Positions 1-64,000 of a DNA stretch of 64,000 bases are shown here, in pieces; position 1 is the first letter of the stretch, and each line of letters starts with the position of its first letter. The notes under the pieces are model-generated. The model was not told where the DNA came from. It searched no databases and saw nothing but the letters and a program-made list of their open reading frames with translations. Position numbers and translations under genes: made by a program. The stretch spans positions 3,180,501-3,244,500 of the forward strand of contig NZ_CP011479.1 in the NCBI RefSeq assembly GCF_001011155.1, read 5' to 3'. The DNA comes from Hoeflea sp. IMCC20628. GTDB lineage: Bacteria; Pseudomonadota; Alphaproteobacteria; Rhizobiales; Rhizobiaceae.

Positions 1-963
1 ATTGACGCCGGTCTTGAGCCGCAGCGCCGCGACCAGTTGGTGGCCGGCGCTTGGGGCGACAGACACCCGCCAGACCGGCTTCATGCTGCCATCGGCAAAG
101 GGTTTCACATCGCGGATGTCGCGCCAGAGATCGCGGGATCCTTCAGTCGCAAGCACTGTGACCTCGCCGCGACGGCTCATTTCCGCAACCAGCCGTTCGG
201 TACGCACCGTGACAGACGGGATCAGGCCTTCGAGCCGCAGAACGGTCGCCGGGCCGCCGGGGAGACCACTGCCTGCGAACTTATGAATCACGCTTTCAGG
301 CAGATGCGCCGCCCCCGACACTTCCACTGACATGGTCATGGCTGCGGCCATAGCTTCGGCGGCTTGTGCATCATTGAGACCGGACACAACAATCGAGACG
401 GAGGTTTCAGGCTTCGGCAGTACCTTGAAAATGACTTCACAGAGAACTCCGAGTGTGCCCCAGGAGCCCGCCAGCAGCTTGACCAGATCGAGACCGGTGA
501 CATTTTTCATCACCCGGCCACCGCTTTTGACTAATTCGCCGGAGCCGTTGACGAAGCGGACGCCAAGCAGACTGTCACGTGCTGCACCTGCAAGGATACG
601 CCGCGGGCCCGCGATGTTTGCGGCAAACACGCCGCCAATGGTTGGCTCGCCAGTTGAGCCGAGCAGTGGCCGGTAATCCATCGGCTCAAAGGTGAGCATC
701 TGGTTGTTGGCATCGAGCGCCGCCTCGATTTCGGCAAGCGGCGTGCCGGCGCGGGCTGCCATCACCAATTCCGATGGATCGTAATTGGTGATGCCGCTGA
801 GCCTTGCCAGCGACAGCGTCGCGGCGGATTGCACCGGCCGGCCAAAGCTCAGCTTGGTGCCGCTGCCCCTGATCTCGATCGGCTGCTTGGCGGCGTTTGC
901 CTCGGTGACGATACGCGCCACATCGTCTTCGGTTTCGGGATACTGGATGTCCACCGCACTCAT
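1..963 (-). CDS. glcE: Glycolate oxidase FAD-binding subunit GlcE, 3' part off the window
   Basis: The minus strand is open from an ATG at 963 to the window edge (321 codons, no stop seen), so the C-terminus is missing. The translation starts MSAVDIQYPE and carries a PCMH-type FAD-binding domain: an EIRGSGTKLSFGR segment near residue 30, then GSTGEPTIGGVFAANIAGPRR around residue 100 with the usual Gly-rich FAD contacts. GlcE is the second flavoprotein subunit of the GlcDEF complex, which oxidises glycolate (or D-lactate) to the 2-oxoacid at the membrane. Its ATG overlaps the glcD stop by 4 bases (ATGA), so the two are translationally coupled. glcF would be expected just beyond base 1. The subunit assignment is firm. 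Substrate choice between glycolate and D-lactate is inference. Confidence 0.88.
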   Translation of the reverse strand, partial: MSAVDIQYPETEDDVARIVTEANAAKQPIEIRGSGTKLSFGRPVQSAATLSLARLSGITNYDPSELVMAARAGTPLAEIEAALDANNQMLTFEPMDYRPLLGSTGEPTIGGVFAANIAGPRRILAGAARDSLLGVRFVNGSGELVKSGGRVMKNVTGLDLVKLLAGSWGTLGVLCEVIFKVLPKPETSVSIVVSGLNDAQAAEAMAAAMTMSVEVSGAAHLPESVIHKFAGSGLPGGPATVLRLEGLIPSVTVRTERLVAEMSRRGEVTVLATEGSRDLWRDIRDVKPFADGSMKPVWRVSVAPSAGHQLVAALRLKTGVN

Positions 964-2444
964 GCTGCTGTCCTGCCTTTATCGGCAGCGCTTTGATTGC
1001 CCGGCTGGCTGCCATTGCGACGGTCCAGGGGAAACACCTTGGACGGATTGAGGATCCATTTGGGATCGAAGGCGGCGCGCACGCGCATCTGCTGGGCCAG
1101 ATCTATATCGGAATATTGGTGCCGCATGAGATCCCGCTTTTCGATGCCGACGCCATGTTCACCGGTCAGGCAGCCGCCGGCGTCGACGCACAGTTTGAGA
1201 ATGTCGTTGCCCGCCATTTCGGCTTTCAGGCTTTCCTCGGGATCATTGGCATCAAACAGAATCAGCGGATGCATGTTGCCGTCGCCGGCATGAAACACAT
1301 TGGCGACGCGCAGTCCGTAACGGTCGATGATCTCGCTGGTCTTGGCCAGCACATGGGACAGTTGCCCGAGCGGCACGGTGCCGTCCATGCAGATATAGTC
1401 GGCGATGCGGCCGGTGGCGCCGAAAGCCGATTTCCGGCCCTTCCAGATCAGCGCCGCTTCCGTCGCTGACTGGCTTTCCCGGATTGTCTTGACGCCATGC
1501 TTGCCGGCAATCGCAATGATGCGCTCCAGCATGGCGTCCATTTCTGCGTCCGAACCCTCGACCTCGACGATCAGCAACGCCTCGACATCCATCGGGTAAC
1601 CGGCATGAGCAAAGGCTTCGCAAATTTCGATGGCCGGCTTGTCCATGAATTCGATGGCAACAGGAATGATGCCCGAGCCGATGATGTCGGTAACACATGC
1701 CCCGGCGGCCACGGAGGTTTCAAAACCGAACAGCACCGGACGCGCTCCTTCGGGCTTGGCAATCAGCCTGACGGTTGCTTCAGTGACAATACCGAGTTGG
1801 CCTTCCGAGCCGCAGATCAGCCCCAGCAGATCGTATCCTGCCGAATCCAGCGCCTTGCCGCCAATGTCGACGACAGAGCCATCGAACATCACCATCTTGA
1901 CGCCCATCAGATTGTTGGTGGTGACGCCATATTTGAGGCAGTGGGCGCCACCGGAGTTCATCCCGATATTTCCGCCGATGGTGCAGGCCAGCTGCGAACT
2001 GGGGTCCGGGGCATAGAAGAAGCCATCGGCACTTACCGCTTCACTGATCGAAATATTGGTGACACCGGCCTGAACGATTGCCGCGCGGTTGGGGAAATCG
2101 ACATCGAGGATCTGGTTCATCTTGGAGACACCAATGACAATGGCATCTTCCTGCGGGATCGCCCCGCCCGATAGCGACGTGCCGGCCCCGCGCGGAATCA
2201 CCGGAATGGCATTGTCATTGCAATATTTCAGCACAGCCGAAACCTGGGCGGTGGTTTCAGGCAGCACAACCGCCAGAGGCATCCGGCGGTAGGACACGAA
2301 AGCATCGGTGTCGAACGGCATAAGTTCGCGCGCATCGGTGATCAGACAGGCTTCCGGCAGAAGCCCGGCAAGATCGGCAATGATGGCCGGACGGCGATCC
2401 ATGACCGCTTTGTCAGGTTCCAAAAAGGCGATCAGTTCCGACAT
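960..2444 (-). CDS. glcD: Glycolate oxidase FAD-linked subunit GlcD
   Basis: The 494-residue protein belongs to the FAD-linked oxidase family (FAD_binding_4 plus FAD-oxidase_C). The FAD pyrophosphate loop RGAGTSLSG is at about residues 85-93, and the C-terminal signature CLTGEHGVGIEKRDLM is present. It catalyses the flavin-dependent oxidation of glycolate or D-lactate together with GlcE and GlcF. I chose the ATG at 2444 because GGAGGA lies 7 bases upstream. An in-frame ATG seven codons earlier (2465) lies upstream of that ribosome site. The gene is divergent from the FCD-type regulator at 2797, with lutABC beyond it. This suggests one regulator controlling both hydroxyacid oxidation routes. 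Confidence 0.9.
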   Translation of the reverse strand: MSELIAFLEPDKAVMDRRPAIIADLAGLLPEACLITDARELMPFDTDAFVSYRRMPLAVVLPETTAQVSAVLKYCNDNAIPVIPRGAGTSLSGGAIPQEDAIVIGVSKMNQILDVDFPNRAAIVQAGVTNISISEAVSADGFFYAPDPSSQLACTIGGNIGMNSGGAHCLKYGVTTNNLMGVKMVMFDGSVVDIGGKALDSAGYDLLGLICGSEGQLGIVTEATVRLIAKPEGARPVLFGFETSVAAGACVTDIIGSGIIPVAIEFMDKPAIEICEAFAHAGYPMDVEALLIVEVEGSDAEMDAMLERIIAIAGKHGVKTIRESQSATEAALIWKGRKSAFGATGRIADYICMDGTVPLGQLSHVLAKTSEIIDRYGLRVANVFHAGDGNMHPLILFDANDPEESLKAEMAGNDILKLCVDAGGCLTGEHGVGIEKRDLMRHQYSDIDLAQQMRVRAAFDPKWILNPSKVFPLDRRNGSQPGNQSAADKGRTAA

Positions 2445-2796
2445 GGCTTGCTCCTCCGATTTCACGCGACGTCAACTTAGCCCCATGGCGTCACTGCAAG
2501 TGGTACTATTTATTTACCACTCATTTCCATGACGGGCAATACGATTTCCGTGCCTATTTTGCGCGACGAGCCGGACAACTGTGAAAATTACGCAATCTTC
2601 TGAGACAAATCGACAGGTATTGGATCAAGTCGGCAGCGCATCAGCGCAGCAAATGAATCGGGACCACCGGACGGGCGGAGGGCAAACCGCCAGTTTTCGG
2701 CTTGGTCGAAGGAAATTTCCATTAAATTGGATAAAAATATTGACCACCTTTCCCCACGCTTGATACGGTTCAGACAAGCGACCTTGGGAAACGGCG
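2445..2796. promoter_or_regulatory. Divergent promoter region between glcDE and the lut operon
   Basis: This 352-base gap separates the divergent glcD and GntR-type genes, so it must contain both promoters. It holds a perfect inverted repeat, AGTGGTA at 2499-2505 and TACCACT at 2515-2521, with a 9-base AT-rich spacer. The repeat lies 55 bases upstream of the glcD start. FCD-type GntR proteins often bind TGGT/ACCA half-sites, so this is a reasonable operator candidate, but the long spacer is not typical. No coding sequence is supported here. Confidence 0.45.
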
Positions 2797-3624
2797 ATGA
2801 CCACCGACATTTTTGCACGCATTGCGCACAGCCGCACATCTGATGACGTTGTTCATCAGATAGAGGTTCTTGTGCTTGAGGGCATCTTGCGGGTCGGCGA
2901 CCGGCTTCCCGGCGAGCGTGAACTGGCCAAGCAGTTCGATGTCTCGCGGCCGATCCTCCGTGAAGCACTCAAAGTTCTTGAAGGCCGCGGTCTGCTCTTG
3001 ACCCAACATGGTGGCGGCACATTTGTCGCAGATGTCATTGGTCAGGTGTTCACCCGGCCGGTGATGGAACTGATCACCCGGCATCAAAAAGCAACGCTCG
3101 ACTACCTGGAATACCGCCGCGAGATGGAAGGCATTAGCGCCGAATTCGCAGCCAGGCGAGCGACCAAGGCCGACAAGGCGCTTCTGACCCGCATTGTGAC
3201 CGCAATGAAGGCCGCCCATCAGAAAGACGATTTCGAGGAAGAAGCCGCGATTGACGTCGAGTTCCACAGCGCCATCGGCGAATGCGCGCACAATATCATC
3301 CTGCTTCATACCCTGCGCTCCTGCTACAGGCTTCTGGCCGAAGGTGTGTTTTACAACCGTGCTCTGGTTTACAATTTGCCGGGTGCACGGGAACAACTGC
3401 TTGCGCAGCATCTGGCCATCTATGAGGCGGTGATGGCCGGCGACCCGGAAGCCGGCCGCCGCGCGGCTCAGGCTCATATTGATTTCGTTGCACGGGCAAT
3501 GACGGACGCAGAACGCTCGGGTGACTGGGAGCGGGTTTCGAAACTTCGCCTGCAACAACGCGCTCCGGACCTTTCGGGTACCGACAAAACCACCAAGCAA
3601 AAACAATCGGAGGCGGCACAGTGA
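2797..3624 (+). CDS. GntR-family transcriptional regulator, FCD subfamily (LldR/GlcC-like)
   Basis: The 275-residue protein has an N-terminal winged helix-turn-helix (residues about 10-75, with the signature LPGERELAKQFDVSRPILREAL) followed by an all-helical FCD ligand-binding domain. The FCD domain carries His and acidic residues that usually bind a metal and a carboxylate ligand (EFHSAIGECAHN near residue 150). Relatives such as LldR, GlcC and PdhR sense lactate, glycolate or pyruvate. It overlaps the GTG of lutA by 4 bases, so it leads the lutABC operon, and it faces glcD-glcE. Control of both operons in response to lactate or glycolate is inferred from this position. Confidence 0.88.
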   Translation: MTTDIFARIAHSRTSDDVVHQIEVLVLEGILRVGDRLPGERELAKQFDVSRPILREALKVLEGRGLLLTQHGGGTFVADVIGQVFTRPVMELITRHQKATLDYLEYRREMEGISAEFAARRATKADKALLTRIVTAMKAAHQKDDFEEEAAIDVEFHSAIGECAHNIILLHTLRSCYRLLAEGVFYNRALVYNLPGAREQLLAQHLAIYEAVMAGDPEAGRRAAQAHIDFVARAMTDAERSGDWERVSKLRLQQRAPDLSGTDKTTKQKQSEAAQ

Positions 3625-4406
3625 CGTCGAGTGAAACGAAGGTTGCTGAGCAGCCGCGTGTAGGACTTTTTGCGACCTGTCTGGTCGATCTTTTCAGGCC
3701 CTCGGTCGGCTTTGCCAGTGTCAAGCTGCTGCAGGATGCCGGGTGCGAAGTGCATGTGCCGATAGCCCAGACCTGTTGTGGTCAACCCGCCTACAACACA
3801 GGCGACAGGGCAGATACGCGGGAGATCGCCGAACAGGTGATCGAGGCCTTTGAAGGCTTTGACTTTGTCGTCGCGCCGTCAGGTTCCTGCGCTTCGATGC
3901 TGAAAAAACACTATCCCGGACTTTTCAAGGGTGATGCCGCTTGGGAAGAGCGGGCGACGGCTTTCTCCGCAAAGTGCTATGAGCTGATCTCGTTCCTCAC
4001 CGACGTGATGATGGTACGCGATACCGGCGCGGCGCTCGAAGCCAAGATCACCTATCACGATTCCTGCTCGGGATTGCGCGAGCTCAACATCAAGGACCAG
4101 CCGCGCAAGCTGCTCGGCAATGTCAGCGGTGTCGAAGTTCGTGAAATGGCGGACTCAGACGTTTGCTGCGGTTTTGGCGGAACCTTCTGTGTCAAATATT
4201 CCGACATATCCAACGCCATCGTCACCAAGAAAGTCGGTAACATAGATGCATCCGGCGCCGATATGCTTCTGGCCGGAGATCTTGGCTGCCTGATGAATAT
4301 GGCCGGCAAACTCAAGCGCCAGGGATCTGACGTCGAGGTTCGCCATGTCGCCGAAGTGCTCGCGGGCATGACCAGCCAGCCGCCGATCGCCGGCTCTGGC
4401 AAATAG
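3621..4406 (+). CDS. lutA: Lactate utilisation protein LutA (CCG-domain Fe-S oxidoreductase subunit)
   Basis: The 261-residue protein has two cysteine-rich CCG domains. Conserved cysteines are visible in PSGSCASML (near residue 88), HDSCSGLREL (near 146) and CCGFGGTFC (181-189), matching the heterodisulfide-reductase-type cluster ligands of LutA/YkgE. With LutB and LutC it forms the LutABC L-lactate oxidation complex. The start is a GTG overlapping the stop of the upstream regulator by 4 bases, and lutB follows after 20 bases behind a purine-rich ribosome site (CAGGGAGA). Length and motif order match the family. Confidence 0.9.
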   Translation: MTSSETKVAEQPRVGLFATCLVDLFRPSVGFASVKLLQDAGCEVHVPIAQTCCGQPAYNTGDRADTREIAEQVIEAFEGFDFVVAPSGSCASMLKKHYPGLFKGDAAWEERATAFSAKCYELISFLTDVMMVRDTGAALEAKITYHDSCSGLRELNIKDQPRKLLGNVSGVEVREMADSDVCCGFGGTFCVKYSDISNAIVTKKVGNIDASGADMLLAGDLGCLMNMAGKLKRQGSDVEVRHVAEVLAGMTSQPPIAGSGK

Positions 4407-4426
4407 GCGGAACAGGGAGACACGCA

Positions 4427-5863
4427 ATGGAACTCACCGCCAATAAATTCAAGGCCAACGCCTCCAAGGCACTTGTCGATGCGCAATTGCAAAAGGCGCT
4501 CGGCAATGTCGAGAAGGGCTTTATCGGCAAGCGGCAAAAATCCGTCGATGCGCTGCCGGAATTCGATGCGTTGCGCGACAATGCCCGCGACATCAAGAAC
4601 CACGTGCTGGCGCATCTCGACCTTTACCTGGAAGAATACGAACAAAAGGTGACGGCCGCAGGCGGGCATGTTCATTGGGCGGAAACAGCGGAAGACGCGC
4701 GCCGCATCGTGCTCGACATCTGCAAGAAGGCCAATGCCCGCACGGTCACCAAGGGCAAGTCGATGATCACCGAGGAGATCGCGCTCAACGATCATCTCGA
4801 GGCCAACGGCATCGAGCCGGTGGAAACCGATCTGGGCGAATACATCATCCAGCTGCGCGGCGAACACCCGAGCCACATCATTGCGCCGGCGGTGCATCTC
4901 AACAAGGAACAGGTCGAGAGCGATTTCCGCCGTGTGCACACGCATCTGCCGGAAGGCCGCGACCTTTCCGAGCCGGTCTCACTGCTCAGCGAGGCGCGCG
5001 AAGTGCTGCGGCAGCGCTATTTTGCCGCCGATGTCGGCATCACCGGCGCAAATTTTCTCATTGCCGAAACCGGCACTTCGGTGATCGTCACCAATGAGGG
5101 CAATGGCGACCTGACCCAGACGCTGGGCAAGGTGCATGTCGTCGTTGCCTCGGTCGAGAAAATCGTGCCGACGCTAGAGGATACCTCGCAGATTCTCAGA
5201 GTGCTGGCACGCTCGGCCACCGGACAGGACATGAGCGTTTACACGACGTTTTCCACCGGGCCGAAGCGCGAAGAGGATCCGGATGGTCCGGATGAGTATC
5301 ATGTGGTGCTCCTGGACAATGGCCGCTCGGCGATGCTCGGCACCGAATATCAGGACATGCTGCGCTGCATCCGCTGCGGCGCCTGCATGAACCATTGTCC
5401 GGTCTATCACGCGGTCGGCGGCCACGCCTACGGCTCGGTTTATCCCGGCCCTATGGGCGCGGTACTGACGCCATCGCTCAACGGCATTGACGAGACTGGA
5501 CAATTGCCCAACGCCTCGACTTTCTGCGGCCGCTGCGAGGCGGTGTGTCCGATGCGGATTCCGCTGCCGAAGATGATGCGGCATTGGCGCGAGCGCGAGT
5601 TCGAGCGCAATCTGACGCCGCTGACTGCCCGCTATGGGCTGAAGGCCTGGGCGTTTTTTGCCAAGCGGCCAAAACTCTACCGCTTTGCCGCTTCGTTCGG
5701 CATGCCGCTGCTGTCGCTGCTGGGCGGCTCCTCACGGCGCTTCCGCTCGATGCCATTCGCTGGCGGCTGGACACGCTACCGCGATCTTCCAGCGCCGGAG
5801 GGCCGCACCTTCCAGCAGGCCTGGGCGCAACGTGAAGCACGCAAGCAGGAGACGGAACAATGA
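4427..5863 (+). CDS. lutB: Lactate utilisation protein LutB (LUD domain plus ferredoxin clusters)
   Basis: The 478-residue protein has an N-terminal LUD domain (about residues 60-300, including ETGTSVIVTNEGNG). A ferredoxin-type region follows with CIRCGACMNHCP (from about 314) and CGRCEAVCP (from about 367), the cysteine ladders for two 4Fe-4S clusters. It is the electron-transfer subunit of LutABC, which converts L-lactate to pyruvate. A typical LutB is about 470-480 residues, so the gene looks intact. It overlaps lutC by 4 bases (ATGA). Confidence 0.92.
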   Translation: MELTANKFKANASKALVDAQLQKALGNVEKGFIGKRQKSVDALPEFDALRDNARDIKNHVLAHLDLYLEEYEQKVTAAGGHVHWAETAEDARRIVLDICKKANARTVTKGKSMITEEIALNDHLEANGIEPVETDLGEYIIQLRGEHPSHIIAPAVHLNKEQVESDFRRVHTHLPEGRDLSEPVSLLSEAREVLRQRYFAADVGITGANFLIAETGTSVIVTNEGNGDLTQTLGKVHVVVASVEKIVPTLEDTSQILRVLARSATGQDMSVYTTFSTGPKREEDPDGPDEYHVVLLDNGRSAMLGTEYQDMLRCIRCGACMNHCPVYHAVGGHAYGSVYPGPMGAVLTPSLNGIDETGQLPNASTFCGRCEAVCPMRIPLPKMMRHWREREFERNLTPLTARYGLKAWAFFAKRPKLYRFAASFGMPLLSLLGGSSRRFRSMPFAGGWTRYRDLPAPEGRTFQQAWAQREARKQETEQ

Positions 5864-6531
5864 GCGCGCGGGACACAGTGATGGGCAAGATCCGCGCGTC
5901 GATGCGGGTTCAGACTTCAGATGATGAACGCCGGAATACCGTGGCTGCACGGCTGGCAGACGCGCCGACGGGCGTCATTCCGGCACGCGCGAAACTGCCT
6001 GCGGCGGAACAGGTCGAGCTGTTTTGCGCCATGGCCGAGCAGTTCGGCTCAACACTGGCTCGGGTGAGCGACTATGGCGATGTGGCTGCCGAGGTTTCGA
6101 GCTATTTGCGCGCCCGCAACCTGCCGGCGGCGATCCGGATCGGCACCGACCAGCGGCTGACACATGCCGGATGGGAATCCGAGAAAAACCTCGAACTGCG
6201 TCACGGGCCATCAGATGGCGGCGACCTTGCGGGCGTCAGCCATGCCACTGCTGGCATTGCCGAAACCGGTACGCTGGCGCTGATGTCGGGCCAGGACAAT
6301 CCGACAACCATCAATTTCCTGCCCGAACACCACATCGTCGTGATCAGGGCTGCCGACATCAGAGGCGATCTGGAAAGCGTCTGGACCATGGTGCGCAAGC
6401 TCAAAGGCAAGGGTGAAATGCCCCGGGCGCTCAATCTGATCACCGGACCGTCACGCTCCGGCGACATCGAACAGACCATCCTGCTCGGTGCGCATGGCCC
6501 AAGGGCGGTGCACATCATTGTGGTCGATTAG
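5860..6531 (+). CDS. lutC: Lactate utilisation protein LutC (LUD domain)
   Basis: The 223-residue LUD-domain protein contains the GIAETGTLALMSG segment and a C-terminal GDIEQTILLGAHGPR segment typical of LutC/YkgG. It is the third subunit of the L-lactate oxidation complex. Its start is coupled to lutB through an ATGA overlap. Its 3' end overlaps the convergent MOSC gene by 4 bases. No terminator hairpin fits between the two, so the ends of the two transcripts probably run into each other. Confidence 0.9.
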   Translation: MSARDTVMGKIRASMRVQTSDDERRNTVAARLADAPTGVIPARAKLPAAEQVELFCAMAEQFGSTLARVSDYGDVAAEVSSYLRARNLPAAIRIGTDQRLTHAGWESEKNLELRHGPSDGGDLAGVSHATAGIAETGTLALMSGQDNPTTINFLPEHHIVVIRAADIRGDLESVWTMVRKLKGKGEMPRALNLITGPSRSGDIEQTILLGAHGPRAVHIIVVD

Positions 6532-7235
6532 CCCGGTCCGTCCAGACGGGCGGTGACGTCTTCGCTGTACTCCCGCTCGGCCTTGTGGCGGAACGCATCA
6601 GCCCATCCCGGTGCAAGCCGTGGCAGCTCAGCCATTGCAGCCGCAACATCCGGTGCAAGACGCGGGGTGAGCCTGGCGCGGGTGACGCGCTCCACGGTCC
6701 AACCCGGATTCGGACAGTCCAGACGCTGGATTTCATCCCCAATGCTGACAACGCCGGGCTCAAGCACACGGTAGTACCAGCCGGTGCGGGCCGTTTCCTG
6801 GAACAGCTTGGCCATGGTGCTCACGCCGGTGTGGGAATTGAGCTTCCAGCACGGCTGGCGTCCTTGTGAGATTTCGACGATCGCTGAGCCAAGCGTCAGC
6901 ACATCGCCGATACAGAGATCCGACTCGGTCAGACCAAGGGTGGCAATGTTTTCCCCGAACCGGCCCGGCCCGAAACCCTGCGCAACCGTTCCAAGTTCAG
7001 ACCGCCATTCAGGATAATGATCGGCGGCATAGTGGTGCACTGCCTTCTCCGTCCCGCCATGAACCGTCAGATCAGCCTGTTCGTCGTTGCCAAACCCGGT
7101 CAAATCCAGGTGCTGTGCTGTTTCGACCAACTGCTTGCCGATTGCCGAAGTCGGTTTGCCGGGCCAGCGCTGACGTGACCTGCCAACATACAGGCCAATT
7201 ATTGTGGCGCGAAGTTCAGGTAGTGCGTTCACCAT
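6528..7235 (-). CDS. MOSC domain protein, YiiM-like
   Basis: The 235-residue protein has a beta-barrel MOSC domain with the conserved Cys in GRQPCWKLN (about residue 125), preceded by GPGRFGENIATLGL. A C-terminal 3-alpha domain follows (LAPGWADAFRHKAEREY). YiiM-type proteins act in molybdenum-cofactor-linked detoxification of N-hydroxylated compounds, and the Cys is thought to bind sulfur or the metal centre. I chose the ATG at 7235 because AGGAG lies about 6 bases upstream. An ATG at 7253 is also in frame but precedes that site. No functional link to lutC is implied by their convergent overlap. Confidence 0.82.
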   Translation of the reverse strand: MVNALPELRATIIGLYVGRSRQRWPGKPTSAIGKQLVETAQHLDLTGFGNDEQADLTVHGGTEKAVHHYAADHYPEWRSELGTVAQGFGPGRFGENIATLGLTESDLCIGDVLTLGSAIVEISQGRQPCWKLNSHTGVSTMAKLFQETARTGWYYRVLEPGVVSIGDEIQRLDCPNPGWTVERVTRARLTPRLAPDVAAAMAELPRLAPGWADAFRHKAEREYSEDVTARLDGPG

Positions 7236-7495
7236 GCCGGCTCCTGATAACAAAAAATCTGGTCTTCATACCGCGGGCTCAAGTTCGACAGCCAGCACCA
7301 GGCTGTCACCGCTACTGGCCCAAATGAGTCGCGATGCTCCCCGCAATAAATCTCGGCTCGCTCGTGTTTGTCAAAACTGTCTTGGTCGAACTCGGGATCA
7401 CCAGGAACTTCGAGTGAGTTGGTGGCCTTTGCAACATTGACGCGCGTTGGATTTTGCGGCTTTGTCGAGTCCTGATCGTTCTTGGATTTAACCTG

Positions 7496-8137
7496 ATGCC
7501 CGTTTCACCCGAACATTTCGCAGCCTTCGTTGTGGCCAGCATCATCCTGCTGATCATTCCCGGTCCGACCATCATCATGGTGATCACTCAGGCCTTGGCG
7601 CATGGCCGCAAGGTGGCGTTCGCCAGTGTGCTGGGCGTCGGGCTTGGCGACTTGCTGGCAACATCGCTGTCGATTGCCGGTGCAGGCGCGCTGCTGGCGG
7701 CTTCGGCCACTTTGTTTCAGGCTTTGAAATTCGTTGGCGCGGCCTATCTGATCTGGATCGGCTACAAGATGTGGCGGACGCCGGTGAAAATTCCCGACAT
7801 GTCAGAAGCGGATGTCGGGACTGATTCAGGCCGGCCAAGCGTCATTTTCCGCGATTCCTTCCTGATCACTGCGCTGAACCCCAAGGGTATCCTGTTCTTC
7901 GTCGCCTTCGTGCCGCAATTTATCGATCCCGCCCTGCCCTATGGACCGCAGGCAGCGACTTATGTGCTGGTTTTTACCATGCTTGCCATAATGAACGCAG
8001 CTTTGTTTGCATTTGCTGCGAGTGAAGCACGGCAAACCATACGCCGCCCGCGGGTGATGAAAGCAGCCATGCGTACCGGAGGATCGCTGTTGATGATGGC
8101 CGGTGTCGCGGCAGCATTGACCAGGCGCGCAAGCTGA
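7496..8137 (+). CDS. LysE/RhtB-family translocator (amino acid exporter)
   Basis: The 213-residue, strongly hydrophobic protein has about six predicted membrane segments. The family signature is near the N-terminus (FAAFVVASIILLIIPGPTII), and a second conserved stretch, SFLITALNPKGILFF, lies mid-protein. LysE/RhtB proteins export amino acids or derivatives such as homoserine, threonine or cysteine across the inner membrane. The substrate cannot be told from sequence. The ATG at 7496 gives the usual family N-terminus. An upstream in-frame start at 7454 would add 14 residues without homology. The next gene starts one base after the stop. Confidence 0.85.
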   Translation: MPVSPEHFAAFVVASIILLIIPGPTIIMVITQALAHGRKVAFASVLGVGLGDLLATSLSIAGAGALLAASATLFQALKFVGAAYLIWIGYKMWRTPVKIPDMSEADVGTDSGRPSVIFRDSFLITALNPKGILFFVAFVPQFIDPALPYGPQAATYVLVFTMLAIMNAALFAFAASEARQTIRRPRVMKAAMRTGGSLLMMAGVAAALTRRAS

Positions 8138-8138
8138 C

Positions 8139-8777
8139 ATGCCGCTACAGAACAGGGTCAATCCAGCAGGCCATATCTGTTCGATTTCGGCGCGCGGGGA
8201 ATTCATGGGCAATCGCGGCGGCGCATTGCACAATGTCGATCGCCGGGTTGTCCGGCCCCGGAAGAGCAGATCCTGGATCATCTGCCTGACGGAATTCAAG
8301 GGACGCCGCAGAAAGCTGATGCAGCCCGGCCGTTACACCGAATTGTTCTTTCTCGATGAAGTCACCGCCCTTGCTGCCGGACACCGGCCCTGCTTCGAAT
8401 GCCGGCGCAAAGACGCGATTGCCTTCGCCGAAGCGCTGGGCCAGAGCCGTGGCGAAAAGCGTCCCTGCGCGCCCGCGATCGACCTGTTGCTCGCTGCCGA
8501 GCGCAAACTGAGCCCAAATGCCGCTGACCGGATCATTGCCCGGAGCACAGTCGCCTCCCTCTCTGATGGCGCGATGGTTCGGCAAGGTGAAACCCATTAT
8601 GCCGTCCGCGCCGGAATGTTGCTGCCTTGGTCATTCAACGGCTACGATATCCCGGTGGAAGCCGAAACGCTGACCGCAGCCCCGATTTATCTGGCCACAC
8701 CGCCCTCGACGGTTGATGCGCTCCGGCACGGCTATATTCCGGTCTTTCATTCCCACGCGTGGAGGCCCGAGTCTTGA
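8139..8777 (+). CDS. Conserved hypothetical protein with CxxC motif
   Basis: This 212-residue protein has no named function that I recognise. It resembles a family scattered in alphaproteobacteria that begins with a short Asn-Pro-rich stretch and has a middle segment FFLDEVTALAAGHRPCFECRRKD (about residues 70-92). The CFEC pair could bind a metal or take part in redox chemistry. The C-terminal segment is rich in aromatic and proline residues. The start lies one base after the LysE-type gene stop and the 3' end is close to rsmE, which suggests cotranscription. Confidence 0.6.
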   Translation: MPLQNRVNPAGHICSISARGEFMGNRGGALHNVDRRVVRPRKSRSWIICLTEFKGRRRKLMQPGRYTELFFLDEVTALAAGHRPCFECRRKDAIAFAEALGQSRGEKRPCAPAIDLLLAAERKLSPNAADRIIARSTVASLSDGAMVRQGETHYAVRAGMLLPWSFNGYDIPVEAETLTAAPIYLATPPSTVDALRHGYIPVFHSHAWRPES

Positions 8778-8808
8778 TCTTCGGATCGGCTTGGGCAAGA
8801 AGATCAGA

Positions 8809-9543
8809 ATGCGTGCAAATTACAAACTTCAACGGCTTTATCTCGAATCCCCGCTGGCTCCTGGTGAGTCTGTGCCGCTTGGCAAGGAACAGGCCCATTA
8901 TCTGCTGACAGTTCTGCGGCTTGATGATGGCGCACGAGTTCTGGTCTTCAACGGGCGTGACGGCGAATACGGCGCAACGCTGCGGCCGCAAGGCAAGAAG
9001 TCGGCAAATCTCGAAATCGGGAAGCAGACCCGCGCGCAGCCTGAACCGTCTCGGCTGGATTTCCTGTTTGCGCCGATCAAAGTCGGCCGGCTGGACTACC
9101 TCGTGCAAAAAGCCACGGAAATGGGCGTTCGCAAAATCACGCCGGTGTTCACGGATCATACCCAGCTTCACAAGGTCAATGACGGCAAACTGGCTGCCAA
9201 TATTCTCGAAGCTGCGGAGCAATGCGGCAACCTCGCCATCCCGGAGCTGGGTGAAGCGGTGAAACTCGAGGCAATGTTGGCAAACTGGGATCCGGAGCGC
9301 CGGATCATTTTCTGCAATGAAAGCCAAGCCGGCAACAATCCAGCCGGCATTTTGTCTGCCATCATCGAACGGGATCTGGCGCTTCTGGTCGGTCCGGAGG
9401 GCGGATTTTCCGAACGGGAACGGGAGATGCTGACCACCTTGCCGTTTGTCACACCGATTCCGCTGGGACCGCGCATCCTGCGTGCTGACACCGCCGCCGT
9501 GGCGGCATTAACCGCTGTTCAGATGACAATCGGCGACTGGTAA
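8809..9543 (+). CDS. rsmE: 16S rRNA (uracil-1498-N3)-methyltransferase RsmE
   Basis: The 244-residue protein has the RsmE arrangement: an N-terminal PUA-like RNA-binding domain (about residues 1-80) and a SPOUT-fold methyltransferase domain. The knot motifs are visible as VGPEGGFSERE (near 200) and LGPRILRADTAAVAAL near the C-terminus. It methylates N3 of U1498 in the 30S subunit using S-adenosylmethionine. The ATG at 8809 gives the standard length. Longer starts from 8713 run back into the preceding gene and were rejected. AAGAAG about 6-8 bases upstream may serve as ribosome site. Confidence 0.92.
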   Translation: MRANYKLQRLYLESPLAPGESVPLGKEQAHYLLTVLRLDDGARVLVFNGRDGEYGATLRPQGKKSANLEIGKQTRAQPEPSRLDFLFAPIKVGRLDYLVQKATEMGVRKITPVFTDHTQLHKVNDGKLAANILEAAEQCGNLAIPELGEAVKLEAMLANWDPERRIIFCNESQAGNNPAGILSAIIERDLALLVGPEGGFSEREREMLTTLPFVTPIPLGPRILRADTAAVAALTAVQMTIGDW

Positions 9544-9686
9544 AACTGCCCGCTGGACCCATGATCAATCTTCTTTGATCCTGCAATCAGGGATTTTCGC
9601 TTGCAAGCCGGGCCATTTCCGGTCCAAGCAGCATGAGCATGCGTGGTTTCAGATCGCGCCGATGACATAGAGAAAAAGGGCCAGCC

Positions 9687-11060
9687 ATGGCACGCGATAC
9701 CACGGATGACACCCCGATCAGTTCAGTCAACGATCTGGCCGACTGGATGGCTGCCGGCTGCAAACCGCAGGAAAACTGGCGGATCGGCACCGAGCACGAA
9801 AAATTCGTGTTTTACACCAAAACCCACGAACCGGTGCCCTACGAAGGTGAACGCTCAATCCGGGCGCTGCTTGAAGGCATGGCGATGATGCTCGGCTGGG
9901 AGCCGATCATCGATGCGGGCAAGATCATCGGACTGGTCGAGCCGACCGGTGCTGGCGCCATCAGCCTGGAACCGGGCGGGCAATTCGAGCTGTCGGGCGC
10001 ACCGCTTGAAACCATTCACCAGACCTGCCGCGAATCAAATGCGCATCTGGCGCAGTTGCAGGAAATCGCCGAGCCTCTGGGAATCGGCTTTCTGGGCATC
10101 GGCGGCAGCCCGACCTGGTCGCTGGCCGAAACTCCGAAAATGCCCAAATCGCGCTATGACATCATGACCCGCTACATGCCGAAGGTCGGTAGTCAGGGAC
10201 TCGACATGATGTACCGGACCTGCACGATCCAGGTGAACCTCGATTTCTCGTCGGAAGCCGACATGCGGCGCAAGATGCAACTCGGCATGAAGCTGCAGCC
10301 ACTTGCGACTGCGCTGTTTGCCGCCTCCCCTTTCACCGAAGGCAAGCCCAATGGGCTGGTCTCCTGGCGCGGCGATATCTGGCGCGACACCGACAACCAG
10401 CGGTCGGGTCAGTTGCCGTTTGTCTATTCCGATGATTTCAGCTTTATCGACTATGTTGAATGGGCGCTCGACGTGCCGATGTATTTCGTGCTCCGCGATG
10501 GCCATTACCACGAGGCGACACATGTCACGTTCCGCCAGTTCATGAACGGCGCGCTGAAGGGCGAACTCGCCCAGCCAATGCCGACCATCGGCGACTGGAC
10601 CAACCATCTCGGAACACTGTTTCCCGATGCCCGGCTGAAGCGCTTCATCGAAATGCGCGGCGCTGATGGTGGTCCATGGCGGCGGATCTGTGCCTTGCCG
10701 GCATTCTGGGTTGGTCTGCTCTATGATGAAAACGCGCTTGGCGAGGCACTGGAACTTGTCCGCGACTGGAAGCTGGATGAGGTCAACCACATTCGCGACA
10801 CCACGCCACGCGATGGACTGAACGCCAGGATCAATGGTCACTCGCTGCGCGACATTGGCCGCGAAGTTCTGGGTATCTCCCGGCGCGGACTGGTCAACCG
10901 GGCATGCCTGAATTCCGAAGGCAATGACGAAAGCCATTTCCTCGCCCCGCTGGAAGAAACCATCGCCCGCGGCACCACGCTGGCCGAAGAGATGCTGGCG
11001 CTTTATCACGGGCGCTGGAATGGCAAGGTTGATCCGGTATTTGACGACTACGCCTACTAG
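9687..11060 (+). CDS. gshA: Glutamate-cysteine ligase, plant/alphaproteobacterial type
   Basis: The 457-residue protein is of the GCS2 class found in alphaproteobacteria and plants. Recognisable segments are RIGTEHEKF (the glutamate/ATP site, near residue 33), ISLEPGGQFELSG (near 93), and MMYRTCTIQVNLDF (near 175). It joins glutamate and cysteine using ATP, the first step of glutathione synthesis in the cytosol. The start follows AAAAAGGG. It stands alone, as is usual for this type, and a hairpin about 50 bases downstream may end its transcript. Confidence 0.9.
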   Translation: MARDTTDDTPISSVNDLADWMAAGCKPQENWRIGTEHEKFVFYTKTHEPVPYEGERSIRALLEGMAMMLGWEPIIDAGKIIGLVEPTGAGAISLEPGGQFELSGAPLETIHQTCRESNAHLAQLQEIAEPLGIGFLGIGGSPTWSLAETPKMPKSRYDIMTRYMPKVGSQGLDMMYRTCTIQVNLDFSSEADMRRKMQLGMKLQPLATALFAASPFTEGKPNGLVSWRGDIWRDTDNQRSGQLPFVYSDDFSFIDYVEWALDVPMYFVLRDGHYHEATHVTFRQFMNGALKGELAQPMPTIGDWTNHLGTLFPDARLKRFIEMRGADGGPWRRICALPAFWVGLLYDENALGEALELVRDWKLDEVNHIRDTTPRDGLNARINGHSLRDIGREVLGISRRGLVNRACLNSEGNDESHFLAPLEETIARGTTLAEEMLALYHGRWNGKVDPVFDDYAY

Positions 11061-11107
11061 ATCAAGCATAACCTGCCATCCACGCGACGCTGGCGCCGAA
11101 TCAGAAT

Positions 11108-11138
11108 TACCGCCCTAGGCACACTGCTTTGGGCGGTA
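11108..11138 (+). terminator. Possible hairpin terminator after the glutamate-cysteine ligase gene
   Basis: TACCGCCC (11108-11115) pairs perfectly with GGGCGGTA (11131-11138) across a 15-base loop. The following sequence (TAGTCTTT) is only weakly T-rich, so termination may be inefficient. Confidence 0.35.
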
Positions 11139-11188
11139 TAGTCTTTGCTCAAGCCTATGATCAGGCGATTGAGGAGAGACACAGTCCA

Positions 11189-12049
11189 ATGATGCCGCTT
11201 TTTGACATGATGATGAATGCCCAGAACGGTGAAGCCATGCAGAATATGGCAAAACAGTTCGGCCTCGACGAGAACCAGATGCAGCAAGCGGTGGCAGCAC
11301 TGATGCCGGCTTTCTCCACCGGTTTGAAGCGCAATGCCTCCAATCCGATGGATATGTCCAATTTCCTTTCCGCTCTCGCAGGCGGCAATCATGCGCAGTA
11401 TTTTGAGGACATGCAGAATGCCTTCAGCCCGCAAGGCAAGCAGGAAGGCAACGGCATATTGGGCCATCTCTTCGGATCAAAGGAGGTCAGTCGCGCAGTG
11501 GCAGCCCAGGCGGAAGCGGCTACCGGCATCGGTCAGGAAATTTTCAAGCAGATGCTGCCGGTTCTGGCAACTTCGATCATGGGCGGATTGTTCAAGCAAT
11601 CGACCGGTCAGATGCAGGCCAATGCGATGGGCGGGTCCAATCCGATTGGCGATCTGATCACCGACATGATGCGCCAGGGCATGGGCGGAGCGAAGGCAAA
11701 ACCAACACCGCAGGCGTCACCAATGGACAATCCATTGGGGCAAATTCTCGAAGGCATGTTTGGTGGTGCTCAGAAGAGCCCGCAGAAACAAACCGGGGGA
11801 AATCCCTTTTCCGACAATCCTCTCGGCCAGATTTTTCAGGACATGCTTGGCGGCGCCATGGGCGGCGGACAGTCGCAGCAGGCACCTGAACCGGATCAAC
11901 AACCTGACCGGACGGCACCAGCAGCTAATCGCAATCCTTATGACGATCTGTTCGGCAAGATGTTCGATTCTGGCAAAGAAGTGCAGCAAGGCTATCAGAA
12001 AAACATGGAATCGATTTTCGACCAGTACCTTCAGGGCATGAAACGCTAG
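11189..12049 (+). CDS. DUF937 domain protein
   Basis: The 286-residue protein matches DUF937 in its N-terminal half: a helical region with FGLDENQMQQAVAALMPAFSTGLKRN and later VLATSIMGGLFKQ. The C-terminal half is low complexity, rich in Gly, Gln, Pro and Met. It carries two related copies of a DNPLGQI...MFGG/MLGG motif (about residues 178-192 and 208-222). No signal peptide or membrane span is visible. Function is unknown. The start is the first of two adjacent ATGs (11189, 11192) behind GAGGAGAG. Confidence 0.7.
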   Translation: MMPLFDMMMNAQNGEAMQNMAKQFGLDENQMQQAVAALMPAFSTGLKRNASNPMDMSNFLSALAGGNHAQYFEDMQNAFSPQGKQEGNGILGHLFGSKEVSRAVAAQAEAATGIGQEIFKQMLPVLATSIMGGLFKQSTGQMQANAMGGSNPIGDLITDMMRQGMGGAKAKPTPQASPMDNPLGQILEGMFGGAQKSPQKQTGGNPFSDNPLGQIFQDMLGGAMGGGQSQQAPEPDQQPDRTAPAANRNPYDDLFGKMFDSGKEVQQGYQKNMESIFDQYLQGMKR

Positions 12050-12074
12050 AACGGTGGTCTAGAATATTTACCGC

Positions 12075-12120
12075 AAAAAACCCGGCCGCGCTGACTCCGG
12101 AAGAGTTTGCGGCGGCCGGG
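12075..12120 (-). terminator. Rho-independent terminator of the DUF1127 gene
   Basis: On the minus strand CCCGGCCGC pairs with GCGGCCGGG and is followed directly by six T residues. This is a textbook GC stem with T-tract, 51 bases past the DUF1127 stop. The same stem lies 32 bases past the convergent DUF937 stop but lacks a T-tract in that direction. Confidence 0.85.
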
Positions 12121-12170
12121 TGAAAAGCGGGATACAGGGAAGTATCCCGCGGGGGACCTGCAAGAACGGT

Positions 12171-12452
12171 TCAGAGGCAGCTGTTGCGCCGCGCGCAAAA
12201 CGACAATTCAGCTGTTGGATCAGCGGTGAATGGGACGGCAATTGCGCTGCGCAAATCATCACGGGTCAAACCGATATCGGCCAATTGATGATCCGAAAGC
12301 TGCTGCAGTTTTCCGGCTGTACGTCGATTGAGCAGGACGCGCACCAAAGCCATACCCTTGCCGGAGACGGCGTAGGTGGCATTGACGAAAAACTGACCTG
12401 CATTGATGGAGCGGGCAACAGTCCGATTGGCAGCGAAACTGCGGGCGTTCAT
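12171..12452 (-). CDS. Small DUF1127 (YjiS-like) protein
   Basis: The 93-residue protein has the DUF1127 signature near its middle (LQQLSDHQLADIGLTRDDL), preceded by the basic helix LVRVLLNRRT. Short DUF1127 proteins in Rhizobiales affect RNA metabolism, phosphate or carbon responses through small RNA-binding activity. A specific role here is not known. AAGGAA lies 7 bases before the ATG. It is divergent from the LysR-type regulator at 12598 with a 145-base gap, so regulation by that LysR protein is possible. A strong terminator follows. Confidence 0.8.
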   Translation of the reverse strand: MNARSFAANRTVARSINAGQFFVNATYAVSGKGMALVRVLLNRRTAGKLQQLSDHQLADIGLTRDDLRSAIAVPFTADPTAELSFCARRNSCL

Positions 12453-12597
12453 GGTAACATTCCTTAGTCAAATGGCGCCGATTGAACTTTGGGCCAGCGC
12501 AAAACCCAACGTGCACCATCTATGTCTCAAATATCCATTGATCAGACCAGCGAATGTTTCTAATCTCTATCATCAAATAGATTGATAGGAAGCTGCC

Positions 12598-13557
12598 ATG
12601 CCCGCGCCACTCGACATCGACCAGTTGCAGACCTTCGTGGCCATTGTCGACACCGGCAGTTTCACGCGCGCAGCGGACAAGGTGTTCAAGACCCAGAGTG
12701 CGGTATCGATGCAGATGCGGCGACTCGAGGAGCGGGTCGGCAAGACACTGTTCGTCCGCGATGGCCGGCTCAACCGTCTGAGCGAAGACGGCGAACGGAT
12801 GCTGGGCTATGCCCGCCGTATCATCCGGCTCAACAATGAAACCATTGCCGCCTTTGATGATCATCAACTGGAGGGCCTGATCCGGATCGGCACGCCGGAC
12901 GACTATGCCGACCGCTACATGCCCGGCATCATCGCCCGTTTTGCCAAGACCAATCCGAATGTCGAGCTGTATATCGAATGCGAACCTTCCAGCGAACTTG
13001 CGGCCAGGCTGGCGCGCGGCGAGCTTGATGTGGCGCTGGTCACCCATAATCCGCGTGAGCGGACGTCAGAGGTAGTGCGCACCGAGCCACTGTACTGGGT
13101 CACCTCGATGAACCATGCGGTGCATGAAGATGCAGTGGTTCCGCTCGCCGTCGGCCGGCGCTCCTGCCTATGGCGCAATCTGGCCTGCTCGGCACTTGAT
13201 TCAGCCGGACGTGACTATCAGGTGCTGTTTACCAGCTGGTCGGCAACTGTTGTCGCCTCGGCAGTGTTGTCGGGGCTTGCGGTCTCGTTGCTGCCGGAGT
13301 GTGCGGTTCGTCCGGGCATGCGCATCCTGTCATCCGCAGATGGTTTCCCGGCATTGCAGCCGGCCCAGATCGGTCTGATGAAGCGCCCTGGTGCACCGGC
13401 AGCCCTGGTCAACGCAATTTGCGGACACATCGCAGCCAGCCTCGACAACATCACGCCGGTGGGCGCAGAAGACAAGCCGATGTCAGGAGCTTCAGGAACC
13501 TCTACCCGCAGGGATCTCAGAGGACGCCCGGATATTGCTGCAGTGCCTGCCTGGTAA
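12598..13557 (+). CDS. LysR-family transcriptional regulator
   Basis: The 319-residue protein has an N-terminal LysR helix-turn-helix (about residues 7-66, LQTFVAIVDTGSFTRAADKV and SAVSMQMRRLEE). A substrate-binding domain follows (LEGLIRIGTPDDYADRYMPGII). The effector is not deducible. AGGAAG lies 5 bases before the ATG. It faces the DUF1127 gene across a 145-base gap. LysR proteins usually act on a divergent neighbour, so that gene is the first target to test. Confidence 0.88.
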   Translation: MPAPLDIDQLQTFVAIVDTGSFTRAADKVFKTQSAVSMQMRRLEERVGKTLFVRDGRLNRLSEDGERMLGYARRIIRLNNETIAAFDDHQLEGLIRIGTPDDYADRYMPGIIARFAKTNPNVELYIECEPSSELAARLARGELDVALVTHNPRERTSEVVRTEPLYWVTSMNHAVHEDAVVPLAVGRRSCLWRNLACSALDSAGRDYQVLFTSWSATVVASAVLSGLAVSLLPECAVRPGMRILSSADGFPALQPAQIGLMKRPGAPAALVNAICGHIAASLDNITPVGAEDKPMSGASGTSTRRDLRGRPDIAAVPAW

Positions 13558-13644
13558 GGGCCAGAGGCTGCTCGCCAGTGCAGCCTGACATTGTGGTGGG
13601 TTTCGGCTATACTCTTTGAGCTGAAAGCTGAGAGAGGAAATGGC

Positions 13645-14751
13645 ATGTCGTTCATTTCATCCATTCGCTATATCAAGCCCGATGAACACCGGGCTTTTGT
13701 TGCTGAGCGGCTCAAGGCGCTCAAGAAGCAGCTTGATGACGAAATCCGCGATCAGACCAGTGACAACTCGTTGCGATTGGCAACGTGGAACATCATGCAC
13801 TTTTCCGATGGCGGCGCTTACGACCGGACGACGGAATCCCTGCTCTACATTGCGGAAATCATCGACCATTTCGATCTTGTGGCGATCCAGGAAGTCAATC
13901 ATGACCTGAAGAGATTCGAGCTCTTGATGCAGCGCTATCTCGGCGGCGACTGGGACTACATTCTCACAGACGCCAGCGGAAACCGTGAGCGTCTGGCCTT
14001 TGTTTACCGCAAGGCAAAGGTGCGCTTCCTGCGCGAAGCCGGTGAAATTGTTCTGCCGGAAGGCCAGGAAATCGTTGCCCCGGATCAGGAAGACGCCACA
14101 CGCAAATTGCAGTTCGCACGAACACCCTTCGCGGTCACATTCCAGGCCGGATGGTTTCGTTTCAAGCTTTGTACAGTGCATATCTATTATGGAAAATCCG
14201 GGGACAATTCGCCGGAAATGGAACAGCGACGCAGCGAGATCGAGAAAATCGCAGTCTTTCTTGCCAATGTACAGAAAACAGAAAAACGAAGCTCGGGAAC
14301 AGATGCCAACATGATTTTGCTGGGTGATTTCAACATCATCAGTCCCAAGCACAAGACCATGCAAGCACTGCTTGATGCCGGGTTCAAGACCACCGGGGGC
14401 ATTGAAAATGCAGCGACAAGCCTGTCAGGCAAACACCATTACGACCAGATAGTCTTCAAGCTCGCCGAACGCAGGGTAAAACTCGGAGCTTCGGGCGTTC
14501 TCGACATTTTCAAGAGTGTATATCGCAGCGAAGATGCAAAGCATTATGCGACCAAGTCAGGCATCAAGAAGGTGTCCCATGGCAGGGACGACAATCCCCG
14601 CACGGAAGAAAAGGCCATCGACTATTTCCGCCAATATTACCGCAAGCACCAGCTGTCAGACCACAATCTGCTTTGGTGCGAGGTCAAGACGGATTTTTCA
14701 GGCCATTATCTCGATGCCGTGGCAGCCGGACAGGATCCGCGCAGCATGTAG
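13645..14751 (+). CDS. Endonuclease/exonuclease/phosphatase (EEP) fold protein
   Basis: The 368-residue protein has the EEP catalytic pattern in order: LRLATWNIMHFSD (Asn near residue 51), VAIQEVNHD (metal-binding Glu, near 91), ILLGDFNI (Asp/Asn pair, near 230) and a terminal QLSDHNLLW (Asp-His pair, near 350). The set supports a Mg-dependent phosphodiesterase acting on nucleic acid or a phosphoester. No signal peptide is seen, so it is probably cytosolic. The ATG at 13645 has GAGGAAA 5 bases upstream. It is convergent with the MAPEG gene 9 bases away. The substrate is unknown. Confidence 0.78.
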   Translation: MSFISSIRYIKPDEHRAFVAERLKALKKQLDDEIRDQTSDNSLRLATWNIMHFSDGGAYDRTTESLLYIAEIIDHFDLVAIQEVNHDLKRFELLMQRYLGGDWDYILTDASGNRERLAFVYRKAKVRFLREAGEIVLPEGQEIVAPDQEDATRKLQFARTPFAVTFQAGWFRFKLCTVHIYYGKSGDNSPEMEQRRSEIEKIAVFLANVQKTEKRSSGTDANMILLGDFNIISPKHKTMQALLDAGFKTTGGIENAATSLSGKHHYDQIVFKLAERRVKLGASGVLDIFKSVYRSEDAKHYATKSGIKKVSHGRDDNPRTEEKAIDYFRQYYRKHQLSDHNLLWCEVKTDFSGHYLDAVAAGQDPRSM

Positions 14752-14760
14752 ACGCCAAAA

Positions 14761-15174
14761 TCAAGCGATGTGGATCGCGAGCAGCAGCCACTGCACAAGA
14801 TTGATGGCCAGGCTGACGATGAACAGCGAGCGGCGGATCCTGATCCGGTTGCTTGTCATGTGCACATAGGAGTGCGCCACGCGTGCCAGCACAAATCCCC
14901 AGGCCACCACCACCGCGGCCACTCCTGCACCGCCCGTCACATATAGAGACAGGCAGGCCGCGAAGAACAGCACCGGCAGCTCGAACTGATTGGACAGGTT
15001 GCGGGCAGCGGTGGCGCTGGGTTCCGGCTCGATCGAGGGAACCTTGAAGTCCGAAGGCTTGGCTACACCGGCCTTGACCGCGCCGATCCGCCGCGAGGAG
15101 ACGGTGATGTAAATCACATAGATCAGAAGCACCTGGGCCAGAACCGGCCAGAAAATTGCAGTGGATGTGGTCAT
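14761..15174 (-). CDS. MAPEG family membrane protein
   Basis: The 137-residue protein has four hydrophobic segments (about residues 5-27, 64-82, 84-100 and 115-135). It carries the MAPEG family pattern, including NLSNQFELPVLFFA and ARVAHSYVHMTSN. Eukaryotic MAPEG members act on glutathione conjugates and eicosanoids. Bacterial ones are mostly uncharacterised inner-membrane proteins, possibly glutathione S-transferases. Nothing nearby fixes the substrate, although a glutathione-synthesis gene lies 4 kb away. Confidence 0.82.
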   Translation of the reverse strand: MTTSTAIFWPVLAQVLLIYVIYITVSSRRIGAVKAGVAKPSDFKVPSIEPEPSATAARNLSNQFELPVLFFAACLSLYVTGGAGVAAVVVAWGFVLARVAHSYVHMTSNRIRIRRSLFIVSLAINLVQWLLLAIHIA

Positions 15175-15464
15175 GAGTGAGACGGCCCTACCGTTGAGAA
15201 TGCCGTTTGAGCGTAGATGGGTTCAGTAGCGTTCACAAGATTGGGCATCCGATGTGGTTGATTGGGGTGTGCAGTGTTTCACCGCTGCTCAACCAGGCAC
15301 CTCGAGCAGAACGCCATTATTGCCTCCGTACAAGACGGCACATAATCTCGTGCTCTGGATGCTGACCGGCAAGACAGGCAGATGGGGCTATCGAGATCGC
15401 GAAGCGCACCCGCCATCTCGAACCGCGCCGCTCTATTTGTAAGCAAACACTGACAGAGTGCGGT

Positions 15465-16063
15465 TCATGTATCCGCTTTTGTGGAGCGCATGCGTTTGCG
15501 CCGGGCGATCCAGAGCGCGACAATCAGGACAATTGCGACGATGAGGCTCAGATATTTGCCGCGGGTGAGCACCTGCAGCACAAACACCATTTGCTCGTTG
15601 AAGGCGAGCATGATCGCCTTCGGGCCGTAGATCGTATCTGCCACAGCATTTTCGAAAAAATCAAAGCCCAGATAGGCAAATGCCAATGCCAGCGCCAGGC
15701 CAAGCCCGACCTTGGCCAGCCGCGGCGTCTCCGCCTGATCCTGGCGGCTGTATGTCGCCGCAAAAGCGCAAAACGCGATGCTCATGGCCAGCAAGGGCGG
15801 AAACAACAGGTCGAACCCCGCGTGCAGAGCCAGATAGGCTTCTGACGCGCTTTGCCGGCCTTCCACTTGCGCTGCCGAAAAATCAGCAACAAACACGTCG
15901 AACAAAGCACGCGCGGCGTCTGCGTCATAGCCCAGCGGCACTCCGTCGGGCAGTTGCCAGCCACCAAGCAAAGCGCTGATCGCAGCCGATTCAACCAGCG
16001 CCATATAGGCAAACAGCCCGGCCGTGACCAGGCACAACAGCCAGCCGGGCCACAGCCGTTTCA

Positions 16064-16064
<1 letters not shown>
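15465..16064 (-). CDS. Hypothetical membrane protein downstream of guaB
   Basis: The 199-residue protein has an N-terminal hydrophobic helix (residues 5-27), further spans near residues 85-105, 120-138 and 168-188, and ends in a very basic tail (RRKRMRSTK). No family is recognised. Its ATG shares one base with the guaB stop (TAATG), so it is cotranscribed with and translationally coupled to guaB. That does not prove a role in purine metabolism. Confidence 0.65.
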
Positions 16065-17614
<1,550 letters not shown>

Positions 17615-17899
17615 CTATTTCGGGTCTTTGCGTTGGCAGCGGCAAGTACCATGCTTCCGCCAGTTGTGAAAGAGCGCGGATGCGTTTGATCACCGAAATT
17701 TGCCGCAGTGCACCCATTGTGGGCTGCGGGCAACACAATGCCCTGCCAATTCGTAGTCAACTCCCAATTGAGAACAGCAATTGTGATTGACTTTGCATCA
17801 ACCAAGCCGTGACTATGAATTTCCCCAACCGCAGCCAAACCCTTGCCCGGCGGGACAAAAACGCCACAATATCTACACCCGCCGCAACGGATACCCATA

Positions 17900-19315
17900 G
17901 TGAACCGATCAATTCCGCTTGTCCTGGCGATCGCGCTATTCATGGAGCAGATGGACTCCACCGTCATCGCCACCGCGCTGCCGGCGATCGCCACCGATAT
18001 CGGAACCAATCCGATTGCACTGAAACTGGCCCTGACCGCCTACCTGGTATCACTTGCCGTGTTCATTCCGATCTCCGGATGGATGGCCGACCGGTTCGGC
18101 GCGCGGCGAATTTTCGCAATTGCCATCGCCGTATTCATGGCTGGATCCATTGCCTGTGCGGCTTCAACGAGCCTGACGGAATTTGTCATCTCACGGTTCC
18201 TGCAGGGCATGGGCGGCGCGATGATGACCCCGGTCGGGCGGCTGGTGCTGGTGCGGTCGACCCAAAAATCGCAACTGGTCAACGCCATGGCATGGCTGAC
18301 CATTCCTGCACTTGTCGGCCCTCTCGTTGGTCCACCGGTTGGCGGCTTTCTAACCACATTCCTGACCTGGCACTGGATCTTCCTGATCAACATACCGATC
18401 GGCATCGCCGGAATTGTGTTTGCGCTGACGGTGCTGCCAAAAGACACCAGACGCAGCTACGACAGGGTCGACTGGGTCGGCTTCCTGCTTTCGGGCGCCG
18501 CCGCCTCGGGCATCGTCTTTGGTCTTTCGGTGATCAGCCTTCCGGCCCTGCCCGCAGTGTGGGGCATCGCGGCAACGATCGGCGGCGTCGTGTGTTTCTT
18601 CGGTTATCTGGCGCATGCGCGCGCTCACCCCAAGCCGCTGCTTGATCCAAGGATGTTCCGCAACAGGACTTTCTCGCTGTCGCTGATGGGCGGCAATCTG
18701 TTTCGCATTGGAGCTGGCGCGGTGCCGTTTCTGCTGCCGCTGATGCTGCAACTGGGTTTTGGAATGACGCCGTTCAAGTCCGGCATGATCACGTGCGTCT
18801 CTGCTGCCGGGGCGATCATGATGAAGTTCATCATTCAACGTGTTTTAAGATATGGCGGCTTCCGTCATGTTCTTCTGCTTGCCGCGGCCGGAGCTTCCCT
18901 GTCGATCGCGGTCAACGGGCTTTTCACCCCGGCGACACCGGTAGCGCTGATCATGGGCGTGCTGTTTTTCGGCGGGCTGGTCCGTTCGATGTTCTTTACT
19001 TCGGCCAATGCGCTGATTTTTGCCGAAGTTACCCAGGATACGGCGGCCCAGGCGACCTCGATCGCCTCGGCCTTGCAACAGGTCTCGATCGCGATTGGCG
19101 TGGCGCTGGCCGGCGGCATTCTCGATATTGTCAGCACAGTCAATGGCGGCGAATTGACACTCAATGCGTTTCACATCGCATTCTTTGCCATTGCCGCAAT
19201 CACCGCATTCGCCATCCTGCCGTTTCTGGCGCTGCCGCCCAATGCCGGTGAAGCGGTGTCCGGACATGGCCTGAAACGTGCCGGTGCGCGTGCGGCATCA
19301 CCCGTCCGCCAGTGA
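17900..19315 (+). CDS. MFS transporter, DHA2-type drug:H+ antiporter
   Basis: The protein is about 471 residues from a GTG at 17900 and is strongly hydrophobic, with many membrane spans. It has the major facilitator motif A ([13 protein letters not shown], near residue 75) and a motif C-like, Gly/Pro-rich segment ([14 protein letters not shown], near 145). Motif [17 protein letters not shown] in the first span is typical of EmrB/QacA-like 14-helix exporters. The substrate is unknown. The frame also contains a TTG further upstream (17843), but it adds a proline-rich stretch with no match. Its 3' end overlaps the convergent rlmE gene by 18 bases. Confidence 0.85.
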
Positions 19316-20014
19316 TTCTCCGATGTGGCGGCCCTTGAAGCCCTTGGCCAGCACAAACATTTCTACCGATTCCGCCCGCGACGACGGCGGCTTGATGTGC
19401 ACCACCGACTTGAAATTCCGCTTGAGCAGGTTGAGCAGATCGGTTTCGGTGCCGCCCTGAAAGGTCTTGGCGAGAAAATGCCCGCCCGGGGTCAGCACCT
19501 CGATGGCGAAATGTGCTGCCACTTCGCACAGGTACATGGTCCTGAGGTGATCAGTACGTTGGTGCCCGGTGGTCGGCGCCGCCATATCGGACAACACGAC
19601 GTCCGGGGACCCACCCAGCGCATCCTTGAGCGCCTGCGGTGCTGCTTCGTCGAGGAAATCCATCTGCAGGAACTTGACGCCCGCCAGGCCGTCCATCTCG
19701 AGAAAGTCGATGGCGACCACCTTCGGATCTTCATCGGTGGAATCGGTGACCTGGGCGGAAATCTGCGACCAGCCGCCGGGTGCTGCACCCAGATCGATGA
19801 TCCGCTTGGCCTTGTCGAGAATGTTGTGCTTGGCGTCGATTTCCAGAAGCTTGTAGACCGCGCGCGAGCGATAGCCTTCCTGTCTGGCCTGCTGCACATA
19901 AGGGTCGTTGAGATGCCGCTCGACCCAGCGCCGCGACGACGCCTTGAGTTTGCTCTTGCGTTTTACCTTCTGTCCGAGCTTGCGCCCGGTGGGTCCTGAT
20001 GGAGGACGGGTCAT
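19298..20014 (-). CDS. rlmE: 23S rRNA (uridine-2552-2'-O)-methyltransferase RlmE
   Basis: The 238-residue protein is a FtsJ/RrmJ family member. The SAM-binding loop [12 protein letters not shown] is near residue 85. The catalytic K-D-K-E set is present: Lys in [13 protein letters not shown], Asp in [13 protein letters not shown], Lys in FLAKTFQGG, Glu in [11 protein letters not shown]. It methylates U2552 of 23S rRNA in the A-loop. The N-terminus has a basic extension ([14 protein letters not shown]), common in alphaproteobacteria. Its start overlaps the stop of the Ppx/GppA gene (ATGA), so both form one operon. Confidence 0.93.
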
Positions 20015-21576
20015 GGCTTTTCCCCCTGGTTCGAGCGCTGGTTACGATAACGGAAATTGCGGCCGCTGCGGCGCCAGGCACCGTCCGATGCCATCATTTC
20101 ATTGAGCAGTCCTTCACGCAGTCCGCGGTCGGCGACGCGCATGCGCTGTGAAGGCCAGCGTTTGCGGATCGACTGCAGAATCGCGCAGCCGGCGAGAACC
20201 AGGTCCGCCCGGTCCGCACCGATGCAGGGATTGGCGGCGCGGGCGTCAAAATCCCACGACAACAGCCGGTCGAGCATGCGGTCGACATCATCATTGGAGA
20301 GCCATAACCCATCGACCTTGCGGCGATCATAACGCGGCAATTCCAGATGCAGACCAGCCAGTGTGGTCACGGTTCCAGACGTGCCGAGCAAATGAATCCG
20401 TCCGTCGGCAAGGCCTGAAAAAGCCGGCAGCGGCGGCGGGGTGAATTCGGCCAGCATCGCATCGACCTCCGCCACCATGGCCGCAAACACGTCCGGCGTC
20501 ACCAGACAGCCGCCATGGCGCTCGGACAGGGTGACGACACCAACCGGCAGCGAGGTCCAGGCCTTGATGTGATCGGCCAGACGGTTCGAGCGATTTTCGG
20601 TCAGGTCGATCATGGCGATTTCGGAAGAGCCGCCGCCAATATCGAACAGCACCAGCCCGTCGGTGTCGCGCCCGACCAGCGAGGAGCAACCGGCCACCGC
20701 CAGGCGGGCCTCGGTTTCGCGGGTGACGACTTCAAGTTCAAGTCCGGTTTCGGCCTGAACCCGAGCCAGAAATTCAGCGCCGTTGCGGGCAGAACGGCAG
20801 GCTTCGGTGGCAATCAGGCGATGGCGTCGGACCGGGCGGTTTTTCAGCTTTCCGGCGCAGACCTTGAGCGCTTCGACGGCGCGGTCCATGGCGTCGTCAG
20901 ACAATTTTCCGGTGGCGTCGAGACCCTCGCCCAGCCTGACGATACGCGAAAACGCATCCACGACACGAAATTGGCCGGGACGGGTCGGCTGAGCGATCAA
21001 CAGTCTGCAGTTGTTCGTGCCCAGATCCAGTGCCGCATAGAGGTCATCCACTGGCCGCCGCACCGATGGCGCCACCATTCCGGCCGGGCCACCGGCGCCG
21101 TGGGCGCTTGGTGCATGGGTGTGGGCTGGACCGTTTAGGTGGGATTTCTGCTGGCCTTGACCCGGTGCCTTTTGTGGCGCCAGCGGCCGTCCCTGAATTT
21201 CACGTCCGGATTTGCGCCGGCGGCGACGGCCTTTTTTTTCGCCTGGCGCCGGCACGGGTGCAGCAGCATCTGCATTGGAAGCTGGCTGGCCGGTGTCGGG
21301 TGCGTTTTCACTTTTGTGCGCAGATTTGCGACGCCGCCGCCTGCGGCGTCCGGCCGGCTCGGCGCCGGCTTCCTTGTTGGCGGATACGCTGGCGGGAGCA
21401 CGTTCCGATGGCGCGCCATCAGCAACGGAGCCCGAGGCCACGGTTGTCCCGCGTCCCTGTTCCACGCCATCCGTCGCTGCCTTGATGGCGCGCTCTGATG
21501 GCCTATCACCTGCCAGTGATACCCCCGCGTTTGGCGTTTCGCCGTCCCGAAGGTCTTTCACGGTCTGTCCTGTCAT
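20011..21576 (-). CDS. Ppx/GppA family phosphatase with long basic N-terminal extension
   Basis: The C-terminal about 340 residues form an ASKHA-fold exopolyphosphatase/pppGpp phosphatase domain: [15 protein letters not shown] (phosphate 1), [14 protein letters not shown] (phosphate 2) and [15 protein letters not shown] (adenosine-like motif). Before it lie about 180 residues of low complexity, rich in Ala, Pro and Arg, with two runs of six to eight Arg/Lys. They are probably disordered and bind RNA, DNA or polyphosphate. The ATG at 21576 is my choice. The frame stays open upstream to an ATG at 21762 without recognisable sequence. It is coupled to rlmE, which may link polyphosphate/ppGpp turnover with ribosome maturation. 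Confidence 0.85.
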
Positions 21577-21824
21577 GCGCGGCGAGCAAATGGCCTCGAG
21601 TCGCGCTTCACGGTTTGCTGTTGGGACAAGATTAGCAAAGCAGCGAACCAAACGCAAAATTCTTTTTGAACCAGAGCTGGAAGCACGGCGACACCCTGAT
21701 TTCGACTGGTTTGCGGACCGCGGCGAATTTTGCCTTAAAAATTGCGCAGACTGGGTTTGCATCCTCGAAGTTTATTGGCTATAAGCCGCCGCGTTGGCCC
21801 TAAAAGTTTCCGGTCCGCGCCCGT

Positions 21825-21898
21825 TGGGGAATAGGTTAACGGTAGACCCGCAGACTCTGACTCTGTTAGTCCTGGTTCGAATCCAGGTTCCCCAGCCA
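21825..21898 (+). tRNA. tRNA-Gln (anticodon CTG)
   Basis: The sequence folds as a full cloverleaf: acceptor TGGGGAA/TTCCCCA, a short D-stem GGT/ACC, anticodon stem GCAGA/TCTGT around loop CTCTGAC with anticodon CTG at 21857-21859, T-stem CCTGG/CCAGG around TTCGAAT, discriminator G and an encoded CCA end. It reads CAG codons. The integrase gene 180 bases downstream makes this the likely chromosomal attachment site of the island. Confidence 0.95.
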
Positions 21899-22077
21899 AT
21901 CGACCTCTTCAAGCTCTGAACAAGATTGATTTTCCAGCGTTTTTTCGTTAGCTGGGGATAGATTTTGCCGTCTGGTGGACAGTACTGTCTTACACGGGTG
22001 TCCCCCACGCGTGTCTTACATTGGTGTTCAACGGACGGAAAAGTTGGAGAATCCGTCACCTCCAAACGGAGGTTGGC

Positions 22078-24117
22078 ATGAGTGTGCAATATGTGTTTCG
22101 GCGCGGAGCGGTCTATTGGTGGAGGCGGCGATTGCCCGTTCAACTTCAGGCCGATTGCCGTACGAGGATTGAAGTCAGCCTGCGGACAACGTCGCTGAAC
22201 ATTGCCCGTTCGATCGCCGCCGAGGTCACGAGGGCCAGCGAGCATTTACTACACGGAATGAGCCAATGCATGATCTCTGCTGATGACGCCCGCCGCATCC
22301 TGACCAAAGTGGCCATCACCCATAGCGCCAAGCTTGACCGTGTCGCTGCGGCTGAACTGTCCTTCGGCGACAGTGCCAAGAGCGCGCGGACCGCGGACAT
22401 CGCGACCGGCTGGGCATACCGCCTCTTCGCGGCTCAAGGTGTCGATGCAACTGTTGGGCAGATAGAGCAAAAGGAAATGTCGGCCGCAGGACTTGAAGCA
22501 CAGACGATCACGCTGGTCGGCCAGACGATTGAGACCTTGCGGCAACAGGGGGCCATGCCGCCGAATCGCAAGCGGATTGCGGGACTGATGGCCGAGTTCA
22601 ATATTCCCGAAACACGGGTGAACGTTCAGCAGGCCGAACAGCTCTACCTTCGTGGAATGGCTGCAGCACTTCTCGATGCCGATCGTCGCTGGACCGGCCT
22701 GCGTCATGACGACGACCTTCTTCTCCAGTCGGGCCTGCTGGAAGAAGCACGAAGGCCGATCGCTCCATCCGTTCCTTTTGATATACCCAACGGATCGGCC
22801 TCCCCTGCTCCTGCTCATGCCCCTGCCGAACCCATCAGCGTTCCAGTGTCCGCCACAGAAAGTCCGCAGACGCCTCCCCCACCCGTGATATCACCCGCTG
22901 CACCGGCCGCCGCCGAGGTGCCAATCAGCGACGACGCCGACGATCTCGACAGCCTCACTGACATCGAAGATGAAAGCTATCGCAGCCTGATCGATATCGT
23001 CACGGCGGCCGGCGAAGCAAAGGTTACTCTCAAGGAGTGGGACAGCAAGACACTCAAGCAACATGTCCAGCTCGCCAAGCTCTTCAAGCGCTTCCTCGGG
23101 CACGACAACCCGACCCGTGTCGGTCAACAACACCTCGCCCAGTTTCGCGATGTCCTGCTCAAATTCCCCAAGAATTACGGCAAATCGCCGCGGGACCATG
23201 TCATCTCCGTCAGCGACATTCTCGCCCGAACGGAGAAGCTTCCCAAAGCCGAGGTCGGCCTGACAAAGGCAACGATCAATCGCCACATGAACAACATGGC
23301 CAATATCGCAGGCATGTGCCAAGCCTATGGCTATTCGTGGGAGAGCTACGACGGCATCTCCAAGCTTCGTGCAAAGAAGAGTGGAGACTCGGAGAACGAA
23401 CGTCCGTCCTTCACCACCGGCGATCTTGAGGCCCTGTTCAGTCTTCCGATCTGGACCGGTGCAGCCACCGGCACCCATGATGGCAGTGCGGCTAACGAGA
23501 TTTTCCATGATGCACGCTACTGGGTGCCTCTCATCGGAGCATATCAGGGTGCAAGGCGGGAGAAAATTTGCGGGTTTCGGCTCGATGAGATCATCGACCT
23601 CGAAGGCATCTGGGGGTTCAAGTTTATCCCATCGGAGGGTCGCAGGTTTAAGTCCAAAGCGGCGAAACGACACATTCCCATTCACCCTGAACTCATCCGG
23701 CTTGGTTTCCTCGATTATGCTGACGCACTGCACAAGGCAGGCCATTTGCTGCTGTTTCCGGAACTCCGAGCGGTGGCGGAAGCGACGCCGATGGGGGATG
23801 TCTTCAACGACGATTGGCAGAAGATGAAAGATCTGGCGCTGCCGAAGGCGAAGGCAGAGGGGAAAGTTTTTCACTCGTTCCGCCACTGGTGCAACAACGA
23901 GATGAAGCAGGAGGGTGTCGGGTCGGAAATCCGCAAGGACATTCTCGGTCACGTCAACAAGGACGTGAACGAGGGCACCTATTCACAGGTTGCCCGACTG
24001 CGCCTGATGAAGAAGTCTCTCATGAAGCTTCCCAGGCCGAGTGCCGCAGTCGAACCGGCAAAAGTGCGACTGCTGCCACAGGTTCTTGCGCATACGCCAC
24101 GGCAGACGCGGAAATAG
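22078..24117 (+). CDS. Large tyrosine site-specific recombinase (island integrase)
   Basis: The 679-residue protein has a C-terminal tyrosine-recombinase catalytic domain: Arg in YQGARREKICGF (near residue 491), HSFRHW (HxxR, near 598), LGHVNKDVNEG and the likely nucleophile in TYSQ (near 634). The N-terminal part begins with a DUF6538-like segment (VFRRGAVYWWRRRLP). A Pro/Ala-rich linker lies near residues 240-280. GGAGG stands 5 bases before the ATG. Its place directly inside the tRNA-Gln gene and its orientation away from it fit an integrase that uses the tRNA 3' end. It is longer than the common 400-residue phage integrases, as is usual for the DUF6538-linked class. Confidence 0.88.
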   Translation: MSVQYVFRRGAVYWWRRRLPVQLQADCRTRIEVSLRTTSLNIARSIAAEVTRASEHLLHGMSQCMISADDARRILTKVAITHSAKLDRVAAAELSFGDSAKSARTADIATGWAYRLFAAQGVDATVGQIEQKEMSAAGLEAQTITLVGQTIETLRQQGAMPPNRKRIAGLMAEFNIPETRVNVQQAEQLYLRGMAAALLDADRRWTGLRHDDDLLLQSGLLEEARRPIAPSVPFDIPNGSASPAPAHAPAEPISVPVSATESPQTPPPPVISPAAPAAAEVPISDDADDLDSLTDIEDESYRSLIDIVTAAGEAKVTLKEWDSKTLKQHVQLAKLFKRFLGHDNPTRVGQQHLAQFRDVLLKFPKNYGKSPRDHVISVSDILARTEKLPKAEVGLTKATINRHMNNMANIAGMCQAYGYSWESYDGISKLRAKKSGDSENERPSFTTGDLEALFSLPIWTGAATGTHDGSAANEIFHDARYWVPLIGAYQGARREKICGFRLDEIIDLEGIWGFKFIPSEGRRFKSKAAKRHIPIHPELIRLGFLDYADALHKAGHLLLFPELRAVAEATPMGDVFNDDWQKMKDLALPKAKAEGKVFHSFRHWCNNEMKQEGVGSEIRKDILGHVNKDVNEGTYSQVARLRLMKKSLMKLPRPSAAVEPAKVRLLPQVLAHTPRQTRK

Positions 24118-24641
24118 GCCAGAGAGTAGGCGTCGCCTATGTACCGGGGAGTTTGGTCACCGACCATCTCGCTTCCGCGGAGCCAATCAAGTTCTCGGAC
24201 GGCTGGCCCCATGATTTCTAGGGCTATCATCTCTAGTTCCCAAGCCGCAGGCAACATCCGCCAGTCGTCTCCATTGTATTCGAACCCTTGCGGAAATCGC
24301 GGCAGTGGCAGGTAGTTCAATCAGCTGACGACAAGAAGGCCGATACCGGCACTTCCACGTCGAGCTGGTGAACGCGCTTAGGTCTCATCTTTATGAATTC
24401 GGTCACATAGGCGCTATCCCTGGGCTTCCACAACCTGAAACCACAAATCACTGGACAATCGTAAAATTAGAAACAAGGATGAATACAACCTAACAATTGG
24501 AAGTATTGCGCCGAGCTCGGATGGCCGAAGAATTTCAAGCCAAGCGGTCAGTGTTTGTGGGGAGATAATTGTGACGAAAACCACCGTGATGGCCATGAGC
24601 CCTGCGGTGGTAAGCAAGCGGTGGGGGCCGGAATAACCGAT
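24118..24641. other. Intergenic region between integrase and Zorya genes
   Basis: This is 524 bases without a supported gene. It must hold the zorA promoter. A minus-strand reading of protein-like composition (24118-24320) continues into the integrase gene and starts only with TTG. A hydrophobic antisense reading overlaps the zorA start. Neither has a ribosome site. Confidence 0.4.
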
Positions 24642-26804
24642 ATGAAAGTGCTGAGTTGGGTATTTGGGCACCCGTGGATTCGGGTGATTCTTTTCTGGAC
24701 ACTGTTTGCTCTGACTATGGTTGGGCTGGATTTAGTTTCGACGCGGTTGGACCTTGGGTTGATCTTCGAACGGTTTGGACTGGGTGGTGACCTGCTTGGC
24801 GGGCAATTCACTGACGATGCAGCAGCAAAAGAAGCGCTGAACCAACTCAGCCAGTTGGATTTCATTTTTTCGTTGGCTTATGCCATCGGTGCCGTCGCGT
24901 TGTCCTTCGCGATCTGTTTCCTGCTCCTGCATGTATTGCCAATATTTTTCGCGCTCCGACATCACCGGCGCAAGATCGACCAGCTTGCCGGGCTGGAAGC
25001 CTTCGCTGCCGAGTATGATCAATCCATCTATGAGAACTTCAAGCAGAGCCGTCTCATCGGCCACGCTTGGCGCGAGTTTGACGAGACCCTGGTCAAGCCG
25101 GTTGCCGGTGAACGCCCGGTTATCCGCAACACTGTCCGCCCACAGAGTTTTCTCAACACCGGCATGGCGCGGGAAAAGTTTATCGGCCTGAAAATGATTG
25201 CCGGAATTCCCGGATATTTCGTTGCGCTGGGGCTGCTGCTGACCTTCACCGGTATCGTGCTGGCCCTCTACAAAGCCGGGGAAGCATCAGCCGGGGAAGA
25301 TGTCAAAGCGATGCAAGACGCCATGACGGAACTCCTGCAGATCGCCTCTTTCAAATTCGCTACATCGATCGCAGGCCTTGGCGCCTCCCTGGTTCTCTCC
25401 ATCGTTTTCAAGACCTACATCATCTGCATTGAGGCCAGCTTCAGCAGCTTTTGTGAAGCTCTGGAGCTGAGGCTCAAATATGTTCCGCCGCAATCGCTCG
25501 CCATCGAGATGAACGAAGCCGCGAAGGAGCAGCGCGATCAACTCAAGGAAATCAACAGCGACAAGTTCTTTGCGCAGATGGGCGCCCAGCTCGAACCCCA
25601 GATACAGTCGGCGTTCACATCGGCTATGACACCGATCAACACCAGCATTTCAGCAGCGCTCGATCGCATATCCGAGACCAGCCAGACCGGCGTCACCGAT
25701 ATGCTCAGCCAATTCACCAACACGGTCCAGGGCAGCGCCGGAACCGAGTTGCGCGAACTCGCCGAAACGCTCAAAGCGATGCAGGTCACGCTTGCCGAGA
25801 CGCAAAGCGGCGTCAAAGGCAGCGGCGAGGATTTTGCGCGCCGCATGAGCGAATCCGCGGAAAACCTGAACCGACTTGTGAGTGACGCTGCCCGCACGCT
25901 CGATACCGGCGCCAGTCAGAACCGGGACGACCTGGCCGAGATCATGTCCTCCATGAAAGCCACGTTCGAAAATGCAAATGCGCAGATCGAAACGCAGTTG
26001 GGCAATGCCGCCGGCGGAGCCTCAAGCCGCATGGAAGAGGCAATGGGGCGCGTGCTCGAAAAGCTCGAGGGTCAGGTCAACAACGTTTCGAGCAACCTCA
26101 CTTCCTTTGATGAAGGCCTTCGGAAGGGTTTGGCTCAGACCCAGGAAGAAATCCAGAATGCGCAAAAGAGCGCTGCCGAGACAGTCGCGAGCATGGCGCA
26201 ATCGAGCGCCGAAGCGATCCGTGATGGCCTTGCTGACGCCATCTCGACGATCCGTGTGGAAGTCGATCGCTTTGAAAGTGCGTTAAGTAATTCGGGTTCA
26301 GCGCTGACGGCACAGGCAAGCGCCATCGGCGACGCCACGTCACAAACCCGCCTCGTCTCTGACAGTTTCGCAAAAACCGCCAATGACGTACGTGTGGCCT
26401 CAGCGCCGCTTATCCAGTCAGGCGAAAAAATTGCCGCTGCAACGTCAAGTTTTGAACAGTCGTTGAGCGCCGCGGTGCAAGCATTGTCCGCGGGCCAGGA
26501 TGCATCGGGCGAGCTCGCTACGTCGATTAAGCAGCAGGGCGAAAACCTGGTCGAAACCTGGCGCGAATACGAACAGCGGTTTGTCCGGATCGACGAGGCT
26601 TTGGCAAAGGCAGTCAACGATTTGGCTGGGGCTACCGAAAGACAGGGCGAGACGCTGGGCCGCTACACTTCGGATGTCGACAAGGGACTCGCTCAGGCGG
26701 TCACCCAGCTTTCATCGTCCTTGACCGATATCCAGGAATCCGTCGAGGAATTCGGGGAGTCTGTCACCGAATTGAAAGCTGCGCTCCGAACGTCAGGGCA
26801 ATAG
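24642..26804 (+). CDS. zorA: Zorya anti-phage system protein ZorA (MotA/ExbB-like motor subunit)
   Basis: The 720-residue protein has four predicted membrane spans (about residues 8-30, 74-104, 183-211 and 237-261). The MotA/TolQ/ExbB-type core is GIPGYFVALGLLLTFTGIVLAL. It then runs for about 450 residues as an Ala/Ser/Glu-rich coiled-coil tail, the hallmark of ZorA. In Zorya, ZorA and ZorB form an inner-membrane proton-driven complex whose tail reaches into the cytoplasm and signals phage attack. The ATG at 24642 starts just before the first span. The frame is open for 29 codons upstream without homology. zorB follows after 7 bases. Confidence 0.9.
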   Translation: MKVLSWVFGHPWIRVILFWTLFALTMVGLDLVSTRLDLGLIFERFGLGGDLLGGQFTDDAAAKEALNQLSQLDFIFSLAYAIGAVALSFAICFLLLHVLPIFFALRHHRRKIDQLAGLEAFAAEYDQSIYENFKQSRLIGHAWREFDETLVKPVAGERPVIRNTVRPQSFLNTGMAREKFIGLKMIAGIPGYFVALGLLLTFTGIVLALYKAGEASAGEDVKAMQDAMTELLQIASFKFATSIAGLGASLVLSIVFKTYIICIEASFSSFCEALELRLKYVPPQSLAIEMNEAAKEQRDQLKEINSDKFFAQMGAQLEPQIQSAFTSAMTPINTSISAALDRISETSQTGVTDMLSQFTNTVQGSAGTELRELAETLKAMQVTLAETQSGVKGSGEDFARRMSESAENLNRLVSDAARTLDTGASQNRDDLAEIMSSMKATFENANAQIETQLGNAAGGASSRMEEAMGRVLEKLEGQVNNVSSNLTSFDEGLRKGLAQTQEEIQNAQKSAAETVASMAQSSAEAIRDGLADAISTIRVEVDRFESALSNSGSALTAQASAIGDATSQTRLVSDSFAKTANDVRVASAPLIQSGEKIAAATSSFEQSLSAAVQALSAGQDASGELATSIKQQGENLVETWREYEQRFVRIDEALAKAVNDLAGATERQGETLGRYTSDVDKGLAQAVTQLSSSLTDIQESVEEFGESVTELKAALRTSGQ

Positions 26805-26811
26805 GTGATTC

Positions 26812-27720
26812 ATGCTGGCGTTTGACGACGACACGAACCATAAAATCGAAGAAGAGGAAGAGAATTATTTTGTCTCGATGACCGACATGATGGTCGGCAT
26901 CCTCTTCATTTTCATCATCATGCTAATGGTGTTCGCGCTGCAATTCCAGCAGCAGACTGATACATCCGAATCGCAGATCGAAGAGGTGTTGAAGCGAGTC
27001 GAGGAGGTTGCCAGTCAGCTGAAGGTCTTGCGCGATCAAATTGACAGCGAGCTCGCATCTCTCAATCAATCGCAAAAAGAACGCACGGCACTCCTCAATG
27101 ACCTCAAGGACGAGTTGAAGGCAGTCGGCCTTGAAGTGCAGATTGATCCCGAGAACGGTGTATTGCGGCTGACGGACAACGCCATCCGATTTGACTCGGA
27201 TAAATCCGGGTTGAATTCTGCTGCGTCAGAAAACGTCTCGAAACTGGCACAAGTTCTACTGCATGTCCTGCCAAAATATGTGCGCTCCTGCGATGACGCT
27301 GACTTGGTTGACTGCAATAGCGCTAACAAACCTAGCTCAACAATCGATACTGTTTTCATCGAAGGCCACACCGACAAGACCGGGGCAGACGAACGCAACT
27401 GGGTTCTTTCGACCGAGCGGGCCGTATCAACTTACCGTGCCATAACAACTCTTCAGCCCGGTCTCCGACATCTGAAAAATCGTGGAGAAAAGGAAATCCT
27501 CTCTGTATCTGGCTATTCATCGACCCGCCCAATTCCGGAATCCACTGATGGTATTGAAAGCGATGAAGCCCGTCGAAACCGGCTGGCAAGCAATCGCCGC
27601 ATCGACATGCGCTTCGTCATGGAAGTCGACAATTCCGTGCGTTTGAACGAGGTCCTCGAATTGACGGGCGCTATGGAAAAACAGATCGAAATTCTTCGCC
27701 GCGAAGTGATTGCAAAATGA
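26812..27720 (+). CDS. zorB: Zorya protein ZorB (MotB/OmpA-like stator subunit)
   Basis: The 302-residue protein has an acidic N-terminus and one membrane span (about residues 22-44) with the Asp at position 25 (SMTDMMVG), equivalent to the proton-carrying Asp of MotB. A periplasmic linker follows, then an OmpA-like peptidoglycan-binding domain (FIEGHTDKTGADERNW near 182-197, NRRIDMRF near 260). It forms the ion channel and cell-wall anchor of the ZorAB motor. Its stop overlaps the zorC start (ATGA). Confidence 0.92.
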   Translation: MLAFDDDTNHKIEEEEENYFVSMTDMMVGILFIFIIMLMVFALQFQQQTDTSESQIEEVLKRVEEVASQLKVLRDQIDSELASLNQSQKERTALLNDLKDELKAVGLEVQIDPENGVLRLTDNAIRFDSDKSGLNSAASENVSKLAQVLLHVLPKYVRSCDDADLVDCNSANKPSSTIDTVFIEGHTDKTGADERNWVLSTERAVSTYRAITTLQPGLRHLKNRGEKEILSVSGYSSTRPIPESTDGIESDEARRNRLASNRRIDMRFVMEVDNSVRLNEVLELTGAMEKQIEILRREVIAK

Positions 27721-29138
27721 CCGGCGCCCTAAGAGAGGCTTGCGAAGGGTGGAGTTCTAGCGTTGCCGGCACACGCAGCACAGTCGTGCTTCCTGCTGAG
27801 TCGTTTACCACCAAGGCGGCAGCCAGGATCGGCGCTGCTGAGATGAACATCATTGCTCGCACAGACACCAAATCCATGAATGAAATTTCGATGGACCTGC
27901 TCAAATTGCTACATTCCGGCGGGTCGCTTTCCTCCAAGCAGCTTCGAGATGCGATTTGGTGTCTGTGGGGAACGACACCTGCGCTGGCTGATTATCCGGA
28001 AGTCTTCAGCGGGATCATGAAGATGGTCGAAGCAAGCCCAAAACGGAAACCGTTTCGCAATCTCGCAACTGTCTACCTGGTTCAGTTCTCGCCGAAGCGG
28101 CAAAGTTTTATAGAGGCGAGCTCTGCCCTACAGCGCCTTGCAATTCAATGGGGAAAGCCTTGGGCCGATCATCAGCAATTACACAGTCTGTATGATTGTG
28201 TTGCAGGCCCGAGAATGATTGCCAAGTCTGCGTTGCAACAGAATCAATCTGCGACCCAGGCACTTCAGGCGATGGGGCTGGGAGCGCTTAATGCGCAATC
28301 AGGTTTCGCTGAGGCAATCACCCGTGAGTTGCTCGTCAATCTCGCCAACGGCGCAGAATCAGATCACGAAACGAGACTCGCCCGGGTTCAGGCCTATGCC
28401 ATGGATTCGGTTGGTGTGCCGTTGTTCAACACCCTAGATCTGGAGCTGGCCGAAGCGTTGATGAAGCCGTTCGAGGCGAGAGCTCCGGAAAAGCGCATCA
28501 AGGACATCTTTCTGAATTTCATACTTTCGATTTTTGGGGACCCGCGAATTCATCCTGGGCGCTGGGAACGCTTCCCTCACATCAAGACGATGGTGATAGC
28601 GTGGTTGACCGAGCAATCACTCCGCCAGTTCCTGGATATTGTCAGCAGATCCATGAACAGCGAATCCGATGAAAGAATGTGGAAATACCGCCGGGCTTTC
28701 TGGGAAGCTGCTCATCAAAAGGGCCTCATCCGGGGGGCCTGGGTCGTGTTTGCCGAGGAAGGAGCGGCCTTAGCGCGGCGGTCTTTTGGTAAGAATGTCG
28801 CCTTTGCAAGGTTTAGCAGCCGAGGTGGAAAGCAGGTTCACAGGACGCACGCGGTCTTATTGTTGGAAGTTGGCAATGGGATAGTTGCGGACTGGAGTCA
28901 TAGCGGCAAGGTGAATATCTGGAGCAATGCGCAAGACCGCAGCGCACCGCAAATGTACAACCATTCTTACAGCTCGGATGACGTTCAGATACGAAGCCGC
29001 GGCGGGGATATGGAAAACAACGAGTATCTGGTGAAGTCCCATGTCTCACCAAGCACTTATAGCTGGCAGCGCGCGGTTGCCCAACGGCTCTATCTATTGA
29101 CGAAGACGAAGTTGCAGCAATCCGATTACCAGGCTTAA
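27717..29138 (+). CDS. zorC: Zorya type I protein ZorC (EH-signature domain)
   Basis: The 473-residue protein lacks membrane spans and matches the EH-signature family in its C-terminal half: WKYRRAFWEAAHQKG, a Glu pair in FAEEG (near residue 345), and the His in ADWSHSGKVNIW (near 395). ZorC is a cytosolic DNA-binding effector that works with ZorD once the ZorAB motor is triggered. EH-signature ZorC defines type I Zorya, together with ZorD. The first about 45 residues look atypical, and a start at the ATG at 27843 would also be possible. The 4-base overlap with zorB supports the longer form. Confidence 0.88.
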   Translation: MTGALREACEGWSSSVAGTRSTVVLPAESFTTKAAARIGAAEMNIIARTDTKSMNEISMDLLKLLHSGGSLSSKQLRDAIWCLWGTTPALADYPEVFSGIMKMVEASPKRKPFRNLATVYLVQFSPKRQSFIEASSALQRLAIQWGKPWADHQQLHSLYDCVAGPRMIAKSALQQNQSATQALQAMGLGALNAQSGFAEAITRELLVNLANGAESDHETRLARVQAYAMDSVGVPLFNTLDLELAEALMKPFEARAPEKRIKDIFLNFILSIFGDPRIHPGRWERFPHIKTMVIAWLTEQSLRQFLDIVSRSMNSESDERMWKYRRAFWEAAHQKGLIRGAWVVFAEEGAALARRSFGKNVAFARFSSRGGKQVHRTHAVLLLEVGNGIVADWSHSGKVNIWSNAQDRSAPQMYNHSYSSDDVQIRSRGGDMENNEYLVKSHVSPSTYSWQRAVAQRLYLLTKTKLQQSDYQA

Positions 29139-29146
29139 ATGATACC

Positions 29147-32116
29147 ATGAACTTCTTCTGTACCCCCTTACCAAGCGGTGCCCTGATCGAACTCGAACAG
29201 CGAGGCCTCCTGGGAAAGAAGTCTATTCCGTTCTCTCAATGGAAAGAGAAAGCTGGTCAGTTATCATCCAAGGTTCGTTTCATCGAGCATGCATTGGCCG
29301 ATGGTCTGATCACTCAGGAAGGAAGCGGCATAAACGCTCCTTCCGAGTGGGTACTTTCTCTTCCTGCCTCCCAGATCGAGGCGCTAAACATTCCTCCGCT
29401 TGCCGGAATATCCGTCGGTGTGTCGATGCGCGGCCGAATCGACAGTGATGACAGTGTGCTGCAGTTGGTTTGGCAGGACCAAAACCTGCGCGTGATCTCG
29501 CCTGAGATCATGGGGCCATTCATCAAGGTTAGCGGCGAATGGTGTCGATTGTCACTCGCCTTGCACTCGATCAATGACGCAGCCAGAGCTTTCAACCAAA
29601 GCGCCGGCACCGACTTTGAATCCCGGTTGCCTCACTGGCAGGCCGTGCAGGACATCCTGCAAACGACGATAGGTCATGAAATTGCTGCTGATCGATTTGT
29701 TGGCACTCTAACAATTTATCAAGCGGGCGCATTTGCACTTGATGTTCGAGAGACATCAAATGGGCCAGACTTCGTTCCGATACTTATGGCCAGAGGCTTG
29801 CCGCCAGAGCTTGGTGAAATCGACGATACGGTCGATGCACCGGAGACTGACGGAAAAATTGCAGCTGAGTGGGCAGAAGATGACGAAAAGAAGAGCAACG
29901 AGGATGACGCGCTGCTCACGCCATTGCTTCAATCACGGTTCAGCGACGAAGTCTCAAACCGTCCGGGAAATGCCAAGCCGGCTTATGTCCTCGATCGAAA
30001 TACCTACCTCTTGGTCGATCCGGCTCTTCGTACCGCGCTCGATGTTGTAAAGCGGATCCGGAGCTCGCCCGATACTGAGCGGAAGGCATTTCTCAGAAAT
30101 CCGCGCTCACTCATCGCTGAAACCCTGGGAGAAGGCGGCGATGCGATCGTCAGCTCGTTGTTTGTCGAGACGCAGCAGTATTCGGATCGTATCGAGGGCC
30201 TTGGTCTCTGGGAGAAGCCAAAACTTCCATGGATCACGCGAAAATCCAGTCAGTGGCTTCCTGAAAAATTTACCGTCCAGGTCGGGGCCAAAAAGCTCGA
30301 AGCGACACCGGAAAAAATCGAGGAATTGTATGTTCTCTGTGAGAAAGCAGAGTTGGAACACGCCGATGATATCGCATTTGAACACGACCTTCTCCCAACC
30401 CCCGACGTGCGCAACATGTTGGATAGGTTGGAGGCGAGTGGCCCTCCGGTCAAACTTGACCAACCCTCAGATGAGCATTCCGAGCGCCCAGAGCGAGACC
30501 AAGACGTCCTTCAGATAAAGCAGAATCTGGAGGAAATTGACTACGCATCGAAGCTGGTCAAACGCGGAAATCTTGTGCCTTTCGGCTTTCCGAGCAACCA
30601 CATCAAACACACAGTACCCAAAGAGCATCAGTTGCAGGGTTTTGATTGGTTGTGCAAATGCTGGAAGCAAGGTTGGCCTGGAGTCCTGCTCGCGGATGAC
30701 ATGGGTTTGGGTAAGACATTTCAGGCGCTTGCATTTCTCGCTTGGATCAAGGGCAACCAAATGGCCCGGAAGGGGCATTACCGGCCTTTGCAGGGCCCAT
30801 TCCTAATTGTTGCGCCAACTGCTCTCTTAGACAATTGGAAGAAAGAGGCTGACATTCATCTCAAACCCAACACCTTGGGTTCACGTGTTGATGCCTTCGG
30901 CAATGATCTCAAATACATCAAGACGGCAAAACGAGCAGGCTGGACTGAAGAAGACGCTCTTGATGTCGAGCAGCTGCGGCATGCCGATTGGGTTCTCACC
31001 ACGTATGAAACGCTGGCTCTCTATCATCGGAGTTTTGCCAGAGTTGCCTATTCGGTGGCTATTTTTGACGAGATGCAGAAGGTCAAATCCCCAGATTCAA
31101 TTAACAGCCATGCTGCCAAAACGATGAACATCGATTTTGTTTTAGGAATGACGGGCACGCCGATTGAAAACCGCCTTGAGGATTTGTGGTGTTTGATGGA
31201 CCGGATCGCGCCCGGTTACCTCGGAGATATGAAAACTTTCTCTAAGACCTACGGAGAGGAAGATCCGGCAGCGCTCACAGAACTCAAACATAAAATGGAT
31301 CATCAACAAGGCGATGCCCCTGCGATTATGCTACGGCGAATGAAAGACGACGTAGCAAAGGATCTGCCACGAAAAGACATCCGCACCTATCAGATTGAGA
31401 TGCCTACGGTTCAAGCTGCTGCATACGACGAAGCCGTTGCCGTGGCTAAAGCGGCCAAGGCTTCCCCCAAATCGATGTTAGAAACACTCCACTTACTTCG
31501 CGGTATATCGCTTCACCCGCTGCGATCATCAGATACAAATGCCTATGATCCGGAATGGCGCCAGAATTGGATAAATGGTTCGGCGCGTCTCCAAAAGACA
31601 TTTGCAATATTGGAAGATATTCAAAGCCGCTCCGAAAAGGCGCTTGTCTTTTTGGAAGACCGGTCGATGCAGAAGGTATTTGCCTCGTCTGTTGCCGAAC
31701 ATTTCCGATTGCACGCCAAGCCGCCAATCATCAATGGCGAGATGTCAGGGCGCCAGCGGTTGCAGGCTGTCGATGATTTCCAAGGAAGGCCGACGGGATT
31801 TGACCTGCTCGTCCTATCACCAAAAGCGGCCGGCATCGGCCTCACCATTACCGCGGCTAACCATGTCGTGCATTTGAGTCGCTGGTGGAACCCGGCGGTA
31901 GAAGACCAATGCAATGACCGAGCTTTCCGGATTGGACAAACCAAAGACGTCACAATTCACCTGCCTATGGCAATTCACCCCACCTATGGTGAGGCGTCGT
32001 TCGACAACAAACTGCACGGATTGCTTGAACGAAAGCGGACGCTGTCCCGAGACATGCTGGCTCCACCAACATCGGAACGGGATATCGACAACCTGTTTGC
32101 CGGGGTTGTCACATAG
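29147..32116 (+). CDS. zorD: Zorya type I protein ZorD (SNF2-type helicase effector)
   Basis: The 989-residue protein has a C-terminal SNF2/SF2 ATPase: Walker A DDMGLGKT (near residue 517), Walker B FDEMQ (near 640, with Met-Gln in place of Ala-His), MTGTPIENRLEDLW (motif III) and RAFRIGQTKD (motif VI, near 923). The N-terminal about 480 residues are ZorD-specific. In the type I system ZorD is the DNA-processing effector. It begins 8 bases after zorC and ends the zorABCD operon. All four genes look intact. Confidence 0.9.
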   Translation: MNFFCTPLPSGALIELEQRGLLGKKSIPFSQWKEKAGQLSSKVRFIEHALADGLITQEGSGINAPSEWVLSLPASQIEALNIPPLAGISVGVSMRGRIDSDDSVLQLVWQDQNLRVISPEIMGPFIKVSGEWCRLSLALHSINDAARAFNQSAGTDFESRLPHWQAVQDILQTTIGHEIAADRFVGTLTIYQAGAFALDVRETSNGPDFVPILMARGLPPELGEIDDTVDAPETDGKIAAEWAEDDEKKSNEDDALLTPLLQSRFSDEVSNRPGNAKPAYVLDRNTYLLVDPALRTALDVVKRIRSSPDTERKAFLRNPRSLIAETLGEGGDAIVSSLFVETQQYSDRIEGLGLWEKPKLPWITRKSSQWLPEKFTVQVGAKKLEATPEKIEELYVLCEKAELEHADDIAFEHDLLPTPDVRNMLDRLEASGPPVKLDQPSDEHSERPERDQDVLQIKQNLEEIDYASKLVKRGNLVPFGFPSNHIKHTVPKEHQLQGFDWLCKCWKQGWPGVLLADDMGLGKTFQALAFLAWIKGNQMARKGHYRPLQGPFLIVAPTALLDNWKKEADIHLKPNTLGSRVDAFGNDLKYIKTAKRAGWTEEDALDVEQLRHADWVLTTYETLALYHRSFARVAYSVAIFDEMQKVKSPDSINSHAAKTMNIDFVLGMTGTPIENRLEDLWCLMDRIAPGYLGDMKTFSKTYGEEDPAALTELKHKMDHQQGDAPAIMLRRMKDDVAKDLPRKDIRTYQIEMPTVQAAAYDEAVAVAKAAKASPKSMLETLHLLRGISLHPLRSSDTNAYDPEWRQNWINGSARLQKTFAILEDIQSRSEKALVFLEDRSMQKVFASSVAEHFRLHAKPPIINGEMSGRQRLQAVDDFQGRPTGFDLLVLSPKAAGIGLTITAANHVVHLSRWWNPAVEDQCNDRAFRIGQTKDVTIHLPMAIHPTYGEASFDNKLHGLLERKRTLSRDMLAPPTSERDIDNLFAGVVT

Positions 32117-32180
32117 GATTTTTCGATACTGGCTGCTGAGAAGGCAGCATAATCACGGCCGTCGCTCATGCGCTCGGAAA

Positions 32181-32321
32181 GCCAACCTCACGGGTTACAC
32201 TAAGAACATCTACCCACAAAAAGACCTCGACAAAATCGCCGACAGCCTCAACCATCGTCCCCTAAGAGGGCTTGGTTTCAGGACGCCTCTTCAAGCCTAC
32301 CAAACTGAAATCTCAAATTAG
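32181..32321 (+). pseudogene. IS30-like transposase remnant, C-terminal end only
   Basis: The 46 codons before a TAG end like an IS30-family transposase integrase-core C-terminus: LTGYTKNIYPQKDLDKIADS, then LNHRPLRGLGFRTPLQAY, matching the family pattern of L-RP---L-F-TP. The upstream part is replaced by zorD. The fragment is therefore a scar left between the Zorya operon and the next operon. It probably marks a past recombination that joined the two. The family-level call (IS30 versus another rve-type) is less sure. Confidence 0.6.
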
Positions 32322-32380
32322 TCTGTTGCACTTCATAATTGAGACCGCCCTACGTTATTCGCTCTATTTATAGGCAAACC

Positions 32381-34927
32381 ATGTTCTACCCTTTTCTCGT
32401 CGCCGACCTCCGTTCCGGGCTGCATTATCGCCTGACTGATACCGGCCTCGCAGAACTTTCGCTTGCGCCTGTAGCGCCGGAATGGGCCCCGGGGCGGGCG
32501 ATTATCGACGCCCCCGATCCAGTCTGGAGAGAAAGTGTTGCCAACGCACCAGTCGAGACGATCTCGGCAGTCAGCGTGGCGTTGGAGGATCTTGTGCTGG
32601 CTACCGGCGATTTGCACGTGCCTGCGGCTGGTACTTTGCAAGACGGCCGTGCGAGGCGGCATCTGGATGCACTGATCGGGCTTTGGCATAGGCTGGGCGA
32701 TACGTTGCCTGAGGGGCTAGCTCAGGTGCGCCATGTCCTGGAGCTTCCGCATGGTAAGTTCCTTGATCCGTTGCCCGTGGTCGAGGGATCGCTCGACCCG
32801 CTTGCACCTGCCGCGATGCAGGCTCTGTATAATCGCCTGGAACAAGAGTTTGGCACATTCCCGGCACCCGCCAGAGGTCTCGCAGCCCCTGTTGGAAGTA
32901 GACTTCACGCCTTGCAGGGCGGTATTTCGGCGCCGGAAATTGCTATTGGAAAGATTGACAACAGCCTTGCCTTCTTTGGCTTGCGTGATCCGGCTGCCTG
33001 TGCGGATTTCGCGGCGGCGCGGGCCCGCAAAATGATTGAGGCCGGGGTAGCTGCCCGCGAGATCGCGGTCATGACAGGCAATAATCCGAGCCAGATCGCC
33101 CGTGCCTTTGCCGAGCAGGGCGTGCCTCTTTCCGGCCTTGCTGGCAACTTCCCGGAGCGCGACGTCATCGGTGAGACAGCCCTTCATCTTGCACTGGCCA
33201 AGCGTACCCCGACCCCCGCAATGGTGCTTGCAAGTCTAGCGCTATCACCCCTGATGCCTTGGTCCTCGCAATCCGGACGTGATCTTGCCGAAGGTCTAAT
33301 TGGCGGCGATTTCCGGGGTGAGATACTGTCACCTACCCCTGCGCATACGGAATTGTGGAAAGACATTCGTTCGTCGGCGGGTAGCTTGGCGCAGTTGCGT
33401 TTCCTGATCGACCGTATCTGTGAAAGGATTAAACAAGGTCATGAAGTCCGCGCTCGCTTGCCCATCCCGCCTGGTGAAGGTAGCCCGGATTGGGAGACGA
33501 TCCTGCGTGGCATCCAGATTGCGCCGCCTTTGGGTGCTGATCCAGATCGTAATCTTGAGGGCGTCAGTCTGTGGTCCGCGCAGGAAAGTCCTTGGCGCCC
33601 ATGCCGACATCTGATCGTGACGGATTTCACCGACGGTATTTACCCGACGCGAGCGCGAGGCAATCCGATGTTTCTCGAAAGCGAGGTCGCCGCTGTCCGC
33701 GCAGCCGTTGGATTGCAGCTACGAGGCCGGGCTGAAGGGCTGGCTCACGGGCTCTCGCTATTTGATCGACAGCTTCAGGCGGTCTCTGAGACGGTGACGT
33801 TCCTGACCCCCTGGCGTGATTTGTCCGGTGCACGTCTGCAACCATCGGCGGGGCTTTCGCTGGTTGCGCGGGCCGTCGGGGGTATCGAGGATGCTGCCGA
33901 TTTGATCCTGGACCTGTCGCTCTTGCCGCCCGCAGATTGGCCCATCACGCACCATCACCTGCCAGCGTTGCCGGAACCGCCCGATCTGCCCGAGGCTCTA
34001 GCTTTTGCGGGGGTCGACTTGTTGGCGTTACGCCGAAAAGATGACGGAACGACGAAACCTCAATCGCCCTCGCGGCTGGAAACGCTTCTGGTTAGCCCTC
34101 TGGCCTGGCTTCTGGACGAAGTCGCAGCCAGTGACATGTCTTGGTCGGCAGAAGAGCTGGATGTAATGGCCAAAGGAAACATCGCCCATGATGTGTTCGA
34201 GCACGTATTCCTCAAGGACCAGCCCATTCCTGATCCAGCGGCCCTAACCGATGCAGTCTCGGACGCCTATGATCGCGCGGTGACCCGACATGCCGGGTTC
34301 CTGCGCAGCGCGTCATGGGAAATGGAACGCAGCGGGCTGGAACGCGAGATCCTTTACGCCGCACTTCGCTGGCGCGAACACCTGTTGGCGCTCGGCGCTA
34401 AAATCATTGGCAACGAGATCTGGCTGGCTGGCGAAGCGCATGGCATCAACCTTCACGGTAAAGCGGATGCGATCCTTGAATTGCCAGACGGAGCGTTGCT
34501 GGTTGTTGACCACAAGAAGAGTGGCACATCGGCCAGACGCAAGCGGATGGAGTCAGGCTGGGATCTGCAGGCGGGGCTCTATCGCGACATGATCGCTCGC
34601 CCTATCCGACGCGAAGGAGACGGAATGGGCCGTCTAATCGGCCGCAGGGTCGGGATCGCCTATCATCTGATGAATGATGGCGGACTTCTGACCTCAGGCC
34701 TGCCCTTGGCCGAAGGTTCGCCTGCCCGCGACATGGGCGATGCCGTCAACACGGCTGCGGTTGCAAAGCTCGCTGAGCGGTTGGCCGAGCTTGATGCCGG
34801 GCGAGTCGTGCTCAACACATCGGTAGACGAGGTTTTCTTCAAGAAAGAGGCAGGGTTCACGCCCTATGCGCTGACCGATGGCTCGGCCCTCGTAACCGCA
34901 TTCATCCGCCAGATTGAGGAGGAATGA
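32381..34927 (+). CDS. AddB-like protein with C-terminal PD-(D/E)XK nuclease domain
   Basis: This 848-residue protein is the first gene of the five-gene operon. A RecB/AddB-type nuclease domain lies near the C-terminus: Asp in HGKADAILEL (near residue 694), VVDHKKS (DxK, near 707-713) and QAGLY (QxxxY, near 730). The middle resembles an inactivated UvrD-like fold (REIAVMTGNNPSQIARAFAEQG), as in AddB. I see no Walker A motif, so it is probably a nuclease/scanning subunit rather than a motor. The ATG at 32381 is preferred over 32339. It overlaps the next gene by 4 bases. Cas4-like iron-sulfur cysteines are not evident. Confidence 0.75.
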   Translation: MFYPFLVADLRSGLHYRLTDTGLAELSLAPVAPEWAPGRAIIDAPDPVWRESVANAPVETISAVSVALEDLVLATGDLHVPAAGTLQDGRARRHLDALIGLWHRLGDTLPEGLAQVRHVLELPHGKFLDPLPVVEGSLDPLAPAAMQALYNRLEQEFGTFPAPARGLAAPVGSRLHALQGGISAPEIAIGKIDNSLAFFGLRDPAACADFAAARARKMIEAGVAAREIAVMTGNNPSQIARAFAEQGVPLSGLAGNFPERDVIGETALHLALAKRTPTPAMVLASLALSPLMPWSSQSGRDLAEGLIGGDFRGEILSPTPAHTELWKDIRSSAGSLAQLRFLIDRICERIKQGHEVRARLPIPPGEGSPDWETILRGIQIAPPLGADPDRNLEGVSLWSAQESPWRPCRHLIVTDFTDGIYPTRARGNPMFLESEVAAVRAAVGLQLRGRAEGLAHGLSLFDRQLQAVSETVTFLTPWRDLSGARLQPSAGLSLVARAVGGIEDAADLILDLSLLPPADWPITHHHLPALPEPPDLPEALAFAGVDLLALRRKDDGTTKPQSPSRLETLLVSPLAWLLDEVAASDMSWSAEELDVMAKGNIAHDVFEHVFLKDQPIPDPAALTDAVSDAYDRAVTRHAGFLRSASWEMERSGLEREILYAALRWREHLLALGAKIIGNEIWLAGEAHGINLHGKADAILELPDGALLVVDHKKSGTSARRKRMESGWDLQAGLYRDMIARPIRREGDGMGRLIGRRVGIAYHLMNDGGLLTSGLPLAEGSPARDMGDAVNTAAVAKLAERLAELDAGRVVLNTSVDEVFFKKEAGFTPYALTDGSALVTAFIRQIEEE

Positions 34928-37900
34928 CCATGGGAGAATTCGGTTCAGATCGGGGACTGGTCATAGTTCCCGCCGGCGCAGGCGCGGGAAAAACCCATCG
35001 CATCAAGACGCAGCTGTCCGACTGGGTCAAACGCAAGGTCGTGCGCCCCGAGCGCATACTTGCCGTGACCTTCACCGAATCGGCAGCAGGCGAATTGCGT
35101 GAACGCATCCGAGCCGGACTTCTGGCGGACGGGCTGGTGGCTGAGGCCATGGCGGTCGAGCGTGCCTACGTCTCGACCATTCATGGGCTTGGTCTGCGAC
35201 TATTGACCGAACATGCGCTGGCCGCGGGAGCATCGTTGCAACCGCGCCATCTTGGCGATGCCGAACGCGACCTGCTGATCCGACAGGCACTGGCGCATGC
35301 CAGATCACTCGACCCGATCAAGGCTGAACCCGAGCGGTTCGGCTACCAGGCCAACTGGCAGAAGGGCGAAACGGTCGAGGACTCATTACGCGCCCGGGTG
35401 CTGTCCATGATCGACCTGTTGCGCGGGCTGGGTGACAAGGGCCGCGATCCCGGCCTTATCGCACCAGCATTGACGCGACTCGATAGGATTTATGGCGAGG
35501 TGCTCGCCGATCCCGCCGCTTCCCGTGACGCGCTGGTGGTCGCGGTTCGGGCTATGCTCTCGTCCTTTGCCCAAGGCGGCATGGCAACCGTTACTGCCAA
35601 AGGCCCACGCGAGACACTAGATAAGAACGCTGCCCTCTTCCGTAGCGTTGAACGGGAACCGGCGCTGCTGGATCGGGACTGGGGCATTTGGCAATCCCTG
35701 CGCAGCCTATTTATCTCAAACAGCCGCACGAAGACTCCAGAAGGCTATGATGAGCTTGCCAGCGCAATCATGCAGGCCGCCGATGCGCTGCCCGCCCATC
35801 CTGGGCCTTTAACGGATGGGAAGTTACATCTCCGCTGTTTGATTGCTTGCGCACAGGAAGTGATGGAGGCCTATGAGGCGCGCAAGAAGGCGCTTGGCTT
35901 AATCGATTTCGCCGACATGATCGCAGGGGCCGAACGTCTGTTGCGCACCGATCCGGCGGTGAGGCAAGCCGTGCTCGACGAAATCGACTGCGTCATCATC
36001 GACGAATTCCAGGATACGAACCCAGTGCAGTTTGCGCTGCTGTGGCAGCTCGGAGCAAAGGCACCGCGCACGTTGCTTGTGGGTGATGTGAAACAGTCAA
36101 TCATGGGCTTTCAGGGTGCCGATTCGCGTCTGTCGCAAGCCCTTGCGGCGGCGAATCCAGAAGCGACGCAGCCCCTAGACCGCAACTGGCGTTCGACGCC
36201 AGCAGTAATGGAATTCATCAATGCCATGGGAACGGGGCTCTTCGGCGTGGGCTACAATACACTGGCCCCGACCCGTGACCCGGTGGCTGGACCAGCATTG
36301 GAGGTACTGAATGTCGTGAAGGGACGCGGGACGAAGAACTTCTCGAAACCCCAGGAACATATCGCCGAGCGCATCGCCCGCATCTTGAAGACAGGCGAAT
36401 GGATCACCGATCGGCATACCAAGGCCACCAGGTGCGCGCGCCCCTCGGACGTAGCGCTTCTGGTCTGCCGCCACGCCACCGCCGCTCGCTACGCGGAGGA
36501 GCTGCGCGCGCGTGGTGTGCCTGTCCGCATAGCCGAGGATGGCTGGGCAGCAAGCCCTGTGGTGCAGGCCGCTCGCGCCGCGTTGAGTTATGCCGCCAAT
36601 CCAGCCGATATTCATTCTGGTCTTTTCCTGCGCACGCTTGGCCCAAATCCGCTGAGCCTCCAAGCTGCGATGGCAGCGCAGATCGACGGGCAGCTAGCAG
36701 ATGATCCGGTTCTAATGCGCTTGGCGGCCCTGTCTGATCGGCTTGCTCGCTTGCCGGTATCGACCGCGCTGGATGTGGTGCTCGACGCCGCCAGTCTACG
36801 CCTCTGGGCCGCCCGCCTGCCCGACGCTGCGGAGGCGCGTGCAGACCTTCTGCGGCTTGAGGCCGAGGCGGGCGAATTCGAAGCCGCGCACCGCGACCTC
36901 AAAGCCGCCTCCGGCTTCCACGGTGAAACAGCCAAAGTCTTTCTCGGCTGGCTCGATGCGCGTGCGGCTGACCGCGATTTTGATCGCCGTCCCGATCCCT
37001 CGGGCAATAGCGCAGAGGCCGTGGAGATAGTCACATGGCACGCCTCCAAGGGTCGTGAGTGGCCGATCACCGTGGTCGCCGAATTTGACCATGGTATTGA
37101 GGAATGGCCCGGCAGCACCGCGACCCGGTTTGACGCGCTGGACAAGATTGACGACATGGCAGCGGTGCTGGCTTCTTCCGCCCTTATCCACACGCCTGGA
37201 TTTGCCGCGCCCGAGGCCGGCCGACGCTTCATCGAGGATCGCCGCGAGGCATTCGAGACCAATGCGAAAAACCTGCTCTATGTAGCCCTAACCCGCGCCC
37301 GCGATCGGCTGTTGCTGGAATGGCCGGAATTCCTCAAGGAGCGCGACGAGGATGCGCCCGAAGCGAAGTGCCTGTTTCACGTGTTTACAGATGCGTGCGC
37401 ACCGCAAATTGGAGACGGCATGCTGCGGATCGGCGGGCTGAATTGCCCGGCGGTGATCACACAATTGCCGGAACAGGTGAGTTTCACTGAATATCTGGCG
37501 GAGCCGGGGAGAGATGCACCTCGGTTCGGTAGCGCCGTGCCCTTGCTCAGTACGCCGACTTCGCCGTGGCGCTTGCAGCCTTCGCAGGCCATAACCGCCA
37601 AGCCGACACCAGAAACTCGCGGAATCAGTCTTGGTGCACCTTGGCCCAGCACCATCAGCACAGCTGCCCGAGGCACCGCGCTGCATCTTGCAATACGCAC
37701 TTACCTAACACGATCCGACCTGATCGAAGCCTTGCCTGCGGCCACAGGGCTGGATGAGGCTACCCTGGCGCTGGTGGCAGAGCGGGCGAACGCGCTGAAG
37801 ACCTGGCTGTCAGACGACGGATACACCGGTCTGCAATGTGAGATTCCTGTGCTGGGACACACCTCAGAGGGTGCTGAAATTCCCGGCATGATCGACCTGC

Positions 37901-38124
37901 TGGCAATCGGGCCGAAGGGATGCCTGTTGATCGACCACAAATCTGGCGGCGCGGGTTTGGGTCTTGGCCCCTATTGGCAACAACTTTCGGCCTATGCCGG
38001 ATTGGTACGCGACGTGTTCCCATCGTATGAATTGAATGGTTTGGCTGTGCTTTGGGTCGATCATGGGCGGCTGGACCTTGTGGACATGGCCTCTGCCCGC
38101 GCACCTAAAGGCGATGCTCTTTGA
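34924..38124 (+). CDS. AddA-like UvrD-family helicase-nuclease
   Basis: The 1066-residue protein has a complete SF1A helicase set: Walker A AGAGAGKT (17-24), IIDEFQDT (near 358), VGDVKQSIMGFQGAD (near 386), RNWRST (near 420), TWHASKGRE (near 703) and YVALTRARDR (near 785). It ends with a RecB-type nuclease: GMIDLL (near 988), LIDHKSG (near 1002) and QLSAY (near 1020). With the preceding AddB-like protein it looks like a second, specialised AddAB machine that unwinds and degrades DNA. Housekeeping AddAB in this order of bacteria is usually a separate locus, and here the partners are non-AddAB genes. It is coupled to both neighbours by ATGA overlaps. Confidence 0.85.
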   Translation: MTMGEFGSDRGLVIVPAGAGAGKTHRIKTQLSDWVKRKVVRPERILAVTFTESAAGELRERIRAGLLADGLVAEAMAVERAYVSTIHGLGLRLLTEHALAAGASLQPRHLGDAERDLLIRQALAHARSLDPIKAEPERFGYQANWQKGETVEDSLRARVLSMIDLLRGLGDKGRDPGLIAPALTRLDRIYGEVLADPAASRDALVVAVRAMLSSFAQGGMATVTAKGPRETLDKNAALFRSVEREPALLDRDWGIWQSLRSLFISNSRTKTPEGYDELASAIMQAADALPAHPGPLTDGKLHLRCLIACAQEVMEAYEARKKALGLIDFADMIAGAERLLRTDPAVRQAVLDEIDCVIIDEFQDTNPVQFALLWQLGAKAPRTLLVGDVKQSIMGFQGADSRLSQALAAANPEATQPLDRNWRSTPAVMEFINAMGTGLFGVGYNTLAPTRDPVAGPALEVLNVVKGRGTKNFSKPQEHIAERIARILKTGEWITDRHTKATRCARPSDVALLVCRHATAARYAEELRARGVPVRIAEDGWAASPVVQAARAALSYAANPADIHSGLFLRTLGPNPLSLQAAMAAQIDGQLADDPVLMRLAALSDRLARLPVSTALDVVLDAASLRLWAARLPDAAEARADLLRLEAEAGEFEAAHRDLKAASGFHGETAKVFLGWLDARAADRDFDRRPDPSGNSAEAVEIVTWHASKGREWPITVVAEFDHGIEEWPGSTATRFDALDKIDDMAAVLASSALIHTPGFAAPEAGRRFIEDRREAFETNAKNLLYVALTRARDRLLLEWPEFLKERDEDAPEAKCLFHVFTDACAPQIGDGMLRIGGLNCPAVITQLPEQVSFTEYLAEPGRDAPRFGSAVPLLSTPTSPWRLQPSQAITAKPTPETRGISLGAPWPSTISTAARGTALHLAIRTYLTRSDLIEALPAATGLDEATLALVAERANALKTWLSDDGYTGLQCEIPVLGHTSEGAEIPGMIDLLAIGPKGCLLIDHKSGGAGLGLGPYWQQLSAYAGLVRDVFPSYELNGLAVLWVDHGRLDLVDMASARAPKGDAL

Positions 38125-39329
38125 TGTATTGGGGAATACTAGCGCCTGACACCATCATCTCGCAGCGCAGGCAGCAAAACCTAGGACTTGCCAGCGCCGT
38201 ACGACATTTCAACGACCGTTCGGTTCCGGGTTTGGGCGGCATGTGGTTTCCGATGCCGATCCTTTGGTCCGTTTTGGCGGTCTCCATCGCAGAGGAATTA
38301 CGTGTACCGGCTTTGCCAGTCGGCAACGCTATCGAAGCGTTGATGATGCGACAAGCAAAGGAGGGTCCGGCGGACCGTCGGGTGCGCGGTGCGCGCAAGA
38401 TGCAAGGTCTGGAAGACTGGAGTTTCAAGAACCTGAAACGACGCGGCACCTATGTAGTTCAACCAATCCGCATGGCTATGGTTCAACCGCTTGTCGCGCT
38501 TAGCTTTGTGCGGGGCAGCCGCTATGGTGCCTTCGCCATCCACACCGCTGGCGCGCAGATGCTGAATCTACCGGTGATGGCAAACAACCGCCGTGTGTTG
38601 GGCGCCTGGGCGCATGGGGGGGGCACTCGTGGTTTGAACGAGGTTGTTGCAGGCCTGTCACCCAATGCTGCCGTGCCAAACGAAGTGCGCAAACTGATCT
38701 TGGCCCGCCTCATCGGAAGTGACGACTTCTCGGCGTCGCGTCGCCGGGCCCTTGTGGAACTTGGGACCGGGCCCAGTGCAGGTCAGCTTGATGCGACGGA
38801 ACCCCTCAGCGGGATAACCCCTGACCACTGGACGGACCTGCGCGCGGGGGCGGCTTTCATGGATTTGCGTAATGCCGCGCTCGCGGTGTTGTATCGCTTG
38901 GAACACCTTCTGCTTCAGCTTCGCGATGCAAATGAACTCGCTGTGCTGTCCGTCGACGAGGCCAGCAAAGTGGTAGGCGAACCCCTCGCGGCGCTTCGCC
39001 AATGCGCCCGCCAGAAGGGCGACAGAATTGACGCCGGAGCAGAGGCAACCAGCCAAAAATTCCTATCTGAGGTCAGGAACTTGCCCGTCCCGCAGCTTGT
39101 TCAGAAGCTGGCCGACCGCGAGGGGACGGTGATCAGGTGGCGGGACGGTCGTATCGGTCTGGGGCCAGCAGCCGGTGAGGTGTTTACCAGCGATGAAAGC
39201 GAACCCTTTCAAGATGAGGAATTCGCGCCTCAGTTGTTCCGGCTATACAACCTTCATTGCGTTGCGACCGAACTTAACGGCGGCGTGAACCCAGGATGTC
39301 GGGATGCAGCAGATGAAGAACCAACATGA
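38121..39329 (+). CDS. Unknown 402-residue protein, third gene of the five-gene operon
   Basis: I recognise no domain in this protein. It is soluble, with no signal or membrane span. It has a mostly helical C-terminal half (WTDLRAGAAFMDLRNAALAV and RLEHLLLQLRDANELAVL) and a basic central region (RRVRGARKMQGLEDWSFKNL). The N-terminus (MMYWGILAPDTIISQRRQQN) suggests a compact beta-containing start. Four-base overlaps with the genes on both sides imply fixed stoichiometry with the AddA-like and HxK proteins. It could be the adaptor or sensor of the system. This is inference from context only. Confidence 0.65.
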   Translation: MMYWGILAPDTIISQRRQQNLGLASAVRHFNDRSVPGLGGMWFPMPILWSVLAVSIAEELRVPALPVGNAIEALMMRQAKEGPADRRVRGARKMQGLEDWSFKNLKRRGTYVVQPIRMAMVQPLVALSFVRGSRYGAFAIHTAGAQMLNLPVMANNRRVLGAWAHGGGTRGLNEVVAGLSPNAAVPNEVRKLILARLIGSDDFSASRRRALVELGTGPSAGQLDATEPLSGITPDHWTDLRAGAAFMDLRNAALAVLYRLEHLLLQLRDANELAVLSVDEASKVVGEPLAALRQCARQKGDRIDAGAEATSQKFLSEVRNLPVPQLVQKLADREGTVIRWRDGRIGLGPAAGEVFTSDESEPFQDEEFAPQLFRLYNLHCVATELNGGVNPGCRDAADEEPT

Positions 39330-41128
39330 TGAACACGACGCTTATCACCCTCTTCATGCCGCCTGAGAATTGTTTCGGAGATTTCGGTTTCGTCTGCGGA
39401 TTTACGGCAACACCTAAGGTGATGGGGCAGATCCGGCGCAGCTTTGCCGGTGAAATGGCGCGCCCGGCACTTGCCGCATTCATCCATCCTACAATCAATG
39501 CGATTTCGGATATAACGGGCCTTGCCTGGATGTGGATGCGGCTTCAGGATCGGGGCTACAACCTGCTGCATGCCAAGGTTGCCCTGCTGGGATTTCGCAA
39601 ACGCGACGATGATGGATATGTCATCCGGCTTGCGATCAGCACCGGAAACTGGACATTAGACCCCCTGACAGACAGCATCGACTTGTTCTGGTCGATTGAC
39701 CTCCAGACTGACAAGCCCGTCGATCAAGACATTGCAGATATTCAGGCCGCGTGGGATATGTTCAACTGGCTTCGCAATCGCGGGGATTGCACGCTGATTG
39801 AACGCGAATATGACGGCGCACTGCCCTATGCGCGGCTTGAGGCCGAGATTAGGTCCCTTCCGGCCTCCACCTTGCAACCCCGCTTCATTGACAGCCGATC
39901 TCAGGCGTTGCTCCCGCAGGTCGTCGAGCGGCTGGGAATGCGAAAAAGGGCCGATCGCCTGATCCTCGGGTCCGGCTATTTCGAAGCAGAAGGCGATGGT
40001 GGCGCGGGACTACCTGAAAGGCTCCGCAAGTCGCTGGTCGCGGAAAAACTCTTGAAAAAAGCTGCCAACTTAGACCTATTTCTCAACCCGCTGTCCTGTC
40101 AAGGTCTGGCCGTGCGGGCCCCCGCGCTGACCGACGCGGGGTGGAACCTGCGGCGCCCAACCTCTGCCTTGCACGGCGAGGACGGGCGGCTTCATGCCAA
40201 GTTTGTTCTGCTGGGCTCGGGTCAGGATGAAGCCGTAGGGCGCGTTTACATAGGGTCGGGCAATCTCAGCCGCAACGGATTTGAAACGGCCGCAAACGCG
40301 GGTGGAAATCTTGAGGCGGGTGTTGTCGTCGATCTTCCCAAGGGCTTAAAATGGCGCAGCCGAAAGAACAGTAAGGGTGGCCTTGCGGCCCTGTTGCCAA
40401 TCCAGTTCAACGACACCGTAACACTGTCGGCGCTACAGTCCGGCAGTGGGTTTGTGCCCCCTGAAGTGCCTGCATCCCTTCCGCCGGTGTCATGGTTGAT
40501 CTGGCAGGACGGCGCGCTTTCTGCGCCCGGGGGGATTATTCTTGATGTTGCAGGCCCGGACGGGACATCTGTCCCGACCCCTTGCGCATGGCCTGCGCCT
40601 GCCCCCGCAATTGTTACCCTGTCACACGGTGAATGGCGCCTTCCGGTCATCGCAGAGGGCGTGCTTGTCGTGCCACGGCCAACCGAAATGACCGTGGAAG
40701 ATGTCCTGGCCGGGCTTGGGTCTTTCCCCGAACCCATGGACGCGGATCAATCCGATGACGGGCCCGAAGGCGGCGAGCCGTTGGTTGAGGCCTCTGACTC
40801 ACCGGAATTTCCGCCCGCCACATATGCCATTCGCCGGATGATGGGCCTGCTGGTCCGGCTTGGCGAAACTCAGGCAAAAATCCAACCCAGAGATTGGCCG
40901 CGATGGTGTCGCGAGCTGCGCCAAAACCTATGCGCGATCTGCGCGCAGGAACAGCAGATGATCGGGTTTTTTCGCGATGCAATGGCAAATCCTTTGCCGG
41001 CATTGGAAGACCCGCGCATGTGCCCCGTAGGGGCCGACCTGAAACTGCTGGAACAATCGTTGAAGGCCGTCGCGCAAGAATGGGAACTGGATAACACTCC
41101 GTCGCTTTGGGCCGAAGAGGTCATGTGA
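39326..41128 (+). CDS. Phospholipase-D-like (two HxK half-sites) putative nuclease
   Basis: The 600-residue protein carries two HxK half-sites, as in tyrosyl-DNA phosphodiesterase/PLD-type enzymes. The first is LLHAKVALLGF with His at residue 82, followed by LAISTGNWT. The second is LHAKFVLLGSG with His at residue 290, followed by VYIGSGNLSRNGFE. Both halves keep the downstream Gly-Asn pair, so a full active site can form within one chain. Such proteins cleave phosphodiester bonds in DNA (DrmC of DISARM is one defence example). The C-terminal 200 residues are acidic and Pro-rich without a known domain. It is coupled to both neighbours. Confidence 0.75.
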   Translation: MMNTTLITLFMPPENCFGDFGFVCGFTATPKVMGQIRRSFAGEMARPALAAFIHPTINAISDITGLAWMWMRLQDRGYNLLHAKVALLGFRKRDDDGYVIRLAISTGNWTLDPLTDSIDLFWSIDLQTDKPVDQDIADIQAAWDMFNWLRNRGDCTLIEREYDGALPYARLEAEIRSLPASTLQPRFIDSRSQALLPQVVERLGMRKRADRLILGSGYFEAEGDGGAGLPERLRKSLVAEKLLKKAANLDLFLNPLSCQGLAVRAPALTDAGWNLRRPTSALHGEDGRLHAKFVLLGSGQDEAVGRVYIGSGNLSRNGFETAANAGGNLEAGVVVDLPKGLKWRSRKNSKGGLAALLPIQFNDTVTLSALQSGSGFVPPEVPASLPPVSWLIWQDGALSAPGGIILDVAGPDGTSVPTPCAWPAPAPAIVTLSHGEWRLPVIAEGVLVVPRPTEMTVEDVLAGLGSFPEPMDADQSDDGPEGGEPLVEASDSPEFPPATYAIRRMMGLLVRLGETQAKIQPRDWPRWCRELRQNLCAICAQEQQMIGFFRDAMANPLPALEDPRMCPVGADLKLLEQSLKAVAQEWELDNTPSLWAEEVM

Positions 41129-41129
41129 A

Positions 41130-43697
41130 ATGGATTGGGTAAAAACAGCTGACTTTCTGGACCAACTTACATCTCATCGAACGGACGATCTGCTCGATGC
41201 TGGCCAGCGCGCGTCAGTTGCAGAACTAGCACGGCGGATCAGATCTGGTCAGCGCGCCGCCTTGTTGGCGGATGAAGTCGGTATGGGCAAAACCCGCATT
41301 GCGGTTGCGCTGATTGCGGCGGTGCGCCACGCGGGCGGTAGAACCGCCATTGTGCTCCCCGCTGGGTTGGGCGTGCAGTGGCAGAAGGAACTGAAGCTAT
41401 TCCAACCTGATGACCAGACGCTGCTGCCATTGCGCAGTTATGACGGATTTATCGCGGGCTTCCTCACCGATGAAGATGCCGAAGGCAACGAAAAGCGTAG
41501 ACGCAAACACATCGACCGGCTTACGGATCGCAGACAACAGCGGGAATTGCCCAAAAAAGGGTGGGCCGCTGAAGAGGTTCTGATGATCTCGCACACATTT
41601 GCAGCCATGCGTTTCCCGAATGCAGGCGATGGTCCAGCGGGGGGATGGCGGCGTGAGTTGCTTCCGAATGTTGTGCGATTGCTGGTTGGGCGACGGCGCA
41701 ATTTCATGCGCGACAGCTTTCAACGTACTGAGGTTAGCCATGTTTATGCCAGCCGTCGTGCCGCCCACACCATTGCCGACACAATCACTGAACACAATTT
41801 GCAGGACGATCCGGGTTTAATCGGTGATCTGGCCGGCGACTACAAATGGCTTGGGGCCGATGAGTACAAGCACAAGATCCTGCGGCTGATCGGGTATGGG
41901 CTGGGTCAGTTCGACCTGATCGTGGTCGATGAGGCCCACAAGGCCCGTGGGGCCGATTCCAGCCTTTCGCGCATTCTCGGACCGGTCAGCTGGGAGGCCG
42001 AGGATCCATTCCGTCTGGGGATGACTGCAACGCCTGTTGAACTGGACTCAGGGCAATGGATTGACACACTGGGCCGGATCAGCGGGCGAGACGATGATGA
42101 GGATGTTACTGCGCTTGCCGATCTTGCCGAATGGATAAATGGCTATGTCGACACAGTCAAAAGAATCCAGATCGAAGAACTCGATAACCCATTGACTGAA
42201 GGTTTCGAGAGCGCCGCCTCGGGATTTCAAGACGCCCTGCGTCCGTATGTCCTGCGACGTGACAAGCGCAACGACCCACAGGTCCGCGCGTTTCAGGAAG
42301 TTTACGGTGATTATCGTGTCGTGAAGGACTTGAAGGTATCTCCCGGAACGGAGGGATTCACGCGCGACTGGCTGCGTCGGTTCTGTGCCGCTGAAGCCCT
42401 GTCGATCCTGCCTCAGGAGGATCCCCGTGTGAAACGTGCAAGACTGTCGGTCGCTCAGGGGTACGGGTTTGGGTTCACGCCTGACGCTGACCTTGCCGAA
42501 CCGTTGCAGGTGGAAGATGAATTTGAAGGTCCACAATCGTTTTGGATCGATGCCTTCTGTGGTCAGCCTGCGGATATCTACACCCATCCAGCGATTCTGG
42601 CCGCCGCTCAACGGATCGAATCTTATACTGCACAAAACGAGAAGGTTCTGGTTTTCGGGCGATTCATAGCTCCGATGAATGCGCTGACCAGGGTGCTGGA
42701 TGCGCGGGAAATGCTGCGGCGGCTCAGAGACGGACAGCACTGGCCGGCCGCGAAAGTACGGGACGAAAACGAACCCGCCGTTCTTGCCGTGATGAAAGAC
42801 CCTGACCTCTGCGCGCCCTCGGACGGGATCGCAGCGATCAACCAGATGCTGACCGCGCGTTACAAAAAATGGTCCACTGCGCGCCGGGCCGAGCTTGCAA
42901 GGCTTCATCGTGAAATCAACGCCCTCGCGCCAAAGGATGATATCGCCGCTCTGCTGGTTAGCTTCTTGCGCCAGGATGACGATGGCGAAGAGTTGCAAGG
43001 CGATATCGGACCCCTGCTGGGAGCGCTTGGCGACAGGCGCGAGCGCGCAGATGCACCTTGGACCGGCGTCGAAATACTAGATCTGTTCAGAGGACTGCTG
43101 TCGGATCTCTCGACCGATGAAGAGCAAGAAAACAACGACACGCTGCGGTCCAGACTGGTTGTGTACCTTCAGGATTATTCCGGGCGAGAGGGAAGTTTCG
43201 CCCGCATGATGTATGGCGAAACTCTACCTCAAACGCGCAGCTTGTTGCAGTCTGCCTTCAATCGCGCCTCCAGCTGGCCAATGGTGCTGCTTGCTCAATC
43301 TCGCGTCGGGCGCGAGGGGCTGAATTTGCATGAAGCCTGTCGCACCGTGGTCATTCTGCACGCAGAGTGGAACCCCGGCATCGTCGAACAACAGATCGGC
43401 CGCGTGGACCGTAAGGGCAGCTGTTGGCTGCATGATCTGAAATCATGGCACGAGCATGCCGAGGGCGATCCACCGCGTATCCGCATTCATCCCGTTGTCG
43501 TCAGCGGAACCTACGATGATCACAATTGGCAGGTGCTAAAGGCACGCTGGATGGAGTTGCGCGCTCAGTTGCATGGAGAAGTGTTGCCGAAGCACGCAAA
43601 GCACTCCGCGACATTGCCTGAAATTGAGGCACTTCGGCACCGCATTGTAGCAGCCACACCTAGCTTCGCGCCAAGGGATATTGACAACGAACTATGA
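41130..43697 (+). CDS. SNF2-type DNA translocase/helicase, last gene of the five-gene operon
   Basis: The 855-residue protein is an SF2 ATPase of the SNF2/RapA kind: Walker A ADEVGMGKT (47-55), VVDEAHK (near 266), LGMTATPVE (near 294), and the motif V-VI region SRVGREGLNLHEA to QQIGRVDRKG (about 725-765). An insert of more than 200 residues separates the two RecA lobes. The start lies one base after the preceding stop. Together with the HxK protein it resembles the helicase plus PLD pairing of DISARM. No DUF1998 protein or methylase is present, so it is not DISARM as defined. Confidence 0.8.
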   Translation: MDWVKTADFLDQLTSHRTDDLLDAGQRASVAELARRIRSGQRAALLADEVGMGKTRIAVALIAAVRHAGGRTAIVLPAGLGVQWQKELKLFQPDDQTLLPLRSYDGFIAGFLTDEDAEGNEKRRRKHIDRLTDRRQQRELPKKGWAAEEVLMISHTFAAMRFPNAGDGPAGGWRRELLPNVVRLLVGRRRNFMRDSFQRTEVSHVYASRRAAHTIADTITEHNLQDDPGLIGDLAGDYKWLGADEYKHKILRLIGYGLGQFDLIVVDEAHKARGADSSLSRILGPVSWEAEDPFRLGMTATPVELDSGQWIDTLGRISGRDDDEDVTALADLAEWINGYVDTVKRIQIEELDNPLTEGFESAASGFQDALRPYVLRRDKRNDPQVRAFQEVYGDYRVVKDLKVSPGTEGFTRDWLRRFCAAEALSILPQEDPRVKRARLSVAQGYGFGFTPDADLAEPLQVEDEFEGPQSFWIDAFCGQPADIYTHPAILAAAQRIESYTAQNEKVLVFGRFIAPMNALTRVLDAREMLRRLRDGQHWPAAKVRDENEPAVLAVMKDPDLCAPSDGIAAINQMLTARYKKWSTARRAELARLHREINALAPKDDIAALLVSFLRQDDDGEELQGDIGPLLGALGDRRERADAPWTGVEILDLFRGLLSDLSTDEEQENNDTLRSRLVVYLQDYSGREGSFARMMYGETLPQTRSLLQSAFNRASSWPMVLLAQSRVGREGLNLHEACRTVVILHAEWNPGIVEQQIGRVDRKGSCWLHDLKSWHEHAEGDPPRIRIHPVVVSGTYDDHNWQVLKARWMELRAQLHGEVLPKHAKHSATLPEIEALRHRIVAATPSFAPRDIDNEL

Positions 43698-43847
43698 TCT
43701 GTAAGGTGCGGCTATTTGTGGGACATCCAGTTTGTTGATTATAGCTTTTCTCTGAGTGTCTGCCCAATAACGGTTGAAATTGCCTTTAGGGTTGAGTGAA
43801 GGGCGGCAATCAAATTCTTCGTATTTTGCGACAAATATGGAGATCGA

Positions 43848-44035
43848 ATGGCCTGGACACCCTTCACTCGACGGAACCATGACAGGAGTAGCCTGCGCTA
43901 CGCGAGCAATTTGACGGATCGGGAATGGGGCGTGATCGAGCCCTTCATGCCCTCGCAGCCGCTGCGTGGCCGCCGCCGCAAGACGTCACTGCGCGCCGTG
44001 ATGGACGCCATCTTCTACCTGCTGCAATCGGGCTC
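43848..44035 (+). pseudogene. IS5-family transposase, N-terminal fragment
   Basis: The translation starts MAWTPFTRRNHDRSSLRYAS and continues LTDREWGVIEPFMPSQPLRG up to AIFYLLQSG, the conserved start of IS5-type transposases. At about 44035 the homology stops and reads into an unrelated integrase fragment on the other strand. The remaining about 80 percent, with the DDE residues, is absent. A 10-base inverted repeat, GAGTGAAGGG (43794-43803) and CCCTTCACTC (43860-43869), surrounds the start and may be chance. Confidence 0.75.
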
Positions 44036-44359
44036 CCTCAGCTTGCGCGGATTGCGGGTTATCACCAGCGCGCGCGCCATAGCCCGCCGCTTCAGCGTCA
44101 CTGTGAACAGAAAGCGCAACGCCGAAACCGTGCTGTTGATCGTCGCCGGCCCCAAACCGTTCTCATGCTGATACAACTGGAAGCGTCGTATGTCCTCGAC
44201 CGTTGCGGTGTCAGGCGTGCGCCCAAGAAAAGTGGCGAAGCGCCGGACATGGCGAATGTAATCCTGTTGCGTATGGGATCCCAAACCCCGCATCACCATG
44301 TCTTCTTGCATGCGCTGGCGAAGCGGAGTGATCGGGGCATCGTGTGAGAAGCTGGCCAT
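44033..44359 (-). pseudogene. Tyrosine integrase (IS91-associated type), N-terminal fragment
   Basis: About 108 codons from an ATG at 44359 encode the SAM-like DNA-binding domain of a phage-type integrase: TPLRQRMQEDMVMRGLGSHT, then QQDYIRHVRRFATFLGRTPD, then ATINSTVSALRFLF. This is the form that accompanies IS91-family elements. The sequence breaks off after ITRNPRKLRE, where it joins the IS5 fragment. The catalytic domain is missing. A CCATGGA/TCCATGG inverted pair lies around 44357-44392, just upstream of the start. Confidence 0.7.
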
Positions 44360-45022
44360 GGAAAGTTCCTCTTGTTGAAAGGAGCTCCATGGTTAGGCAA
44401 CGGCCTCTACTTGCCTAGAACCTCAGATAATCACACCAGCCCCACCGCGAGCCCCCTCCCGCGAAGCGGGTTCGTGCATGAGGGCGCGAAGCAGTCGTTG
44501 ATCGACACGCTATACGATGGCAGCTAAGGGCCGGAAGTGACACCGCTCATGTTGAGGCCGAATGTCTGCTTCACCAGCTTGCGTTCCCGCAAGCCGCCTG
44601 ACAATTTACGGCCCCAATCGAGCCGGGCGGGAATGCGCCCTCCATCCGGTCGTTCAGCTTCTTGGGCGACCTTCCCAAAAGCAGACCGCAATCGCGGCAA
44701 TTCTTTAGGCCCCCAGACGTTGCTTGGGCCGGCTTGCGGATCAGCGTGCGATTGTTGATGTTGTGGCCGAACGAGGCTCCGACACATGACGATTACAGGG
44801 TTACGCATAGCACCAGTGTGGACGTGCCGGTGCAACGGTTTGAGGTTTTAACTGGATCAGGCCTTCTTCTACGCGAAGGGCGATGTAGTGCGCCCCGGCA
44901 AAAATCTTCATCGCGATCCCGACACGGATCGGAGGGAGAAGGTGAGGGTGCGTACACCTTCGAGCAAGCCTGCGGCTTAGCTCACCGGTTTTAGTCAGTC
45001 GATGGCAGATGAGCTGCGGCGC
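44360..45022. other. Gene-poor stretch of insertion-sequence debris
   Basis: These 663 bases follow the integrase fragment. I see no gene with homology or a ribosome site. An open minus-strand reading at 44524-44835 has no recognisable sequence. The stretch probably consists of flanks of degraded mobile elements. Confidence 0.4.
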
Positions 45023-45550
45023 TCACTTCTTCGGGAAAAGTTTGGCCAGCGCCGCCTCATGGTCCTGATCAATCTTCAGGTCGATGGACCGCCGGACTTC
45101 GGCGGCGAGTGCCAGTGCCCGTTCGCCGCTGTCGCGCGCTCCAGATGCCACCTGAAAAGGGTTGTTTTCAAAGTCCCGGGCAAAGTTCGCATATCTGTCC
45201 TCGGCCTCGATCTCATTCAGGAACGTAAGCACCTTGTAGGCCAATCCGACCTTGATGCACCGCCAGTCCGCGTCTGCGGGAAACTGTGGCGGACGCGGCA
45301 GAGACGATGACGAGACCTCCTGGTACCGATCGTATTCACTGCTCACGTCGCCCCACAGCGACGAGCATTGTGCCGCGTAGTTCTCGAGTGCGGCGGCGAC
45401 ACGGCTTGCCAGATAGGAACGCTCCTGCCTTGTCCTGCGCCACGACGAAAATGCACTGCCGATCCAACCCATTGCCGTCGTGAAAATTGCCGACACCAAG
45501 CCGGTGGCAATGATACTGCCGACAATTTCCTTCGTTGTCCAATCTTCCAT
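45023..45550 (-). CDS. Hypothetical protein with one N-terminal membrane span
   Basis: The 175-residue protein starts with a hydrophobic helix (about residues 8-32, IVGSIIATGLVSAIFTTAMG). A cytosolic, charged and largely helical body follows (RTRQERSYLASRVAAALENY). No family is recognised. The layout of a membrane anchor plus helical domain is common for orphan genes in defence islands. It lies alone on the minus strand. The ATG at 45550 is the natural start. Function is not known. Confidence 0.55.
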   Translation of the reverse strand: MEDWTTKEIVGSIIATGLVSAIFTTAMGWIGSAFSSWRRTRQERSYLASRVAAALENYAAQCSSLWGDVSSEYDRYQEVSSSSLPRPPQFPADADWRCIKVGLAYKVLTFLNEIEAEDRYANFARDFENNPFQVASGARDSGERALALAAEVRRSIDLKIDQDHEAALAKLFPKK

Positions 45551-45782
45551 GACGCTCCCCCGATGCCGGTCTCTTCCTAGACAGGCGCGTCGAAGTCAGC
45601 AAGCGTCATGACAAGCAGTTCTTCGGGAATAACGAAAACGTAAGGATCACTACGACTTCCTCCGATCGTGAGTGTCGATCCGCGTCGACTGATCGGCGCT
45701 TTCGCACATTACAACCTGCCACTCCAAAGAAATCAGACATCGCCGAACCCATTCGAATTGGAAGGGTGACACTAGGCGTAGC

Positions 45783-46664
45783 TCATTGCCCGGTCAGCCT
45801 AACGTAGTCCGCAGAATACTTCTTTCGGATGTCGTCGAAGAATAGGTCATCGAGCGCGACAGACATTCCCTTGACCTGTTGCCTAAGGCTTTGAAAATCT
45901 GACCACTGAACTCCGTCGGGGGCATGCACATAACTGTACCCCGCCCAGACCCTGCAATCCGCTAGCGCAGATCGGATGCGATCTTCCTCTCGCGGCAACT
46001 CAGATGTGAGAATGGCCTTGCACTCGGACGCGGTGCGCGCCGCTTTCAGTCCCAGTGCCCTGAAGCATGTCCGGAGTTCCTTCATCGACAACTCGTCGAT
46101 CAGTTCAGCAATCGGAGCTTCACTCCAGTCGACCACGATCTTTGCGGCTTTCAACTCCGACCAGGTGCGGGGCTCGTACGCCTCGGCGAAATCCGTGAAC
46201 CTGAGAGAATAAAAGGTCTTCAGGAAATACTGCGCAAGTGCCTCGTCGGAAAGACCACGGGAGATGGCGAACTTCCTCAATATCGAGGGGGTTGTCACGT
46301 CGCCTTCGGCGAGGTCGGGCAACGGCACTTCCTCAGGCACATAGTGCCGGGTTTGCATCGATTGTATCAGCTCGACACGCTCCCACATTGCGGCCTTGCG
46401 CTCGGCTTCGGTCGACCATTGGCCATGCCGGAGCTCCGGCCGCCCCGCCAATGCCGAGACGTACGAGGATCGGAGGTTCGAATGATAGGCGTTCCATCCG
46501 ACCCAGTCGATGCCACTCCGAACTATGTGTATTGCAGTATTCCAAACGCTCCCAACGATACGACCGCTTTCCACCAGTTCATCACGGAATCGAGCGATTC
46601 CGTCGGGGAACGGCGAAGCGACATAAATGCTTCCATTATCAAGTGGGATGCGCTCAGACGTCAT
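45783..46664 (-). CDS. Hypothetical 293-residue protein, second of a gene pair
   Basis: No domain is recognised. The protein is soluble and Trp-rich in its N-terminal third (VGSVWNTAIHIV, SGIDWVGWNAYHS). The middle is mainly helical (LSDEALAQYFLKTFYSLRFT) and a SAP-like stretch KELRTCFRALGLKAARTASE lies near residue 205. The ATG at 46664 overlaps the preceding gene by 11 bases. A start 5 codons earlier is possible. The pair looks like a two-gene cassette. A DNA-binding role through the SAP-like helix pair is only a guess. Confidence 0.55.
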   Translation of the reverse strand: MTSERIPLDNGSIYVASPFPDGIARFRDELVESGRIVGSVWNTAIHIVRSGIDWVGWNAYHSNLRSSYVSALAGRPELRHGQWSTEAERKAAMWERVELIQSMQTRHYVPEEVPLPDLAEGDVTTPSILRKFAISRGLSDEALAQYFLKTFYSLRFTDFAEAYEPRTWSELKAAKIVVDWSEAPIAELIDELSMKELRTCFRALGLKAARTASECKAILTSELPREEDRIRSALADCRVWAGYSYVHAPDGVQWSDFQSLRQQVKGMSVALDDLFFDDIRKKYSADYVRLTGQ

Positions 46665-46950
46665 CTGGATCGGGACCAACTACTTGGCTCGCGTGAATTA
46701 TATCCCGGCTGTATTCGGACACGTCCCTTCCAATGAGGTCGTCGAGCTCACCGTATTCATCGGTTTTCAGAGGGATCATCTGCTTTCCCGGGGGAGCTGA
46801 CAGGTGTTCAGGCATCACCGTCCTCACCATCGCAAAGCAAACAACCGGCTCTAGGTCTGCCAATCGCTTGTCATTGTCCATGATTGAATCACCGAAGTGC
46901 CAGTCCGAAGCCGCCACCACCGACACGACTTCACTTATTATGAATGCCAT
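46654..46950 (-). CDS. Hypothetical 98-residue protein, first of a gene pair
   Basis: The small acidic protein starts MAFIISEVVSVVAASDWHFG and has no recognised domain. The ATG at 46950 has AGGAAG 7 bases upstream, which decides the start over an earlier in-frame codon at 46974. The 3' end overlaps the 293-residue gene by 11 bases, which shows translational coupling. The hydrophobic N-terminus is too short and broken by charge for a clear signal peptide. Confidence 0.55.
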   Translation of the reverse strand: MAFIISEVVSVVAASDWHFGDSIMDNDKRLADLEPVVCFAMVRTVMPEHLSAPPGKQMIPLKTDEYGELDDLIGRDVSEYSRDIIHASQVVGPDPDDV

Positions 46951-47295
46951 AGCCCAACTTCCTACTGAAACCACCCAAGCGGTTGTAGGCTAGAAACGTT
47001 AATAACGTGCCGCGCGGCTTTGCGTCGGGGCGCAACTGCAGAATCCCAAGATGGACCGCCCCGCACAGAAGATGTGCTCCCGCGAGAACGTTCGGTTGCA
47101 GGAAGACTTCTTCAAATGCGAGTGGCCAGGATTAGGGCATGAGCCGATTAGGCAGACTTTGCCTGAGGCTGTGAGGCGAGACCGGCGGCTCAACGCCGCG
47201 CGCTTCCCAAAGCAGACTGTCTGAATGCGGCCCCAGTTGGCTCAACATGCTGGCCTAATCTTCCGATGGCCAATAGTGGCCGAAGGAGTATGGAA
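46951..47295. other. Intergenic region upstream of the second recombinase
   Basis: This 345-base divergent gap holds the promoters of the two-gene cassette (minus) and the small recombinase (plus). No gene, repeat or RNA is evident. Confidence 0.4.
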
Positions 47296-47928
47296 ATGGG
47301 TATAGCACAATACGATCCTGCCGCGGTCGGCAGGCCTGCATGGAACGCGGGACGGATGGTCGGCGTCAAGAAACCCCTGAAACAGCGCCAGATCTGGGCG
47401 ATCCGCTTCTTTCTTGATCGCGAGGAGAGAATGCGTGATCGCGCGCTATTTGACCTCACCATCGATAGCAAGCTTCGCGGCTGCGATCTCGTCAAGATCA
47501 AGATCGGCACGCTTGTTTCGGGACAGTCGATCCGGACCCGCGCAATGGTGGTCCAGCGGAAAACCGGTCGCCCAGTTCAGTTCGAGATCACGGCTGACGT
47601 GAGAGCGAGTTTGCTCGCCTGGCTGGAGCGAAGAGGTGGTACGATTGATGACTACGCTTTCCCCAGCCGCGTCGATCCCGCCAGCCACCTGAGCACTCGG
47701 CAATATGCACGATTGGTCGATGAATGGGTGACCGCAATCGGTCTGCGACGAGAAGACTATGGCACTCATTCGCTACGTCGGACCAAGGCTGCGATGATCT
47801 ACAAGGCGACGGGTAATCTCAGAGCGGTCCAGATTCTGCTTGGCCACAGCAAAATCGAAAACACGGTCCGATACCTTGGCGTGGACATCGAAGATGCCCT
47901 TGAGTTGGCAGAGCATATCGAAATTTGA
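47296..47928 (+). CDS. Small tyrosine recombinase
   Basis: The 210-residue protein is almost only a catalytic domain: Arg in DSKLRGCDL (near residue 61), THSLRRT (HxxR, near 157), LLGHSK (near 181) and nucleophile in VRYLGVD (near 193). All key residues are present. The usual N-terminal arm-binding domain is reduced to about 45 residues. Similar short recombinases occur on alphaproteobacterial plasmids and islands, where they may resolve cointegrates or move small cassettes. GGAG lies 7 bases before the ATG at 47296. Confidence 0.82.
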   Translation: MGIAQYDPAAVGRPAWNAGRMVGVKKPLKQRQIWAIRFFLDREERMRDRALFDLTIDSKLRGCDLVKIKIGTLVSGQSIRTRAMVVQRKTGRPVQFEITADVRASLLAWLERRGGTIDDYAFPSRVDPASHLSTRQYARLVDEWVTAIGLRREDYGTHSLRRTKAAMIYKATGNLRAVQILLGHSKIENTVRYLGVDIEDALELAEHIEI

Positions 47929-48500
47929 TTTTGTGCGGTTCCGTTTCGACGGGGCCGTGCTCTATTCGACTGCCGCTATGTTCGGATTGCTGTAGTACGG
48001 CTATGCGCCCCCACATGCCGGGCATTCCAGGCCGTTCCGGCCGATCCCAAAAGCCGCCATTCGTTCGAACGCACCGGAACGACTTTTTGGAGCGCCGCCT
48101 TTGGTGCAAAAAACATCGAAGGTGACGACGCTTGGTCGCGGCGGACTGTGATAGCTGCAATATGCGAATCTTTTGATTGGCCTGCGCTTCAACCGCTTCG
48201 CCGTATCGATTGAGAAATCTCACCGCCAAATGAAGCGCTGTGTCGGCCGCTTCGAACGTCTAACGCGCGAGAGCTTGCCTTGCGGCATCCCCTCCCAGAA
48301 GTGCAGTTCCAGGTCTTTTCCTGCTTCTGCGGCGCGCTCGGCGTGGCTTATTGCATAGTCGGGTAGCGCCCTTTTTGGGTGCCGACATGAATTGAGATAG
48401 CAGGTGGACAAGTTCACGATCGGTCCGCGTCAGTTCAATCACGTCCCCGCGAACGCCCGTTTCGCTTGACCACGCGGGCGATCGTTTGCAAATAAGAGGG
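47929..48500. other. Non-coding stretch with a possible decayed gene
   Basis: This 572-base region lies between the recombinase and the large NTPase gene. On the minus strand (48220-48500) two overlapping frames look protein-like (VIELTRTDRELVHLLSQF in one; AERAAEAGKDLELHFWEG in another), as if one gene had been broken by a frameshift. No family is recognised, so this is a weak call. Confidence 0.3.
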
Positions 48501-51500
48501 ATGGCAGAAGCAGAAACCAGCACCCACACTGAGCGTGGCTCGAGCCCGGCATCGCGCGGCGCGGCAGGTGCCTATAAAGAGGGCGAGCTCGGGGCGCTCT
48601 ATCTGCTCGCGCTCTTGACCGGCAACCGGGCGCCGGGGCTGCCGGCCGCGCGCGTCACGAGCGTGCGCTTCCAGGGCGTTGAGCAAGGGTTCAAGCTCGA
48701 CGACCTCATCATCAAGGGCGTCGGCGCCAGCGGCGATGCGCTACTCGAAATCCAGTCGAAGCGCGATATCCTGTTCTCGCCGAAGGACGCGGTCTACAAG
48801 GATGTCGCGCTGCAGATCGCCAGCTGCACGATCGGCGACGTGCCGGCGGAGCGCCATCTGTTTGGGATTGCCACGCAGCGGACCAGCCGCAAGATCTCGG
48901 GTGCCTATCAGGACGTGCTGGGCTGGGCGCGCAGCGCGGCCACAGCGGGCGAGTTCTTCACCCGTCTGGCGGCCAAGGGCGTGGCGAACGATGACATGCG
49001 CGCGTTCGTCGCGACGACGCGCGCGCATCTTGCCGCAGGCGGCATCGCCGATACGGATGAGACGATCTGGCGGCTGCTGCGCCGGATACTGATTCTCGAA
49101 TTCGATTTCGAGGCCAGCGCGCCGATCGGTCGCACCTATGGCCTGGCGCTCGCGCGGATGGCGCTGGCGGACGAGCAGGTCGCGCGCGCCGAGGCACTGT
49201 GGAGCCGCCTCGTCGATCTCTCAATCCAGACCGGCACGCGGGGCGGCGAGATCGATACCGCTGGACTCAAGGCCAACCTCGCCGAGGCCGATTTCAAGCT
49301 TGCCGGCGAACGCGAATACGGCCCGGCCCGCGCGCGGCTCGCCGAGCTCGCGCAGAACACGCTCTCGCCTATCGGGACGAGCGTCGCGGGCGTGACGCTG
49401 CCGCGGCTGGCGGCGGTTGCCGCGCTCGACGATGCGGCCGAGACGCAGCGCTTCATCGTCGTGCGCGGCGATACCGGCGTCGGTAAATCCTGGGTGCTGC
49501 GCCACTATGCCGAGCGCGTCGCCGCGCGTGCCCCGATCATCGTCCTCGACCGTGAGGCGACGCCGCCGGGTGGCTGGCTGTACTTGGCGAACGCGCTCGG
49601 CATTCCCGGATCGGCGGACGCCTTCCTGACCGATCTGGCGGCGAGCGGCGGCGCGTACCTCTTCATCGACGGCATCGACATGGTTGACGATGCAGGGCGC
49701 CAGCGCACGATCAGCGAGCTGCTGCGGGCCGCCTGCGCCATTCCCGGCTTCACGGTGATCGCGACCGCGCGGCGGACCGGCGCCAGCGACGCTATTCCAT
49801 GGCTCGACGACCGGATCTCGACCGCGCTGGGCGGGATGCACGCGGTCGAGGTCGGGGCGCTGTCGGACGAGGAAGTCGCGATCCTGACCGATCAGGCGCC
49901 CGAGCTGCGGATGCTGCTCGATCCCAGCCATCCCGCAGCGCAGCTCGTGCGCAACCTCTACCGTTTGTCGCGACTGCTCCGCGAACCGAGCGCCGCGTCG
50001 GTGCGGACTGAGGCCGGGCTTGCGCAGCTTTGGTGGATCAGTGCCGATGGCGCGCCCGCGGCCGAAGTGCGGGCAGCGCAGCGAATACTCGAGGCGCTGG
50101 CGACCGCTGCGCTCAAGGGCGACGCCGGAATCGATCTCGCCGAGGATTCGCCCGCGCGAAACCATCTGCTCGGTGCCCAGTCGCTCCGCGAGGTCCGGCG
50201 CGACCGGCTCGATTTTTATCACGACGTGCTGCGCGACTGGGCGATCGGGAATTACCTCGCCGAAGACCCGTCCCGCCTGGGAGGGTTCGACCTGGGCGGA
50301 CCCGTGTCGCCGCGCGTCGCCCGCGGTATCGAGATCGCCGCGCGGCTCTTGCTCGAGAAGGGCAAGGATGCGACCGCCTGGCTCGACCTGCTCGCGCACC
50401 TGTCGCCTCCATGCGCGCACGGTTCGTGGCGCCGACAAGCGATCCTCGCGCTGGTAAGGTCTGAAGTCGCGATCGTTCTGCTCGAAAAGTCGAGCGCCTC
50501 GCTCCTCGCCGAGGGCGGCGCACTCTTGACCGAACTGTCAACGACGATCGTCGCGGTCGAGACGCAGGCGGCAGCCGACATCATCACCTTGCCTGATGGA
50601 TCGAAGGTCGACCTGCCGCGCTCGTACCGGACCGACGTGACGGGATCGTCGGTCCTGGTGCTGCGCTGGGTGCTTGACCACGACGCCGAGGTTCCAGTGT
50701 CGGCAATCGACGCCGTGGTCGAGCTGATCGAGATTCAGATTTTCTTCCTCAAGATGCTCTCCTCGCTCGCCGAGCGAACGGCCCGGCTGCTGTTCGACTG
50801 GCTGTGCCAGCTCGATCTGCGCGACATGCCGATCACGATACCCGGGATAGAGGGTCGCGCGCGCTGGGCGAGCGACGCGCGGCGGCAGACGATCGAAAAG
50901 CTCCGGCTGATGGCGATGCTGCTCGGGTCGTTCGCGCCCGATGCGCTCAAGGCCTATCTCACCGCGATCACGGGCGACGGCGACCATCACAAGATGAAGG
51001 ACCTGCGCCAGTTCTCGAGCGTGATCGCTCCCGTCGCGCCGGCCGAACTGGCGGCGATGGTCCAAGCGAGCCTGATCGAGAAGAAGCAAGGGCGGCGCCG
51101 GCGGGAGCGGGTGATGGAGCGCGCGTTCAGCTTTGCTGATAGCGATTATCTGCCGCCATCGCCCGCGCAGCCGCCGTTTCTCGACCTGCTGAACGCGGCG
51201 CCGACCGAAGGACTGGCGCTGATCCGGGGGCTGGTCGACGAGGCAATCGCCTTTCACACCGACGGGCGCGAGCCTGGCGAAGACGGCATCACGGTCGACT
51301 TTGGCGAGGGGCCGCGCTTCTTCCCTTGGGGCTGGACCTATGGCTGGTCGCGGGGCCACGGCGATGAATATGCGGCTGCTTCCGGGCTGCTCGCGCTTGA
51401 GGCGTGGAGCCAGAAGCGGCTCGATGGCGGCGATCCGGTCGAGGCGGTGCTCGCCGACATATTGGGCCCTGAGGGCGGCGCCGCTGCCTATCTTCTCATC

Positions 51501-53663
51501 GCGATCGACGTGCTGCTGTCGCACGGCACTGTCGCGCGCGTACCGCTCGCGCCGTTTCTCGCGAGCCCGCAGCTCCTTGCCGACGATCGCACCCGGCAGA
51601 TCCATGACCAGATGGGGTCGGGGCTGGACACGCTGGGACTGAAGGAAGAGCCGAAGGGTCTGGTGCGCATGGCCGATCTGAGAGCACGACCCTCGCGCGG
51701 CTATTCGCTGATCGACACCCTGCAGAACTTTCTGGCCGACGAGCCGGTCGGCAATGCATTGCGGACAGCGCTCGCGGCCGCGGTCGAGACGCTCGAACCT
51801 TATGCCGCGCACGCGACGTTGAGCGACGCTGAGTTCGCCGGCCGCTATGCGCTCAACGTCCTCACCCTGGCGAACTGGTACGAGCGGGAGGACGGCAATC
51901 TCGAATACCGGTCGCCGCCGGACGAGGCCGCGCATATCGCGGCGCTCGAAGCCAAGCGCGATGTGTCGGTCCAGGCGAGCGGAATGGAAGCACGCATTTC
52001 GATGGCGGTCGACGGTGGCGAGTATGCGACGGCCGACACCGCGCGCGACGCGGTCGCCTATGCCGAGGGCAGCGTGCCCGATGGTAGCGATACCGACGCG
52101 CTCCAATCACGCGCGACGCGGCTGATCACGACGGCGCTGCTCGTCGCGCGCGACGGCGACGACGCGCTGCTGGCAGCACACGAAGCCTGGGTGCGGGAAG
52201 TGATCGGGATCGCGCTCGAGGAGAAATCCGATCGCGGCGGCGGCTCGCGCGATATGCTGCGCTACAACCGCCCGGCGATCGCGATCCTCGCGCTGATCCA
52301 TCTCTGGGCGCGGCTGGGGAAAACCGCCGATCGGGATGCGCTGGTCGCGCTCGCGACACGCCAGGATCGGGCGGCAGCCCCCGCGATAGCGGCGGCTGTC
52401 CCACGCATCCTGGAGATCGAGCCGCGTCTCTTCAAGGCGATGATGCGGGCGGCATTTGCCGGCATGACGTGGCGCTGGAAGAGCCACGAACCGGTAGACG
52501 AGGCGCCGCAGGCAGCGTTCGAAGCGGAGCGCGCGGCCCTGACCGACGCGGCGGTGACGGCCGAACTGGCCTGGCTTGATGGCGGCGCGGAACCGAACTG
52601 GCCCGCTTGGCCCGAGGAGCAACCGAATCTGCGCCGGGCCAGCCGGATGCGGGTGCCGGGATCAGTCACGCCCGAAGAGTTCGATGCCAACGACGCGCTG
52701 GAGACGGCAGTCGACGCTTCGCCCGCGATCCTTCACGCCGATCATCGGGCGGCGGCCCAATGGCTGGCGATAATCCAGTCGGCGCCTGCGGGAACGATCG
52801 GTTGGCGGCAGGAGATCGTCTCGGCCTATGCTGACTGGACGGGGCGAATGAACGGGTTGGGCTATGCGGCCGATGCCGAGATCAGCCGCGAGCCGAACGA
52901 CTGGAATTTGCATTATTACGCGTTCTATGCCGAGCGGCTGCTCGACGGAGACGATGAGGCGTTCGCGGCCGATCTGCCGTTCGTGACCGACCTACCGAAC
53001 GCGCCGTTCGGCGAGGTCGCGCAGACAGTGCAGCATGCCGCTGACGTGCTCTATTTCAACCATACCAGTCGTGCGCCGGCGCGGCCGGTGGCGCTGCGCG
53101 AAAAGCTTGTCGCGCGCCTGATGACGCTCAACCGGTGGCAGAGCGCTCGCGACCCGGCCGAAGCTCGGATCGATCTGGAGAGCGGTGGCCTCATCGCGAA
53201 GATGCTGTTCAACACCTATGGGATGATCAACGGGACGCACAGCTATCTGCCGCCGGCCTTGTTCGACCGGGTCGATCCGTTCCTGCCGGTACTCCGCCCG
53301 ATGTTGCCCGGGGGTCAAACGGTGTTCGTGGCGCGCTGCACGATGAACCTGCTGCTGGTCGCGCCGCGCTCGCGCCATGTCGGTTTCCTGCTGGACGCGG
53401 TCGAGGCCTGGTTCGGCCGCACGACGTCACCGGAGCTGTGGATCGCGGCGGGCGTCGGCCGCCAGGTCGTGCAATGGTTTGAGGCGTGTGTTGTCGAAGA
53501 CCCGGGATTGCTCGCGCCAGCGCATCCGGCGCGCGCGCGGATCGATCGGGCGCTGGGCCAATTGGTGGCGGTTGGTGTCGCCGAGGCGCATGATCTGGAG
53601 CGGCGCGTCACAGCGGCGGCCGAAGCCCCGCCCGTCGCGTTCGTCCGTCGCACGCCGGACTGA
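48501..53663 (+). CDS. Giant STAND-like NTPase with N-terminal Cap4/DUF4297-like nuclease domain
   Basis: The 1720-residue protein starts with a domain resembling DUF4297/Cap4 nucleases: ELGALYLLALL, then DDLIIKG (Asp near residue 68) and LLEIQSKRD (Glu-x-x-x-Lys near 83-88). A P-loop ATPase follows with Walker A GDTGVGKS (323-330), Walker B YLFIDGID (near 386), IATARRTG and the STAND-type FYHDVLRDWAIGNYL (near 571). About 1100 helical residues without membrane spans complete it, probably the sensor. This layout matches Avs-type and related anti-phage NTPases. The gene is visibly richer in GC than its neighbours, which suggests a separate origin. The ATG at 48501 has AGAGGG too close upstream, and TTG at 48486 is an alternative start. 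It stands alone. Confidence 0.7.
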   Translation: MAEAETSTHTERGSSPASRGAAGAYKEGELGALYLLALLTGNRAPGLPAARVTSVRFQGVEQGFKLDDLIIKGVGASGDALLEIQSKRDILFSPKDAVYKDVALQIASCTIGDVPAERHLFGIATQRTSRKISGAYQDVLGWARSAATAGEFFTRLAAKGVANDDMRAFVATTRAHLAAGGIADTDETIWRLLRRILILEFDFEASAPIGRTYGLALARMALADEQVARAEALWSRLVDLSIQTGTRGGEIDTAGLKANLAEADFKLAGEREYGPARARLAELAQNTLSPIGTSVAGVTLPRLAAVAALDDAAETQRFIVVRGDTGVGKSWVLRHYAERVAARAPIIVLDREATPPGGWLYLANALGIPGSADAFLTDLAASGGAYLFIDGIDMVDDAGRQRTISELLRAACAIPGFTVIATARRTGASDAIPWLDDRISTALGGMHAVEVGALSDEEVAILTDQAPELRMLLDPSHPAAQLVRNLYRLSRLLREPSAASVRTEAGLAQLWWISADGAPAAEVRAAQRILEALATAALKGDAGIDLAEDSPARNHLLGAQSLREVRRDRLDFYHDVLRDWAIGNYLAEDPSRLGGFDLGGPVSPRVARGIEIAARLLLEKGKDATAWLDLLAHLSPPCAHGSWRRQAILALVRSEVAIVLLEKSSASLLAEGGALLTELSTTIVAVETQAAADIITLPDGSKVDLPRSYRTDVTGSSVLVLRWVLDHDAEVPVSAIDAVVELIEIQIFFLKMLSSLAERTARLLFDWLCQLDLRDMPITIPGIEGRARWASDARRQTIEKLRLMAMLLGSFAPDALKAYLTAITGDGDHHKMKDLRQFSSVIAPVAPAELAAMVQASLIEKKQGRRRRERVMERAFSFADSDYLPPSPAQPPFLDLLNAAPTEGLALIRGLVDEAIAFHTDGREPGEDGITVDFGEGPRFFPWGWTYGWSRGHGDEYAAASGLLALEAWSQKRLDGGDPVEAVLADILGPEGGAAAYLLIAIDVLLSHGTVARVPLAPFLASPQLLADDRTRQIHDQMGSGLDTLGLKEEPKGLVRMADLRARPSRGYSLIDTLQNFLADEPVGNALRTALAAAVETLEPYAAHATLSDAEFAGRYALNVLTLANWYEREDGNLEYRSPPDEAAHIAALEAKRDVSVQASGMEARISMAVDGGEYATADTARDAVAYAEGSVPDGSDTDALQSRATRLITTALLVARDGDDALLAAHEAWVREVIGIALEEKSDRGGGSRDMLRYNRPAIAILALIHLWARLGKTADRDALVALATRQDRAAAPAIAAAVPRILEIEPRLFKAMMRAAFAGMTWRWKSHEPVDEAPQAAFEAERAALTDAAVTAELAWLDGGAEPNWPAWPEEQPNLRRASRMRVPGSVTPEEFDANDALETAVDASPAILHADHRAAAQWLAIIQSAPAGTIGWRQEIVSAYADWTGRMNGLGYAADAEISREPNDWNLHYYAFYAERLLDGDDEAFAADLPFVTDLPNAPFGEVAQTVQHAADVLYFNHTSRAPARPVALREKLVARLMTLNRWQSARDPAEARIDLESGGLIAKMLFNTYGMINGTHSYLPPALFDRVDPFLPVLRPMLPGGQTVFVARCTMNLLLVAPRSRHVGFLLDAVEAWFGRTTSPELWIAAGVGRQVVQWFEACVVEDPGLLAPAHPARARIDRALGQLVAVGVAEAHDLERRVTAAAEAPPVAFVRRTPD

Positions 53664-53676
53664 GGCTTAGTGCGGG

Positions 53677-53701
53677 GCGCTCCCCGCTGTAGGGGGAGCG
53701 C
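53677..53701 (+). terminator. Hairpin after the giant NTPase gene
   Basis: GCGCTCCCC (53677-53685) pairs perfectly with GGGGAGCGC (53693-53701) over a 7-base loop, 13 bases past the stop. No T-tract follows, so it may act as a 3' stabiliser or weak terminator. Confidence 0.45.
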
Positions 53702-53988
53702 AAGACCGTCGGGCTCGCCTCAGGGACGCTTGTCCCTCTCTTCCCGGATCGACTTGGGCGCAAAGCAGCCTGTGGTTTGACTGCCGCGTGCTGACACCGA
53801 GTGAGAGTCGGATGACTAAGTCCGCTTTGGTCGATTGGACAACGAAAGCTGCCAGTCTCCTCTCGGCCCCATTTCAGTCATTCGTTCACGACGCAACGAA
53901 AGTCCGCTTACTGCCAACTCAATTGAAAAACTCTGATTCTCACCGAAGCTGGACTTACCTCAAATGCACCCTGCTCCATCGGCAAGTA
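53702..53988. other. Intergenic stretch, nothing firm
   Basis: The gap from the NTPase stop to the next gene is 325 bases and includes the hairpin. A plus-strand reading of 82 codons from 53788 has no homology or ribosome site and overlaps the end of the convergent gene. Confidence 0.35.
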
Positions 53989-54606
53989 TCATGCACACAT
54001 CAGTTCCATTTGTTCGTTGGCATGTTCCATTACTAGATACGGAAGCCTAGACCCCGCCGGCGGATACCATATTGCGCCTGTAGAGAGCCCTAAAGTCTTT
54101 GGCAAATCTGGGGACAGGCTACAGTAGTCGGTGAGCCGGGCAGTTACAGCCATGATTGTTCGGCAGGCAGTCCAGCCGTCGGTTTTGGAATTAAACTCCA
54201 AATTATGCCCTTCCCCGCCATAGCCAAAAAACTCGTAGTCATATTTGTCGGTGTACCCGCGGCCCTCGTCATCCGTTTTGCGTGTGAGATAAGGCTCGAA
54301 TTCCTGCATATCCGTTCCGTGATTATGCCATCGACCGGCCATGACTATTTCCTGATAAAACCCAAGGTCTGCTGCCGCCACCTCCCGGATCTCGCACTCG
54401 TGTTCCTCAACGAAGGCGTTCATCGAATGATCTAGCGACACCGGCACATCATTGATTTCTGCTATAATATTTTGCCGGGTCACAATGACGGCGGCGTCTT
54501 CGCCCGGCAGCAAAAGCCTTGCTTCGTACAGAATGCTGGGAGCCGCACTAGACCCAATTGCCGCATCGAACGCCAGAATGAATTGTTCATAATTTTTACT
54601 TAACAA
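53989..54606 (-). CDS. Hypothetical 205-residue protein with TTG start
   Basis: No family is recognised. The sequence is soluble, acidic and rich in aromatic residues, with an HNHGTDMQEFEPYL stretch near residue 95 and FFGYGGEGHNLEF near 125. The start appears to be TTG (54606). No in-frame ATG near the N-terminus keeps the protein-like beginning NYEQFILAFDAAIG. An AT-rich patch lies directly upstream and probably holds its promoter. Composition is less GC-rich than neighbours, consistent with recent transfer. Confidence 0.5.
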   Translation of the reverse strand: MLSKNYEQFILAFDAAIGSSAAPSILYEARLLLPGEDAAVIVTRQNIIAEINDVPVSLDHSMNAFVEEHECEIREVAAADLGFYQEIVMAGRWHNHGTDMQEFEPYLTRKTDDEGRGYTDKYDYEFFGYGGEGHNLEFNSKTDGWTACRTIMAVTARLTDYCSLSPDLPKTLGLSTGAIWYPPAGSRLPYLVMEHANEQMELMCA

Positions 54607-55085
54607 AAGAATCTACTTATAGAAATATATATTACAGAATAAATAAAAGATTACGTCAATACACTAATATTAACACTATACATTTATTATATTTATAGAA
54701 TTTTATAAGTATACAAACATTTTTATTCTTATAATTATATAGCCATACCAATCCCAACTTTTCAACAGACATCATTTGAAAGTTATGACTATGCTTGTTT
54801 GATGGATAGCATTCTCCCAAAAATTCAACTTACGAACGCCAAAAACGTCGATTCCTTTTCAAACGCCGATACATGAAGTAACGGGGGGAATACAGGATTT
54901 AGAACAGCAACGGAGTTTGCAATAGCCTGAAAATTTAGAGCCCGAAGCAAGGCCTTTAGCCATCGATTCAGGATTTGGCTGGCAGCGCGCATGAGAGCAA
55001 CAATTTTGGGATGCGACAAACAGCGCCGATAGATTGATGTCCTCAACCGACAGCCCAGGCCACCCAGCCTTAAATGCAGGCAAGC
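54607..55085. other. AT-rich non-coding patch
   Basis: These 479 bases include about 150 bases (54607-54755) made almost entirely of A and T, unlike anything else in the window. It could be a promoter-rich area silenced by H-NS-like proteins or an old junction. Short minus-strand readings at 54825-55083 overlap one another and are not convincing. Confidence 0.5.
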
Positions 55086-55427
55086 CTAGTTGGCATCCAA
55101 GTCGCCACTGTCTTTAGAAAGATGACGCTTCGGGCGGAACGGAAACAGCCCATTGGCATAGCGATCAGCCAGGCCTTCGAAGACCTCCTCGCTTTCGCGA
55201 ACACTGAATCCCTGGAGTTCCAAGCCATCAACGATCTCATCGCACAGCCTATCCAGCGCCTGCTGCCGTCCCAGACGATGGTTCTCGGCGCTCATGATCA
55301 TCTTCCAGAGCAGCATGCGCGCAATGTCGTCTCTGGATGGCCGACGACGGTTACGGGCCTTATCTCTCACTCCCTGCTGCCGGACCAGTTGCTCAGCATT
55401 GCGCTGTTTCTTTGATTTCTTCCCCAT
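55086..55427 (-). CDS. Small basic hypothetical protein
   Basis: The 113-residue protein begins MGKKSKKQRNAEQLVRQQGV and continues with a helical domain (ARMLLWKMIMSAENHRLGRQ, LDRLCDEIVDGLELQGF). The lysine/arginine-rich start suggests nucleic-acid binding. The ATG at 55427 has AGGGAG 6 bases upstream, and the open frame extends 46 codons further upstream without support. No named family is recognised. It may follow the protease operon, 181 bases away, on the same strand. Confidence 0.6.
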   Translation of the reverse strand: MGKKSKKQRNAEQLVRQQGVRDKARNRRRPSRDDIARMLLWKMIMSAENHRLGRQQALDRLCDEIVDGLELQGFSVRESEEVFEGLADRYANGLFPFRPKRHLSKDSGDLDAN

Positions 55428-55608
55428 TTTGCTCTCCCTTGTTGTGGAGACCCAGCCTGTCGGCCGGCGATGCAAGGGACAAACGATGTTTGCCAATGTT
55501 GAAAATCCAAAGGGAGATTGCAGGCAAGGACTTCGATCGAAGACTGCAAACGCTGCTGCGCACAAACGAGGTTTGCATCCGAATCGCGACAGTGAAAACG
55601 GGAAACAC

Positions 55609-55941
55609 TTATCTGGAGATCGGAATCGCGGAAGGGTAAATTGAGGTGATTTGCATTAAATTGTCGGCAACCTGATCCGAAGCGAAATCAATTGCGCCAA
55701 TTTGGATCGCCTTGCAGACAAGGTGTTGCCAATCAGATGGCATCAGCGGCAGCGTGCATGACATCGTCATCCACCACCGCCTGCCAGGATAGATGAGACC
55801 GACAAGGTAGTCACCGGCCGCAACCGCCGTTCGCGTATGAATCGCCGTTTCGGCTTTCAGAATCGAAACTCCGCACATCGGAATCGGTGTGGCGCCATGA
55901 AGAATCGCCGTTTCAGAGTCGGATTTCGCCACCCTCATCAT
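55609..55941 (-). CDS. Hypothetical 110-residue protein at the end of the protease operon
   Basis: The protein reads well (VAAGDYLVGLIYPGRRWWMT, DWQHLVCKAIQIGAIDFASD) but matches no family I know. It overlaps the 3' end of the peptidase gene by 29 bases. Start choice among GTG 55944, ATG 55941 and ATG 55938 is open, because no clear ribosome site is seen. The N-terminal 30 residues contain a repeated ETAI segment, caused by a short direct DNA repeat (GAATCGCCGTTTC). It may be the last gene of the operon. Confidence 0.45.
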   Translation of the reverse strand: MMRVAKSDSETAILHGATPIPMCGVSILKAETAIHTRTAVAAGDYLVGLIYPGRRWWMTMSCTLPLMPSDWQHLVCKAIQIGAIDFASDQVADNLMQITSIYPSAIPISR

Positions 55942-56677
55942 CACGGCCGATATCCATGCCCAATAACTGCCGCACCTCGTCCCCTGACATCACGCCAGCT
56001 TGATTGAGATGGCTGGCAAGCTTCATCAGCTTTGACCCTTGCTCCTCAAGCAAACCGCGCGCCATGGTCTCGGCATTCAGCAGCCTTGCATTCACCCGGT
56101 TAGCAAGGTCACGATCCAATGTCAGCATATCGAAGCCGCGACTCGACAGGCGATAGAGGAGTGGTTGATGCTCTGCCATGCCGAGACTTGTCTCTGCATC
56201 AAGCGCGATTCCTGTAGCTTTGGCCAGATCGCTGCCTTCGCCACCACCCGAGCCCACCATTGGTTCCCCGACAACAAGCAGTTCCGCGACGCGCCCGGCC
56301 AGAATGGCCGCCATGGTTTTTGTAAGCCAATCTTCTGTCTGCGAAAGATGTGTAAACCGTTGGACCGTTACCTGGCCCATATCCCGCATGCCAAGGGTAA
56401 CGGACTCGACCTCACCAATCCCTAGCAGTGACCAGACGATCGCATGGCCCGCTTCATGAACAGAAACACGCCAGCGTAGATCATCCGACATAACCTTCCG
56501 ATCTGCACCGAGCGCCTGCTCAACATCAGCCCATGTCAGTCCACGCTTGTCCCGTCGGGCCTTTTGGCGCACTTCGCGAACCAACCGCTCGATATCGGCA
56601 CCGGTCCGTCCAGTGGCCAACAGCGCTAGGGATTGAAGTGCGGTCGAGGGTGAAGGAGTTGTATGGATGTCAGACAT
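55913..56677 (-). CDS. FtsH-like M41 zinc peptidase, separate from its ATPase
   Basis: The 254-residue protein starts with what is normally the small (lid) subdomain of the FtsH AAA+ module (LLATGRTGADIERLVREVRQ). The M41 peptidase domain follows: zinc motif HEAGH at residues 73-77 and the third ligand Asp in GEGSD (near 149). No membrane span is present. The AAA+ large subdomain is in the upstream gene, so the enzyme must assemble from two chains. The ATG at 56677 has AAGGA 7 bases upstream. An ATG two codons earlier is too close to it. It overlaps the ATPase gene by 8 bases in another frame. Confidence 0.85.
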   Translation of the reverse strand: MSDIHTTPSPSTALQSLALLATGRTGADIERLVREVRQKARRDKRGLTWADVEQALGADRKVMSDDLRWRVSVHEAGHAIVWSLLGIGEVESVTLGMRDMGQVTVQRFTHLSQTEDWLTKTMAAILAGRVAELLVVGEPMVGSGGGEGSDLAKATGIALDAETSLGMAEHQPLLYRLSSRGFDMLTLDRDLANRVNARLLNAETMARGLLEEQGSKLMKLASHLNQAGVMSGDEVRQLLGMDIGRDDEGGEIRL

Positions 56678-58706
56678 GGGCATGTCCTTTCTTCAAGGCT
56701 GCATCTGCCTTTGGTGACTTCGGATGGGTGGAGACACACGACGGCATGTCCTGTGCGGAGCTTTCAGAATGCGAGTCAGCGCGTCGGGGAGCCGACGCCA
56801 GTACCGCAGCGAGATCGGAGCCGAGATGATGTACGAGAATCCCCGCAAGAGCCTCGGAATCTGGCGGTGGGATGAGGACGTGTTTTTCGAGCCTGCCCGA
56901 GCGAAGCAGCGCAGGGTCGATGCGTTCGGGAAGATTTGTCGCGGCGACAACAATGACGCCTTCGGTTTTCAGTGCCCCGTCGAGCAGTTCCAGCAAGCGC
57001 GTGATCAAAGTCGTCCAGTAATGTCCGTGACGGTCATCTCCGCCTCCACCACCACCACGACTTCCAATCGCGTCCAGCTCATCGATGAAGACGATGCACG
57101 GCGCATTTTCCCGCGCGGTCTCGAAAATTTTTGACATTTGTTGAAGAACATCGCCGAGATACCCAGGTTCGAGCCAGGCCGCGACCGAGCTCACAATCAG
57201 CGGCACTTCAAGTGTATTGCAAAGTGCCCGCGCAAAAGTCGTCTTGCCAGTGCCGGGCGGCCCGGAGAGCAGCATTTTAGAACTCATCTCATCCCAGCCG
57301 AGTGCGCCTTCGCGCCAGAGCGCAAGGTCGTCCTTCAGGTCGAGTGCCCAAGGTCGCGCTTCGCCATAGCCGGCCAGATTTCCGACGCGCAGTGACCGCA
57401 CATGATGTGTTGATGATGCGGCCTCAACTGCCGTTCCAGAGATCACGGTGTTCGTATTGTCGGTGGCTGCATCGGTCGAAGACTCGACCTCCGGCAGGAT
57501 CATATCGATCGAAGAAGCCTTCGGCTTGTCTCGTAACGCTGACAATGGATGTGATGAGCGCCCCCTGCGAGACCTGTTGTCATCATCTTCAACCTTATCC
57601 TCGCCAGCCGCGTCCGCAAGGGTCGCCAGCAGGCTCAGCACTGTCTTTGCCGTGCGCCCAGGCCGCACGGCAAGCGCCAGATCATCGACACTCAGACTGC
57701 CTGGATCGAACATCATTTCTTCCATGACTGAGACAGACTCGCTTGCCAGAATGCCGAGACAGACCTGAAGCAGGTCGGAGATCAATGCTTGGTCAATTCC
57801 CGCACACTGAAGCATAATGTCAGCCGCAACTGTGATCTCGGGCCTCGCATTTGCTGATGTCTCGTCGGCAATTACAAGGGGTACCGCGTCGCCAAGGATG
57901 GCTTTGCCCAAGGATCGCGTCAGATTTCGTCGGGTTAAGTCCGCAACGTTGCGGCCCGAGCCGGTAACAACCTTCCGCTTTCGCATCTCTGGCCGGGCGT
58001 CTCTCAAACGCTCCGAGAGCGGGCGGTCGCTTCGGATGTCGGTCAGTTCAGCATAAAAGGGCGCGATCAAGGCTTCCTCCAGCATTTTACCGATTTGCCG
58101 TTCAAAACCTATGACCGGGATTTTAAGCAGGATCACGGGGTTCCGTCGTGTCAGGACTTCGAAAAACTGGTCCAGGTCAGTGACGCTCTCGCCCACCGCA
58201 CGGGCGATCAGAAGGGCCATAGCTACATGCGTCGGATTGGGTGGCGGCAGGAACTCGCGTAGCAGCGCAAACATGGTTGGAGAATTCAGCAGACTTGGAC
58301 TGTTGGGAAAGAGTAAACTTGATTGGCCCTTGTTGCGCCGTGTCGGTTTCACGCCAACATCGGTGCGTTTTGTCGGGACTTGGGACGCTGGTTGATTGTC
58401 AGACGCACCAATCGCAATCCGACTAATGAGCTCGCTGCCATCATGGTCGACAAAGCCGTCATGCATTGTAGTCGGTGCGCGGTTCAACGCACGACTGACA
58501 AGACGGCGGGCACGGTCCGTGTCGCCGGCAAGCCCCGATGCCGCAGGCCCGGAGACTTGCCATGCCACGCCAAGTTTCTTTTCGCCGAACGGAAAGTTGA
58601 TGGCGAGCAGTCCTACGTCTGACGCCCGCTGATAGAGATCAAGCACGGCAAGTCTGCGGATGCGCTTGAGAAGATGTCGGGAAATACGGTCAGTGATCGT
58701 GTTCAT
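56670..58706 (-). CDS. FtsH/CDC48-type AAA+ ATPase lacking the peptidase domain
   Basis: The 678-residue protein has a long N-terminal region (about 430 residues, soluble, no family seen) and a C-terminal AAA+ large subdomain. Walker A GPPGTGKT is at 481-488, Walker B IVFIDELDA near 536, and the second region of homology NLPERIDPALLRSGRLEKHV near 590 with the arginine finger. FtsH's N-terminal membrane helices are absent. The chain stops in a short basic tail just where the lid subdomain would begin, and that part is encoded by the next gene. The ATG at 58706 shares one base with the stop of the upstream gene. It likely unfolds proteins for the partner peptidase. Confidence 0.85.
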   Translation of the reverse strand: MNTITDRISRHLLKRIRRLAVLDLYQRASDVGLLAINFPFGEKKLGVAWQVSGPAASGLAGDTDRARRLVSRALNRAPTTMHDGFVDHDGSELISRIAIGASDNQPASQVPTKRTDVGVKPTRRNKGQSSLLFPNSPSLLNSPTMFALLREFLPPPNPTHVAMALLIARAVGESVTDLDQFFEVLTRRNPVILLKIPVIGFERQIGKMLEEALIAPFYAELTDIRSDRPLSERLRDARPEMRKRKVVTGSGRNVADLTRRNLTRSLGKAILGDAVPLVIADETSANARPEITVAADIMLQCAGIDQALISDLLQVCLGILASESVSVMEEMMFDPGSLSVDDLALAVRPGRTAKTVLSLLATLADAAGEDKVEDDDNRSRRGRSSHPLSALRDKPKASSIDMILPEVESSTDAATDNTNTVISGTAVEAASSTHHVRSLRVGNLAGYGEARPWALDLKDDLALWREGALGWDEMSSKMLLSGPPGTGKTTFARALCNTLEVPLIVSSVAAWLEPGYLGDVLQQMSKIFETARENAPCIVFIDELDAIGSRGGGGGGDDRHGHYWTTLITRLLELLDGALKTEGVIVVAATNLPERIDPALLRSGRLEKHVLIPPPDSEALAGILVHHLGSDLAAVLASAPRRADSHSESSAQDMPSCVSTHPKSPKADAALKKGHAHV

Positions 58707-59137
58707 CAGGCATCTCCCCATTTTCCGCTTGTCCAGCCGGTTGCGGCGTCTTCCAGGTCTTTCGGAAGATGTTTTTGGTTTCCCAGGAGCCAGTCGCGCA
58801 TGATGAGGCAGGTCGGGTCACCCTCGTCACAGAGATCAAGGAGCCATTTGCGCGGGATAGAGAGCATGCTCTCAAGACGAACCCCTCTGCGTTTGGCCGA
58901 GCGAATGGCAATCCGAACCACGCTGGCAACATGTCTGGCGTGCTGCTCCGAGGTCATCGGTTGCGGCCCTGCAACAATGAGCTTCGTCGGTCCCTGGGAA
59001 ACGCCCCTGAACTGAAGGGAGGGCGGCGTGTCGGTTTGCAGCAACAGGCGGCTTGGAGACTGACTGCGATCTTGTTTCACTTCAGTTAGTGAAGTGACGG
59101 TGGGGAAGGTGAGGAGTGTGGCTGTGTCTGATGTCAT
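58706..59137 (-). CDS. Hypothetical 143-residue protein of the protease operon
   Basis: No domain is recognised. The first 60 residues are Ser/Thr/Pro-rich and probably disordered. The rest is helical with a basic stretch (VVRIAIRSAKRRGVRLESML) and an acidic end (DEGDPTCLIMRDWLLGNQ). It overlaps the ATPase start by one base (TGATG), so its production is coupled to the ATPase. AGGGAG lies 10 bases before the ATG at 59137. It could be an adaptor that feeds substrates to the split protease (inference from position). Confidence 0.6.
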   Translation of the reverse strand: MTSDTATLLTFPTVTSLTEVKQDRSQSPSRLLLQTDTPPSLQFRGVSQGPTKLIVAGPQPMTSEQHARHVASVVRIAIRSAKRRGVRLESMLSIPRKWLLDLCDEGDPTCLIMRDWLLGNQKHLPKDLEDAATGWTSGKWGDA

Positions 59138-59227
59138 GGCATGGGTCTCCCTTGGCTGAGCCCTCAGGCTCAGCACTAATGGATTTCAATCTTGGATTTG
59201 GTTGGCGATGCTCTCGAACGAGAGATG

Positions 59228-60148
59228 CTAATGCGGACGGGGCGCTGGAACCTGGGCAAAGCCGACGATGACAGGCGGCCGGTCATCGTTGACGATTGCC
59301 TCTTCGCCTCCATCGGTCAGCAGTGTGGCTGATCCATCCTCATCCCCTGCATCGTGGGCATGGTCATCGAGAGCGATCATCGAAGTTGAACCATCAATGT
59401 CCGATACAGAATTCGGACTGCGGGCCGCCATCCAGTTGGCATCGATCCTCTCACGGAACATCTTGCGCAGCGACAACAGGGCTTCACCGGCGCCGGTTAC
59501 CTCCAGAAGATGATCAAGGTGCGACAGCGGCCAGATTCCTCCTTTGATATCCGTGCGGCTGCCTTCTGCGTTGAGAATGACGACACGCACCTCTTGCACC
59601 GAGAGCCGGTGATGTTCTTTGTAGAGATAATCAGGGGCGAAGAGAGCTGAGGCCAGCATGCGATTCTTGAGATCGGCGAGGCGGGATGCCTCGTAAGACG
59701 TCAGACTGCGCTTGACATCGACCATATGTGCGATCCCCGTTTGGGTGTTGATGATCAAATGATCTGGGGTGTACGACTTGCGACCACCTGTATCTGCATC
59801 AAAGGTAAGACCACGATAAAGACGGGCGTCATTGTGTTCGACGAGTTGCATAGCCGCCTGGGTAAGTGGCAGTCGAATATTCTGCGACAGAACAGTCAAA
59901 TCGGGATTGCAGGTAGCCAGCAAGTCAATGCCACGCTCGAGAAGACGGCCTTCGTGCACAGGCACCGACCGAAGCACAGAGGCAGCCTTATCCAGACTGC
60001 CTTTGAAGGATTTCCGCATCGCCTCCACCGACAATGTGGAGGCCGTGACCTCTGTGACGAGTGCCTGAAGCAGCGGCTGGAGTTTCTCGAAGTTGGCATG
60101 ATGCTTGTAGGCGGAGGCCAGATCAGATGAAGAAAGTTGAGTGGTCAT
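59228..60148 (-). CDS. Hypothetical protein with a possible PD-(D/E)XK nuclease core
   Basis: The 306-residue protein leads the protease operon. A segment of the type TPDHLI (near residue 126), then about 16 residues, then VDVKRS (143-148) matches the PD...DxK pattern of PD-(D/E)XK phosphodiesterases, with a helix rich in Glu ahead (HEGRLLERGIDLL). Fold assignment from this alone is tentative. The C-terminal 70 residues are acidic (DDHAHDAGDEDGS) and probably flexible. AGGAG lies 7 bases before the ATG at 60148, which rules out the longer start at 60190. A palindrome lies 66 bases upstream. Confidence 0.6.
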   Translation of the reverse strand: MTTQLSSSDLASAYKHHANFEKLQPLLQALVTEVTASTLSVEAMRKSFKGSLDKAASVLRSVPVHEGRLLERGIDLLATCNPDLTVLSQNIRLPLTQAAMQLVEHNDARLYRGLTFDADTGGRKSYTPDHLIINTQTGIAHMVDVKRSLTSYEASRLADLKNRMLASALFAPDYLYKEHHRLSVQEVRVVILNAEGSRTDIKGGIWPLSHLDHLLEVTGAGEALLSLRKMFRERIDANWMAARSPNSVSDIDGSTSMIALDDHAHDAGDEDGSATLLTDGGEEAIVNDDRPPVIVGFAQVPAPRPH

Positions 60149-60213
60149 GGAGGGTCTCCTGAAGAAAATGTAGAAATGTGGGAACAGCACAATGGCGACG
60201 CACGGATGTGCTC

Positions 60214-60234
60214 ACGCGGAAATTATTTCCGCGT
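60214..60234. promoter_or_regulatory. Perfect palindrome, candidate operator of the split-protease operon
   Basis: ACGCGGAAA (60214-60222) and TTTCCGCGT (60226-60234) form a perfect 9-base inverted repeat around TTA, 66 bases upstream of the first gene of the minus-strand operon. The symmetry and position suit a dimeric repressor. No T-tract follows, so it is not a terminator. Confidence 0.5.
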
Positions 60235-60371
60235 CGGACCGATCGGTCAGATCAGTCACACTGCCTTTGGCTAGGATGTCCGTCGGTGTCTGACGTCAGC
60301 GCCCGTGGGACAGATTTGAGGATTTGAACAACGGAGGATTTCTGGTTCATCTTACCGATTGGGAGATCGAG

Positions 60372-60746
60372 ATGAGACAGAAGCCTGAAACATCGAAGAA
60401 CGCAGCTGACAAGCTGGTCAAGAACATCCGCCGCAAGACCCGCCAGACCTATTCAGCGGAGGAAAAAATCCGTATCGTTTTGGCGGGTTTGCGTGGAGAG
60501 GAAAGCATCTCGGTGCTGTGCCGCCGCGAAGGTATCGCCGAAAGCCTGTATTACAGCTGGTCGAAGGAGTTCCTGGAAGCAGGCAAGCGCCGGCTCTCGG
60601 GTGACACAGCACGGCAAGCGACGTCGCCGGAAGTAAAGGACCTTCGCTCTGAAGCCTTGGCGTTGAAGGAATGCGTCGCCGATCTGACCCTGGAGAACCG
60701 CCTGCTCAAAAAAAGCATGACAGGTGCTGGGGAGGACGAGGCATGA
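60372..60746 (+). CDS. IS3-family transposase OrfA (helix-turn-helix)
   Basis: The 124-residue protein has a transposase_8-type helix-turn-helix: AEEKIRIVLAGLRGEESISV followed by LCRREGIAESLYYSWSKEFL. A C-terminal leucine zipper follows (ALKECVADLTLENRLLKKSM). It binds the terminal repeats. GGGAGA lies about 7 bases before the ATG at 60372. It overlaps orfB by 4 bases (ATGA). Confidence 0.88.
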   Translation: MRQKPETSKNAADKLVKNIRRKTRQTYSAEEKIRIVLAGLRGEESISVLCRREGIAESLYYSWSKEFLEAGKRRLSGDTARQATSPEVKDLRSEALALKECVADLTLENRLLKKSMTGAGEDEA

Positions 60747-61723
60747 GATACCCTGCGACCGAGAAGCTTGAGATCATTCGCACGGTCGAAGGATCGCACC
60801 TGCCAACCAAGCAGACCCTCGATATGCTGGGCATACCGCGCACCACTTTTTACAGATGGTATGATCTTTACCTCGACGGTGGGGTTGTTGCCTTGGATGA
60901 TCGGTCTCCACGGCCGAAGTCGGTCTGGAACCGTATCCCCCAAGACCGGCGTGATGACCTGATTGAGTTCGCGCTGGAACACGAGGCGCTGACGACCCGG
61001 GAGCTGGCAGTCAAATACACTGATGAGAAGCGGTATTTTGTCTCTGAATCATCGGCTTATCGTATCCTGAAGGAAGCCGATTTAATCACCGCACCGGCCT
61101 ATGTGGTGATCAAGGCAGCCAATGAGTTCAAAGACAAAACTATCGCCATCAATGAGATGTGGCAGACCGACTTCACCTACTTCAAGATCATCGGGTGGGG
61201 CTGGTATTACCTCAGCACGATCCTGGACGATTACAGCCGCTACATCATCGCCTGGAAGCTTTGCACAAACATGCGGGCCGAGGACGTGACAGACACCATT
61301 GAACTGGCGCTTCAGGCATCGGGCTGCGACCAGGCCGTCGTGCGCCACAAACCGCGCCTGCTCAGCGATAACGGGTCATGTTACATCTCTGGCGATTTGG
61401 CTGAATGGCTGGAGGACAAGAAGATGGATCACGTTCGTGGAGCCCCGTTCCACCCGCAAACCCAGGGAAAGATCGAGCGATGGCATCAGACGATGAAGAA
61501 CCGGGTCCTGCTGGAAAATTACTATCTGCCAGGCGATCTTGAACGCCAGATCGAGGCCTTCGTCGACTACTATAACAACAGGCGCTACCACGAGAGCTTG
61601 AAGAACGTCACACCCGCCGACGTCTACTTTGGGCGCGACAAAGCCATCTTGAGAGAAAGGAAAGAGATCAAGAAGCTGACAATCCGCCAACGTCGCTTGC
61701 ACCATCAAAAACAAGCGGCATAA
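60743..61723 (+). CDS. IS3-family transposase OrfB (DDE integrase core)
   Basis: The 326-residue protein has a helix-turn-helix_21-like start (TFYRWYDLYLDGGVVALDD) and an rve catalytic core. The DDE triad is intact: Asp143 (WQTDFTYF), Asp209 (LLSDNGSCY) and Glu245 (GKIERWHQTMK), with the D(35)E spacing of IS3 enzymes. The C-terminal YYNNRRYHESLKNVTPADV is typical. The start overlaps orfA by ATGA, so separate translation by coupling is possible, and a frameshift fusion is not required. Confidence 0.9.
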   Translation: MRYPATEKLEIIRTVEGSHLPTKQTLDMLGIPRTTFYRWYDLYLDGGVVALDDRSPRPKSVWNRIPQDRRDDLIEFALEHEALTTRELAVKYTDEKRYFVSESSAYRILKEADLITAPAYVVIKAANEFKDKTIAINEMWQTDFTYFKIIGWGWYYLSTILDDYSRYIIAWKLCTNMRAEDVTDTIELALQASGCDQAVVRHKPRLLSDNGSCYISGDLAEWLEDKKMDHVRGAPFHPQTQGKIERWHQTMKNRVLLENYYLPGDLERQIEAFVDYYNNRRYHESLKNVTPADVYFGRDKAILRERKEIKKLTIRQRRLHHQKQAA

Positions 61724-61796
61724 TCAGTCACACAAACGAACCAGAGCCTCCAATACTCAAGCCGCTCTGATGTCCCATTTTATCTGACGACGGACA

Positions 61797-62185
61797 GTCC
61801 GTCGGGTTCGGTCAGTCAGCGCAAGGCCAAGATGGAACCTGTCGATCGCGGTTTCCTGGTCGGGTCGCCGGTGGCGATCCGTGGGAGTCGCGGAGCAACT
61901 GCCGCAGCATTTTCAACTGGAGAACTGGGAGAGAGTGCTTCCACACACGGGAAGACAGCGTTAAGGGTCAACATAGCCCTAATCCTTTCCAAAGAAGGTT
62001 GTGGGTCAGGCCCTCGTTGATGTTAGAGCATCTTCGGGGGCCGCTAAGTCACTGCAGATATTCAGTTTCTGCCGACACATGAGGGATAGACCGGGTTTCC
62101 TTGTCCGGCAAGCAAGAAGAACGCATCCGGAACAAAGAGCTCCGGCATGGTTAACAGGTGACGCGGGCATTTCTCGGGTCTAGAC
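61797..62185. other. Intergenic region between the IS3 element and the next gene
   Basis: The 437-base gap up to 62233 contains the terminator described separately. I see no gene. A plus-strand reading of about 60 codons at 61832 lacks homology and a ribosome site. Confidence 0.4.
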
Positions 62186-62211
62186 AAAAAAAAGCCCCGC
62201 CGAAGCGGAGC
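62186..62211 (-). terminator. Rho-independent terminator of the DUF3102-like gene
   Basis: On the minus strand GCTCCGC-TTCG-GCGGGGC forms a 7-bp stem (one G-U pair) with a stable UUCG tetraloop, followed by eight T residues, 23 bases past the stop at 62234. Confidence 0.92.
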
Positions 62212-62233
62212 ATGTCATTTAGGAAGTTGAGAC

Positions 62234-63418
62234 TCAGGACGCAGCTGATCCTAACGACAGGTGTTTCGTGAGTTTGATGACGGACGGCGGCATTGGCTGT
62301 TGTTTTTGCTGTTCTCGCTTCGGCTTCCTAGCAGCCTTCACTTCTACCGGTGCCATATCGTCAGTTACCGGATCGGGCTTTGCCTCCACCGGCACAGCGG
62401 CTTTCATCGAAACCACCTCGGCAGCGTCATCGCTTTTAGCCATTACTGGGCCGCTCGTCATTGGTTCGCCGTGTATCACAAAGCGCAGAGCGGGAGTGAC
62501 TTCTTGAGCCAGCCAGTCAACAAGCTCGGTAGCTGCTGGCCAACCATCGGCACCGCCGAGTTGGCGCAACAGCCGCTGAACCCTGCCCCATGAAGTTCCG
62601 TCTTCCACTATGCCGATTTCCCAATTGCCTTTTTCATTCCAGCTGTGCGGCCGAATTGGTGCAGCGATCACCTTGAACAGGTCGTGTGCATGACGGCTCT
62701 GGATTTCAATCTGGTCAGCGAGCTTGCTTTTGATGACCCGCTTGCCCAGGGCACTCGAATCAAGAGCTGCATCTACGTGAGTTAGGATGTGCTTCACGCG
62801 CTCCGCGAACTCGGTGATGTCGGTGCTCAGCTTGATTTCAGCCGCTTTGCGAAGCCCCACCAGTCCACCCACGTCGAGAGGAGGAATGTCGGACTTCGGT
62901 TTTCCCCCGACTGCTTCTTTGACATCCTTGACCTTCAGACGCTCGCCGGCCGCGATGCGGGCAACGAGGGTTTCGATTTGCGCCGGTTCACCCTTGGCCA
63001 ACTCGAACAACACTGTCGGCAACACTGCCGATGCGATCAGTTGCTCGCGATGGTCCTGAAGGTGTTCGTGCACCGAGGTGTAGTTCCACGCAGAGCGGAC
63101 TTTGTAGTCGGAGAATGTCTTCAGCCATTGTCCGAATGATTTCTCGGGGACAAGGCATTTCACCTCCGCGAATATCGCACCCTTCTCGAAAGCTTGTTCA
63201 GTAGAATCGCGATTGAGCGCGGTGATTTTTGCTGCCGCTCGTTTCAGTGTGCTTGTCACTTCAGGTGATACCGCACCTTCGGTCGAACCTGATTGTATGC
63301 TTTCAGCGCTCAGAAACGTATTTTCAGTATTCTTATTAGCATTCTTGTTTTCTTTATTTGACATTTTTATTTTCATCTTTCTCATCGATCCGGCTCGTTG
63401 CTGTATATCTATGATCAT
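62234..63418 (-). CDS. DUF3102-like plasmid/phage-type hypothetical protein
   Basis: The protein (up to 394 residues) has a region near residues 70-140 resembling DUF3102 and ParB-adjacent plasmid proteins: AFEKGAIFAEVKCLVPEKSF, then GQWLKTFSDYKVRSAWNYTS. The C-terminal 90 residues are Lys/Pro/Ala-rich (PVEAKPDPVTDDMAPVEVKA, RKPKREQQKQQ), probably disordered. The start is uncertain: ATGs at 63418, 63385, 63376 and 63364 are all in frame, and none has a good ribosome site. The Lys/Asn-rich first residues suggest a later start. A strong terminator follows. Function is unknown, possibly replication or partition related. Confidence 0.55.
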   Translation of the reverse strand: MIIDIQQRAGSMRKMKIKMSNKENKNANKNTENTFLSAESIQSGSTEGAVSPEVTSTLKRAAAKITALNRDSTEQAFEKGAIFAEVKCLVPEKSFGQWLKTFSDYKVRSAWNYTSVHEHLQDHREQLIASAVLPTVLFELAKGEPAQIETLVARIAAGERLKVKDVKEAVGGKPKSDIPPLDVGGLVGLRKAAEIKLSTDITEFAERVKHILTHVDAALDSSALGKRVIKSKLADQIEIQSRHAHDLFKVIAAPIRPHSWNEKGNWEIGIVEDGTSWGRVQRLLRQLGGADGWPAATELVDWLAQEVTPALRFVIHGEPMTSGPVMAKSDDAAEVVSMKAAVPVEAKPDPVTDDMAPVEVKAARKPKREQQKQQPMPPSVIKLTKHLSLGSAAS

Positions 63419-63745
63419 CTCAATTTTTTAGTAAGTCAAATTATTTTATATTGTCAACATATTGATGTTAAAAGTGTTTTGTTGATTTTATTGAGTTTTT
63501 CAATGGTCGAAATCCAGCGATTTAGGGAAAATCACAACATTCTGGTGCAGCCAGATTTGATTGATTTCGACCAACTCGAAAAGCAACAACACGAGCATTT
63601 ATGACCAACCTGCGGTCATAACGGTGATGATTTCCTCTTGTGGAGAAATCGTTATCCCGCGGCGCTTGTTCGTTGAATTTTCAGGCGGAGAGGCCGTGTT
63701 TTACAGGTGCGCCAAAGCCATAATAAGGAATGCTCTGACCACGCC
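63419..63745. other. Intergenic region, AT-rich left part
   Basis: The first about 90 bases are AT-rich and hold the promoter of the minus-strand gene, with an AACAT-ATTG-ATGTT inverted repeat (63456-63469). A 33-codon plus-strand reading at 63503 is too short to support. Confidence 0.35.
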
Positions 63746-64000
63746 TCACTGGCGAAGCTGTCGATCTATCCGACGACACCGCTTGCTTATCAGGTGGCCG
63801 AGTTTGTCGGCCATCTCTGCACCCGCGCCTTGCCCACCAAAGAGGGGCTCAAGTCTGCCATCCAGCTGGCTCATGACCTGGTCCGTCATTTCGCGAACAC
63901 GCCTGATAACCGAGACTGGGCTCAATCCGACAGCCTCTGCAAATTGTCGCCAATCGTTCCCGTGGAGTTCATTGGCGTTTCGCTTTGTCGCAAGTTGCTG
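63746..64000 (-). CDS. HipA-family toxin kinase, C-terminal end only
   Basis: The minus strand is open from the window edge to a TGA at 63746-63748 (84 codons). It reads in part HGNDWRQFAEAVGLSPVSVI, RRVREMTDQVMSQL. This resembles the C-terminal helical end of HipA-type kinases, which inactivate glutamyl-tRNA synthetase or other targets in toxin-antitoxin pairs. The catalytic core lies beyond the window, so the call rests on a short region. Confidence 0.5.
   Translation of the reverse strand, partial: QQLATKRNANELHGNDWRQFAEAVGLSPVSVIRRVREMTDQVMSQLDGRLEPLFGGQGAGAEMADKLGHLISKRCRRIDRQLRQ

Follow-up and report, generated by a model that had tools for sequence, protein, structure and literature searches.

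A mobile five-gene operon in Hoeflea sp. IMCC20628 joins an AddBA-like pair to a helical protein/PLD/SNF2 triad and is probably a DNA-destroying defence locus of two parts

What do five closely packed genes in a Hoeflea genome encode, and do they belong to one system? The initial annotation, made from a 64,000-nucleotide stretch of DNA (the window), described them as an operon of AddB-like, AddA-like, unknown, PLD-like and SNF2-like genes that probably serves defence and looks undescribed. Translation recovers all five open reading frames (ORFs) at the positions claimed:

32381-43697, + strand: five-gene operon, genes overlapping or abutting in the order g1-g2-g3-g4-g5
32381..34927, + strand: g1, AddB-like PD-(D/E)XK nuclease, 848 aa counted from ATG
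34924..38124, + strand: g2, AddA-like SF1 helicase with a C-terminal nuclease motif, 1066 aa
38121 (TTG) or 38124 (ATG)..39329, + strand: g3, mostly helical protein, 401-402 aa
39326..41128, + strand: g4, Tdp1-type (HKN) PLD-superfamily enzyme, predicted phosphodiesterase, 600 aa
41130..43697, + strand: g5, SNF2-type SF2 ATPase, 855 aa

The genes are as tightly packed as first described, with ATGA overlaps at the g1/g2 and g3/g4 junctions and a single base between the g4 stop and the g5 ATG. The g2/g3 junction reads TTGATG, that is, TGATG if g3 starts at ATG and a four-base TTGA overlap if it starts at TTG; the operon therefore has two ATGA overlaps and not the three originally counted. The frame of g1 is also open further 5', with an in-frame TTG at 32339. 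Neither promoters (2 found, 3.6 in shuffles) nor terminators (14 found, 11.6 in shuffles, sd 3.2) exceed chance. All five genes are under purifying selection, with dN/dS of 0.085-0.294 against three relatives (NG86), ratios that are partly rough because several dS values exceed 1.

Pfam searches of the five proteins (threshold E<=0.01) match g1 to PDDEXK_1 (9.1e-16) and g2 to UvrD-helicase (1e-43). Three motifs stand out in this pair:

34466..34519, + strand: g1 nuclease motif, D696...D710-x-K712-K713, from the alignment of homologues
34969..34995, + strand: g2 Walker A, PAGAGAGKT in the window, PAGAGxGKT in the family
37894..37995, + strand: g2 C-terminal nuclease motif, D991, D1004-x-K1006, Q1020-L1021, Y1024

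D696, D710 and K712 of g1 are each kept in at least 26 of 27 homologue rows. At least 25 of 26 rows keep the Walker A positions of g2 (the second-last Ala excepted), its DEFQD motif and each of D991, D1004, K1006, Q1020-L1021 and Y1024. The domain matches and this conservation uphold the RecB-type nuclease motifs read in both genes and the full SF1 helicase read in g2. One SF1 helicase and two nuclease motifs spread over two adjacent genes recall AddAB and RecBCD. However, the pair does not reach the curated cut-offs of the NCBIfam AddAB models and falls far under them (15.5 versus 486.5 bits for g1; 139 versus 860.75 bits for g2 against addA_alphas). The Fe-S cluster of AddB is built on four cysteines, and g1, with three in total, has too few for a cluster of that type. 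The host, moreover, encodes its own complete AddA and AddB elsewhere in the genome. We conclude that g1 and g2 are a predicted helicase-nuclease pair, with one nuclease motif per protein, separate from the host AddAB.

The two HxK half-sites noted in g4 proved to be strictly conserved:

39569..39577, + strand: g4 first half-site, H82-A-K84, partner N108, from an alignment of 48 sequences
40193..40201, + strand: g4 second half-site, H290-A-K292, partners N313 and E330, from the same alignment

The H, K and N of both half-sites, together with E330, are invariant in 48/48 sequences, window included, and neither half-site has an Asp at K+5. The top fold match of g4 is Tdp1 (Foldseek, 4.6e-9), at a moderate TM-score of 0.38 by query and 0.50 by target; the fold matches also include the nucleases PLD3/PLD4. 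The window protein has no Pfam match at E<=0.01, and PLDc_2 (0.057) stands alone among the matches listed, Tyr-DNA_phospho being absent from them; in the g4 family, 20 of 48 members do match that model (E<=0.1). With its paired HxK...N sites, the Asp missing at K+5 and Tdp1 as its top fold match, g4 is a predicted phosphodiesterase of Tdp1 type. The original PLD-like assignment stands, and its generic HKD form gives way to an HKN site.

In g5, Pfam finds ResIII (2.8e-12), SNF2 (1.2e-6) and Helicase_C (1e-6), and the SNF2 motifs recognised earlier are conserved in a 61-row alignment, the EWNP..EQQ.GR.DR motif in at least 60 rows:

41271..41294, + strand: g5 Walker A, DEVGMGKT, in at least 60/61 rows
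41928..41939, + strand: g5 DEAH box, D267-H270, in at least 60/61 rows

The third gene is the least familiar. Its structure model (pLDDT 85.5) is mostly helical and has no fold match among PDB and viral folds; the best hit, the nickase N.BspD6I (E 0.41), and FokI lower down were discarded as not significant. The window protein matches nothing in Pfam, has no consistent PADLOC match and no sequence match in the PDB (best E 0.38). Assignment to DUF6361 is unproven: the Pfam DUF6361 and PADLOC ZacA models failed, and profile comparison gave a probability of only 0.10, versus 0.13-0.43 for unrelated pairs tried with g3. An [LI]G[LMFY]...PG motif lies in the first 120 aa of 47/68 g3 ORFs, 8/9 DUF6361 proteins and 5/1105 other ORFs; it was defined post hoc and is present in 6/73 g4-family ORFs too. 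Proteins of two loci, L088 and L089, that might have linked g3 to ZacA were rejected as such links: neither bridges to g3, and the L089 protein lies nearer DUF6361 (profile comparison, 36.7%, 3.6e-4). We consider g3 likely to be the recogniser or adaptor of the triad g3-g4-g5.

Do the five genes form a unit beyond this genome? Scanning genome contigs with two short peptide patterns, drawn from a six-sequence alignment that includes the window, gave 62 loci, which are for that reason a biased lower bound and no measure of prevalence. All three triad genes are present in 50/50 loci with room to judge, co-occurrence being scored as g4 and g5 matches within one locus; the locus survey shows both after g3. 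The AddBA-like pair lies beside the triad, complete, in 21/62 loci, and in two more it is cut by contig ends. It is missing from 27/62 (no match, with at least 6.8 kb visible 5' of g3; 3' DNA is short in some loci), and 12/62 are untestable. The same five genes thus recur together in other genomes, more than by chance, and the operon survives the check that the initial annotation had set against it. What does not hold is an indivisible unit, as the triad occurs without the pair and the pair without the triad.

The pair stands without the triad in five of the DNA stretches compared (L100-L104), with AddB split into two ORFs in L100; stretches from Agrobacterium, Ochrobactrum, N. humi and S. medicae plasmids show the pair alone. 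Decay seems to account for part of the solo pairs: in Komagataeibacter the pair is interrupted, with a 42-bit g5-like ORF upstream, and in L119 it is followed by a g3 stump. Where both modules are present the pair precedes the triad, or follows it in L006 (where g3 and g4 are fused as a single ORF), L015 and the viral contig L106, which has all five genes, with AddA truncated where the stretch ends. A quick g5 tree (59 rows, L034 and L071 left out, with long branches) implies at least four switches of AddBA state, and the modules have swapped partners between loci. In L002, from the same genus, g3 and g4 directly follow BrxL with no AddBA between. This arrangement, and the finding of each module alone, mean that a shared pathway is not required. 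Near-identical copies (95-99% over 11.3 kb) occur in different alphaproteobacterial orders, and 4/7 records of operon-bearing plasmids are typed conjugative. Taken together, these sequence comparisons show a horizontally mobile, modular operon with both co-inheritance and module exchange.

Its distribution is sparse. Among 101 genomes g3 is found in its own and one other, and among 385 genomes of its class in its own only (at most four candidates scored per genome). Interrupted genes were seen for g3 (L027, L061, L071), g4 (L005, L050, L071), g5 (L034, L071) and AddA (L023). A phage origin was not borne out: none of 50,697 phage records matches at E 1e-3.

The operon lies next to other defence genes in the window:

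24555-32116, upstream of g1: Zorya-like A, B, C and D genes (PADLOC)
32118..32321, + strand: open stretch between ZorD and g1, ending in a transposase C-terminus (translation)

The transposase remnant, which we take to be IS30-like, falls in the 264 bp between the Zorya genes and g1. PADLOC finds ZorA, B, C and D here, a type I Zorya that adjoins the operon and is nevertheless a separate system. The adjacency originally stressed is true of the window and not general: among L002-L071, Zor genes occur in the window only, and the other loci neighbour BREX genes (including PglZ/BrxL) or AAA and WYL genes. Genes for RT, an ATP-dependent endonuclease and UvrD also neighbour relatives of the operon, and type I and III R-M genes are among 90 flank proteins (25 of 95 matching models listed) from an uncontrolled scan of 20 loci, in which 89 of 103 listed ORFs were picked by hand and one more added. 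These neighbours agree with the proposed defence-island setting, the adjacency itself being uncontrolled. The window contains no repeat of the tRNA-Gln end that could mark an island border.

On balance, we favour a composite, horizontally mobile defence operon of two modules, in which the triad would recognise and cut DNA and AddBA would degrade it. Judged by its context, the operon is most likely a methylase-free, restriction-like defence, and its five genes together probably encode a DNA-recognising, DNA-destroying machine of two interchangeable parts; its action on phages or plasmids, a single pathway of five proteins and the order of its steps are what we infer. The triad would survey DNA with no need of a methylase, g3 recognising or adapting and g5 translocating along double-stranded DNA as an SNF2 motor. 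g4 would then cut or nick non-self or abnormal DNA, and the AddB/AddA-like pair would load on the resulting ends and degrade the DNA.

Several other accounts deserve weight. The triad could be an Azaca subtype that diverged deeply, g3 corresponding to ZacA and g4 and g5 to ZacB and ZacC, with AddBA as an extension. Gene order and size classes agree, g4 resembles ZacB (PADLOC, 29.7 bits over part, 7.1e-8; hhalign, 90.8%, 1.2e-6), g5 scores 52.1 bits with ZacC (BLASTP 2e-8 over motifs), and g3 shares its post hoc N-terminal motif with DUF6361. We nevertheless find this account doubtful, given that g3 fares no better with DUF6361 than with unrelated proteins and that the PDC-M27C (74.6 bits, the best), DrmD (60.5) and BrxH models fit g5 better than ZacC. 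Rather doubtful, too, is the idea that an Azaca-like triad and AddBA, each complete alone, are independent defence modules travelling together. The loci with only one module, the solo plasmid pairs and the exchange of partners speak for it; the tight overlaps in the window, a pairing that persists between widely diverged loci whichever block comes first, a similar pair beside Azaca and the decayed look of some solo pairs speak against it.

The Tdp1-like character of g4 suggests more specific targets. In an anti-plasmid or anti-conjugation role, which we regard as unlikely, g4 would strip proteins covalently joined to DNA ends and AddBA would then degrade the DNA; the HKN site and fold match, genetic coupling to an end-degrading pair and the conjugative plasmids are consistent with this. 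Tdp1-type enzymes may, however, act as plain nucleases (PLD3/PLD4 match the fold as well), and the triad often lacks AddBA. A wider form, defence against protein-capped DNA, is more improbable still: g3/g5 would detect ends or nicks covalently held by a phage or plasmid protein (a relaxase, Rep protein, terminal protein or recombinase), g4 would hydrolyse the bond between protein and DNA, and AddBA, dedicated to this task, would degrade the uncapped DNA. Self DNA would be spared because it lacks such adducts, and no methylase would therefore be needed. AddAB, Tdp1 and SNF2 proteins elsewhere are repair proteins, which would fit a repair or recombination operon made of an AddAB paralogue, a Tdp1-like enzyme and SNF2. 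We consider this very improbable, as the locus is patchy, mobile, carried on plasmids and islands and set among defence genes, g3 is so rare, and the host AddAB is already complete.

How does the two-module operon compare with known systems? PADLOC holds no system with this five-gene set, in agreement with the initial annotation; gene by gene, g1 and g3 match nothing and g2, g4 and g5 match remotely. Nor was the set found described in the portions available of the literature searched, including PMC12839542, PMC10853773, PMC12458937, PMC10952713, PMC12278908, PMC7641849 and PMC11890865. DISARM likewise has SNF2 and PLD proteins, but, as first noted, neither its methylase nor DUF1998 is found in the five genes or among ten other window ORFs that were scanned, and the cut-offs for DrmC and DrmD are not reached. 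The PADLOC candidate PDC-M27, compared by component models, supplies the best match to g5 in its C component, and its B component scores 22.9 bits with the PLD protein of L088 and 50.7 bits with that of L089, whereas g3 matches none of its components.

The closest comparison is Azaca, which consists of ZacA (DUF6361), ZacB (PLD) and ZacC (SNF2), named as in PADLOC. Because g3 is negative in all DUF6361 tests, membership of the operon in Azaca is not established, and the similarity of g4 and g5 is remote. The layout is nonetheless not new: Azaca shares the order first protein-PLD-SNF2, and its ZacB proteins also lack the HKD aspartate (7 rows). Among the 7 of 45 Azaca plasmid records examined, two loci (Bradyrhizobium and Shinella) are preceded, on the same strand, by a PD-(D/E)XK and UvrD pair, and a third has the pair divergent. 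Within the helicase part, the Bradyrhizobium AddA is 28% identical to that of the window over 551 positions, whereas the AddB proteins are not significantly similar (BLASTP E 0.32). If the protein-capped reading were true, Azaca would be a further, distant example of such a solution. Our analysis points to a bacterial Tdp1-type enzyme family in mobile operons and to a new-looking fold in g3, and defines a recurrent pairing, open to exchange, between an AddBA-like end degrader and helical protein/PLD/SNF2 triads. This pairing, seen here and also next to some Azaca loci, there with an AddB of no detectable similarity, raises the testable question of whether the triad feeds AddBA, and gives a definite starting point for working out how systems of the Azaca type may act.

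The five genes of the operon (32381-43697) all lie on the same strand:

32381-34927, g1, AddB-like nuclease
34924-38124, g2, AddA-like helicase-nuclease
38121/38124-39329, g3, helical protein
39326-41128, g4, PLD-superfamily enzyme
41130-43697, g5, SNF2 ATPase

Read from g1 to g5, the junctions are ATGA, TTGATG, ATGA and one spacer base. The initial annotation correctly placed a single base between g4 and g5; the three ATGA overlaps that it counted are in fact two, because the second junction is TTGATG.

The first two genes encode an AddBA-like pair. PDDEXK_1 is the single Pfam match of g1, and its RecB-type residues are kept across 27 aligned rows. Pfam and alignment show that g2 is a complete SF1 helicase that carries a nuclease motif of its own at the C-terminus. 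In family-model searches both proteins fall far under the curated AddB and AddA cut-offs; the host's own complete AddA and AddB are encoded about 1.2 Mb from the operon on the same contig. Pfam places g5 among SNF2-type SF2 ATPases. The only PADLOC match of g4 is a weak one to ZacB, and at E<=0.1 Pfam finds PLDc_2 in 33 of 48 members of the g4 family and Tyr-DNA_phospho in 20. The predicted structure of g4 (pLDDT 82.8, pTM 0.85) has human and yeast Tdp1 as its top five Foldseek matches (4.6e-9, probability 1.00), with TM-scores of 0.38 (query) and 0.50 (target). Of the matches at E<=0.001, 19 in all, 9 are Tdp1, 8 PLD3/PLD4 and 2 polyphosphate kinase chains. An HKN form of the active site is known from Tdp1. 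We assign g4 to this form, not to HKD, because in 48/48 sequences each half-site is an H-x-K followed farther along by an N, and none of the 48 has Asp at K+5. We could assign g3 to no family: it has no Pfam match and no consistent PADLOC match. Its predicted model is mostly helical (pLDDT 85.5, pTM 0.83) and matched neither solved nor viral folds (best E 0.41 and 1.3).

These data establish the catalytic anatomy of the operon proteins; the targets and order of events of the pathway are ones that we infer. Since Pfam finds no methylase among the five genes, discrimination must rest on DNA state or on activation at the time of infection. Possible DNA cues would be ends, adducts or replication intermediates. 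In the most economical model, g3-g4-g5 (the triad) would recognize and cut DNA, which AddBA would then degrade. A bolder model would have g4 strip end-capping proteins.

The triad recurs as a unit. A g3 pattern scan over 84,980 species genomes returned 62 loci in several classes of Proteobacteria, Desulfovibrio and other Deltaproteobacteria, Acidobacteria, Planctomycetes and others. Fifty of these extend >5.2 kb beyond g3, enough for g4 and g5, and every one of them carries both genes 3' of g3. Frames within the triad are interrupted in a few of these (L027, L034, L050, L061, L071), and in L005 (Novosphingobium pSA1, 13197-17524) g4 is in two separated pieces. In L006, g3 and g4 are fused as one 1004-aa ORF. 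Closer to home, the operon is rare: g3 was found in the window's own genome and one of 101 relatives, and in its own genome only among 385 genomes of its class, which the addA/addB_alphas matches indicate to be Alphaproteobacteria. Among 297 family members, g1 had its own and one other convincing match; a third is a 66-residue piece (7e-4).

AddB and AddA accompany g3 in 21 of the 62 loci and are absent from 27; in 2 the contig ends within AddA, and 12 are untestable. A quick tree of 59 g5 rows requires at least four changes in the AddBA state. Five of seven plasmid g3 loci have AddBA (L003-L006, L008) and two lack it. The triad precedes AddBA in L006, L015 and the viral contig L106, and AddA is split in L023 (6696-10001). 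AddBA is found without the triad as well. Among 11 plasmid records matching g1, five have the triad, five have none in the fetched stretch (L100-L104) and one is a fragment (L105); in L100, AddB is in two ORFs (11732-14295) with a 42-bit g5-like ORF upstream. In a same-family genome (L119), AddBA is followed by a g3 stump only (3448-3669), which looks like loss of the triad. A same-genus genome (L002) has BrxL directly followed by g3 and g4, with no AddBA.

Sequence identities to the window indicate that AddBA and the triad have swapped partners, because the patterns are opposite in different relatives. In Fuscovulum, Roseicyclus and Gemmobacter, respectively, g1 is 79, 80 and 79% identical and g2 77, 80 and 80%, whereas g3 is 30, 33 and 33%, g4 36, 34 and 35%, and g5 38, 38 and 39%. 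In Paracoccus lutimaris, g1 and g2 are 41 and 50% identical, and g3, g4 and g5 are 67, 71 and 70%. Komagataeibacter AddBA is 97.7% identical to Rhizobium AddBA, yet has no triad. The entire 11.3-kb operon is 98-99% identical among Rhizobium, Rhodopseudomonas, Kaistia, Salipiger and Novosphingobium (the last matching in two pieces), and the Gluconobacter copy is about 95% identical. BREX genes adjoining near-identical operons are 90-99% identical to the Rhizobium locus, by which measure they are more diverged than the operon in L022 (90.2 vs 98.9) and L021 (94.4 vs 98.8) but less so in L020 (98.3 vs 95.7) and L004 (97.2 vs 95.2). Against three relatives, the five window genes have dN/dS values of 0.085-0.294, with some dS values >1.

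The neighbors of the operon elsewhere include defense genes. BrxL ends about 125 bp 5' of g1 in ten loci (L004, L005, L016, L017, L019-L023, L043), and WYL and double-AAA genes with an ADP-ribosylglycohydrolase lie 5' of g1 in L003, L008, L011-L014 and L052. AAA and WYL genes are immediately 5' of g3 in several loci lacking AddBA (e.g. L007, L042, L044, L062, L066) and in L047, where AddBA is untestable. PADLOC matches among 90 flank proteins, a descriptive tally with no control set, include IetA (8), WYL (4), LeoA (3) and LeoBC (3), and BrxL, PglZ and type I and III R-M at one each per model. The Haematobacter plasmid locus L004 (1-25171) is a dense defense island: BREX genes lie 5' of the operon, and genes for a reverse transcriptase, an ATP-dependent endonuclease and UvrD lie 3' of it.

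In the window, Zorya-like ZorA-ZorB-ZorC-ZorD (24555-32116; PADLOC 1049, 311, 642 and 1142 bits) lie 5' of the operon; ZorD is under its NCBIfam cut-off (349.5 of 1500). The 264-bp gap between ZorD and g1 contains an open stretch (32118-32321) whose end is a transposase C-terminus, which we take to be IS30-like. This remnant suggests that the Zorya neighborhood arose via a mobile-element event. A tRNA-Gln adjoins a DUF6538 protein (21825-24117), and a phage-integrase-family gene lies 3' of the operon (47266-47928); the two proteins may be island recombinases. The tRNA-Gln end is not repeated elsewhere in the 64-kb window. Farther 3', a 1725-aa protein (48486-53663) that is encoded in a GC-rich stretch and has weak AAA_16/NACHT/Avs4 similarity could be a divergent STAND defense protein. 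On the minus strand (55913-58721), an AAA ATPase gene (56670-58721) overlaps an M41 peptidase gene (55913-56683), possibly a split FtsH-like pair.

Among known systems, Azaca (ZacA, DUF6361; ZacB, PLD; ZacC, SNF2) has the same gene order and size classes as the triad at its canonical loci. In Bradyrhizobium and Shinella, PD-(D/E)XK and UvrD genes lie 5' of Azaca, giving the same five-part layout as the operon; the Shinella locus (L094) also has Multiubiquitin, ThiF and DUF6527 genes just 5' of this layout (1320-3665). The pair is divergent in Sphingomonas and absent from the stretch at the other four opened plasmid Azaca loci (L095, L096, L098, L099). Sequence similarity of the operon to the Azaca-plus-pair loci is marginal. 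The window AddB has no significant match to the Bradyrhizobium protein beside Azaca, and an AddB profile finds nothing at 1e-5 in the Azaca loci L093 and L094; the window AddA is 28% identical over the helicase to the AddA-like protein beside Azaca. Similarity between g5 and the Azaca SNF2 protein is confined to motifs, and hhalign gives 90.8% for g4 and ZacB. Profile comparison of g3 with DUF6361 gives no significant match and does not outscore unrelated pairs; an N-terminal [LI]G[LMFY]...PG motif common to both, spotted post hoc, is only a hint of a relationship. Membership in Azaca thus fails on DUF6361, its defining component. Components of PDC-M27, a PADLOC candidate system, match PLD and SNF2 proteins of the operon's kind. 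L088 carries another triad (2271-12999; a 444-aa protein, a PLD/Tdp1-like protein of 692 aa and an SNF2 protein of 964 aa) that also belongs among the relatives of these systems; a strong DrmD-family protein is encoded close by. In its construction the operon resembles an Azaca-class triad joined to a helicase-nuclease, and its mode of action may be similar too.
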